Assembly: GCA_001544655.2 (NCBI GenBank)
Contig: FCOD02000045.1
Coordinates: forward strand, 1-38,875
Direction of reading: 5' to 3'
DNA from: Caballeronia turbans
GTDB taxonomy: Bacteria; Pseudomonadota; Gammaproteobacteria; Burkholderiales; Burkholderiaceae
DNA length: 38,875 nucleotides
Below are positions 1-38,875 of this stretch, piece after piece (positions within the stretch are counted from its first letter, which is position 1; every line of letters begins with the position of its first letter). The notes under the pieces are model-generated. The model did no database searches. It was given only the letters and a program-made list of their open reading frames with translations, and was not told where the DNA came from. The position numbers and the translations under genes were made by a program.

Positions 1-69
1 CCAAGAAAGACGCTAGATTACGAGACACCAGCTGAACGATTCCATCAAGCTATTGCATCGACCGGTTGA
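1..69 (+). pseudogene. IS30-family transposase, C-terminal end only (cut by window edge)
   Basis: Reading from base 1 gives PRKTLDYETPAERFHQAIAS followed by TG and a stop. This is the typical extreme C-terminus of IS30-family DDE transposases, where RPRKTLxYxTPAExF is the closing motif. Only the last 22 codons lie in the window, so it cannot be judged whether the rest is intact. The terminal inverted repeat should lie within a few tens of bases after 69 but I could not identify it. The family call rests on this motif alone, which is distinctive. Confidence 0.8.
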
Positions 70-476
70 ATCCGCCCCAGGAAGCGGCCATTCAATTCAA
101 GATGGTGAACGTTGCTTGATCGGCCTTAGCGGACGTTTGTCTGACGCGGGCACAGCGGCCGCTGCAGGACGATGAGCGGCCGAACGATAGGAGGACTGGT
201 TGATGTCACCTCCGTCGCTTGCAGTAGGCGGTCATCAACTCAAAACCCAATTCGGAGTCAACCGCTTCCAATGCGGAAGTCTAGTCGATAATTGACCATC
301 GCTTCCTGAATGCCAACAAGGTAAAGCGTTAGACACTGGTGAAATTCAACGATGCGCCGCTCCACAGATCGTGACTCCGGTTCCTGCAGCCTTTTCGCGC
401 TCGGCCTGCTGCGACAGGGCCCCCGACTCTCCGCCAGCGGGTCGAGTCGAACGGAGGGAAGCCGGCTATATGATTA
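70..476. other. Gene-poor stretch after IS30 end
   Basis: No convincing coding region on either strand. The right end of the IS30-like element must fall near the start of this stretch. The rest looks like accessory DNA without recognisable motifs. Short open frames between 352 and 618 have no family resemblance and are treated as chance. Confidence 0.4.
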
Positions 477-656
477 TCAGAGCCCCGGTGCGCACCAGTT
501 CGTCCCAATCGCCGACTTCCGCACTACGCACCCCATCAGGATGTCGTGCGGCCCCGGTGTCGGAAGCGGCAGATCGTTCATCAGCACCATCTCTTCGCAA
601 CAGGCCCTGATGGCATAGCCGCGCATCGTGGCTGGAGAGCTTGCGGTGTCGCTCAT
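477..656 (-). pseudogene. GroES-like (medium-chain) dehydrogenase, N-terminal fragment
   Basis: A 59-codon frame starts at ATG 656, three bases after the ltrA-like stop, with a GGAG ribosome site inside the end of that gene, so it was probably cotranscribed with it. The protein has MRGYAIRA then LPLPTPGPHDILM, matching the start of zinc-type alcohol dehydrogenases and quinone oxidoreductases (first beta strand, then PxPxPGxxxVLV). After about residue 45 (VRKSAIGTNW) it recalls the AICGTD segment but lacks its Cys, and a stop follows. A full-length family member has about 330-350 residues, so this is a broken gene cut off near the IS30 end. The exact subfamily cannot be told. Confidence 0.5.
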
Positions 657-658
657 GG

Positions 659-1813
659 CTAGTCTCCTGTGATAGCGCTGTCGCGCGGACGGTCGTGACG
701 CTGGGGCGGGACGTTCAGGTATCTGAGACTGAGGAAAGCATAACAAATCACCGCAGCGGTAAGACCAAGCAGGATGTAACTGGTTCTGGGCAATAGCAGG
801 GCAAACCCGATCAACACGAATACGATCAGGGTGTTGACGACCAGTTGGCGCCGCAACTCGGGACGCTCCATGAAATAGCCGTACTGCTTGCCAATGAAAA
901 AGCAGACCGCGCCGATGACCGACAGTACTCGGAAATCGGATACCACTATGTCGTCCAGGATCGCGTGCCGGATCATGCTGGCCAGGATCGACAGGCCGAT
1001 GAAAACGAAAAAATGCGAGTACAGGACCGAATGGCCGGTCGCGAGCTTCTGTTTGGACAGCAGGTGAAAACTGTCAAAGTAGACCCACCAGATGCTCGAT
1101 ATCGTCACGAAGCCGGTGGCGGCGGTCATCAGCCTCTCCACACTCCAGCTGATATTGGCCAGTCCCGTCGACAGGCTGATAACGGACTCTCCCAGCATGA
1201 TGAGCGTGAGCAGACCCACGCGCTCGATCAGGTGTTCGGTATGCGCTGGGATGCCTTGGAGACGACGCGGCAAAAAAAAGATGAACACAATCAGATCGAA
1301 CAGTATTCCAAGGTAAAACACGACATAACGCTGTGGCGCCGGGAACAGGATCGAAGCGAGGCTGATGGTGGTGCCAGCGACGATTACCCAGCCAACTGCC
1401 GTTGTGACTGCCTCGCTTTCCTCATGCCGGTATTTGGACACGAAATACATCATGGCGACGATGTATTTCGAACAAGCGTAGCAGACGATGATAACGTCAA
1501 AGCTGGCCAGGAATCGTTGGTCGATCAAGCCTGAGATGATAATCAGCAGGAACATGATGAACAGGGTTGCCACCCGATGCTTCCGGTCATCGGCATCGAA
1601 CCGATTGGCATACATCGTGTGGCTGGCCCAAATCCACCACAAAGGTATGAAAATCAGGACGTATTGCCAGAACTGGAGTGGGTCAAGATGACCATCGTGC
1701 GTGTGGCTCAAGATATGCGTTACGTCACCGATCGCTACCACAAAAATCAGGTCGAAGAACAACTCGAGCCAGGTGGCGCGGCGATTGGGTTCGAAATATT
1801 TTGTGTTGTGCAT
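659..1813 (-). CDS. Low-temperature-requirement A (LtrA) family membrane protein
   Basis: 384 residues starting at ATG 1813 with a GAGG ribosome site five bases upstream. The N-terminus RRATWLELFFDLIFVVAIGDVTHILSH is the LtrA-family signature (WxELFFDLxFVxAI), followed by many hydrophobic segments (roughly ten membrane spans, e.g. FWQYVLIFIPLWWIW, ATLFIMFLLIIISGLI, LVVNTLIVFVLIGFALLL). A central ERVGLLTLIMLGESVISL matches the family's second conserved block. LtrA proteins are inner-membrane proteins of unknown biochemical role; the name comes from a Listeria cold-growth mutant. The gene is followed three bases later by a truncated dehydrogenase fragment. Length and motifs indicate an intact gene. 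Confidence 0.85.
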   Translation of the reverse strand: MHNTKYFEPNRRATWLELFFDLIFVVAIGDVTHILSHTHDGHLDPLQFWQYVLIFIPLWWIWASHTMYANRFDADDRKHRVATLFIMFLLIIISGLIDQRFLASFDVIIVCYACSKYIVAMMYFVSKYRHEESEAVTTAVGWVIVAGTTISLASILFPAPQRYVVFYLGILFDLIVFIFFLPRRLQGIPAHTEHLIERVGLLTLIMLGESVISLSTGLANISWSVERLMTAATGFVTISSIWWVYFDSFHLLSKQKLATGHSVLYSHFFVFIGLSILASMIRHAILDDIVVSDFRVLSVIGAVCFFIGKQYGYFMERPELRRQLVVNTLIVFVLIGFALLLPRTSYILLGLTAAVICYAFLSLRYLNVPPQRHDRPRDSAITGD

Positions 1814-2559
1814 ATCGCCTCATTGTCGTGCTTGCGCCGGGGGCACGTCCGCGGGTTGTGTCGCGATAAGAATGGCAGGACGAGGCGGCTCACGATTATC
1901 TGGGATTGGTTACATAATGATCGAATAGTGAGCGCTGGTGGCTCGTAAGCACGCCGGTATCTGTCATGATACTTCCTCACGGTTTGTCCATTGGATTGCG
2001 GATGCGGGAGATCTGCATGTCCGGTTCGCTAAGCGGGATGTGGAGACGGGGTTAAGGCGACGGTTACTCGGGCACCGCCAGACGAAGGGGGCGGCAACAG
2101 ACAAACCGAACCTGCCGCTAGCGCGCCACATCTCGACTCTACCGAAACTGTGAGTTGGCGAATGCAGGAAACGACCCTCTGCTGCGCGACGCTGTTAATG
2201 GCGGCAACCCGACACATCGCCGACGTCCAAGGAAGCCTCGTCGAAGGTCCGCAAAGGCCAAGAACTTGCCGGCCGAGACGGCTGCTCGAATGGCTGTTCC
2301 ACTTTGGAAGCAGCCGTAGCGCGGGCGTCGGGTCGAAGGGCAGATGTGGGCCGTAAGTGTGACTTCGCTGATGCACGGGTACCGTCCTGCCGGTCCACGT
2401 CGCCAACGCCGTCAGCTCGCCAAACTGCCAACGTTAAACGCGACTTGCGCATGCCACGCTTACCTGGGAATTTTCTTCGTATCCGAGAAATCTATGTGTG
2501 GCGTGAGGATAAAGCCGTTGCCTTACGGACGAAGCATGTATCGCGGCCCCATCAGCCGC
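1814..2559. other. Gene-free interval between ltrA-like gene and sulfatase operon
   Basis: About 745 bases without a credible gene. Upstream of the ltrA-like start there must be a promoter, but none is clear. The part from about 2010 to 2150 (beginning GATCTGCATGTCCGG and ending GCGCCACATCTCGACTC) has the look of a multicopy, mobile-element-derived intergenic sequence, possibly a group II intron or IS scar; I cannot name it. Overlapping short frames on both strands here have no domain resemblance. Confidence 0.35.
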
Positions 2560-3516
2560 CTAGCATAAAAAGTAGGTTTCGGCTTCTTTTGCGAGCGGCC
2601 ATCCATTCGATTGAGTGCGCATGCTCGCGAGTTGCTCGCGCGCGCGGGCGAGGGCATCGAGAAAAGCGCGCAATGTCTGCGTCATCGGCCGGTCGTCGAG
2701 GCGGCGCCGCTCGATCGCGCGTGCGATGTTGCGGCGGATCAGCGCCGTCTGAGCGTCGATATAGCCGATGCAATGCCGCGCAAGCACCGGCGACATTGCG
2801 CCAATGAAGAGCAACGCGGGCACGAGCGAAATGGTCCGGTATCCGTTCTCGGGAACCTGAGCCAGCGCGCGGCGCGGATCGGCAGCGAAGTCGCGCCGTA
2901 GTGCATCGGCGATCGTGCGGCCGCACCACTCGCGCTCCGTTGCAAGCGCGCGACGCCTGCGTTCCACCGCCGCTTTCGCGTCGTTGGCGACGATACCGCC
3001 GTTCGCGACCAGTGCCGGCTCGCGCCGCTCGCCCGGCTCGATGCATTGCGCACCGAGCCAGCCCTCGCCGAACGAGCGCTGCGCCAGAACGACATGTTGC
3101 AGACGGTCTGGCACGAGCGGGTCGAGCGGCACGGCGATGCACTGATCCGGTTTGCCATCGGCATGCAGGCGGCAAAGGCCGTCGTCCGCGAGTGCGGTAC
3201 AACGGCCGGACGAAGCGTAGTCGATGGCCTGTGTCGTCACGCTGATGGAATCGCCATGCGCCCCGATTGAGAAGGTGTGTAGCCGGGCGAGCGCGTCACA
3301 AGCGCTCGCGTGCTCATCGCTCAGAAGGGTTTCATATGGGCCAGTGCGCACACGCTGGCCCGCCCGCACGGGCGGTGCCCGGCTGATCGCAATGGCGCCG
3401 ATGAACACATCGCGATAGCGGAACAATTCGCGTAACGACAACGCGGGCGGGCTATTGCAGCACTTGCCGCACGCCGTGCATTCGAACGAAAACGCATGTG
3501 GAAACGGGCTCACCAT
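2560..3516 (-). CDS. YkgJ-family Cys-rich (CxxCxxCC) protein
   Basis: 318 residues from ATG 3516, which overlaps the stop of the preceding nlpA-like gene by seven bases (ATGGTGA), so the two are translationally coupled. A longer in-frame start 29 codons upstream would intrude further into that gene and is not used. Residues 10-21 (FECTACGKCCNS) give the CxxCGxCC motif of the YkgJ/UPF0153 family, proteins thought to bind Zn or an Fe-S cluster. Further cysteines follow in GRCTALADDGLCRLHADGKPDQC, the second family block. Beyond that comes a long helical, Arg-rich C-terminal part without recognisable domain, making this longer than minimal YkgJ proteins. It is the last gene of the sulfatase/FGE operon; a role in metal handling for that system is only inferred from position. 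Confidence 0.8.
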   Translation of the reverse strand: MVSPFPHAFSFECTACGKCCNSPPALSLRELFRYRDVFIGAIAISRAPPVRAGQRVRTGPYETLLSDEHASACDALARLHTFSIGAHGDSISVTTQAIDYASSGRCTALADDGLCRLHADGKPDQCIAVPLDPLVPDRLQHVVLAQRSFGEGWLGAQCIEPGERREPALVANGGIVANDAKAAVERRRRALATEREWCGRTIADALRRDFAADPRRALAQVPENGYRTISLVPALLFIGAMSPVLARHCIGYIDAQTALIRRNIARAIERRRLDDRPMTQTLRAFLDALARAREQLASMRTQSNGWPLAKEAETYFLC

Positions 3517-4298
3517 GGTCGGCGCACCGAATCCTGATAGCGCGCGAGGATGAAGCGGGCGACGTCGCCGGAGTGATAGGCGCGCACGAGTTGCGCGACC
3601 CACGGCGCGTTCGCTTCGCCCGAACGCACCGTGAGCACGTGTTGCCAGGGCGAGCGGGCATCCTCGATGCCGATGCTGTCGCGTCCGGGCATCAGGCCGG
3701 CGTGCGCGGCGTCGTCGGCATTCATTGCGACGAAGCTCGCCGTATCGAGCATCGCGTACAGCCGGGCGCGTGGCACACGACGGATGAGCAGGCCGTAGCG
3801 GTTACTCGTGATATCCGCGACAGTGGGCGAAAGTCCCGCACTGTCCTTCAGCGTGACGAACGCATAGTTCTGCAGCAAGATCAGCGCACGCGCCATGCCG
3901 GGCGCATCGTCGGGTATGGCGATGGTCGCGCCGCGTGTGAGTTGGGCGAGCGATGCGAGCTTGCGCGAGTAGAACGCCATCGGCAATGTCACTGTCGCGG
4001 CGACACTTCGAATCGCATAGCCGTCGCGCCTGCGCCGCGCGTCGAGGCTTGCTTCGTCCTCGAAGCTGGCCGCGTCGATCGAGCCCCCCGCCAACGCGGC
4101 GTCGATGTGCGATGGGTTCTCGAAGACGACGATATCGAGTCGCAGCCCTTGCTTCGCGGCGACGTCGCGCACCTGCGACATGATCTGGGATTCTTCGCCC
4201 GCCGTCACGCCGATACGAACAGCGCGCGGCGCCGCATCGACGAACGTGCAGCAGACGGCCACGAGCGCGCCGAGGAGAGTTCGACTCAAACGAATCAC
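3510..4298 (-). CDS. NlpA/MetQ-like periplasmic substrate-binding protein
   Basis: 262 residues starting at ATG 4298, overlapping the FGE stop by four bases. A signal peptide spans about residues 1-22 (LLGALVAVCCTFVDA before APRA). There is no good lipobox, unlike classical MetQ lipoproteins. The mature part (VRIGVTAGEESQIMSQVRDVAAKQGLRLDIVVFENPSHIDAALAGGSIDAASFE) follows the MetQ/NlpA fold: a start strand, then the region where MetQ reads like FxDYVxPNxAL. These ABC-type receptors deliver methionine or related sulfur compounds to an ATPase/permease pair. No ATPase or permease gene is nearby, so the receptor is an orphan here. Its place between FGE and the Cys-rich protein suggests a sulfur-acquisition role, but the ligand is unknown. 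Confidence 0.75.
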   Translation of the reverse strand: MIRLSRTLLGALVAVCCTFVDAAPRAVRIGVTAGEESQIMSQVRDVAAKQGLRLDIVVFENPSHIDAALAGGSIDAASFEDEASLDARRRRDGYAIRSVAATVTLPMAFYSRKLASLAQLTRGATIAIPDDAPGMARALILLQNYAFVTLKDSAGLSPTVADITSNRYGLLIRRVPRARLYAMLDTASFVAMNADDAAHAGLMPGRDSIGIEDARSPWQHVLTVRSGEANAPWVAQLVRAYHSGDVARFILARYQDSVRRPW

Positions 4299-5338
4299 TC
4301 ATCCCTCGATACGGTGCGAAAGCCGATATGCGAGGCGGGCAGATCCGCTTCCTGCTGCTCGCGCGACGACGCCCGATAACGCACGCAGTAGTCACGCGAG
4401 CACAGAAACGAGCCGCCCTTGATGACCATCGCCGTATCGTGCCGGCGCGTGGCGGGGGCGACGGCCGCGGTGTCTCCGTTCGAATGTGGCTGGCGCGCTC
4501 CCGTGTACGGATCGCGGGTCCACTCCCAGGCATTGCCGATCATGTCGTAGAGCCTGAAATCGTTGGCCGCATAGCAGCCGACTGGCGAGAGACCCGCGTG
4601 ACCGTCCTCGGCCGAATCGAGCACGGGAAAGACGCCTTGCCAGTAATTCGCCGATGGCTTGCCGTGCGTATCGCGCGGGGCGGCGTCCAGTTCAGCGCCT
4701 TCGTGACCGGCCTTGCCCGCGTATTCCCACTCGGCTTCCGTCGGCAGGTCACGTCCGAGCCAGTGCGCGTAGGCGAGCGCGTCGGCGAGCGTGACCATCG
4801 TGACGGGCTCATTTTCGTGGCTCTTCCACGTGCTCGAGGGACCTTGCGGATGCTTCCATGACGCACCCTTCACCCACGACCACCACGCGAGATCGCGTGC
4901 GTTCATTTCCTCACGCGTGGGCACGTGAAAGACGACCGCGCCGCCCTGGCGCTCGGCTTCAGTCACATAGCCGGTGGCCTCGACGAAGGTGGCGAACTGC
5001 GCATTCGTGACATCGGTCTGGTCGATCCAGAAGCCTCCGACTTTCGTTCTTCCGTCGCCGGCGGGACGCTCGTCCTCGTAACCGAGCTTGCTGCCGAACA
5101 CGAACTCGCCGCCGCTGAGATGCACCATGCCCGCGTGCGAATCGTCACGCCAGTGCGCGGGCAGGCCAGTGTAACGCTCGCATTGCTGCTCGGAGCCGAG
5201 CGGTGCAAGCGCGCGTGTCAGATTGCGCGGATCGAAGCCGCGATCGGAGTCGACAGCGAGCGCGGCGCCGAAGCCTCCCGCGAAGAGTATGCCGATAACG
5301 AGCGCCGCGCCGCCGATGGTCTGCCAGTGTCGTTTCAT
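4295..5338 (-). CDS. Formylglycine-generating enzyme (sulfatase-modifying factor)
   Basis: 347 residues from ATG 5338, seven bases after the sulfatase stop. An N-terminal membrane anchor or uncleaved signal (AALVIGILFAGGFGAALA) points to the periplasm. The rest is an FGE-sulfatase domain: GMVHLSGGEFVFGS, then VGGFWIDQTDVTNAQFATFVEATGYVTEAER, LPTEAEWEYA, DMIGNAWEWTRDPY, and finally VIKGGSFLCSRDYCVRYR. The two cysteines C313 and C318 match the copper-binding catalytic pair of aerobic FGE (GGSxxCxxxYCxRYR), so an active enzyme is expected rather than a lectin-like relative. FGE oxidises a sulfatase cysteine to formylglycine using O2. The cognate sulfatase is the gene immediately upstream. Confidence 0.9.
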   Translation of the reverse strand: MKRHWQTIGGAALVIGILFAGGFGAALAVDSDRGFDPRNLTRALAPLGSEQQCERYTGLPAHWRDDSHAGMVHLSGGEFVFGSKLGYEDERPAGDGRTKVGGFWIDQTDVTNAQFATFVEATGYVTEAERQGGAVVFHVPTREEMNARDLAWWSWVKGASWKHPQGPSSTWKSHENEPVTMVTLADALAYAHWLGRDLPTEAEWEYAGKAGHEGAELDAAPRDTHGKPSANYWQGVFPVLDSAEDGHAGLSPVGCYAANDFRLYDMIGNAWEWTRDPYTGARQPHSNGDTAAVAPATRRHDTAMVIKGGSFLCSRDYCVRYRASSREQQEADLPASHIGFRTVSRDE

Positions 5339-5345
5339 GTCGCGC

Positions 5346-7289
5346 TCAGTAATAGCCGCGCGGACGTAGCGGCTCGACGCCTCCGACCGTGCTCATATAG
5401 GTGTTCCACTGCTGCACGAGACTGTCGATGATCGACGGATTCTGCGTCGCCACGTCGTTGTTCTCGCCGCGGTCGGCCTGCAAGTCGAAGAGCTGCCAGT
5501 GTCCATCGACGGGACCGCTCGGCGGTTCGGTCCACAGCGCCTTCCAGCGGCCGTCGGAGCTGCGCAGATAGCCGCGCCCGTAGGCCTCGTCGCCGAATGC
5601 GGCGGTGTGTACTTCGCCCGACGCATCGCCATTGAGCAACGGCAACAGCGATTGACCCGTCACCGGATACACATATCGGTTGTTGTAGACGACCTTGCCC
5701 TTGTTCGAATCGACGCCCGTCAACGTGTTGACGAGCGGCGGTGCAGCTTGCGTCGGCGGATCGATCTTCGCGATCGCGAGGAAGGTCGCCGTGTTGTCGG
5801 TGACGTGCGTGAATGCACGCAGCGTGGGCAGTTGCGCAGCCTGACCGGGCAGATGCACGATGAGCGGCGTCGACACACCGCCTTCGCCCGCGTAGCCTTT
5901 GGTGAGACGGAACGGCGTAGCGCTTACTTCGGCCCAGCGCAGGCCATATTGCAGGCGCTGTGCGTTCTGCTTGCCGTTGTCGGTGCCGAGCGTCGGGTAG
6001 ATCGCGTCCGTCGCGTTCGCGGTGTCGGTTGCGGTCGGGTCGGCGCCAGAATCGATCGGCCAGCCTTCCGCTCCGTTGTCCGACTGGAACATGATGAATG
6101 TGTTGTCGTATTCACCGATGTCCTTCAGATGCTGGATCAACAGCCCGATGTTGTGATCGAGGTTCTCGACCATGCCCGCGTAGATTTCCATATAGCGCGC
6201 CTGCGCTTTCTTCTCCGCGGTGGACAGACTGTTCCAGGACTTGTCGACGGTTCCCGGGCCATAGTCGCCGTAACCTTGCGCTGCGCTATGCACGGCGCTG
6301 ACGTACTTCGCGTTCGCGGCGCCGTTGTTCGCCGTCGCGGGCGATTGAGTCAGTGTTTCCGGAGCACCCCGGTAGGGCGTGAAGTCGGCCGGAATGATGC
6401 CGAGCGCTTTTTGTCGCGCGATGCGCGCACTTCGGATCGCATCGTAGCCGGCGTCATACTTGCCCGCGTAGTTGTGCAGATAAGGCTCCGGCACCTGCAG
6501 CGGCCAGTGTGGCGACGTGTACGCGGCGTACGCGAAGAACGGTTTGCCGTCGCCCTTGTTCGAATCGATGTAGGCAATGAGCTTTTGCGTGTAGAAGTCG
6601 GTCGAATAGAACACGGCCGGACTGCCGCCCGTGCCGCCCGGCTGACCGGGCTGTCCCGGTTGCACGTATTGCCCGTCCTCGGTGTAATTCTTCGAGCCTG
6701 CGGGTTCATGCGCAAAGTGATTCGTCGCCGCGCCGCCGAGCAGCGCGTAGCTGCGCTCGAAGCCCCACTGATCCGGCGTCTGTCCGCCGCCCGTCGCGCT
6801 GCCGACGATGCCCGAGCCGATATGCCATTTGCCCGCCATGTAGGTGTGGTATCCGCCGTCTTTGAGCAGTTGCGCCACCGACAGCGCGCGATCGTTCAAG
6901 TAGCCTTCGTAACCAGGCAGACCCTTGCGCTCGTCGGTGGGCACGCCCATCGTCCCTTCGCCGACGAGATGATGATCCGTGCCCGAAATCAGCATCGCTC
7001 GCGTGATGGCGCAGACGGTGCCGGTGTGATGATTCGTCAGGATGCGGCCCGACTGCACCAGCGCATCGAGGTTGGGCGTATTGATCTCACCGCCGAAGGC
7101 ATGAATGTCCGAGTAGCCGAGATCGTCGGCCATGATGTAGAGGATGTTGGGACGCTTGGCGGCGGAGGCGACAGGCGTTGTGACGGGCGCGCCGTCGTCG
7201 GAAGAACCGCACGAGGCAAGCGTAAACAGACTGCCTATGGCAAGCGCGACTGCGGCGCGACGGAGCGCAATCGAACGGGACGAGATCAT
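5346..7289 (-). CDS. Lipoprotein arylsulfatase with non-canonical CAITR active-site motif
   Basis: 647 residues from ATG 7289. A lipoprotein signal ends in LASC (C27), placing it at an envelope membrane. The sulfatase fold starts at KRPNILYIMADDLGYSDIHAFGG (metal-binding DD), continues with MAGKWHIG and FMFQSDNGAEGW (second DN metal site), and has the AtsA-like block TGTDHH as ISGTDHH. The residue to be converted to formylglycine is C93 in TGTVCAITRAMLISG. The usual pattern is C-x-P-x-R, but here Pro is replaced by Ile while Cys and Arg are kept. Sulfatases hydrolyse sulfate esters to release sulfate. It is the first gene of the four-gene operon with its own FGE. Substrate cannot be predicted; overall resemblance is to large alkyl/arylsulfatases. 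Confidence 0.92.
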   Translation of the reverse strand: MISSRSIALRRAAVALAIGSLFTLASCGSSDDGAPVTTPVASAAKRPNILYIMADDLGYSDIHAFGGEINTPNLDALVQSGRILTNHHTGTVCAITRAMLISGTDHHLVGEGTMGVPTDERKGLPGYEGYLNDRALSVAQLLKDGGYHTYMAGKWHIGSGIVGSATGGGQTPDQWGFERSYALLGGAATNHFAHEPAGSKNYTEDGQYVQPGQPGQPGGTGGSPAVFYSTDFYTQKLIAYIDSNKGDGKPFFAYAAYTSPHWPLQVPEPYLHNYAGKYDAGYDAIRSARIARQKALGIIPADFTPYRGAPETLTQSPATANNGAANAKYVSAVHSAAQGYGDYGPGTVDKSWNSLSTAEKKAQARYMEIYAGMVENLDHNIGLLIQHLKDIGEYDNTFIMFQSDNGAEGWPIDSGADPTATDTANATDAIYPTLGTDNGKQNAQRLQYGLRWAEVSATPFRLTKGYAGEGGVSTPLIVHLPGQAAQLPTLRAFTHVTDNTATFLAIAKIDPPTQAAPPLVNTLTGVDSNKGKVVYNNRYVYPVTGQSLLPLLNGDASGEVHTAAFGDEAYGRGYLRSSDGRWKALWTEPPSGPVDGHWQLFDLQADRGENNDVATQNPSIIDSLVQQWNTYMSTVGGVEPLRPRGYY

Positions 7290-7323
7290 TGTCGTTATGG
7301 TAGGCCGTTGGAATGGAGCGGCG

Positions 7324-7351
7324 ATGTTAGCAACGCGGCCCGGTGCGCCAA
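7324..7351 (-). promoter_or_regulatory. Possible sigma-70-type promoter of the sulfatase operon
   Basis: On the minus strand TTGGCG (7351-7346) and TAACAT (7329-7324) are separated by 16 bases, about 35 bases before the sulfatase ATG. The spacing is slightly short and no operator is evident, so this is a weak prediction by eye. Confidence 0.3.
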
Positions 7352-8118
7352 AGATCGATTTCTGCTTTGCTCCGCAGCGTGAACGATTTGTGTCGGTGCA
7401 CGTCGCTCGTTGCCCGCCCTCGTGAATACAACGAAGGGCTATGTGAGTGCTGATCCTCGACTGTCATCGCGCGCTGCAAGAAGTACCGCCGCGCTATCCG
7501 GATCATCACTACGGTGTTCATGGGGAGCCTGCACAGCACTAGGCGCGGCCGTGGCTTCAGCTCGATCGCCGGATGGCTCGGCGCGCTCTTGAGTGTGATG
7601 CCGCTGCCTGACAAGCGTGGACCCTACCGTGATTCCGGTCGAAGATATGGTGAGCAAGATAAAAGTGGCGGTTGAAACTCGCAGCCACAGCGATTTCCAG
7701 ATCGTTGCGCGCACCTTGCGCCCCAGCAGAAAATTGGATTCTCCCTAACCATTTATCCAGCGTCGGGCTTCTTAACCGTCGCAAAGGCGCTTGAAGATGT
7801 CTACGGGCAGATTCTCGCGCCGAAGTACGGAAGCCGCCGACGACGGGATGTATCCGTTCTCAGAGATGTGTGAGTTGATCGGGTTCCCTGCAGTGTGGGC
7901 GTTCGATCGCGCGCACGCCGACGAGGGCGCGACACGGCTCAATTTTCATCGTGCTCGTTTTAGGCCGCCGCTGTTCCCCTCGACGTTTGCACTATGCGCC
8001 TCCGCGGCCGACTAATTGCCCAACAGGGATTCAGCCGAACGGCCGTTGCAAATTGGCGGCCGTCGGTGGTTTCAAGTTCGGACCGTCTTGCATCATTCCT
8101 ACCCGACTGATGTGTGAC
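7352..8118. other. Interval without confirmed genes between sulfatase operon and Gfo/Idh gene
   Basis: No recognisable gene. One minus-strand frame (7439-7714, GTG start) encodes KSLWLRVSTATFILLTISSTGITVGSTLV, a plausible single membrane helix with a basic N-terminus, then a low-complexity polar tail. It could be a small membrane protein or the remains of a larger receptor, but there is no family support. A plus-strand frame at 7791-8015 is likewise unrecognised. Confidence 0.35.
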
Positions 8119-9135
8119 CTAGGAAATCGGCTCGAGGTGAACGAGCACTCCGCCTTGTTGAGCGGAAGCGTAGGCCGCGTCCATGACTTGCATCATCAGC
8201 TCCGCGTCGCGCAACGATGCGATCGGCTTTGCGCCGGTTTGGCTCTCGGCGAGCACCCGCTTGACGAACAAGGGGTAGTAGATATCAGTCTCGAGCTGGA
8301 GTCGGCGGCTTCGCGTACCTGCCGAAAGCTGATTCCGGTCGCGGAACTCGATTCTGTCCGGGCCAGACTTCGCGTACATACGGTCCGAAGAAAAAGTGAA
8401 GGAAAATTCGCGCTGCTCGTCGGCGGTACTGGGAAAGCTGTATCCCGTCTCGATAAGGCCGATCACGCCATCTTCGGTCTGCATGGTCACAAGCGAATAG
8501 TCTTCTACGGCGCCTCGATGCGTTCTTGCGTTCATGACGGCCGAGACACGGGCAACCTCCTTGCCTGTGAGCAGCCGGAAAAAATCGATGAAGTGTGTCG
8601 CCAGGTTGATAGTGGATCCACCGCCGGAATAAACGGGGTTGACTGCCCAACCGGAGCCTGATGCTTCGTATCGACTCGGCGGTCCAGCAACGAAACGAAA
8701 TGACATGTAGTTAAAGTCGGATGGTATGCGTCCCTCCGCTTCTCCAAGTGACCCGAGCAACTCGCTCATTCGGAAGATTAGCGGCACCGCGCAATAAAGA
8801 TTCGCTTCTTCGGTCAGCGTGCGAAGCCGGGTGACTTGAGACATGTTGACGCCGCACGGCTTTTCTAACGCAAACGGAATGTTCCGCGCAATTACGGCCT
8901 CGGCAAGCGCAGGCATCTCGGAGTGCCGCCCGAACACGAAAGCGAAATCGACCTTCTCGCGCTCAAGTAACTCGTAGGCCGACGAGTAAAGCTTGCATCC
9001 GAAGCGTGCAGCGATCGCTTCGCCCTTCGCTTGCTGCGCATCGGAGACGGCAACCACCTCGATCCCGGGCGCTTCGAGCGCATCAAGATACAGCGGGACA
9101 TGCCAGTGGCTCACCTCCAACAAGGCAACTTTCAT
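8119..9135 (-). CDS. Gfo/Idh/MocA-family oxidoreductase
   Basis: 338 residues, ATG 9135 with an excellent AAGGAG site eight bases upstream. The fold is recognised by the nucleotide-binding N-terminal half (VVAVSDAQQAKGEAIAARFG, VDFAFVFGRH) and the diagnostic EKP at residues 91-93 (FALEKPCG), where Lys is catalytic in the family. The C-terminal half has GGGSTINLATHFIDFFRLLTG, matching the GGGxxxDxxxHxxDxxxxL block. Oddly, the first loop reads LLEVSHWHVP rather than GxGxxG/A, so cofactor binding may differ. These enzymes use NAD(P) to oxidise or reduce sugars, inositols and related acids. It is the last gene of the minus arm of the IclR locus; position suggests an oxidation step in that pathway. 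Confidence 0.87.
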   Translation of the reverse strand: MKVALLEVSHWHVPLYLDALEAPGIEVVAVSDAQQAKGEAIAARFGCKLYSSAYELLEREKVDFAFVFGRHSEMPALAEAVIARNIPFALEKPCGVNMSQVTRLRTLTEEANLYCAVPLIFRMSELLGSLGEAEGRIPSDFNYMSFRFVAGPPSRYEASGSGWAVNPVYSGGGSTINLATHFIDFFRLLTGKEVARVSAVMNARTHRGAVEDYSLVTMQTEDGVIGLIETGYSFPSTADEQREFSFTFSSDRMYAKSGPDRIEFRDRNQLSAGTRSRRLQLETDIYYPLFVKRVLAESQTGAKPIASLRDAELMMQVMDAAYASAQQGGVLVHLEPIS

Positions 9136-9240
9136 ACATGTTCTCCTTCGTAGATTCCGCCCGTTCTTGATTGAAGGGGTAACAACTGACTTAATTCGGC
9201 CGCTTTTCGCGACTGGGGCCGTGCGTGGCTGCTACGCTGC

Positions 9241-10077
9241 TCACGTCGCGCCGACGTCCACCCCGGCTCGGCCTTCAGGGCGGTAATCGAACCCGAGAAA
9301 GCGCAGTGCGTATAACGCCTGTCCTTGATGCATTGGACCGCCGTCCTGGGTACGGCATCCACGTGCCTGCGCGGCTCGGAGCAGCGGCGTCGGCTCGGCC
9401 GCATTAATGATGTCTACCACGATAGTGCCCGGTGCGAGCCGCTCCGGATCAACTGGCATGGCGTCGCTTGCTTTCATGCCGAGCGGCGTCGCATTGATCA
9501 CGACCTCGAAACCATCCGGATCGGATGGCCCTGAATGCACAGCACGACCCGTTTCGGCGGCGACAGACGCCGCAAGATCCCTGGCACGGTGCTCGTCGAC
9601 ATCGGAGATCGTCAGCTTGCTAGCGCCTGCGTAAGCGACGGCAAATGCGATCGCTCTACCCGCGCCTCCTGCGCCGACGAGAAGCACCGACTTATTCGCC
9701 GGATGGTTGCCTTCCCACTGCATCCCAAGAACGCAGCCGATGCCATCGGATATCGCGCCGACCCAGCGACCATCCGGTTCGCAGCGGATGACGTTGAGCG
9801 CGCCGACCTCGCGAGCAGTCGAATCCAGCTCGTCGACAAATGCGAGCATCCGTTGTTTATGAGGCATCGTGACCAGCATGCCGGACAGATTGCCCATCGC
9901 TCGTGCTCCGCTAACGAAGGCCGAGAGGTTATCTGCCTTGACCCAGAAAGGAACGCAAGCCGCATCGGCGCGCTGTTCGAGAAACAGCCGGTTCAACAGT
10001 TGTGGCGACTTCGCGGAACTCAGCGGGTCGCCTACCAAACCGTAGAGGCGCGTTGTACCTGAGATATGTGATTGCAT
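9241..10077 (-). CDS. Shikimate/quinate dehydrogenase-like protein
   Basis: 278 residues from ATG 10077; no strong ribosome site is visible. The N-terminal substrate domain has GDPLSSAKSPQLLN and VTMPHK (catalytic Lys), then GALNVIR and AISDGIG (catalytic Asp). The Rossmann half has VLLVGAGGAGRAIAFAVAYAGA, and near the C-terminus GGPMHQGQAL carries the conserved Gln. Compared with biosynthetic AroE (HSKS), the first substrate-carboxylate Ser is Ala (SAKS), and the GxNTDG loop reads GAISDG. These changes suggest an SDH-like enzyme with an altered substrate, such as another hydroaromatic or keto-acid, rather than the housekeeping AroE. Its catabolic neighbours (MHS transporter, Gfo/Idh oxidoreductase) agree with that. 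Confidence 0.85.
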   Translation of the reverse strand: MQSHISGTTRLYGLVGDPLSSAKSPQLLNRLFLEQRADAACVPFWVKADNLSAFVSGARAMGNLSGMLVTMPHKQRMLAFVDELDSTAREVGALNVIRCEPDGRWVGAISDGIGCVLGMQWEGNHPANKSVLLVGAGGAGRAIAFAVAYAGASKLTISDVDEHRARDLAASVAAETGRAVHSGPSDPDGFEVVINATPLGMKASDAMPVDPERLAPGTIVVDIINAAEPTPLLRAAQARGCRTQDGGPMHQGQALYALRFLGFDYRPEGRAGVDVGAT

Positions 10078-10220
10078 TTCGGTTTGATGTTCGATCTAGG
10101 ACGAAGGTCAATTCGTGCACATTCGAACCGGCATACGGCGCCGAAGTGCACCTTTGCAGTGATGTCGAGCCTGCGTTGCGCCCACGCGCTGATTACGGCG
10201 AGCAGGCGGCTGGCGGCTGC

Positions 10221-11654
10221 TTAAGACCGCACCTTACTGGCAAACTCGGGTTCAGCGGCATCCTTGCTAGCCGAGGTTATGGCTTCGCTGCGTAGACGCT
10301 CATATTCGGCCTTCGGTACGGGAATCGCGTTGCGGTCGCCCAGATCGGCGAGGCGGATGCGGTAGGTTTCCCGGGTAGTGAACGCCGCAAACGCTGCGAC
10401 CAGGCAGATGCCGAACGTGAGAAAGCCGATCTTCAACGGGATGTTGGAGGACCCGGGGGGCGCGACCGCGACGAAAAGCGACGGCAGCAAGGCACACAAA
10501 GTCGTCCCGACGTTTTGTCCAATCGCCATGCCGGTGACACGCACGCGCGTGCGGAACAGTTCGGGGAAGAGACTCGGGAACACGCCGTTGAAGCCTTGGT
10601 AAGCGACGCCCCACATGAGCATGGAAAAGACCAGTGAGAGCCAGATACTGTGGATGCTGATGGCGTACAGGTAGCCGAAAGCAAGGACCCCGGAGCTCAA
10701 GACGCCGACCAGAACCGGGGGCCTGCGACCAATCTTGTCCGAGAGGTTGCCAACGAGGGGGATCAATATTACGGAGCAAAGGTTGCCAAGCACCGGCACC
10801 CACAGAAAAACGGCGGCAGGAAAGCCAATGCCATACGCCGGCTGGACTGCATAGGTAGCACCGAACACGGTCGCTAGAAGCGCGGTGACCGCGGCAAGTG
10901 CCATGCCGACAACGCGCAAGACATCGCCCCAACTCTCGCGCAGGACCTCGATGACCGGAGAGGGAGGAACCTCTCCGTGTGCCTGTTCTTCAGAAAACGC
11001 GGGGGTTTCATCGACCTCGCGCCGAATGATGTAGCCCGCGATGATCACGACGACGCTCAGCAGAAACGGAATGCGCCAACCCCAGGAAGCAAACTGATCC
11101 TTCGGCATGAAGTGGGCGAGCGGTAAGAAGACGCCTGCCGCGAGGAGTTGCCCTGCCTGCACCCCTTGAAGGGTAAAGCTTGCGAAGTAGCCACGCCGTC
11201 CGAACGGCGCATGTTCGAGAATCATGGAGCTGGCGCCGGACATCTCTCCGGCGACTGCGAATCCTTGAATGAGCCGCAGGATGACGAGCAGCACTGGCGC
11301 CCAGATGCCGATCTGCTGATAGGTGGGCAAGAGGCCAACACACATCGTTGCGACGCCCATTAAGAGCATGCAGAAGATCAAGACCGTCTTGCGTCCGTGG
11401 CGGTCGCCGATGTGCCCGAGCACCATTGCCCCTATGGGTCGTGCGACATAGCCGACGCCAAAGGTCGCCAGGGAAGCGACGATGCCTACCGTTGGATTGT
11501 TTGAGGGAAAGAACAGCTGCGGGAACAGCAATGACGCCGCAGTCGCGTAGATGAAAAAGTCGTAGTACTCGAGCGCCGAGCCGATCCAGCCACTAGCGGC
11601 TGCGATCTTCGACTGGCGCTTGCCGTGAGGCTTAGCCGGTGCCTTTGCGTTCAT
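10221..11654 (-). CDS. MFS transporter, metabolite:H+ symporter (MHS) family
   Basis: 477 residues from ATG 11654. GGAG lies eight bases upstream, overlapping a possible start at 11666 (METG); longer open frames upstream run into iclR on the other strand and are not used. The sequence has the MHS signature: ASGWIGSALEYYDFFIYATAASLLFPQLFF, then GYVARPIGAMVLGHIGDRHGRKTVL (GxxxDRxGRK loop), RLIQGFAVAGEMSGASSMILEHAP, and about 12 membrane helices. The family includes permeases for shikimate (ShiA), alpha-ketoglutarate, citrate and proline/betaine, so the substrate is probably an organic acid. It is the first gene of the minus arm and faces iclR across an 85-base shared control region. Confidence 0.9.
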   Translation of the reverse strand: MNAKAPAKPHGKRQSKIAAASGWIGSALEYYDFFIYATAASLLFPQLFFPSNNPTVGIVASLATFGVGYVARPIGAMVLGHIGDRHGRKTVLIFCMLLMGVATMCVGLLPTYQQIGIWAPVLLVILRLIQGFAVAGEMSGASSMILEHAPFGRRGYFASFTLQGVQAGQLLAAGVFLPLAHFMPKDQFASWGWRIPFLLSVVVIIAGYIIRREVDETPAFSEEQAHGEVPPSPVIEVLRESWGDVLRVVGMALAAVTALLATVFGATYAVQPAYGIGFPAAVFLWVPVLGNLCSVILIPLVGNLSDKIGRRPPVLVGVLSSGVLAFGYLYAISIHSIWLSLVFSMLMWGVAYQGFNGVFPSLFPELFRTRVRVTGMAIGQNVGTTLCALLPSLFVAVAPPGSSNIPLKIGFLTFGICLVAAFAAFTTRETYRIRLADLGDRNAIPVPKAEYERLRSEAITSASKDAAEPEFASKVRS

Positions 11655-11672
11655 GCCTGTCTCCATGGGTGA

Positions 11673-11701
11673 TTGACTTTCCGGTGTTGCTGGTCTATTG
11701 T
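11673..11701 (+). promoter_or_regulatory. Sigma-70-type promoter of iclR operon
   Basis: TTGACT (11673-11678), a 17-base spacer, then TATTGT (11696-11701). This is a good fit to the consensus, and it points toward iclR, whose ATG is at 11740. The dyad described next begins two bases downstream of the -10 hexamer. Confidence 0.55.
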
Positions 11702-11702
11702 T

Positions 11703-11732
11703 GTAACACCGTTCCAATAGGAAGGATGTTAC
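11703..11732. promoter_or_regulatory. 30-bp dyad, candidate IclR operator
   Basis: The left arm GTAACACCGTTCC (11703-11715) and the right arm GGAAGGATGTTAC (11720-11732) are inverted repeats matching at 11 of 13 positions around a four-base AATA spacer. It sits just downstream of the -10 hexamer and upstream of the iclR ATG, and also within the upstream region of the divergent transporter gene. A dimeric regulator bound here could repress its own transcript and affect the divergent one. The link to IclR is inferred from position. Confidence 0.6.
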
Positions 11733-11739
11733 GCAAATC

Positions 11740-12549
11740 ATGAGAGTTGTCAAGGGAGCAGTTGACCGGTCGCTGCAAGCGATCGAGTTGCTCGCACGTG
11801 AGGCGCGCTGGATGCGAATGTCCGACATCGCCGCCGAGCTCGAGTTGGAGAAGGGCCCCGCCCATCGAGTGCTTGCGCAGTTGTGCGAGCAGGGCTGGGC
11901 TGAACAGGATGAACACACATCCCAATACCGTCTGACTCTGAAGTTGTCCCTGCTCGGTCAGCGGTATTTGCATGGGCTTGGCCTGCCGGGCCTGGTGCAG
12001 CCGATCCTCGATGAGGTGGCCGCGCAATGCCGAGAATTGGTTCGCCTGACCGTAGTCAGCGAAGGGACGCTCGCGTGGCTGGCGTCCTCCCAAGGCGCGG
12101 CACCGGGCCTCATGTATTCGCCGTCAATGGATAGCCCGATTACCTTGCATACAACGGCGAACGGCAAGGTGTGGCTGGCGTCGATGCCAAACGACCGGGC
12201 GGTCGAATATGCATTGCGCGGGGGACTCGGAAAAGCAGCCACCCGCGCCTCTGGCCCTAAGGCGATCACCGGCGTCGAGCAGTTGATTCCGGAGTTGGAA
12301 CTGACTCGGCAGCGCGGCTATGGGCTTGTTGTAGAAGAAGCCGAGCCTGGCGTTGCCGCGTTGGCGGTGCCCGTGCAGTCGTTGACCGACGGTACGGTGG
12401 TCGGCACGATGAGCATTGCTGGACCCGTAATGCGCGTTCAGCCCGAGCGTTATGACGACTTCTACACGTTGTTGAAAGAAGCGGCTTCGAAGCTAGGTGC
12501 GGTATGGCCGCGCCGGAGCGTTGAGGCTAACGTAAGTGAGGCGGCTTGA
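11740..12549 (+). CDS. IclR-family transcriptional regulator
   Basis: 269 residues from ATG 11740. AGGAAGG lies about 14 bases upstream, inside the candidate operator. Residues 5-60 form the winged helix-turn-helix (AVDRSLQAIELLAREARWMRMSDIAAELELEKGPAHRVLAQLCEQGW). The C-terminal effector domain has ITLHTTANGKVWLASMP and RQRGYGLVVEEAEPGVAALAVPV, the typical IclR block before the ligand pocket. These regulators respond to small carboxylates of catabolic pathways. Divergent from the MHS transporter and at the head of four enzyme genes, it very likely controls both arms. The next gene begins directly at its stop. Confidence 0.9.
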   Translation: MRVVKGAVDRSLQAIELLAREARWMRMSDIAAELELEKGPAHRVLAQLCEQGWAEQDEHTSQYRLTLKLSLLGQRYLHGLGLPGLVQPILDEVAAQCRELVRLTVVSEGTLAWLASSQGAAPGLMYSPSMDSPITLHTTANGKVWLASMPNDRAVEYALRGGLGKAATRASGPKAITGVEQLIPELELTRQRGYGLVVEEAEPGVAALAVPVQSLTDGTVVGTMSIAGPVMRVQPERYDDFYTLLKEAASKLGAVWPRRSVEANVSEAA

Positions 12550-12551
12550 AG

Positions 12552-13355
12552 ATGACAGCCCCAGCACAGGCCGCCGAGGCAATCGCCAGTCCGCGCGAAC
12601 AGGCAGCACGCCTTCTTGTGACAGCGCGCCAAAAAGGCGCGCTCGTCGAGAGACTGCCCGTCGAGCTACAGCCTGCGAATGTGGACGACGGTTTCGCGAT
12701 CCAGCAAGAGGTCAGCCGACAACTAGGGCGGCGGACTGGCGCATGGAAATGCGCGCTTCCGCGCCCGGGCAAAGTCATCGCCGCTCCGATCTACGACGCT
12801 GATATTCATCGAGGCCTTGCATGTCGCATGCGCGGGTCTCCGCGTGGCTCTGTAAGGGCAGAACCAGAACTGGCCTGCCTACTGGACCGCGATCTGCCGC
12901 CACGGCGTGAAGCCTATGGCGAAGCCGAAGTGCTCGACGCTCTTGGGGACACGCACGTCGCGCTCGAACTGCTGGGCAGCCGCTATGCGCATCCCGAAGA
13001 GCTGACGTTCCCTGAACTACTGGCAGACGGGCTGTTTAACGCGGGCCTGGTTCTCGGACCCCGCGTTAGGCTCCTCGATGGCGCCACGCCGGCTGATCTC
13101 CCCGCGGAATTCAACGTCAGTCTGAGCGGAGTCGGGGAAGAAGCGGTCACCTTGGCGGGACGCCACCCCGATCGGGGCGTGCTCGCGCCGATCGTATGGC
13201 TCGCCAATTTCCTTCGCGTCCGCGGCCTCGGACTGTACGCAGGCCAAGCCGTAATCACCGGGTCTTACGCGGGCGTTCTGGAATTGCCAGTCGGTCGCGA
13301 GCTGCGTATCGGCTTCGGCGAGCTCGGCACATTACCACTTACTTTACTGTTTTGA
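12552..13355 (+). CDS. 2-keto-4-pentenoate hydratase-like protein (FAH superfamily)
   Basis: 267 residues from ATG 12552, two bases after the iclR stop (a TTG two codons earlier overlaps that stop and is less likely). It matches the MhpD/hydratase-decarboxylase branch: GFAIQQEVSRQLG at the N-terminus, GAWKCALP, then VRAEPELACLLDRDLP, whose E-x-E is the metal-binding pair, and VALELLGSRY, equivalent to AxExxDSRx. In the same family it could be a 2-hydroxypentadienoate hydratase, 4-oxalocrotonate decarboxylase or a sugar-acid enzyme. No meta-cleavage genes are present, which argues against the classical aromatic role. It probably acts on a 2-keto-acid intermediate of the IclR-regulated pathway. 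Confidence 0.8.
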   Translation: MTAPAQAAEAIASPREQAARLLVTARQKGALVERLPVELQPANVDDGFAIQQEVSRQLGRRTGAWKCALPRPGKVIAAPIYDADIHRGLACRMRGSPRGSVRAEPELACLLDRDLPPRREAYGEAEVLDALGDTHVALELLGSRYAHPEELTFPELLADGLFNAGLVLGPRVRLLDGATPADLPAEFNVSLSGVGEEAVTLAGRHPDRGVLAPIVWLANFLRVRGLGLYAGQAVITGSYAGVLELPVGRELRIGFGELGTLPLTLLF

Positions 13356-13367
13356 GAGGAGTACTAG

Positions 13368-14261
13368 ATGCGTCTCGTCCGTTTCGGCCCGCCTGGTCAA
13401 GAGCACCCCGGTATCATCGATTCGAGCGGCGCGATCCGCGATCTTACCGGCATCGTGAACGACATTGACGGAACGACCGTCTCACCAGTCGGCCTTGCAA
13501 AGCTGAGCGAACTGGATCTGAGTCGTTTACCTGTCGTTAAGGCAGGGACGCGTCTCGGCGCTTGCGTCGGCAATGTCCGTAATCTCGTGTGCATTGGTCT
13601 GAACTACTCCGATCATGCTGCTGAAACCGACACGCCGATACCGCTCGAGCCTGTGGTGTTCAACAAGCACACGGGCTCCATCAGCGGCCCCAACGACCCG
13701 GTCGTCTTGCCCTCAGACGCACAAAAGCTGGATTGGGAGGTGGAGCTCGGCGTGGTGATCGGCAAACCCGCGTGGCAAATCGACGAAGCCGACGCGCTGG
13801 AGCACGTGGCGGGCTACTGCCTCGCGAATGATGTTTCCGAACGCGCCTATCAGCTCGAACGCGAAGGCCAGTGGACCAAGGGTAAGAGCGGATTTTCGTT
13901 CGCTCCGCTTGGTCCGTGGCTCGTGACGCGCGACGAAGTTCCCGATCCGCAGGCGCTCGACCTGTGGCTCGACGTGAACGGTACGCGCCGTCAGACCGGC
14001 AACACGCGCACGATGATTTTCAACGTCGCGCATATCGTGGCGTATCTCAGCCGCTTCATGCCTTTGATGGCTGGCGACGTGGTCATTACGGGCACGCCTC
14101 CCGGCGTAGGCCTCGGTCAGAAGCCGCCAGTCTTTCTCAAACCCGGCGACACCATGACGCTCGGCGGCAGCGGACTCGGCGCGCAGACCCAAAAGGTCGT
14201 GCAGTACGCAGAGTCTCTTGGCGCGGCCTGGGGCCGCGGCGAATATCCATCGGCACTGTAA
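13368..14261 (+). CDS. Fumarylacetoacetate hydrolase (FAH) family protein
   Basis: 297 residues, ATG 13368 with GAGAGGAG nine bases upstream. An N-terminal lid-like segment (residues 1-65) precedes the FAH catalytic core: VCIGLNYSDHAAETDTPIPLEPVVFNKHTGSISGPNDPVVLP, DWEVELGVVIG (metal-binding E-x-E), KGKSGFSFAPLGPWLVTRDEV and GDVVITGTPPGVGLG. This subgroup is often named ureidoglycolate lyase or 2,4-diketo-3-deoxy-L-fuconate/rhamnonate hydrolase. In a sugar-acid setting the latter role, cleaving a 2,4-diketo acid to pyruvate plus a hydroxy acid, fits best. The neighbouring UxaA-type dehydratase and dehydrogenases support that reading, but the substrate is unproven. Confidence 0.88.
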   Translation: MRLVRFGPPGQEHPGIIDSSGAIRDLTGIVNDIDGTTVSPVGLAKLSELDLSRLPVVKAGTRLGACVGNVRNLVCIGLNYSDHAAETDTPIPLEPVVFNKHTGSISGPNDPVVLPSDAQKLDWEVELGVVIGKPAWQIDEADALEHVAGYCLANDVSERAYQLEREGQWTKGKSGFSFAPLGPWLVTRDEVPDPQALDLWLDVNGTRRQTGNTRTMIFNVAHIVAYLSRFMPLMAGDVVITGTPPGVGLGQKPPVFLKPGDTMTLGGSGLGAQTQKVVQYAESLGAAWGRGEYPSAL

Positions 14262-14291
14262 GACGATTCTATTTTTAAAAAGGGAGGAGAT

Positions 14292-14987
14292 ATGAGCCTT
14301 GCTGGAACGGGCGTCGTCGCAATCTGGCATGACCTGCTGCCGGAAGCGAAAGATGATTTTTACGAGTGGCACAACCGCGAGCACATGCCCGAACGAGCGG
14401 GCATCCCTGGGTTCAGGCGCGGTCGGCGCTTCATAGCAATGGATGCAGGTCCGGAGTACTTCAATCTGTACGAGGCCGACACCGTCGAGGTGCTCGGCGC
14501 GCAAGACTACCTTTCTCGGCTGAATACGCCGACGCCGTGGACCAAGCAGGTCGTCGCCTCTTTCCGGAGCGTCGCACGCTCGATCTGTCACGTCGCCTAT
14601 TCGGACGGCGTTGGGCAGGGTGCCTATCTCATGACGGTGCGCTTCGACGTGCCTTCGGATGCCCGGGCAGAGGTCGTGAAGGGTTTGCGTCAGCGCGTGC
14701 TGCCGCCGCTCGTGGATCTGCCAGGTATCACGGGCGTGCACCTGTGCCTTGCTGACGAAGCGGTCAGCAAGGTGGAAACGGCGGAGAAGAAGGCGCGCTC
14801 AGAAGGCACGCAGGTACCCACGTGGATCGTGTTAGTCGAAGGGTGCCGGGCGGACTATGCGCGTTCAGCCGTGGACCGCTTCGTTTCGGGACTGGCGGCA
14901 TTGCCCCGGCCCGGCGCAACAACGCCGGACACGACGCTTTATCAACTCGAGTACACGCGCTGCAAAACACCCTGGAGCGCTGGCTAA
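14292..14987 (+). CDS. Dimeric alpha/beta-barrel (EthD/DUF4286-like) protein of unknown function
   Basis: 231 residues, ATG 14292 with a strong GGGAGGAG site. It starts GTGVVAIWHDLLPEAKDDFYEWHNREHMPERAGIPGFRRGRRF, the strand-helix pattern of ferredoxin-like dimeric barrels in which the DFYEWHxxEHxPER segment is conserved. A second half (GAYLMTVRFDV, then LPPLVDLPGITGVHLCLAD, then TWIVLVEG) looks like an internal repeat of the same fold. Such proteins are enzymes or accessory proteins in catabolic clusters, with His/Glu in the pocket. I cannot assign a reaction. It is cotranscribed with the FAH gene upstream. Confidence 0.7.
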   Translation: MSLAGTGVVAIWHDLLPEAKDDFYEWHNREHMPERAGIPGFRRGRRFIAMDAGPEYFNLYEADTVEVLGAQDYLSRLNTPTPWTKQVVASFRSVARSICHVAYSDGVGQGAYLMTVRFDVPSDARAEVVKGLRQRVLPPLVDLPGITGVHLCLADEAVSKVETAEKKARSEGTQVPTWIVLVEGCRADYARSAVDRFVSGLAALPRPGATTPDTTLYQLEYTRCKTPWSAG

Positions 14988-15015
14988 GCGGTTAAACGTC
15001 GTCTGTCAACCGCTT
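14986..15015 (+). terminator. 8-bp perfect hairpin between barrel-protein gene and uxaA-like gene
   Basis: AAGCGGTT (14986-14993) and AACCGCTT (15008-15015) form a perfect inverted repeat around a 14-base loop. It begins at the stop codon of the upstream gene. No T-run follows, so it may reduce read-through, protect the mRNA end or be incidental. Confidence 0.3.
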
Positions 15016-15088
15016 CACGGCGCGTCTCGCGAGCCCCATGTGGCTAGGCGCGACCCGCTGTTACCGTGAGAAACGTAGGAGTAGTGCC

Positions 15089-16660
15089 ATGTCGTTGAAT
15101 ATTGCCGACACGTCCGCCCGATCCGCCGCGTCGATGTCGGCTCGTGTCATACGGCTCAATCCTGCCGACGATGTCGTTATCGCACTCGAACAGCTTGTGT
15201 CCGGTACGGTGATTGACAAGGAAGCGGTGACAGTCTCAGGACTGATCCCGCCCGGGCACAAAGTGGCGACACGGGACATCGGGCAGGGTGAGGCGGTGCA
15301 CCGCTATGGCCAGGTAATCGGCTTTGCCAGTCAGCCGATTCGCGCGGGGCAGCATGTACACACCCACAACCTCGCTATGGGCGACTTTGCGCGGGACTAC
15401 GCGTTCGGTCAGGCCGCGCGTCAGACTGTACGCTCGAACGAGCCCGCAACATTTCAAGGCATTGTGCGCGCAGACGGCCGAGTTGCCACACGCAACTACA
15501 TCGGGATCCTTACCTCGGTAAATTGCTCGGCCACGGTTGCGCGAGCCATTGCTGATCATTTTCGCCGCGACATTCATCCAGAGGAACTAGCCGCGTTCCC
15601 GAATGTTGATGGCGTCGTGGCGCTCACACACGGTTCCGGTTGCGCAATCGATTCGGAGGGCGACGGTCTTGCGATTTTGCAGCGCACGCTCGGCGGCTAT
15701 GCATGCCATCCGAACTTCGCAAGCGTGCTGGTCGTGGGTCTCGGTTGTGAAACGAATCAAATCCCGCGACTTCTGGAGACGCAGGGACTCCGAGAACACG
15801 ACCGCTTGCGAACGTTCACGATTCAAGACAGCGGTGGGACCACCTTGACGATCGCGAAGGGAATAGAACTGGTTCGGCGCATGTTGCCAGAAGCAAACAA
15901 CGTAAGGCGAGAGTCGGTCAGTGCAAGTCATCTCACAGTCGGTCTCCAATGCGGAGGGTCCGACGGGTATTCGGGCATTACCGCCAATCCGGTGCTCGGC
16001 GCTGCCGTCGATCTGCTGGTGCAACACGGCGGCACCGCGATTCTCTCGGAGACGCCCGAAATCTATGGCGCGGAGCACTTACTGACGCGCCGCGCCGAAA
16101 CGCCCGAGGTGGGCCGGAAGCTGATTGATCGCATCAAGTGGTGGGAAGCCTATGCGCATCGGCAAGGGGCGCAGATCAACAACAATCCGTCTGCGGGCAA
16201 CAAGGCAGGTGGCTTGACGACCGTTCTTGAAAAATCGCTGGGAGGCATCGCGAAAGCCGGTTCCACCAATTTGACCGAAGTGTACGAGTACGCCCAGCCG
16301 ATCACGGCGCGTGGCCTTGTTTTTATGGACACGCCGGGCTACGACCCAGTGTCGGCAACGGGCCAGGTAGCAGGCGGTGCGAACCTGATCTGCTTCACCA
16401 CGGGGCGTGGTTCAGCTTACGGCTGCGCGCCCACGCCGTCGGTCAAGCTCGCGACCAACACGGCTCTGTGGCAACGACAGTCCGATGATATAGACCTGAA
16501 CTGCGGAGAAGTGTTGGAAGGACGAGCGACGATCGAGCAACTGGGTCGAGTCCTTTTCGAATTGCTGCTAGATGTCGCCTCGGGGACCCGTTCTCGCAGT
16601 GAGCGGCACGGCTATGGACAGAACGAATTCGTACCTTGGCAGATTAGTGCAATCATGTGA
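15089..16660 (+). CDS. UxaA-type (altronate/galactarate) dehydratase
   Basis: 523 residues from ATG 15089, with GTAGGAG ten bases upstream; an in-frame start at 15038 lacks a ribosome site. An N-terminal SAF-like domain (residues about 15-95: VIRLNPADDVVIALEQLVSGTVI, GHKVATRDIGQGEAVHRYGQVIGFA) precedes the UxaA catalytic domain (VRADGRVATRNYIGILTSVNCSATVARAI, LTHGSGCAIDSEGDGLAILQRTLGGYACHPNFASVLVVGLGCETNQI, LQCGGSDGYSGITANPVLGAAVDLLV, ENxxAGGLTT-like NKAGGLTT). The end GQNEFVPWQISAIM is typical of UxaA. The family removes water from D-altronate or galactarate to give 2-keto-3-deoxy acids, using Fe. The substrate here is open, but a sugar acid is likely. Confidence 0.88.
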   Translation: MSLNIADTSARSAASMSARVIRLNPADDVVIALEQLVSGTVIDKEAVTVSGLIPPGHKVATRDIGQGEAVHRYGQVIGFASQPIRAGQHVHTHNLAMGDFARDYAFGQAARQTVRSNEPATFQGIVRADGRVATRNYIGILTSVNCSATVARAIADHFRRDIHPEELAAFPNVDGVVALTHGSGCAIDSEGDGLAILQRTLGGYACHPNFASVLVVGLGCETNQIPRLLETQGLREHDRLRTFTIQDSGGTTLTIAKGIELVRRMLPEANNVRRESVSASHLTVGLQCGGSDGYSGITANPVLGAAVDLLVQHGGTAILSETPEIYGAEHLLTRRAETPEVGRKLIDRIKWWEAYAHRQGAQINNNPSAGNKAGGLTTVLEKSLGGIAKAGSTNLTEVYEYAQPITARGLVFMDTPGYDPVSATGQVAGGANLICFTTGRGSAYGCAPTPSVKLATNTALWQRQSDDIDLNCGEVLEGRATIEQLGRVLFELLLDVASGTRSRSERHGYGQNEFVPWQISAIM

Positions 16661-16891
16661 GCGCGCATCAACATCAATTGACAATCTTGATTCTGCTAAC
16701 CAGGTAGCGGTCTTCGCCGCAGGCCTTTCCTAGGCAGGCGCGTCTATGCGAGGGAGCGCAGTTGGAGGGCGGCTATGCATCGGACATCCGCCGCTCGACA
16801 CTCGCCGGATCGAAGGTCTGCTTGGGGTCGAGGCTGTATAAAAACGCGTTGGTTGCCTATAGTTAGTCAACGGGTCTTTCGACGGTGGCCC
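16661..16891. other. Upstream flank of IS1182-type relic
   Basis: No gene. The sequence from about 16825 (GGCTGTATAAAAACGCG) to the transposase ATG resembles the short leader found before IS1182-type transposases, so the left end of the element probably lies near here. I could not define a terminal repeat. Confidence 0.35.
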
Positions 16892-17456
16892 ATGAAGCGA
16901 TTTATTGAAGGCGCGGCGCGAGATCAAGTTGCACTGCTACCTGAGTGTCCCGACGATTACGTCGATGCCGATAACGCCGTACGGAGCTTGACCTGATAGG
17001 TCTTGGCTTCGAGCGAGCCTCGCCCTCGTTGGTGGGCAGACCGGCATATCATCCGTCGACCTTGCTCAAGCTTTACATCTACGGGTACTTGAATCGAATT
17101 CAATCGAGTCGCCGCCTTGAGCGGGATGCGCGACGGAATCTCGAACTGATCTGGTTGACAGGCCGGCTGGCGCCTGACTTCAAGACCATCGCGGACTTTC
17201 GGAAGGACAACGGCGTTGCGATCTGCAAAGTCTGTCGCGAGTCGTGTTGCTTTGCCGCCGGTTGAAGCTATTCGCAGACGCGACCGTTGCTATCGACGGC
17301 AGCAAATTTAGGGCGGTCAACAACCGTGACAAGAACTTTGCCGGCCGCAAGCTTCCGGCTCGCATGGAGCAACTGGAACAAAGCATTGCCCGCTATAAGG
17401 ATGAGCTGGACCGGGCCGATCGAGAGCCGGCGAGCCTGCCGGTGAACGAATCGTAG
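16892..17456 (+). pseudogene. IS1182-family transposase, frameshifted and truncated
   Basis: Three frames together give a recognisable IS1182-type N-terminal half. From 16892: MKRFIEGAARDQVALLPECPDDYVDADNAVR. From about 16990 in a shifted frame: LIGLGFERASPSLVGRPAYHPSTLLKLYIYGYLNRIQSSRRLERDARRN, then ELIWLTGRLAPDFKTIADFRKDNG. From about 17240 in a third frame: LLCRRLKLFADATVAIDGSKFRAVNNRDKNF. A short internal deletion (the VFVDELDL segment) accompanies the first shift. The frame ends at 17456, where roughly half of a normal protein of about 450 residues is missing, including the end of the DDE domain. It is a dead insertion remnant. Confidence 0.88.
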
Positions 17457-17743
17457 CTCCGGAACTTCGCGCCATCCGCCGTCGATACAGCCGTGTCATT
17501 CTTTGGTATATGACCCCCGCTGATCGATGAGTGGCAACTCGGCGTAGGGCGCGCCAATTTACTAATTGGGGGTTTGCACCGTCGGAGACGCTTGGCAAAC
17601 GCCCTGCCTTATTGATACTAGGTGGCCAATACGCCTCCCGGACAGCCTAAGACGACTGCGAAGTCCAATGAGTGCGCGCTCGAGGTCACGACAGTTCGCG
17701 GCCTTCGTCGGTCTCACGTCGCAAAGCTGTATTTACAACGGTG
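17457..17743. other. Gene-free scar between IS relic and efflux operon
   Basis: No recognisable gene. A perfect 6-bp palindrome with a four-base loop (CCAATT ... AATTGG, 17554-17569) is the only structure seen. The right end of the IS1182 relic is missing, so this is probably a deletion junction. Confidence 0.35.
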
Positions 17744-19204
17744 TTATCGCTTTGCGGTCTCCGGGTCGCGCAGCGCCGTGCGATCCCAGCCGCCTCCTAG
17801 CGCCTTGAGCAGTTGAACGCTAGCATTCAGTCGGCGCGCGTCGATCGTCTCGCCGTTGCGCTGGTTTTCGAGCGCGATGGTCTGCGCGCTGGCGACCTCC
17901 AGATAGTCAACTGCCCCCGCGTGATAGCGGTTCGTCGCGAGCCTCAGTGAGAGCTCGGCGGCGGCCGTCGCTCGCTGCTGGCTCTGCGCCTCCTGCGCCA
18001 GTGTGTTCAGCGTGTTGAGGCTGTCCTCGACTTCCTGAAAGGCCGTGAGTACCGTCTGCCGGTAATCGGCGACGGCTCCTTCGTATTGAGCGTTCGCCTT
18101 GGCGAGCGTGGCCTCGCGGCGGCCGCCGTCGAATAGCGTGCCCGTCAGTTGAGACCCGAGCGACCAGAACAGACTCGATGCTGTGAGCCACGGCGCGAAA
18201 AATGTACTCTCCAGTCCCGCCGATGCCGTAAGCGTGAGATCGGGATAAAAGGCCGCACGTTCAACACCAATCTGCGCATTGGCGGCCGCGACCCGGCGCT
18301 CTGCCGCGGCTATGTCGGGGCGGCGTTCAAGCAGTTCGGATGGCACTCCTGCCGGAATGTCCGGGAGTGTGATCGACCACGTCTTGGACGGAAGAGTGAA
18401 CGAAGACGCCGGCACGCCGCACAGCGTCGCGATGGCGTCCTGCATGTGCGTGCGCCTCACGTCGATGTCGCTGTCCTGCGTGCGGGCGCTTTCGAGTTGA
18501 GTTTGCGCCTGCGCGACGGCGGAGGCATCGACGGCGCCATCGTCAAGCTGCTGCTGGAGGATGCCCAGCGAGGACCCGTAGGCGGTCACAGTGTCGTTGA
18601 GCAACTGCTTCTGACGATCGAGCGAACGTAACTCGAAGTAATCGGCGGCGAGTTCGCTCGTGACCGATAGCCGCACGGCTTCGAGATCAGCCTGGCCTGC
18701 CTGCGAGCTGGCGCTGGCCTGCGCGGTGGCGTCCTTCACCCGGCCGAAGAGATCGGGCTCCCAGCTGGTGACAAGCCCCGCCGAATAGTCGGGAATGGTC
18801 TTTCCCGCGAGAGCCCGATGCTGAAGATTCTGCGACGTGCGAAAGCGCTCCTGTGAAACGCCTGCGCTCACCGTCGGTGCGTAGCCCGCACGCTGATAAG
18901 CTACGATCGCGCGTGCTGCCTCCAATTGCGCGACTGCCTTCTTCACGGTTTCGTTCGAAACATCGACCCGCTCTTCAAGCTGGTCGAGCTCGCGGTCACC
19001 GAATACGGTCCACCAGGGGCCGCGCGGCGTACTATCGCCGGGTGACGCGACCGTCCACCCGGCCGACGGCTGGGCGGCTGAATAGTGCGCGGGAACGTCG
19101 ACAGCAGGCGCACTGTAGCGTGGCAGTGTAGAGCAGGCGCCTAAGGTGCCTGCGAGGCACACGGCAAGCACCGCGCGGAAGGGCGCCGCAGAGAGATCGA
19201 GCAT
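17744..19204 (-). CDS. NodT-family outer-membrane lipoprotein of RND efflux system
   Basis: 486 residues from ATG 19204, 13 bases after the adaptor stop. A lipoprotein signal ends at LGACSTL (C24). Two TolC-type repeats follow: PWWTVFGDRELDQLEERVDVSNETVKKAVAQLEAARAIV and ELLERRPDIAAAERRVAAANAQIGVERAAFYPDLTLTASAG, the latter being the RPDIxxAExxLxAAxAxIGxAxAxxxPxxxL signature, plus coiled-coil helices. It forms the trimeric exit duct across the outer membrane for the permease and adaptor encoded upstream in the same operon. Intact and of usual length. Confidence 0.93.
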   Translation of the reverse strand: MLDLSAAPFRAVLAVCLAGTLGACSTLPRYSAPAVDVPAHYSAAQPSAGWTVASPGDSTPRGPWWTVFGDRELDQLEERVDVSNETVKKAVAQLEAARAIVAYQRAGYAPTVSAGVSQERFRTSQNLQHRALAGKTIPDYSAGLVTSWEPDLFGRVKDATAQASASSQAGQADLEAVRLSVTSELAADYFELRSLDRQKQLLNDTVTAYGSSLGILQQQLDDGAVDASAVAQAQTQLESARTQDSDIDVRRTHMQDAIATLCGVPASSFTLPSKTWSITLPDIPAGVPSELLERRPDIAAAERRVAAANAQIGVERAAFYPDLTLTASAGLESTFFAPWLTASSLFWSLGSQLTGTLFDGGRREATLAKANAQYEGAVADYRQTVLTAFQEVEDSLNTLNTLAQEAQSQQRATAAAELSLRLATNRYHAGAVDYLEVASAQTIALENQRNGETIDARRLNASVQLLKALGGGWDRTALRDPETAKR

Positions 19205-19217
19205 GATGTGTGTCCAC

Positions 19218-20369
19218 TTACGTTTTGCTGTTCGTACGAAGGGCTTCGCCGTCGCGAATCGAATCGCCTGGGTTGTCTATCACGCGATCGGCCGGCTGGA
19301 GTCCCGTCGCGATCTCGACATAGACTCCGAAGTCACGTCCGATGGTGACCTGCTTCAGCTTTGCCTTGCCGTCGCTGCCCAGTACCGCGACGGTCACGCC
19401 AGCGGGCCGGAACAGGAGCGCGCTCGCCGGAAGCTGGAGTCCGGGCGAGGAGTTCGGAAGCGAGAGATGAAGCTCCGCGTAGGCGCCCGGCATCAGCGCA
19501 CCATCCCGGTTGTCGATATCGGCCTCGACGTGCAACGTGCGGCTCACAGGATCGATCGCGCCTGCGCTGCGCGCGATGGTCGCCGTGAAACGGCGCCCCG
19601 GATATTGCTGCGACGTGAGATAGACCGCAGCGCCCGGCTGCACGCTTGCCGCATCGTCCTGAGGCACATCGGCGAAGACGCGCAGGCGGTCCGTCTGCTC
19701 GATATGCATCAACTCTCCGCGCATGCCTGCCAGGCCCGGCGCGCCGCCCGCCGTCACGAGCGAGCCGATGTCAATGTTGCGCACGGTGATCACGCCATCG
19801 AATGGCGCGGTCACTTTCTGGTACGACACCATCTCCTGAAGCTGCGTGACATCCGCCTGCTTCGACTGCAACGCGGCGCGCTTCGCGTCGCTGTCGCTGG
19901 TCTTCGCATCGGCGTCCTGCTGCGAGACGGATTGCGTCTGAAGCATCGTCTGCCAGCGCGAGGCCGTGCTGCTCGCGAAGCGATAGTCGGCTTCTGCCAT
20001 CGCAGCATCGGCGCGGGCTTGCTGAAGATGCGCGTCGAGCTCGGGCGTCTCAATGCTCGCAAGGAGCTGTCCGGCCTTCACGTGCGTGCCGATGTCCGCG
20101 TACCACTGCCGCACATAGCCGCTTGTGCGTGCATAGATCGAAGCATCGGCCCAGGGCATCACGGATGCGGGCAGAAGCAGTTCCTGCGTCGCGGGCGCCT
20201 GCTTCGGCGAGATCGTCGAGACGATCGGCTCGCGCTGCTCGTCAATCTGATGTGTCTGCGCGGCGCGCGCATGCAGCCGGGGCATGATGCCGGCGACGAG
20301 CATGATCGCGACGAGTCCGGCGATCGCGGCAGGGATCGGGCGCAGCCGCGTGGGAGTGGGCGATTCCAT
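19218..20369 (-). CDS. RND efflux periplasmic adaptor (membrane fusion protein)
   Basis: 383 residues from ATG 20369, with GAGGACC upstream and nine bases after the permease stop. An N-terminal membrane anchor (IPAAIAGLVAIMLVAGIM) is followed by a lipoyl half (ARTSGYVRQWYADIGTHVKAGQLLASIETPELDAHLQQARADAAMAEADY), an alpha-helical hairpin (about 110-180) and the second lipoyl half (VTAPFDGVITVRNIDIGSLVTAGG). The beta-barrel region includes LRVFADVPQDDAASVQPGAAVYLT. It bridges the inner-membrane pump and the outer-membrane duct. Substrate specificity cannot be read from it. Confidence 0.93.
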   Translation of the reverse strand: MESPTPTRLRPIPAAIAGLVAIMLVAGIMPRLHARAAQTHQIDEQREPIVSTISPKQAPATQELLLPASVMPWADASIYARTSGYVRQWYADIGTHVKAGQLLASIETPELDAHLQQARADAAMAEADYRFASSTASRWQTMLQTQSVSQQDADAKTSDSDAKRAALQSKQADVTQLQEMVSYQKVTAPFDGVITVRNIDIGSLVTAGGAPGLAGMRGELMHIEQTDRLRVFADVPQDDAASVQPGAAVYLTSQQYPGRRFTATIARSAGAIDPVSRTLHVEADIDNRDGALMPGAYAELHLSLPNSSPGLQLPASALLFRPAGVTVAVLGSDGKAKLKQVTIGRDFGVYVEIATGLQPADRVIDNPGDSIRDGEALRTNSKT

Positions 20370-20378
20370 TCGAGGTCC

Positions 20379-23300
20379 TCATTCGATGCTTGGGGGGAGT
20401 TCGGCAGATCCGGGCCGGTTCGTGCGACGCTTCGCCAGCCAGCCGTGCACCATGCCGAACACCACCGGCACGAATATGAGCGTGGACAGGGTGCCGATGG
20501 CGAGGCCGCCAATCACTGCGCGGCCGAGCGGCGCGTTCTGTTCGCCGCCGTCGCCGAGGCCGAGTGCCATCGGCATCATGCCGATCAACATGGCGAGCGC
20601 GGTCATCAGCACGGGGCGGAATCGGTTGAAGCCGGCATCGAGCGCGGCGGCGAGCGGTGGCGCGCCGCCGAGCAGTGCGTCGCGCGCGGTATTGATGACG
20701 AGAATGCTGTTTGCCGTCGCAATGCCGATGCACAGGATTGCGCCGGTAAGCGCGGGCACGGAGAGCGTCGTCTGCGTGACGAAGAGCATCCAGGCGATGC
20801 CCGCCATCGAACCCGGCAGGCCGCTGATGATAATGAGCGGATCGATCCACGACTGAAAATTCACGACCATCAGCAGATAGACGAGGGCAATGGCAAATAC
20901 GAGCCCGAGGCCCAGGCCACTGAACGATTCGCTCATCGACTGCACCTGACCGCGAATCACGATAGACGAGCCGGGCGGCAGGTGCGCGCGCTCGGCGTCG
21001 ACGAGCTTGGTCACGTCCGCGGCGACGCCGCCGAGATCGCGATACTGCGTCGACGCGAAGATATCCAGCACGGGCTGCACGTTGTAGTGTGAGACTACGG
21101 CCTCCTGCTCGCTGCGCGAGGTGGTGCCGAGCGTGCCGAGTTGATTCTGCGGATTGAGCGACACGTTCTTGGTCGTAACCGGGATGTTCGCGAGCGATTG
21201 CAAGGAATGAATGTCCCATTGCGGCACTTCCGCCATCAGCGGATAACTCACGCCGTTCTTCGGATCAAGCCAAAAGTTTGGCGTCGTCTGCGAGCTGCCG
21301 CTTAACGCGATCAGCAGGTTCTGTGCGACGTCGCGCTGTGTGAGCCCCGCCTGCATGGCCTTCGTTCGATCGACGTTCACGTTGATGGTCGGTTCGTCGC
21401 CAGGTTGCTGAATGCGCGCATCGACGAGACCCCGCACGCCGCGCATTTCATCGAGCAGACGATTCGCGACCGCGCGGTTCTCATCGAGCCTGTTGCCGAC
21501 GATCTGCACGTCGATCGGCGCGGGCAGGCCGAAATTGAGAATCTGGCTGACGATATCCGCGGGCAGGAAAGCGAAGCTCACACCGGGAAACGAAGCATTC
21601 AGCACATTTCGCAGCTTCGAGACGTACAGCTCGGTCGGCTGGTGTTTCGGCGCGAGCGTGATAAGGATGTCAGCGTCTTCGGGGCCGATCGGGTCCGACG
21701 AATCGTATGTCAGGTTGATGCCGCTCACCGGCACGCCGATGTTGTCGAGCACTGCGGCCTGTTCGTTCGCGGGAATTAAGCTGCGGATTTTCGCTTCTAC
21801 CTCATCGGTGATGCGCGCTGTCTCTTCGATGCGCGTTCCGGTTGGCGCGCGCAGATGCAGGCGAATCTCGCCGGTATCGACGGACGGGAAGAAGTCGCGT
21901 CCTTCGAATGGCACCAGCACGAGAGATGCGAGGCACAGCGCGATCCAGAGCGGCACGAAGCGGCGTCGGTTGTCGATGGCCCGTTGCAGCACGTCTCGAT
22001 AGCGTGCGCGTAAAGCTTCAAAGCGATTTTCGAACGCCGACTGGAAGCGCGTCAGTGCACCGCCGATGCCACGCACCGCCTTGCTCGTTTTCGATGGCGC
22101 GCGCATCAGATACATCGCCAGCGTCGGAATGAGCGTGCGCGAAAAGAAGTACGACGCGCACATCGCGAAGATCACGGCTTCGGCGAGCGGCACGAAGAGA
22201 TAGCGCGCGACGCCCGAAAGCAGGAACATCGGCACGAAGACGATGCAGATTGAAAGCGTCGAGACGAAGGTCGGCACTGCGATCTCGCCGGACCCATTAA
22301 GGATCGCGCCGTGCAGCGGCTCACCGTTCTCAAGATGATGCGTGATGTTCTCGATTGCCACGGTCGCATCGTCGACGAGAATGCCGACCGCGAGCGCAAG
22401 CCCGCCGAGCGTCATGATGTTGAGCGTCTGACCGAGCGCACTTAGCGCGATCAGCGATGTAAGCACCGCGAGCGGAATCGACACCGCGATGATGAGCGTC
22501 GCGCGCCAGCTCCCGAGGAACAGCAGGATCATCACGGCGGTGAGGCAGGCCGCGATCAGTGCCTCCCGCACGACTCCCGAGATCGCGGACTTCACGAATA
22601 CGGACTGATCGGAGAGCGGCGTGATCTTGAGCGCCTTGGGGAGGCCGGCTGCGATTTTGGGAAGCATGGCCTTGACCTGACCGATGATCGTCAGCGTCGA
22701 TGCGCTGCCGGTCTTCTCGACCTGAAGCAGCGCCGCGCGCTTGCCGTCGGACCGCACGATGTTGGTCTGAGGTGCGAAGCCGTCTATCACATGCGCGACG
22801 TCGCGCACATAGATGACGTCGCCCTTCGCGGTCTTGATCGGCAGGTCGTTCAATGCCGCGACGGTCTGCGTGCTGCCGTTCATCTCGACGTTGTATTCGC
22901 GCGTGCCGATCTTCGCGGTCCCGCCCGGCAGTATCAGATTCTGCGCGTTGACCGCATTGACCACGTCGACGGGCGCAAGGCCTTTCGCCTGCAGCTTTGC
23001 CGGATCCAGCTCGACCATGATCTGACGGATCTTGCCGCCGTAAGGCAAGGGCACGGCGGCGCCCTGAACCGTTGCGAGTTGAGTGCGGATGAAGCTGTTG
23101 CCGAGATCGTAAAGCGTCTGTTCGGGCAGCGTCTTGCTGGAAAGACCGAGCTGCAGCACCGGAACGGTCGAAGCGTTGTACGTGATGATGTTCGGCGGTA
23201 GCGTGCCCGGCGGCAGCACGCGAAGAATCGATGCCGAATTGGACGCCGCCTGCGCAATGGCGCGATTGATATCCGCGCCCGGATGAAAAAAGATCTTCAC

Positions 23301-23573
23301 GACAGAAACGCCGTTGAGCGCTTGCGATTCGATGTGCTCGATATCGTCCACATCGGTGGTCAGCGCGCGCTCGTAGTTCGATGTGATGCGCTTGGCCATG
23401 TCTTCCGCCGAGAAGCCGTTGTACGACCAGACGATGCTGACGACCGGAATGTCGATGTTCGGAAAGATGTCGGTGGGCGTGCGCAGGATCGCGAGCGGCC
23501 CCAAAATGAAGAGGAGCACCGCGAGAACGATGAACGTATAGGGCCGTCGCAGGGCCAGTTTGACAATCCACAT
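20379..23573 (-). CDS. RND efflux permease (HAE-1/AcrB-type)
   Basis: 1064 residues from ATG 23573 (MWIVKLALRRPYTFIVLAVLL); a 57-codon upstream extension has no membrane-protein character. Two repeats of large periplasmic loops and about 12 helices are visible. The proton-relay pair D401-D402 lies in GILVDDATVAIENI, as in AcrB, followed by ISFVPMFLLSG-like CIVFVPMFLLSGVARYLFVPLAEAV. The C-terminal repeat has LGLVFAIALVYLLMVVNFQSWIDPLIIISGLPGSMAG. It is the first gene of the operon with adaptor and NodT protein, i.e. a full tripartite proton-driven exporter. No regulator is adjacent, so control and substrate (drug, metal or metabolite) are unknown. The DD pair argues for organic compounds rather than the CusA metal class. 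Confidence 0.94.
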   Translation of the reverse strand: MWIVKLALRRPYTFIVLAVLLFILGPLAILRTPTDIFPNIDIPVVSIVWSYNGFSAEDMAKRITSNYERALTTDVDDIEHIESQALNGVSVVKIFFHPGADINRAIAQAASNSASILRVLPPGTLPPNIITYNASTVPVLQLGLSSKTLPEQTLYDLGNSFIRTQLATVQGAAVPLPYGGKIRQIMVELDPAKLQAKGLAPVDVVNAVNAQNLILPGGTAKIGTREYNVEMNGSTQTVAALNDLPIKTAKGDVIYVRDVAHVIDGFAPQTNIVRSDGKRAALLQVEKTGSASTLTIIGQVKAMLPKIAAGLPKALKITPLSDQSVFVKSAISGVVREALIAACLTAVMILLFLGSWRATLIIAVSIPLAVLTSLIALSALGQTLNIMTLGGLALAVGILVDDATVAIENITHHLENGEPLHGAILNGSGEIAVPTFVSTLSICIVFVPMFLLSGVARYLFVPLAEAVIFAMCASYFFSRTLIPTLAMYLMRAPSKTSKAVRGIGGALTRFQSAFENRFEALRARYRDVLQRAIDNRRRFVPLWIALCLASLVLVPFEGRDFFPSVDTGEIRLHLRAPTGTRIEETARITDEVEAKIRSLIPANEQAAVLDNIGVPVSGINLTYDSSDPIGPEDADILITLAPKHQPTELYVSKLRNVLNASFPGVSFAFLPADIVSQILNFGLPAPIDVQIVGNRLDENRAVANRLLDEMRGVRGLVDARIQQPGDEPTINVNVDRTKAMQAGLTQRDVAQNLLIALSGSSQTTPNFWLDPKNGVSYPLMAEVPQWDIHSLQSLANIPVTTKNVSLNPQNQLGTLGTTSRSEQEAVVSHYNVQPVLDIFASTQYRDLGGVAADVTKLVDAERAHLPPGSSIVIRGQVQSMSESFSGLGLGLVFAIALVYLLMVVNFQSWIDPLIIISGLPGSMAGIAWMLFVTQTTLSVPALTGAILCIGIATANSILVINTARDALLGGAPPLAAALDAGFNRFRPVLMTALAMLIGMMPMALGLGDGGEQNAPLGRAVIGGLAIGTLSTLIFVPVVFGMVHGWLAKRRTNRPGSAELPPSIE

Positions 23574-24305
23574 GGTGCTGGTCCGTTTGAAAGGTGGGCG
23601 AGCGGTAGACGCGCGATTGCAGCAAAGTCCAGCGCAGTTTTGCCGTTGGTCCGATGCATCCTTTCCGAATGAAGGCGCCCGGGGAGCGCATCGGGCGACG
23701 CGCGAACTTAGCTCGCATGGCGAGAGGCGGCCCTTTCGGCGCACCTCCTCCGAATGGACTCACGATACGATCTTGGAACGCTCTGCGCCATCAGACTTGC
23801 ATTCGGCGTTCTCATCTCTCCGTATAGGGTCGGAAAGGCAGTACAGGCGCAGATCTGGAGCGTTTGAACCTCCACCTATGCCACGTCCCGCTGCACTGAT
23901 TTGAGTGCTGAGCCAATCTGGGGGATCCCACGCAGACGTTAGCCAGAAATGAATTCCGTCAGCCCATTGCACGTAGTTTCGCCGCGACCAGGGTCTGTAT
24001 TGACCGACTTCTCCCTGACTGGGAAAGGGTAGAGTGAATGCTCACCTCTGCGTAAATGCGTCGACAATCAAGGTCCGACGCGCGAGTTGAGGTTCGTCTC
24101 GACTGTTCGCGACGTTCGTGACTGAAAGTGAGAGCGCCCGACGAGACAGGGAAGCGCTGCGCGCGTAGTTGGTCACGAGCTGGGTCGCTTCAGCGCTATA
24201 CCTTAATATGCTTTCGCGGACGGCTTCGCCCGCGTAAGCTCGTCCTCATCGGAGCGGGACCACTACGAGTGCCGCCAATCACACACACCGTCGAGGAAAA
24301 CGTCC
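23574..24305. other. Interval upstream of efflux operon and receiver gene
   Basis: About 730 bases with no credible gene. It should contain the efflux promoter near 23580-23700 but no clear hexamers were found. It also holds the MerR-type promoter-like sequence listed separately at 24000-24035. Confidence 0.4.
24000..24035 (+). promoter_or_regulatory. Degenerate MerR-type promoter-like sequence
   Basis: TTGACC (24000-24005) and TAGAGT (24030-24035) flank an imperfect dyad, CTCCCTGACTGGGAAAGG (24011-24028). This resembles CueR/CadR-style operators, in which a dyad lies between the hexamers. The spacer is 24 bases, however, against the usual 19-20, and no gene follows closely. It is probably a relic. 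Confidence 0.25.
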
Positions 24306-24680
24306 TTGTTATCGCCATCCAGAGTTTCAGTGATCGATGACGACGAGTCTGTCCGCGTCGCCTCCTCAAGCCTCTTGCGCTCGCTGGGCTGGGAGGTCAG
24401 CCTCTATCCGTCGGCGGAATCGTTTCTCAGCGGTGACTCGCTCGAAGGCCTTGCGTGCATCGTCACCGATCTTCACATGCCCGGCATGTCCGGCCTGCAA
24501 CTTCAACGACGGGTGCGCGAGTTAAAGCCGGGCTTGCCACTGATTTTTATTACAGCATTCGCTTCGGACGACGCCCGGCGTCAGGCGCTCGACGCAGGCG
24601 CCGTGTGTTTTCTCAGTAAGCCTGTCGATGGATACGCGGTCGCCGATTGCCTACAACGCATTGGACGAAACCTTCTGTAA
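24306..24680 (+). CDS. Stand-alone response-regulator receiver domain (FixJ-type)
   Basis: 124 residues; the frame opens at TTG 24306 and no better start is visible. It is a complete receiver: acidic pocket D11-D13 (VIDDDESVR), phospho-acceptor D55 (IVTDLHMPGMSG), T83 (IFITAF) and K105 (FLSKPV). The C-terminal GRNLL ends right after helix 5, so there is no output domain. It resembles the N-terminal half of FixJ/TodT-type regulators. It may be a single-domain regulator or the surviving half of a LuxR-type one whose DNA-binding part was lost. No histidine kinase lies nearby. Confidence 0.8.
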   Translation: MLSPSRVSVIDDDESVRVASSSLLRSLGWEVSLYPSAESFLSGDSLEGLACIVTDLHMPGMSGLQLQRRVRELKPGLPLIFITAFASDDARRQALDAGAVCFLSKPVDGYAVADCLQRIGRNLL

Positions 24681-25175
24681 GATTGGTATGCGCGACGCGA
24701 TCCTGCGGATTCGCATCTTCGCAGTCCGAAATGCTTGATGTAAGCTCTCCACCACGTACATCTTTCACGAACTCCCAATGAATATAGGGCTTGTCTGGTC
24801 GCTTTTGGTTTCAGTTGGTCGGCATCAGAGTGGGAATGATTGGAGCATACCAACGCGCTCAGGTGCGATCAGTCGTGACACGAACATCGTGCCTATGTAC
24901 GCCGCAGCGAGCCGTTCCGGAGGCTTAGCGATTTAAGCCAACGACAGGCCCGCTACCGGAGAATTCTTAAACGGAATCACAGGCGCTCGCGTTATGTTCT
25001 CCGTCGCCTCGCTCTCAGCCTTTGGCGGCTGCCGCGCGATCAGCAACTCGTCACACGCAGCGCGCATGTCGGCGAATCCGGTCGGGGGCCGGGCGGCACG
25101 GCACGCGGACAGCTGTGTTTATGCGTGCCGAGCGAGCAAGAAACGAAAGATCGGCGTGCCACCCCCCGACAGCCT
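24681..25175. other. Gene-free interval
   Basis: No coding signature on either strand between the receiver gene and the chemoreceptor remnant. If the receiver once had a DNA-binding half, no trace of it is recognisable here. Confidence 0.35.
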
Positions 25176-25620
25176 GATGGTCTCGCTCAAAACGATCGCG
25201 CGCGCGTCTGAACACGATCGTTCTCGGCATTCAGTCATCGAGCGTGGCGATCGCCGAAGCGGCCAGCGAGATCGCGCAAGGCACCGTCGATCTGTCGAAG
25301 CGCACGGAGTCGCAGGCCGCATCGCTCGAAGAAACGAAGAGACGGCGGCGAGCATGGAAGAACTCGCGAGCACCGTCGCGAAGAATGCCGACAACGCCGC
25401 CGAGGGCACGCACGCGGCGACGAAAGCATTCGGCGACGCGACTCAGGGCGGCGACACGGTCAATAATGTGGTGGCGACCATGCGGAGCATCGCGCAGGCT
25501 TTGTCGCACATGGCCGACATCATCGGCGTGATCGAAGGCATCGCGTTTCAGACCAATATCCTCGCGCTCAATGCGGCCGTCGAGGCCGGCGCCATCACCG
25601 CTGATACGTCGCGGACCAGC
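25176..25620 (+). pseudogene. Methyl-accepting chemotaxis protein, signalling-domain fragment
   Basis: Two frames give one chemoreceptor segment. From about 25208: [43 protein letters not shown]. From about 25335 in another frame: [48 protein letters not shown], then [26 protein letters not shown]. The last piece is the highly conserved hairpin tip of all MCPs. The sensor domain, membrane helices and the C-terminal half of the signalling domain are absent, and the frame breaks at about 25330. It ends next to the 3' end of the ClC gene. It cannot make a working receptor. Confidence 0.88.
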
Positions 25621-25661
25621 TTGACTGTGAGAGCAGCAGCTTCGTCGCGATGTTCGGGCGC

Positions 25662-26957
25662 TCAATCGGTGAGACGCCGCAGCGTCTGTTCAGGTGCGGT
25701 CGACGGACGTTCGATGCGCGAGCGCGCGAGCGCGCGATACGCGAGCGACGCGCCCGCCATGGCCAGCGCCGTCGGGATCAGGAAGTCGTGATTGAAGCGC
25801 GTGAACTCGATCATCAGCACGAGCGCCGTCAGCGGCATCTGCATGGCCGGGCCGAGGAACGCCGCCGCGCCGATCACCGCGAACGCGCCGAGCGGCGTGC
25901 CGGGCCAGATGCCGTTCCACACGCTGCCAAGGACCACGCCGAGCAACGCGCCGTTGGTCAGGCTCGGCGTGAGCAGGCCGCCTTGCGCGCCCGCGCGCAG
26001 CGAACTGACTTCGATTGTCACCTTCAGGATCAGCAGCACGCCGGCGAGCGCGAAGCCGAGCGAATCGTCGAACGAAAGACCGGCGGGGCCTCGGCCATTG
26101 CCCGCGAGTTGCGGGAAATAGATGACGAGCACGCCGATCAGCGCGAAGTTCAGGACCGCCAGCGCAGGCAGCGCATTGCCGCGCGGCGCGTGCTTGCGCG
26201 CGGCGCCCGCGAGCGTCATGAAGCACCACGCGGCCACGCCGAACACCGGTCCCATGACGATCGCCCAGACGATCATCTGTGCATCGAGCGCAAAGGCGGG
26301 CAGATGGTACTGATGTCCGTCGCCGAGCCCGATCCACGCGACGATCGCGCCGATTGCGGAGGTGGTGAAGGCCGCCGCGACGATGACGCCATCGAACGTG
26401 CAGAGCAGCACTTCGAGCACGAAGACCGCGCCGCCGAGCGGCACGTTATAGACGGCGGCGAGTCCTGCGCCCGCGCCGCACGCAACCATGATGCGCGACT
26501 GCGCGGGCGTGAGCCTCGCGTAGTGCGCGAGCCAGCCTGCCCACAGCGAGCCGATTTCGCGCGGCGCGACTTCCCGGCCGAGCGGCGAGCCCATCGCCAC
26601 GGTGACGATCTGCAGGAGCGCATGCGCGATCGTGCTACCGGGCGGCATGCGCGGATCGTCGGAATCGACGGCCTGGCGGATGCTGACGAGCGGTTTGCCG
26701 AAGCGATGCACACACCACCAGCCGACGCCCGCGATCACGCCGCACAGCGTCAGCACGATGAAACGGCGCAGCGGCGACGCGGCCGAGATGCCGACGAGAA
26801 AGCTTTCGCCGCCAGTGAGCGCATCGAGGCTGTAGCCGAACGCGACGTGCTGGATTTCGTGCAGCAGCAACGCGAGCAGCATGCCGCCGAGCCCCGCACC
26901 CAGCCCGACGAGCGTGGTGACGACGATGAGCTTCACGGTCGGTGTCGATGACGGCAT
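25662..26957 (-). CDS. ClC-family chloride channel/transporter
   Basis: 431 residues from ATG 26957 with GAGGT eight bases upstream; the open frame continues upstream without membrane-protein character. About ten or more membrane helices are seen. Family blocks: [22 protein letters not shown], corresponding to the GREGP selectivity segment with the gating glutamate at E129, but reading [35 protein letters not shown] (AAAFNxPLxGxxFxxE); and [15 protein letters not shown] (GGxFxP). No C-terminal CBS domains. ClC proteins move Cl- or exchange it for H+; fluoride exporters also belong here. The altered GREGP motif places it in a divergent branch, and the transported ion is uncertain. Confidence 0.88.
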
Positions 26958-27068
26958 CGCGCTGACCTCGCAGAAAAAGGCGTAGGGTAGCGCGGCTGAA
27001 TTTCGCGCGCCTCGCCGGATGCATCGATTATAGATATGCACGGCTTTATTTCGATGCCCGAAATCTTC

Positions 27069-27097
27069 TTGGGAAATGCGCAAACGCCCACTATCCT
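27069..27097 (+). promoter_or_regulatory. Sigma-70-type promoter of amidohydrolase/S41 operon
   Basis: TTGGGA (27069-27074), a 17-base spacer and TATCCT (27092-27097) lie about 40 bases before the GTG start. The fit is fair, in the divergent interval shared with the ClC gene. Confidence 0.4.
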
Positions 27098-27135
27098 CGG
27101 GACAATAAGGTATCGAAAAATATCCGGGAGGCAGC

Positions 27136-28668
27136 GTGAGTCTGGTGATTTCCGGCCGCATCGTTCCGCTTGCGCGAACGTCCGAGAAGAGTACGTTTGC
27201 CGGCAAGGTGTGGATCGGCGACGACGGGCGCATCGAGCGCGTCACGCGCGGCAACGCAGCCGGTCCGCGCAGCGGCTTCGACAAAGCGGCCGTCGTCGAT
27301 GTGGGCGATGATCTCGTGCTGCCCGGTTTCGTCGATCTTCACAGCCATCTCGCCTACGCGACGCTGCCGCTCTGGACCCAGCCCGGCCGCACGACACCGT
27401 TCCTGCATCACGACTCGTGGCCGTCCGCCAGCACCTATGCAAGCGACATCACCTGGCCCGCTTACGCGCTTCTCACCGCCGCTCCCGAAGCGTCGCTCGC
27501 CTACGCCGAAGTGCGCGCGCTCATCGGCGGCACGACGAGCATTCAGGGCTCGCCGCCGAAGAACCGGCCGCTCGACGGCTGGATGGTGCGCAACGTCGAG
27601 GATGAGACCTTCGGCGGAACCATCTCGTCGAACCGCGTGCTAGCCTCCACATTGACGGTCAAGCCCGAAGTCCTCGCGAAACGATCCGCGCAGATGAAAG
27701 CGGGCGCGGGCTTCATCTATCACTGCGCCGAAGGGCAGGTGAGCTCCATCGCCGCCAACGAGTATCAGAGCGCGCGCAAGTGCGGCTGCCTGCAGAAGGA
27801 TTTCGTCGCCATTCACACGAATGCGCTCAATCCCGGCGATTACGATGCATGGACCGATCCCGGCACGGTCGTCTGGTCGCCGTTCTCGAACCTCTGGCTC
27901 TATGGCAGCACGACCAGCGTGCCGTCCGCGCTGGCGAGAAAGATCCGCGTGTGCGTCGGGTCCGACTGGGGGCCATCGGGCACGCGCAATGTGCTCGGTG
28001 AAATCAAGGTCGCCGCGCTGGTGAGCAAACGCGAGCGATGGAACCTCACGCCCTTCGATCTCGTGCGCATGATCACCTGCGAACCCGGCGACGCGATCGC
28101 CGGTCCCTGGAACGTGCAGGCCGGACGCCTTGAGCTGAATGCGCTCGGCGATGTGGTCGTCATCGCGGCCAAGGCTTCCGCCGATCCGTTCGCGACCGTG
28201 CTCGCCGCCACCGAGAATGACGTGCAACTGGTGGTCATCGGCGCACGCGCGCGCTACGGGAATGCGAAGCTCATGAAGGCCGCGAAGGCCACGTTTCCGT
28301 CCGAACTGAAAATCGCCGGAACGAAGCGCGTCCTGTCGATGACGAAACTCGACAATGCTTCCGAGCCGTGGAGTTTCGCGCAAGTGCTGACGCGCCTGGA
28401 ACAGGTCCGCGCCGATCCGAAAAAGGAAATCGATGCCGCCGGTAATGCGGCGGCGGCAGCGCGCATGGCGGGCGAAGCGCCTCGTCTGCGGCTCGCGCTC
28501 GACATGCCGCTCGGCAAGCTGCCTATCGGCGGGCTGCCGAAGAATCTCGGCGAGATCGTCGTGCCGCCGATCCAGCCGCTCGCACACGACGCGGCCTTCT
28601 TCGCCTCGCTCGTCGGACGCGGCTTCCACGGCGGCCTGCTCGATGGCCTCGAAAAGTTCTATGCGTGA
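27136..28668 (+). CDS. Metal-dependent amidohydrolase (TRZ/ATZ-like)
   Basis: 510 residues from GTG 27136 with GGGAGG eight bases upstream. The amidohydrolase pattern is complete: VVDVGDDLVLPGFVDLHSHLAYATL (H69, H71), GFIYHCAEG (H196), FVAIHTNAL (H227), and RVCVGSDWGPSGTRNVLGE (D277). A small beta-sandwich is formed by the N-terminal 60 residues and by GRLELNALGDVVVIAAKASADPF. The enzyme should hydrolyse an amide or cyclic amidine in the cytoplasm; no signal peptide is seen. An unusual C-terminal extension of about 120 residues follows the barrel. It is paired with the S41 peptidase gene 15 bases downstream, and I know of no established pathway for this pair. Confidence 0.87.
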   Translation: MSLVISGRIVPLARTSEKSTFAGKVWIGDDGRIERVTRGNAAGPRSGFDKAAVVDVGDDLVLPGFVDLHSHLAYATLPLWTQPGRTTPFLHHDSWPSASTYASDITWPAYALLTAAPEASLAYAEVRALIGGTTSIQGSPPKNRPLDGWMVRNVEDETFGGTISSNRVLASTLTVKPEVLAKRSAQMKAGAGFIYHCAEGQVSSIAANEYQSARKCGCLQKDFVAIHTNALNPGDYDAWTDPGTVVWSPFSNLWLYGSTTSVPSALARKIRVCVGSDWGPSGTRNVLGEIKVAALVSKRERWNLTPFDLVRMITCEPGDAIAGPWNVQAGRLELNALGDVVVIAAKASADPFATVLAATENDVQLVVIGARARYGNAKLMKAAKATFPSELKIAGTKRVLSMTKLDNASEPWSFAQVLTRLEQVRADPKKEIDAAGNAAAAARMAGEAPRLRLALDMPLGKLPIGGLPKNLGEIVVPPIQPLAHDAAFFASLVGRGFHGGLLDGLEKFYA

Positions 28669-28683
28669 CATCGCGAGCGAATC

Positions 28684-30576
28684 ATGGCCACGAGAACATC
28701 ATCGTTATTGAAGGCGCAGATGGGCGTGCTGCTCGCCGAGCGCGCGGGTCTCGTGAAGACGACTCACGCGCGGCGTCCGGCAGCATCCGGCGATCAGCTC
28801 GATGCCGCCGATCGCGAAGTCATCGTCGATGCGCTTCTGACGGTCATCGCCGGGGCGTACTGTCATCTGCATCAGAAGCGCGCGGGTTACGCCAACGATC
28901 CCGTGCAGGCGCTAGAACTGCTGCGCACGCACGCCGCCGACATGAGCGAAGCCGAGTTCCATATGATCGTGACGGGAATCGTCGTCGATCTGCGCGATGC
29001 GCACACGCTCTATGCCGGCCCGGCGTCGCTCGCCGGCGCGGTCGCGCAACTGCCCTTTCTGGTCGAACAGTTCGGCTCGACGGACGAGCCTTCGTTTCTC
29101 GTCACGAAAGTCGGGCACAGCAAGCTCATCAAGGACCCCTCGTTCAAGCCGGGCGTGCTGCTCGATACCTGGAACGGCATACCGTTCGAGCGCGCCGTCG
29201 CGATCCATGCCGATCGCGAAACGGGCGGACGCCCCGATGCGCGGCTCGCGCGCGCGCTCGAATCGCTGACGTTCCGCTCGCTGCAATACGGTCCGCCGCC
29301 CGACGAGATGTGGGTCGACATCGGTTTTCGCGATGGTCCGGCGAGGGCGCGGCGCGAAGTGCGCATACCGTGGCGCATCGTCTGGCCGGGCCGCCCCGCG
29401 ACCGGCGTGCGGCCCGGCGCGCATACCGCGCGGCGCGTCGCGGTGAATCCGGCGGCGGAACAGGTCCGGCGCGCGAAAAAGCTGATGTTCTCGGGCAAGG
29501 AATGGAACGCCGAGCATCTGCGCGCGGTGATGGCGCGCGACGCCGGCTGGATCAAGACCCGCTTTCCCGACGCGCTTTCCGCGCGCACGTTCCCGAGCAA
29601 AGTGCTCGGCGATGTCGCCTATCTACGCATCTGGAGCTTCGATGTCGAAGATCACGAAGCCTTCGTTGATGAGGTCACGCGCCTCGTCGGACAGTTGCCC
29701 GACACGGGCCTCATCGTCGATGTGCGCGGCAATCCTGGCGGCCTGATCTGGGCGGCGGAGCGCCTTTTGCAACTCTTCACGCCGAACAAGGTGCAGCCGA
29801 CGCGCTTCAGCCTCGTTGCCACGCCCTTGACGCGCGCGATGGCGAAGAGCGCGTTCAACCGCATGGAGCTCGAACCGTGGATCGCGTCGCTCGAATCGGC
29901 GATCTCGACCGGCGAGGGATACTCGCAGGCGCTGCCGATCACCGATCCGTCCTGGTGCGATGACGTCGGTCAGCGTTATGGCGGGCCGGTCGTGTGCGTC
30001 GCCGATGCCAACACGTACTCGTCCGGCGACCTCTTCTGCGCGGGCTTCGTGGACAACGAAATCGGGCCGCTCGTGTGCGTGGGCCAGGCGACCGGCGCGG
30101 GCGGCGCGAACGTGTGGACGAGCCATGACCTGACCGATGCACTGGACGGAACGGACTTCGCACTGCCGCGACTGCCCGACGGCGTGAGCTTCACGATGGC
30201 ATTTCGCCGCGCGGTGCGTGCCGGCGATGCGGCCGGCGTGCCGATCGAAGACCTCGGCATCGCCGGCATTCCGTATGCGATGACCCGGCGCGACGTGCTC
30301 GACGGCAACGCCGATCTCATCGACTGGTGCGCGCGGTTTCTGGCGGGCGCACCGTATTCGAGCCTTCGCGTGACGCTCGGCAAGTCGGAACTCACGGTGA
30401 CGACGGCCGGGCTCGACGAGCTTGAACTTTATGTGGACGGCAGGCCGCTCGATGCGGCGCGAGTGATCGGGGATGGGGTTTTAAAGCTGCCGCGTCCCGC
30501 GGCCGGGGAGCGGCTCGAAGTGGTGTGCCGCAAGGCGGGAGCGGTGGTTCAGCGTCGCCGGGTTGCGCTGGCGTGA
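28684..30576 (+). CDS. S41-family (tail-specific-protease-like) peptidase
   Basis: 630 residues from ATG 28684, 15 bases after the amidohydrolase. The N-terminal 230 residues are a helical lid plus PDZ-like part (PGVLLDTWNGIPFERAV). The S41 core has LGDVAYLRIWSFDVEDHEAFVDEVTRLVGQL, LIVDVRGNPGGLIWAAERLLQLF and VVCVADANTYSSGDLFCAGFVDN. In the last block S446 is the expected nucleophile (motif S-x-x-D/E) and the DxRxNxGG segment forms the oxyanion region. No signal peptide is evident, which is unusual since CtpA-like enzymes are exported. A C-terminal beta-rich domain (SELTVTTAGLDELELYVDG) follows. It may process a peptide released or modified together with its amidohydrolase partner; the substrate is unknown. 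Confidence 0.85.
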   Translation: MATRTSSLLKAQMGVLLAERAGLVKTTHARRPAASGDQLDAADREVIVDALLTVIAGAYCHLHQKRAGYANDPVQALELLRTHAADMSEAEFHMIVTGIVVDLRDAHTLYAGPASLAGAVAQLPFLVEQFGSTDEPSFLVTKVGHSKLIKDPSFKPGVLLDTWNGIPFERAVAIHADRETGGRPDARLARALESLTFRSLQYGPPPDEMWVDIGFRDGPARARREVRIPWRIVWPGRPATGVRPGAHTARRVAVNPAAEQVRRAKKLMFSGKEWNAEHLRAVMARDAGWIKTRFPDALSARTFPSKVLGDVAYLRIWSFDVEDHEAFVDEVTRLVGQLPDTGLIVDVRGNPGGLIWAAERLLQLFTPNKVQPTRFSLVATPLTRAMAKSAFNRMELEPWIASLESAISTGEGYSQALPITDPSWCDDVGQRYGGPVVCVADANTYSSGDLFCAGFVDNEIGPLVCVGQATGAGGANVWTSHDLTDALDGTDFALPRLPDGVSFTMAFRRAVRAGDAAGVPIEDLGIAGIPYAMTRRDVLDGNADLIDWCARFLAGAPYSSLRVTLGKSELTVTTAGLDELELYVDGRPLDAARVIGDGVLKLPRPAAGERLEVVCRKAGAVVQRRRVALA

Positions 30577-30635
30577 GGGGTGGATGTGTCGCAGCGCGGG
30601 TTGCAATTTGACGCAATCACGCTTGCGCCCAGATT

Positions 30636-31004
30636 TCACTTGCTGACAGTGATCCATTGCGCACCGTCCAGTGGGCGCAGATAACGGGAGTCCAGTCGAA
30701 AGCAGCGGACACTGTTGTCCTCGCGGCAGGCGCCTGGAGCGCGTTGTTCTGCCAGCATCATGACATCGACCTGCCCGCCATCAACGTGATCGGAACGGCG
30801 CTGCGGACCGCTGAGGCGCCCGGCGTCATCGAAGGCTGTTTCTCTGGGCCTAACTTCGCACTGAGGCGAAGGTTGGACGGCGGCTATACGATCGCGGTCC
30901 CCGGCTATGGGCGCGTGGAACTCTATCCGAAGCCTGATGCCGTTCTGGACAGCAGCGTGTTCGATGACACGCCGATTACTGTGAGGCATCCCGGGCAGGA
31001 TTAG
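30636..31004 (+). pseudogene. FAD-dependent oxidoreductase (D-amino-acid-oxidase-like) fragment
   Basis: The frame reads DPLRTVQWAQITGVQSKAADTVVLAAGAWSALFCQHHDIDLPAINVIGTALRT and ALRRRLDGGYTIAVPGYGRVELYPKPDAV. The VVLAAGAWS block and the RRxDGGxTI strand are characteristic of DAO-type (glycine/D-amino-acid oxidase) proteins. Only about 100 central residues remain. The N-terminal FAD-binding GxGxxG and the C-terminal third are missing, and there is no proper start codon. It is a decayed remnant between the S41 operon and the aldolase. Confidence 0.82.
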
Positions 31005-31099
31005 GGCACGCTGGCCAAGTCTCTCTGATGTGTCAGCGCTAGCTACGTGGCCTGTTGACTGTCTCACGTCCGACGGTGACGACACTTTTGCTCAGTTGG

Positions 31100-31918
31100 T
31101 TACTGTGGCAAAGTCTTCGCATAATCTCGCAAGTCTTTGTGGTCGCGCAGTATCTGCCGGTACAAGCCCTGAAACGCTAACCAGGCAACATAGTCCGACG
31201 CCAGATGTCGGCGTGTCGCGCGTGCTTCCTCGGCGCTGAGGGGAGCGAGCGCGCCGGCTGCCTCGGCGAGCAACTGAACTTGTGCGCATCGCTCCATCGA
31301 AATAAAGCGGTACACTGCGGAATCCACACTGGTCCCCACCGTAAGAAAGCCGTGGTTCAGCAAAATCGCGGCCTTGCAAGTGCCCATCGTCCGCGCAATG
31401 CGCGCACCCTCGTCAGCGGCGAGGACGACAATATCTCCGCGGAAGACAACGTGGTTCTCAAAGAACAAACAAGCTTCCTGATTGATCGGCGCGAGCAACC
31501 GTTCACGTGCCGCAAATGCGCGTCCGTAAGTTGTGTGGGTGTGCACAGCCGCCATTGCCGAATGATTCACACGATGTAGGCCGCAGTGGATCGCGACCGC
31601 CGCCGCATTGACGGGGCCAGTACCATGATGCACAACACCCGCGTCGTCGATGCATATGAGGTCGTCCGGATGAATCGTGGAAAAGTGCTGCGCGTACTGG
31701 TTGACCCAGTACCGGTCGTGATGCTCGGGATCGCGCACCGTCACATGCCCAGCGATCCCCTCCGTCAGTCCAAAGCGCGAGAGCAAACGGAAGGCCGCCG
31801 CGAGCTTAAGCTTGCGATGGCTGCGTTCGTCCTCCAGGCCGGCAAACTCACGGGGCACTGGAAGCGGGCCACCGATCGGAGTAGGGATTTGGTGGTCGTT
31901 CGAGTCAGCCAGGCACAT
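31100..31918 (-). CDS. Class II aldolase/adducin-family protein
   Basis: 272 residues from ATG 31918. It has the class II aldolase fold: KLAAAFRLLSRFGLTEGIAGHVTVRDP (GxxxGHxSxR-like), YWVNQYAQHFSTIHPDDLICID, then VHTHTTYGRAF with metal ligands H126 and H128, and a third histidine in ILLNHGFLTVG (L/HNHG). Such enzymes cleave sugar phosphates or hydroxy-acids with Zn, and some act as decarboxylases. It is divergent from an ACS-type transporter followed by a LysR regulator, so it probably acts on whatever that transporter imports. Specificity cannot be predicted. Confidence 0.88.
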   Translation of the reverse strand: MCLADSNDHQIPTPIGGPLPVPREFAGLEDERSHRKLKLAAAFRLLSRFGLTEGIAGHVTVRDPEHHDRYWVNQYAQHFSTIHPDDLICIDDAGVVHHGTGPVNAAAVAIHCGLHRVNHSAMAAVHTHTTYGRAFAARERLLAPINQEACLFFENHVVFRGDIVVLAADEGARIARTMGTCKAAILLNHGFLTVGTSVDSAVYRFISMERCAQVQLLAEAAGALAPLSAEEARATRRHLASDYVAWLAFQGLYRQILRDHKDLRDYAKTLPQ

Positions 31919-32178
31919 ACGGCACCTTCGGAAATGAAAGTAATGGGAAAGAATCTGTAGCCCTCAGGATTCTCATTGTGTCGCGCCAGTACTCGGGCCG
32001 TCCATGGCGATTTGCTCACTGTCGTGTGAGCTTTCGTCAAGCGGGGTGCCGGACGGCCCGCGACACAAGGCTCGGCAGGAGGTCATGCCAAAGCGTCACA
32101 GGAGAGATACTTTTCGTGAATTGTCACGGAAATTCGGCCGGTGCTAAATGCACGTGACGCTAGCACTGGACACCTGAT
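31919..32178. promoter_or_regulatory. Divergent control region of aldolase and ACS transporter
   Basis: A 260-base region between two divergent genes. It contains CGTGA-ATTG-TCACG (32115-32128, a perfect 5-bp-arm palindrome) overlapping GAATT-N8-AATTC (32118-32135). LysR-type regulators typically bind such dyads in divergent promoters, and one is encoded just downstream of the transporter. No clear -35/-10 pair was found. Confidence 0.4.
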
Positions 32179-33507
32179 ATGCAGACCCCAGACTTCAAGA
32201 GCACCTTGCCGCCACAATTGATGAAGCGCATTGTGTGGCGCCTCGCGCCGCTGATGGTGCTAATGTACGTCGCCAATCAACTCGACCGAGCCAACGTCGG
32301 CTATGCGGCGTTGACGATGAACGCCGAACTCGGGTTGACGGTCGCGCAATACGGGCTTTCTGCGAGCCTTTTCTTTCTCGGCTATATCCTGTGCGAGGTG
32401 CCGAGCAACCTGTGCATGCATCGCTACGGGGCGCGTCGCTGGATGACGCGCATACTCGTGAGTTGGGGGCTGCTCTCCTCGCTCACGAGCTTCGTGCCGA
32501 ACGCTCAATGGCTCTATGTTGCGCGCTTTATGCTCGGCGCGTTCGAAGCGGGACTGTATCCCGGCATGGTCTACTACCTCACACTGTGGATGCCCTCGCG
32601 CAACCGTGTCTGGATGATGTCGCTCTTCACGATGTCGATTCCGCTTACCGGGATGATCGGCGCGCCGGTCTCCACCTGGATCATGGATCACGCAAACGTC
32701 TTTGGCGTAACCGGCTGGCGCGCGATGATCCTTCTCGAAGGCTTGCCGGCCATCATCCTCGGTGTGATCGCATGGTTCTACCTGCCCGATGGCCCGCACG
32801 ACTGGCGTGGTCTGTCTGACGAAGATCGCCACACTATTCGCACGACGCTCGCACACGAAGAACAAGCCGCGGCGGTCGCCATTCAGCCGGGGAACGCGCG
32901 GAGCGCGCTAACGAACTTCAAGGTGTGGGGACTAGGAATTGTTTACTTCGGTATAAACTCGGGCATCATTGGGCTGCTCTATTTCTTGCCGCAAGTAGTC
33001 AAGACCTTCAAGGGAGGCTCGCAACTCTCACTAACGCAGATTGGCCTCATCACGTCTGCGCCGTTTGCGGTAGCAGTGGTGAGCGTGATCGTTTGGGGGC
33101 GCATCGTAAGTCACAAGCGTATTCACGCGCTGTACGTCGCAGGGCCGATGATGCTTTCGGCCATGACGCTCGCGAGCGCACTATATCTGTCGTCACCGCT
33201 GGCAACGGTCGCGGTGCTCGCGATTGGCACCTCTGCGTGCTTCTGCAGCATCAGCACTTTCTGGCAATTGCCAAGTCGTATCCTTACCGACCGAGCGGCG
33301 GCGGCCGGCATCGCACTCATCACGAGCATCGGCGTGTCGTCCGGTTTTATGATGCCGTACTTCATCGGCTGGGTGCGCGATACGACCGGCACATTCCAGC
33401 TCGCATTCATAGCAATCGCCGTGGCGATGACGGTCGGCTCCGCGCTAGCGATCGCACTCGACCCCGAACGACGCCGCGTGCCGTCCGCAGGCATGGCGCT
33501 AAAATGA
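32179..33507 (+). CDS. MFS transporter, anion:cation symporter (ACS) family
   Basis: 442 residues from ATG 32179. Signature of the ACS branch: RIVWRLAPLMVLMYVANQLDRANVGYAALTMNAELGLTVAQYGLSASLFFLGYILCEVPSNLCMHRYGARRWMTRI, then RFMLGAFEAGLYPGMVYYLTLWMPSRNR. About 12 membrane helices with a central cytoplasmic loop (GLSDEDRHTIRTTLAHEEQ). Relatives import tartrate, phthalate, glucarate, 4-hydroxyphenylacetate and similar anions. The next gene is a LysR regulator 25 bases downstream, and the divergent gene is a class II aldolase. Probably a hydroxy-carboxylate importer. Confidence 0.9.
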   Translation: MQTPDFKSTLPPQLMKRIVWRLAPLMVLMYVANQLDRANVGYAALTMNAELGLTVAQYGLSASLFFLGYILCEVPSNLCMHRYGARRWMTRILVSWGLLSSLTSFVPNAQWLYVARFMLGAFEAGLYPGMVYYLTLWMPSRNRVWMMSLFTMSIPLTGMIGAPVSTWIMDHANVFGVTGWRAMILLEGLPAIILGVIAWFYLPDGPHDWRGLSDEDRHTIRTTLAHEEQAAAVAIQPGNARSALTNFKVWGLGIVYFGINSGIIGLLYFLPQVVKTFKGGSQLSLTQIGLITSAPFAVAVVSVIVWGRIVSHKRIHALYVAGPMMLSAMTLASALYLSSPLATVAVLAIGTSACFCSISTFWQLPSRILTDRAAAAGIALITSIGVSSGFMMPYFIGWVRDTTGTFQLAFIAIAVAMTVGSALAIALDPERRRVPSAGMALK

Positions 33508-33532
33508 GCGGAATTTCCATGGAGATCCGCCC

Positions 33533-34483
33533 GTGTCATTGCGTCGAGGAATTCCCAGCCTGACGGCATTGCAGGCGTTCGAGGCGTCGGCGCGTCATCA
33601 GAGCTTTTCGAAAGCCGCCGCCGAGTTGCAACAGACGCACGGCGCCATCTGCAAAAAAGTCAACGAACTTGAAGCGAGTCTCGGCGTAGAGTTGTTCCGG
33701 CGCGTAAGCCAAAGGCTGGTGCTCACCGATGCCGGCGCCGACTATGCCCATCGCATACGGGTGAATCTTGAACAGATTCGCCGAGACACCCGGCATCTGG
33801 TCGCGAACCGGGAGCGTTCGACGCTGCGCGTCGCGGTCGGCGTGACCTTCGGCGCTCAATGGCTCGTGCCGCGGCTGCCGGGATTTCATTGCGCACATCC
33901 GAACATTCAGGTGCGGCTGACGGGCCGTGATCAACCGACCTACTTTCAGGATCTGAACTTTGACGCGGCGATTCACTTCGAGCAATCGCCGTTGCCTGGA
34001 CTCGCGAGCAAGGTGCTGCTAGCCGACGATAGAGTGTGGATGGTAGCGTCGCCTTCCCTTACGGAGCACTATGCCGATTGCGATATCGCTTCCATGCCGT
34101 GGATCCACACGCGCGATTTGCCTGCTGCATGGATGACGTGGAGTGAAACGGTCGCACCGGAAAGGGCTGAACATGCGCGCGATGGTAGCGATCATTTCTT
34201 CGACTTCTTTATCATGGCTATCCGCGCGGCGGTCGCGGGACTTGGGGTCGCACTCCTGCCACGCGTTCTGATCGAACAGGAACTTGCTTCCGGCCAACTG
34301 ATCCGAATCGGCGGATATGCCGCGATTAATGCGCAGAAGACCTATCTCATGTTTCCAGAACAGAGGCGCGACTGTGCACCGTTCGCTACCTTCGCATCGT
34401 GGCTGGAAGATGAGATGCTGCGATACCGCGTGATACTTGCATGTAGCGAAGAGAACGGGCGTTTGCGAACTCCCCCCGCTTGA
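33533..34483 (+). CDS. LysR-family transcriptional regulator (GcvA-like)
   Basis: 316 residues from GTG 33533, with GGAGAT about eight bases upstream. The winged helix-turn-helix is at residues 8-66 (LTALQAFEASARHQSFSKAAAELQQTHGAICKKVNELEASLGVELFRR). The effector domain follows (STLRVAVGVTFGAQWLVPRLPGFHCAHPNIQVRLTG) and includes the GLGVALLPRVLIEQELASGQLI block of the GcvA subgroup. It likely controls the adjacent transporter and aldolase, binding the dyad in their shared upstream region. Confidence 0.92.
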   Translation: MSLRRGIPSLTALQAFEASARHQSFSKAAAELQQTHGAICKKVNELEASLGVELFRRVSQRLVLTDAGADYAHRIRVNLEQIRRDTRHLVANRERSTLRVAVGVTFGAQWLVPRLPGFHCAHPNIQVRLTGRDQPTYFQDLNFDAAIHFEQSPLPGLASKVLLADDRVWMVASPSLTEHYADCDIASMPWIHTRDLPAAWMTWSETVAPERAEHARDGSDHFFDFFIMAIRAAVAGLGVALLPRVLIEQELASGQLIRIGGYAAINAQKTYLMFPEQRRDCAPFATFASWLEDEMLRYRVILACSEENGRLRTPPA

Positions 34484-34834
34484 CGCTTGGGCTACATGCG
34501 ATGGTGTTCGATAGGCCGTACTCGACCAGAAAGCGGACGCTCAGGGGCTGCGAGGCGAACGTCGCTTACGGGTCGCGTGCTGCCTGTCGTGCCAAGCCGG
34601 GAGCTGTCTGGAGGCGGCTCAATGCATCTACGCAGTCGCCGGGAGATATTCGCCTGCGCGTCCTCGACCACCCGTATAATCCGGCATGACTCCACCCATC
34701 TTCCACGTAGAAAGCTTACGGCCGCCGGCAACAGCTTCTCGATTCATCGGTTTGTTGGTCTCGCATACCTTAGCGGGCCATTCACGATCCACGCGCGTGG
34801 AATGCACGTTTCACGAACCGCGGGCGACGATCGT
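34484..34834. other. Upstream region of RIO kinase gene
   Basis: No separate gene is supported. An open frame in phase with the kinase extends back through here, but it has no conserved content. A perfect TATAAT sits at 34675-34680, about 155 bases before the chosen start. Confidence 0.4.
34675..34680 (+). promoter_or_regulatory. Consensus -10 hexamer before RIO kinase
   Basis: A perfect TATAAT, rare in such GC-rich DNA, preceded by no good -35. It likely drives the kinase transcript with a 5' leader of about 150 bases. Confidence 0.35.
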
Positions 34835-35692
34835 ATGAAAATGCCCAAACGGCTTGCGCCGCTTCTCGAAGAAGGATTTATCGACGAAGTCATCGGCCAG
34901 TTGATGAGCGGCAAGGAGGCGACAGTCTATGTCGTGCGCTGCGGCGAATCGACGCGTTGCGCCAAGGTCTACAAGGACGCGAAGCAACGCAGTTTTCGGC
35001 AAGCAGCGTCGTATCGGGACGGTCGCAAGGTCAAGAACAGCCGGCAGTTGCGGGCGATGGAAAAAGGTACGCGCTACGGCCGTCAGATGCAGGAAGCGTC
35101 ATGGCAGAACGCTGAAGTGGACGCGCTGTTCCGGCTCGCCAACGCAGGTGTGCGCGTGCCGCAACCCTATATTTGTACCGACGGCGTGTTGCTGATGGAG
35201 TTGGTGATCGACGAGGTGGGTGACGTCGCACCACGGCTCAACGACGTCGAGCTGACCGAAGCCCGCGCCCTCGAACTGCACGCGTTGCTGCTGAACCAGG
35301 TTGTCCGCATGCTCTGCGAGGGCGTAATTCACGGCGACCTGTCGGAATACAACATCCTCCTGGCAGCAGACGGGCCGGTGATCATTGATCTGCCGCAGGC
35401 CGTCGACGCATCCGGAAACAACGAAGCTGCCTCCATGCTCAAGCGAGACGTCGACAACCTGGCCGCGTACTTCGGACGGTTTGCACCGCAAATACTCACC
35501 GCGAGTTATGGGACGGAGATCTGGGCGCTTTTCGAGGCAGGGCGGCTGCATGTCGAGGCCGAACTGACCGGTCGCATCGAAGCCGACACGCGTCCTGTGG
35601 ACCTCGACGGCGTTCTGCAGGAACTCGAAGCGACACGTCTTGAGGAAGATGCGCGAGTGCGGCGGCAGGAGGAACTGAGCGCAGGCCGGTAA
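34835..35692 (+). CDS. RIO-type serine protein kinase
   Basis: 285 residues from ATG 34835 (MKMPKRLAPLLEEGFIDEVIGQLMSGKEATVYVV), the start used by close relatives as I recall them; ATG 34802 is a less likely alternative. The glycine-poor ATP loop SGKEATVYVV, the Lys of CAKVYKDAK, catalytic D168 in VIHGDLSEYNILL, and the metal-binding Asp in VIIDLPQAVD are all present, as in archaeal and eukaryal RIO1 kinases. RIO proteins act in ribosome maturation in eukaryotes; the bacterial targets are unknown. The C-terminal tail is acidic and charged (EATRLEEDARVRRQEELSAG). Intact and of normal length. Confidence 0.9.
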   Translation: MKMPKRLAPLLEEGFIDEVIGQLMSGKEATVYVVRCGESTRCAKVYKDAKQRSFRQAASYRDGRKVKNSRQLRAMEKGTRYGRQMQEASWQNAEVDALFRLANAGVRVPQPYICTDGVLLMELVIDEVGDVAPRLNDVELTEARALELHALLLNQVVRMLCEGVIHGDLSEYNILLAADGPVIIDLPQAVDASGNNEAASMLKRDVDNLAAYFGRFAPQILTASYGTEIWALFEAGRLHVEAELTGRIEADTRPVDLDGVLQELEATRLEEDARVRRQEELSAGR

Positions 35693-35760
35693 CCGTACTT
35701 GATGTCCCCGAAGATCGCCCGAAAGTGAAGGTCTTCGAGGACGTCGCCGCTCGTTAAGGT

Positions 35761-35828
35761 TTATTCGATGCCTGCCATCGGCCGCAGAAATGTGCGTGCC
35801 GCCGCGCATGTCGGCAGGCGTCGAATAA
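35761..35828. repeat. 16-bp near-perfect inverted repeat with 36-base loop
   Basis: TTATTCGATGCCTGCC (35761-35776) pairs with GGCAGGCGTCGAATAA (35813-35828) at 15 of 16 positions. The loop holds a second, shorter symmetrical stretch (ATGTGCG ... CGCGCAT). It lies between the RIO kinase stop and the IS91-like unit. It could be a target or end structure of the mobile unit or a transcription-ending structure; there is no T-run. Confidence 0.6.
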
Positions 35829-35841
35829 GCCCGATGGAGGA

Positions 35842-35927
35842 AACCGCGGAGTGCCCCACTGCGGTTGGAGGGTTCGCGGCTATGGCGATTGATAGACCGG
35901 AATGGTCAGTGGTGCCGGATGCGGCAC
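35842..35927. repeat. Cluster of three short hairpins, possible IS91-type end (oriIS) region
   Basis: Three stem-loops lie in a row: AACCGC-gg-AGTG with CACT-GCGGTT (35842-35866), GACC/GGTC (35895-35907) and GTGCC/GGCAC (35912-35927). In IS91 elements the origin end (oriIS) lies downstream of the transposase gene, and these hairpins lie about 180-260 bases downstream of the minus-strand transposase stop. The assignment is inferred; no element boundary is proven. Confidence 0.3.
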
Positions 35928-36103
35928 GCTCAGGCGGGGTGCCGGAGGGACGCTGACGCCGTAGCGAAGTGGTTTAGTCGTGCATTCGCGATGATGAGGC
36001 GGCCGGGCAAAGCGCTTCGCGTAGCGACACGCGCAGGCTTCCATCCTTGGGCCGCGTTGCCGCGGAGCCAACGTTCGACAGGCAGGTCGAGGAACCGTGG
36101 GGT

Positions 36104-37273
36104 TCATGTCGGATCCCGGCGCATTGGCGGTGCGCGGATCGGGGCGCTGCGCGCGAGGATTTCGATGACGACCATCGGTGCGCCGCAGTGCCGACAGATG
36201 AAGACGGGGCGGGTTTCGATGATGGCGTCGTCCGGCGACGGGCTGATCTCGGGTTCGACGTGCAGCAGTTCGCGCACCTTTGCGAGATTGGCGCGGCGCA
36301 CCGGGTTGGCGAGCAGCCCGAAGTGGCGGATCCGATGGAAACCACCGGGCAGCACATGGAGCAGGAAGCGGCGCATGAATTCGCCGGTTTCGAGGGTCAT
36401 GGTCTTGTAGCGGGTGCGTCCCTTCGCACGGTAGTCCTTCCAGCGGAACGTCACGCCACGCTCATCGACGGCGACCAGGCGCTGGTTGGAGATGGCGACG
36501 CGGTGCGTGTAGCGTGAGAGGTACTCGAGCACCGCCTTCGGTCCGGCGAACGGGCGCTTGGCGTAGACCACCCATTCGCAAGTACGTAGGGGCGCAAGTC
36601 ATCGGGCAAAGGTGGCGGGGTCGGCGAGCCCGGTGTACTCGCCGAAGAACTGCAGGTCGCCACGGTGGTGAACCGACTGGAGTGCCTCGAGGAAGCGGCG
36701 TCGGAACAGGCGTGAGAGGACGCGCACGGGCAGGAAGTAGCCGGGCCGGCAGGCGATCCAGCGTTCACCGTCAGGCGACAGCCCGCCACCGGGGACGATG
36801 CCGTGCACATGCGGGTGATGCGTGAGCGCCGATCCCCAAGTGTGCAGTACGAGCGTGGCGCCGATCTGGGCGCCGAGATGCCTGGGATCCTCGGCGATCG
36901 TGCGCAGCGTGTCGGCGGCGATGTCGAACAGCAGCCCGTAGATGACCCGCTTGTTGTACCAGGCGATCGCGCTGATTTGCGCGGGCAGCGTGAAGACGAC
37001 GTGGAAGTACTCGACGGGTAGCAGATCGGCCTGACGCGCCTCTAGCCAGCGGTGTGCGGCGCTGGCCTGGCACTTCGGGCAATGCCGGTCTCGGCACGAG
37101 TTGAAGGACACCTCGGTCCTTGTGCAGCCTGAACAGCGCAGCACATGTCCGCCCAGTGCCGCCGTGCGGCACCGTTCGATGGCCGACATGACCTTCAGCT
37201 GCCCCAGGCTCAAGTGTGTCGTGGCTCGCCACGCTGGCCCGTGGCTGCGGAAGATGTCCGCAACCTCCAGCAT
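36104..37273 (-). pseudogene. IS91-family (HUH, Y2) transposase interrupted by in-frame TGA
   Basis: Reading from ATG 37273 in one frame to the stop at 36104 gives 389 codons with a single internal TGA at 36601-36599 (codon 225). Before it are a zinc-finger region (CSGCTRTEVSFNSCRDRHCPKCQ), FTLPAQISAIAWYNKRVIYGLLF and the HUH motif THHPHVHGIVPGGGLS. After it come LAPLRTCEWVVYAKRPFAGP and VLEYLSRYTHRVAIS, with the two catalytic tyrosines at about codons 251 and 255. The relatives I know have Trp (TGG) at the stop (PATFARWLAPLRTCEW), so a G-to-A change fits. The truncated product lacks the tyrosines and should be inactive. IS91 transposases drive rolling-circle transposition. It lies 21 bases downstream of the recombinase gene. 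Confidence 0.92.
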
Positions 37274-37294
37274 GAGGCGTTACAGCCCGCGGGT

Positions 37295-38170
37295 CTACTC
37301 TGAGGGCAGACGGTCCAGCGGACTGGTGACCTCGTGCAGCAGGTCGGTGGCCACCTGGACGTAGAGCGCGGTGTTCTCGAGCTTTGCATGGCCGAGCAGC
37401 ACCTGGATCACGCGGATATCCACCTTCTGTTCGAGGAGATGTGTCGCAAAGCTATGGCGTAGCGTGTGCATGGACACACGTTTGTCGATGTTCGCAGTCT
37501 CGGCGGCGGCATGAATGGCACGGTTCAACTGTCGCGTGCTTAACTGATCGAGCGGATCGAGTCCGGGAAACAGCCACCCACCATCGAGCATCTTGCCCTG
37601 CGCACGGGCCACGCGCCACCACACACGCAGACGTTCGAGCAGCACCGGCGAGAGCATCGCGTAGCGGTCACGGCGGCCCTTGCCCTGCTCGATACGCAGT
37701 GTCATGCGCTCGCTGTCGACGTCGGTGACCTTCAGCGCCACCACTTCGCTGGCGCGTAGCCCCGCGCCGTACGCGACCGACAGCGCGGTTTGGTGCTTCA
37801 GGTTACCGGCGGCCTCGATGAGCCGCCGCACTTCGTCGGGGCTGAGCACGACGGGCAATATGCGGGGCACGCGCACCGGTTGCATCCTGACCATCAGCTC
37901 GGGCCGGTCGAGCGTGACTTTGAAGAAGAACTTCAGGCCGGTGATCGCGTGGTTCAGCGACACGGCCGATGTGCCGTGGTCGACCAGATAGAGCTGGTAG
38001 CGGCGCAGGTCCTCGACGGTGGCCGTGTCAGGCGAGCGCCCGAGAAAACGGGCGAACTCACGCACGATGTGCAGGTAGATGTCCTGCGTCTTGGGGGCAA
38101 GCTGGCGCATGCGCATATCGTCGATCATGCGCTGGCGCAGTGGGCTGGCGTTTGTCGGTAAGGAGGTCAT
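37295..38170 (-). CDS. Tyrosine recombinase of IS91-like unit
   Basis: 291 residues from ATG 38170 (MTSLPTNASPLRQRMIDDM) with AGGAG seven bases upstream; an in-frame ATG 13 codons earlier has no ribosome site. The N-terminal SAM-like domain (KTQDIYLHIVREFARFLGRSPDTATVEDLRRYQLYLV) binds the DNA core. The catalytic residues are complete: R139 (GAGLRASEV), K164, H235-x-x-R238 (HTLRHSFATHL), H261 (LLGHAKLENT) and Y270 (ALYVQV). It is of XerD/integron-integrase size. Some IS91-family elements carry such a recombinase gene directly before the transposase, exactly as here. It appears functional although its partner transposase is interrupted. Confidence 0.92.
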   Translation of the reverse strand: MTSLPTNASPLRQRMIDDMRMRQLAPKTQDIYLHIVREFARFLGRSPDTATVEDLRRYQLYLVDHGTSAVSLNHAITGLKFFFKVTLDRPELMVRMQPVRVPRILPVVLSPDEVRRLIEAAGNLKHQTALSVAYGAGLRASEVVALKVTDVDSERMTLRIEQGKGRRDRYAMLSPVLLERLRVWWRVARAQGKMLDGGWLFPGLDPLDQLSTRQLNRAIHAAAETANIDKRVSMHTLRHSFATHLLEQKVDIRVIQVLLGHAKLENTALYVQVATDLLHEVTSPLDRLPSE

Positions 38171-38711
38171 GATTCGGCTCCTGTTGAAGAACGAGGCGGA
38201 TTGCCTCATTCGCCAACATAAAGCCGGGTGACCGGCCTCTCCCTGACCACCAGCGTCGGACCGTAGCCCCTACCGCGCGAGCGGTTTAGTCCCTCGGCCA
38301 TAAGCAGACATCTACTCTCGACAAACTGCGGTCATTCAAACGTCAGCAACTGCTTCAAAGCCGACGGATGGGATTGCCGATCGTACAAGCGAACGACACA
38401 GCGCAGAAAGCATAAAGGCGTGGCCGTCGTTAGACGCCACGCCCGGGCCATGGTGGCGAAGGAGTTCGGAGCGGAGGTTGCTAAGCGCGGTTGCTTCTGG
38501 CCAGCGAAACTAAATTGATTTGACAGGGCGGTATCGGGGCCGGTACCACGCGACCTACAGGGGCTACGGCATTTTTGGCAATAGGCGGCATATGCACTTC
38601 GGGTTATCGCCGACAGCAGTGCAGTGCACTATTCAGAGGCCTGTATGTGCAGGTCTTTTGAGGGGTCGAGGCCCAGCCTCGACCCTCGGTATGGCTGAAA
38701 TTCAGCGCAAG
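38171..38711. other. Gene-free interval between IS91-like unit and right-edge gene
   Basis: About 540 bases with no coding signature. The terIS end of the IS91-like unit should lie here, upstream of the recombinase, but no conserved end was recognised. A short motif GGTTTAGTC at about 38283 also occurs at about 35971 on the other side of the unit. The hairpin at 38663-38685 is listed separately. Confidence 0.35.
38663..38685. terminator. 10-bp perfect GC-rich hairpin downstream of right-edge gene
   Basis: GGGTCGAGGC (38663-38672), a three-base loop, and GCCTCGACCC (38676-38685) form a perfect stem about 25 bases downstream of the stop of the minus-strand gene. It is likely a terminator for that gene, although on the minus strand it is followed by CTCAAAAG rather than a run of T. 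Confidence 0.5.
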
Positions 38712-38875
38712 TTAAGCCACGTCGGACGCCGCAGTGTCCGCCACGAGAAGCGCCGTCATGTTGACGATCCGCCGCACCGTCGCCGACGACGTCAGCAGGT
38801 GAACCGGCTTCGCGGCGCCGAGCAGAATCGGCCCGATGGCGATGCCGCTGCCCGCCGCCGTCTTCAGCAGGTTGT
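38712..38875 (-). CDS. C-terminus of phosphotransacetylase-domain protein, probably NADP-malic enzyme (partial)
   Basis: The last 53 codons plus stop run off the window edge: NLLKTAAGSGIAIGPILLGAAKPVHLL, then TSSATVRRIVNMTALLVADTAASDVA. This matches the closing part of the PTA domain, which sits at the C-terminus of MaeB-type malic enzymes and of bifunctional enoyl-CoA hydratase/phosphate acetyltransferases. The PILLGxxxPVHVL-xxxxTVxxIVNMTA pattern is diagnostic. In MaeB this domain is regulatory and binds acetyl-CoA. As the N-terminal part is outside the window, malic enzyme is favoured but not proven. Confidence 0.8.
   Translation of the reverse strand, partial: NLLKTAAGSGIAIGPILLGAAKPVHLLTSSATVRRIVNMTALLVADTAASDVA

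Follow-up and report, generated by a model that had tools for sequence, protein, structure and literature searches.

An eight-gene divergent cluster and its predicted enzymes

The window, a 38,875-nucleotide stretch of a Caballeronia turbans contig, contains a divergent cluster of eight genes at 8119-16660 (Table 1). The cluster is real: all open reading frames are intact, they lie where the original prediction had placed them, and domain searches supported most of the families it had named. For the UxaA-type gene we preferred the ATG at 15089 over a start at 15038; a ribosome-binding-site-like stretch precedes 15089. By its family, the MHS symporter is predicted to import an organic acid.

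Table 1. Genes and operator-like site of the cluster, in window coordinates
Feature	Coordinates	Strand	Details
Gfo/Idh/MocA oxidoreductase	8119..9135	-	Gfo/Idh domains 43-54 bits; EKP at 91, His at 181
SDH-family dehydrogenase	9241..10077	-	Shikimate_dh_N 73 bits
MHS-family proton symporter	10221..11654	-	TIGR00883 374 bits, shikimate transporter model 286 bits, each under the model cut-off
Palindromic operator-like site	11701..11732	+	32 bp, between the two arms, TTGTAACNNNGTTCCANNNNGAANNNNGTTAC
IclR-family regulator	11740..12549	+	IclR_C 84 bits
MhpD-like (2-keto-4-pentenoate hydratase family) protein	12546..13355	+	Weak NCBIfam matches, best HpaH 36 bits
FAH-family hydrolase	13368..14261	+	FAA_hydrolase 238 bits
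Duplicated ferredoxin-like (dimeric alpha/beta barrel) protein	14292..14987	+	Relatives annotated DUF4286
UxaA/GarD-family sugar-acid dehydratase	15089..16660	+	GD_AH_C 344 bits

The SDH-like enzyme (P0002) has a Shikimate_dh_N domain and the catalytic Lys/Asp and thus belongs to the shikimate/quinate dehydrogenase family; against every listed shikimate/quinate dehydrogenase model it scores under the cut-off. It retains the Lys/Asn/Asp/Gln positions and has an Asp at the NAD-type cofactor position. Hallmarks of AroE are two carboxylate-binding serines and an Asn-Thr-Asp (NTD) motif. In all seven aligned SDHs from the loci the first carboxylate-site serine is replaced by alanine and the Asn of the NTD motif by Ile or Val. 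We therefore rejected an identity as the shikimate dehydrogenase AroE. RifI2 of Pseudomonas putida (PDB 4k28) is a member of the same family (36% identity over the aligned part) that has the NAD-type Asp in common with the window enzyme and falls outside the window SDH clade in a small tree. Another member, 5-ketofructose reductase (7cok; 39% identity over the aligned part), shows that the family is able to act on a sugar. Relatives with 39-45% identity are located in quinate/shikimate-type loci, in Rhizobium NZLR1 with QuiC-like, AroQ, Gfo/Idh and pca genes and in Klebsiella with a QuiC-like protein and an MFS transporter. We propose that the window enzyme may act on a cyclic 2-keto-3-deoxy acid as its NAD-dependent 4-dehydrogenase.

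L-2,4-diketo-3-deoxyrhamnonate hydrolase-type enzymes yield pyruvate plus an acid. The FAH-family protein (P0006) is identical to such a hydrolase (8gsr) at 149 of 271 positions (55%), and scores 412.7 bits against NF053535, which has an equivalog cut-off of 500. By sequence it is a relative of the LRA6-type 2,4-diketo-3-deoxy acid hydrolases, short of a proven equivalog. It carries His83 and Glu86, and PMC6336799 describes the His/Glu pair 83/86 as catalytic in C785_RS20550.

The remaining small proteins are less easily placed. The barrel protein has a duplicated ferredoxin-like fold and belongs to the dimeric alpha/beta barrel superfamily; it reached no Pfam family at E 0.001 and had no NCBIfam match. 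Its family occurs in several kinds of context across the first eight plasmid regions examined, and fold matches to sulfur oxygenase reductase, anthrone-oxidase-like proteins, PenE and chalcone isomerase pointed to no function, so we dropped it as a guide to substrate. Some homologues lie in aromatic loci. From its fold, we propose that it could be a cofactor-free isomerase or tautomerase. The MhpD-like protein likewise matched no Pfam family at E 0.001; Glu106, Glu108, Glu141 and Lys68 are invariant in 11 aligned sequences. The Gfo/Idh protein gave weak sequence matches alone against the PDB (best E 1.5e-8).

The UxaA-type protein has SAF and GD_AH domains and the four conserved cysteines of the UxaA/GarD family. 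On comparison with published positions (PMC6336799), Cys 146, 185, 220 and 288 correspond, with a shift of 12, to 134, 173, 208 and 276 of the D-arabinonate dehydratase C785_RS13685, and we propose the same putative activity here. As judged by eye, the protein also shares about 70% identity with another copy in this genome, which adjoins a UxaB-like gene and is probably a true D-altronate dehydratase. Thus, its substrate is not readable from the sequence. Relatives are common: among 249 genomes searched within the family, 150 have a match at E up to 1e-150, so that the presence of UxaA somewhere in a genome has little meaning. That search gave 29 new UxaA loci, three of them window orthologues. 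Fifteen UxaA places, inspected by eye with longer flanks, showed UxaB/UxuA, DHDPS with KGSADH, DHDPS with MFS and hydroxyacid dehydrogenase, or SDR with ABC genes, and at one locus (L134) a 71% identical UxaA has AroQ- and SDH-like genes at a distance of about 3-4 kb. With relatives of 57-81% identity in such varied contexts, we dropped a substrate call from UxaA alone.

Conservation of the locus and its proposed aldonate modules

We collected 26 loci via the barrel protein in GTDB genomes. All eight genes co-occur in 10 of them; among the other 16, about 10 are interrupted by contig or locus ends. The hosts of the gene set are soil and plant bacteria of the genera Paraburkholderia, Caballeronia and Pseudomonas. 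Its distribution is patchy: the barrel protein is present at 80% identity or more in five of 37 same-genus genomes, own included. The 7.35-Mb genome has a single copy of the 32-bp operator-like site, and 100 shuffled versions of the window have none. Nine of 10 relatives together carry 14 matches to it, all inside the locus by coordinates, one of them at a second iclR copy. The co-occurrence and the single site together indicate a gene grouping beyond chance, and IclR would regulate both arms through this one operator. The original prediction of a conserved, catabolic-looking locus, akin to the non-phosphorylative L-rhamnose/L-fucose route yet distinct from it, is upheld. Among the publications searched, none combined all four gene names used; two had three of the four terms, neither of them with the SDH.

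The loci differ in what accompanies this core. UxaA lies within the examined DNA of 19 of the 26 loci, a COG3970-like 2-keto-3-deoxypentonate dehydratase gene in 18 (at least three arrangements), an alpha-ketoglutaric-semialdehyde dehydrogenase (KGSADH)-like gene in 11 (two distant kinds) and an alpha/beta hydrolase gene in three; the COG3970-like and KGSADH-like genes occur together on one plasmid (L086). The window itself has no COG3970 or KGSADH gene. Own-genome copies of both are on other contigs, the COG3970 copy beside sugar ABC transporter genes, and the window flanks hold no clear remnant of COG3970, KGSADH or porin (best tblastn match 28 residues, porin, E 0.006). In Pseudomonas lini, LysR-UxaA-KGSADH-COG3970 (L138) and Gfo-SDH-MHS-IclR-MhpD-FAH-barrel (L058) are on separate contigs. 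The latter cassette is flanked by two operator copies in L056. In C. catudaia (L063) the upstream genes persist and UxaA is absent from beside them, the sole UxaA of the genome at E 1e-100 adjoining a UxaB-like gene. These arrangements show that the downstream module is separable.

A paralogous SDH-FAH-barrel core has other neighbours. D-erythronate (C4-aldonate) genes lie beside it in three of 12 CoA-transferase-type loci, one of which was identified through 47% identity only. In Rhizobium WL3, SDH-FAH-denD are contiguous on a single strand with otnI, otnK and otnC close by, and RCAM05350 has a decayed copy; L163 and L074 combine the paralogous core with C4-aldonate genes and have no UxaA. 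A core that releases an aldonate predicts aldonate genes nearby, so the D-erythronate neighbours fit. The DenD-OtnI-OtnK-OtnC pathway is not in the window, where the proposed aldonate is C5 rather than C4. The CoA-transferase-type variant, considered as a key to the substrate and then set aside, also carries CoA-transferase, MaoC and in part enoyl-CoA hydratase genes that our scheme does not explain. Another FAH locus (L164), considered as a possible relative, has neither SDH nor barrel annotated; uxuA and a TRAP transporter of the sialic-acid type lie some kb off. It was not used.

From the COG3970 and KGSADH genes of the relatives, the UxaA branch is expected to take up a sugar acid of the C5 type and to have 2-oxoglutarate as its end product. 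Together with the paralogous core beside C4-aldonate genes, they favour the sugar acid of the original prediction over the hydroaromatic acid it had offered as an alternative.

A possible route for KDO and competing explanations

From the gene content, conservation, operator-like site and residues described above we infer a substrate, the control of the locus and a series of reactions. We propose, tentatively and with slightly less than even confidence, that the locus degrades a C8 2-keto-3-deoxy sugar acid in series, most likely KDO (3-deoxy-D-manno-octulosonate), probably to pyruvate and 2-oxoglutarate. The MHS symporter would bring the acid in. The SDH-family enzyme would use NAD+ to oxidise the C4 hydroxyl of the KDO pyranose, which resembles quinate in this part of the ring: a carbon bearing both OH and COOH is followed by CH2 and next by the CHOH to be oxidised. 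To judge by fold, the barrel protein (plus a cupin in some relatives) may help to open the ring of the 2,4-diketo acid or promote its keto-enol exchange. The FAH enzyme would hydrolyse this acid to pyruvate and D-arabinonate. The UxaA-type enzyme would dehydrate D-arabinonate to D-2-keto-3-deoxypentonate, and the COG3970-like dehydratase and KGSADH, locus-adjacent in relatives and on other contigs here, would yield 2-oxoglutarate. A module matched in length would complete aldonate breakdown after FAH. A C5 aldonate product implies a C8 acid, for which KDO is most plausible; a C4 aldonate would require a C7 acid.

This scheme is supported by the FAH identity with its His83/Glu86, the COG3970/KGSADH genes, module separability, the D-erythronate paralogue, the UxaA cysteines and the NAD-type SDH site. 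It is weakened by the Gfo/Idh, MhpD-like and cupin genes, which are conserved yet have no place in it, by the window lacking COG3970/KGSADH, by the ambiguity of the UxaA substrate, by the small share of CoA-transferase-type loci with D-erythronate genes, by the unexplained CoA-transferase and MaoC genes, and by L134 and the SDH relatives in quinate/shikimate-type loci. No KDO glycosidase or aldolase was recognised in an unsystematic inspection of the loci by eye.

The main rival is plain pentonate catabolism, which we consider rather unlikely. Here D-arabinonate (or a like C5/C6 aldonate) would be imported and dehydrated by UxaA, and Routes II (COG3970, KGSADH) and III (4-dehydrogenation by SDH or Gfo/Idh and cleavage by FAH to pyruvate and glycolate) would run in parallel. 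PMC6336799 describes the two routes as alternative fates of KDP in Herbaspirillum huttiense, which uses the same enzyme kinds for both: a UxaA-family dehydratase (C785_RS13685), a COG3970 dehydratase (KDP dehydratases) and an FAH hydrolase, with an SDR as 4-dehydrogenase; the accessible part of the paper mentions no SDH, Gfo/Idh or barrel gene. UxaA is present at most loci, and in L067 Gfo/Idh and the alpha/beta hydrolase could represent an aldose dehydrogenase and a lactonase. However, this reading requires many loci to keep two redundant branches together, whereas the core survives without adjoining UxaA (L058, L063) and its paralogue occurs with C4-aldonate genes and no UxaA. The dehydrogenase also differs: Route III of L-rhamnose and L-fucose (LRA5-LRA6, FucF-FucG) shares the 2-keto-3-deoxy acid, a 4-dehydrogenase and an FAH-type hydrolase whose products are pyruvate and a hydroxy acid, but its 4-dehydrogenase is an SDR, and no SDR is among the eight window genes. 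The SDH-like enzyme is the odd component, as first suspected. Relative to Route III, a second dehydratase pathway would follow the hydrolase, and the locus adds the MHS importer, barrel, MhpD-like and Gfo/Idh genes.

Those unplaced conserved genes would be accommodated if the same series scheme served another acid, such as a nonulosonate, a C8 epimer of KDO, or KDO in glycosidic or substituted form; Gfo/Idh, the MhpD-like protein and the cupin would then carry out the additional steps. The modular core with its differing downstream modules also fits, but no independent evidence favours any particular acid and we regard this as improbable. Less probable still is a hydroaromatic substrate, where the SDH-like enzyme would be a quinate/shikimate-type dehydrogenase, the ring of a cyclohexane carboxylate would be opened, Gfo/Idh would form a second ketone and FAH would cleave the diketone. 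The Rhizobium NZLR1 and Klebsiella relatives, L134, the aromatic-locus barrel homologues and the membership of the shikimate transporter in the MHS family point this way. Against it, AroQ, QuiC and pcaH had no match across 28 labelled loci and none is among the eight window genes, there is no obvious purpose for a UxaA-COG3970-KGSADH tail in handling a quinate product, and the FAH type suits 2,4-diketo acids of sugar origin.

Returning to KDO, a broader version of our proposal, which we hold with more doubt than the KDO route itself, is a general modular pathway for 3-deoxy-2-ulosonates. In loci of the window type, SDH (as a quinate-mimic 4-dehydrogenase), barrel and FAH would convert KDO to pyruvate and D-arabinonate; in those of the Rhizobium WL3 type, they would form pyruvate and D-erythronate from a C7 homologue such as 3-deoxy-arabino-heptulosonate. 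Each type would have its own aldonate module.

Nearly every lipopolysaccharide of Gram-negative bacteria contains KDO, as does rhamnogalacturonan II of plants, and its recycling must therefore involve large amounts. We know of no earlier KDO catabolic route with genes attached, and the literature searched, at the level of records, gave no bacterial KDO catabolic gene cluster. If the modular pathway is true, it would to our knowledge be the first gene-linked route for KDO catabolism and would give a physiological role to a branch of SDH homologues. The locus offers a testable gene set with a single operator-like site and a single predicted chemistry. It may also answer what some orphan SDH-family dehydrogenases do.

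Gene content and conservation

The locus, on contig C24 of a 7.35-Mb genome whose nearest matches are in Paraburkholderia and Caballeronia, has two divergent arms that together comprise eight intact genes (see table). The original prediction treated these genes as one catabolic set. All eight were found jointly in 10 of the 26 loci (24 strains) retrieved from GTDB with the barrel protein as query, a search that picks up close relatives only. These loci belong to Paraburkholderia, Caballeronia, Pseudomonas, one 'Burkholderia sp.' and one Burkholderiales MAG. When genes were counted by tblastn, with constant identity thresholds and a coverage minimum of 20%, the barrel gene (the query) was present in 26, MhpD-like in 22, FAH in 21, MHS and IclR in 20 each, UxaA in 19, a COG3970-like gene in 18, Gfo/Idh and SDH in 16 each, a KGSADH gene (alpha-ketoglutaric-semialdehyde dehydrogenase) in 11 and a cupin gene in 10. 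About 10 of the 16 loci without the full set are cut ends, L041 and L061 are apparently broken copies, and L049 lacks SDH at its usual place. Within the genus, the barrel protein occurs at 80% identity or more in 5 of 37 genomes, its own counted.

Of the genes adjoining the locus in relatives, the window flanks hold no clear trace. Given the transposase-like stretch 3' of the UxaA gene, it is possible that downstream genes were lost or moved.

Coordinates of the locus and of related features
Feature	Where	Position	Strand	Remarks
Locus	window	8119-16660		
MHS, SDH-like, Gfo/Idh	window	MHS start 11654	-	
IclR, MhpD-like, FAH, barrel, UxaA-type	window	iclR start 11740	+	
Operator-like stretch	window	11701-11732		palindrome-like; TTGTAACACCGTTCCAATAGGAAGGATGTTAC
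Transposase remnants, apparently	window	16880-17520		by eye; COG3970 position in some relatives
Sulfatase-like ORF, 647 aa	window	5346-7289		by eye only; left of locus
Outer-membrane efflux-type ORF	window	17744-19204		by eye; perhaps last part of an efflux operon
UxaA-type gene fragment	own genome, C81 (L183)	5350-5955		another UxaA-type gene
Paralogous cluster	own genome, L033 (also L084)	2833-16656		LacI, ABC importer, MaoC, enoyl-CoA hydratase, barrel, FAH, CoA-transferase, SDH, IclR, aldo/keto reductase
Second IclR paralogue (85-86%) near locus	P. tuberum and P. sprentiae	L048 1593-2402; L067 2882-3694		
Second operator-like copy	P. tuberum	G302:C5:140096		
Two operator-like copies	Pseudomonas sp. 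MIACH (L056)	C57:66654 and 72712		
SDH, FAH, denD	Rhizobium WL3	13183-14004, 14001-14849, 14854-15828	all one strand	
SDH-like gene with UxaA-family dehydratase	plasmids of Rhizobium leguminosarum (L091) and Azospirillum brasilense (L093)	6403-12544; 6408-12540		also DHDPS-family protein, DegT aminotransferase, aldehyde dehydrogenase

Operator-like site and downstream enzymes

The gap between the arms is 85 bp, and the operator-like stretch is recognizable in all 16 aligned relatives. With up to three mismatches allowed, its consensus occurs once in its own genome (the reversed control gave no matches) and 14 times in nine of the ten relatives' genomes scanned, every time within the locus by coordinates; it is absent from the tenth, that of L060. 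One of the 14 matches lies at the second iclR copy of P. tuberum, and the two copies in Pseudomonas sp. MIACH flank an inserted KGSADH-UxaA-LysR-COG3970 cassette. Judged from sequence, this pattern reads as a single dedicated regulon.

The COG3970-like FAH-superfamily protein of relatives has 390-415 residues, and from its length and sequence we take it to be COG3970, of the 2-keto-3-deoxypentonate (KDP) dehydratase group of Watanabe et al. 2019. Its gene lies left of Gfo/Idh, right of UxaA or, in Pseudomonas, between the UxaA cassette and iclR. Pfam returned FAA_hydrolase alone (23-32 bits, one of three under the cut-off), and NCBIfam gave no match at E 1e-30. In L043, L046, L054 and L086 it is adjoined by a 480-residue aldehyde dehydrogenase whose top NCBIfam model is the KGSADH GucD, with a score below the cut-off in L086 (521.6 bits against 770). 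Other loci carry a 523-526-residue aldehyde dehydrogenase that matches this model weakly in L056 (120.7 bits) and not at E 1e-30 in L066; its role as KGSADH is taken from length and context. On a Paraburkholderia sp. 22B1P plasmid (L086) a single stretch reads ALDH-COG3970-porin-Gfo-SDH-MHS / IclR-MhpD-FAH-barrel-UxaA. In the window's own genome, the sole COG3970-like match (58%, C65) has an IclR-type gene and genes for a sugar ABC transporter next to it. There are two strong KGSADH-like matches (74% and 56%), both on C72.

Proposed substrate and order of reactions

The FAH protein is identical at 149 of 271 positions to L-2,4-diketo-3-deoxyrhamnonate hydrolase (8gsr), with His83/Glu86 present. 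According to two papers, hydrolases of this kind convert R-CO-CH2-CO-COOH to pyruvate and R-COOH (PMC6336799; PMC11199699). The UxaA-type protein has four cysteines spaced as in D-arabinonate dehydratase, an enzyme described in PMC6336799 as active on D-arabinonate and far less on D-altronate, L-fuconate and L-galactonate, all of which share one C2-C4 configuration. Together with the KDP dehydratase and KGSADH, this means that the aldonate handled should be a pentonate, and D-arabinonate is our best guess.

In the parallel reading, as described for H. huttiense, FAH acts after UxaA. In the series reading, which we propose here, FAH would act ahead of UxaA and produce its substrate, and three sequence-based results favour this order. 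In L063 (C. catudaia) and L058 (Pseudomonas lini) the upstream genes form a unit with no adjoining UxaA, though there is sequence to show one; the genome of L058 carries LysR-UxaA-KGSADH-COG3970 on a separate contig (L138). Additionally, CoA-transferase-type clusters, which lack UxaA, contain a paralogous core of SDH, FAH and barrel (34-56% identity to the window proteins), in some loci along with IclR. Last, of 12 such loci inspected, three have a D-erythronate-dehydrogenase-like gene beside this core; none was found in the DNA read for the other nine. In Rhizobium WL3, otnI and ltnD follow denD on the opposite strand, and otnK and otnC are also present; the decayed copy of Rhizobium RCAM05350 reads FAH-barrel-SDH-denD-otnI-otnK-otnC; and in G008, of the window's genus, FAH is adjoined by a denD-like gene (47%), a porin and MFS. 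WL3 was chosen for its SDH/FAH overlap, as one of three loci examined among 40 of 282 records listed; of the others, L165 has the core without D-erythronate genes and L164 lacks the core.

If FAH releases pyruvate and D-arabinonate, the acid before it would be a C8 compound with the D-arabino configuration at C5-C7, so 3-deoxy-D-manno-octulosonate (KDO) or its C4 epimer is the candidate. The KDO pyranose is like quinate around the hydroxyl to be oxidized, which would explain why an SDH-family enzyme was recruited. Of the active-site positions, Lys, Asn, Asp and Gln are kept in the SDH-like protein, which has Ala at the first carboxylate-site Ser position and, at the cofactor position, an Asp that selects NAD. 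Identity is 36% to RifI2 of Pseudomonas putida (4k28) and 39%, for the segment printed, to 5-ketofructose reductase (7cok). On a tree of 28 sequences, the SDHs of seven loci group in a clade of their own (support 0.987). L091 and L093 represent a further, apparently uncharacterized sugar-acid locus with an SDH homologue.

We also give some weight to a hydroaromatic acid as the substrate, as close SDH relatives are found in quinate/shikimate-type loci (39-45% identity to the SDHs of two such loci) and, in L134, AroQ- and SDH-like genes have a UxaA (71%) in their vicinity. Our confidence in KDO is below one half, mainly because Gfo/Idh, the MhpD-like protein, the barrel protein and the cupin have no demonstrated step. 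It is possible that Gfo/Idh handles a second substrate form, that the MhpD-like protein (Glu106, Glu108 and Glu141 invariant in 11 of 11 aligned) hydrates an unsaturated form, and that the barrel protein, of the dimeric alpha/beta barrel superfamily, and the cupin serve ring opening or tautomer exchange.

Literature searches turned up no paper joining these genes by name and, among the matches listed, no catabolic gene cluster for KDO; most subscription journals lay outside their coverage, making this weak evidence of absence. Non-phosphorylative 2-keto-3-deoxy acid routes are already known as a kind. If our KDO model is true, the series order, the SDH-family dehydrogenase and the C8 substrate would be new.
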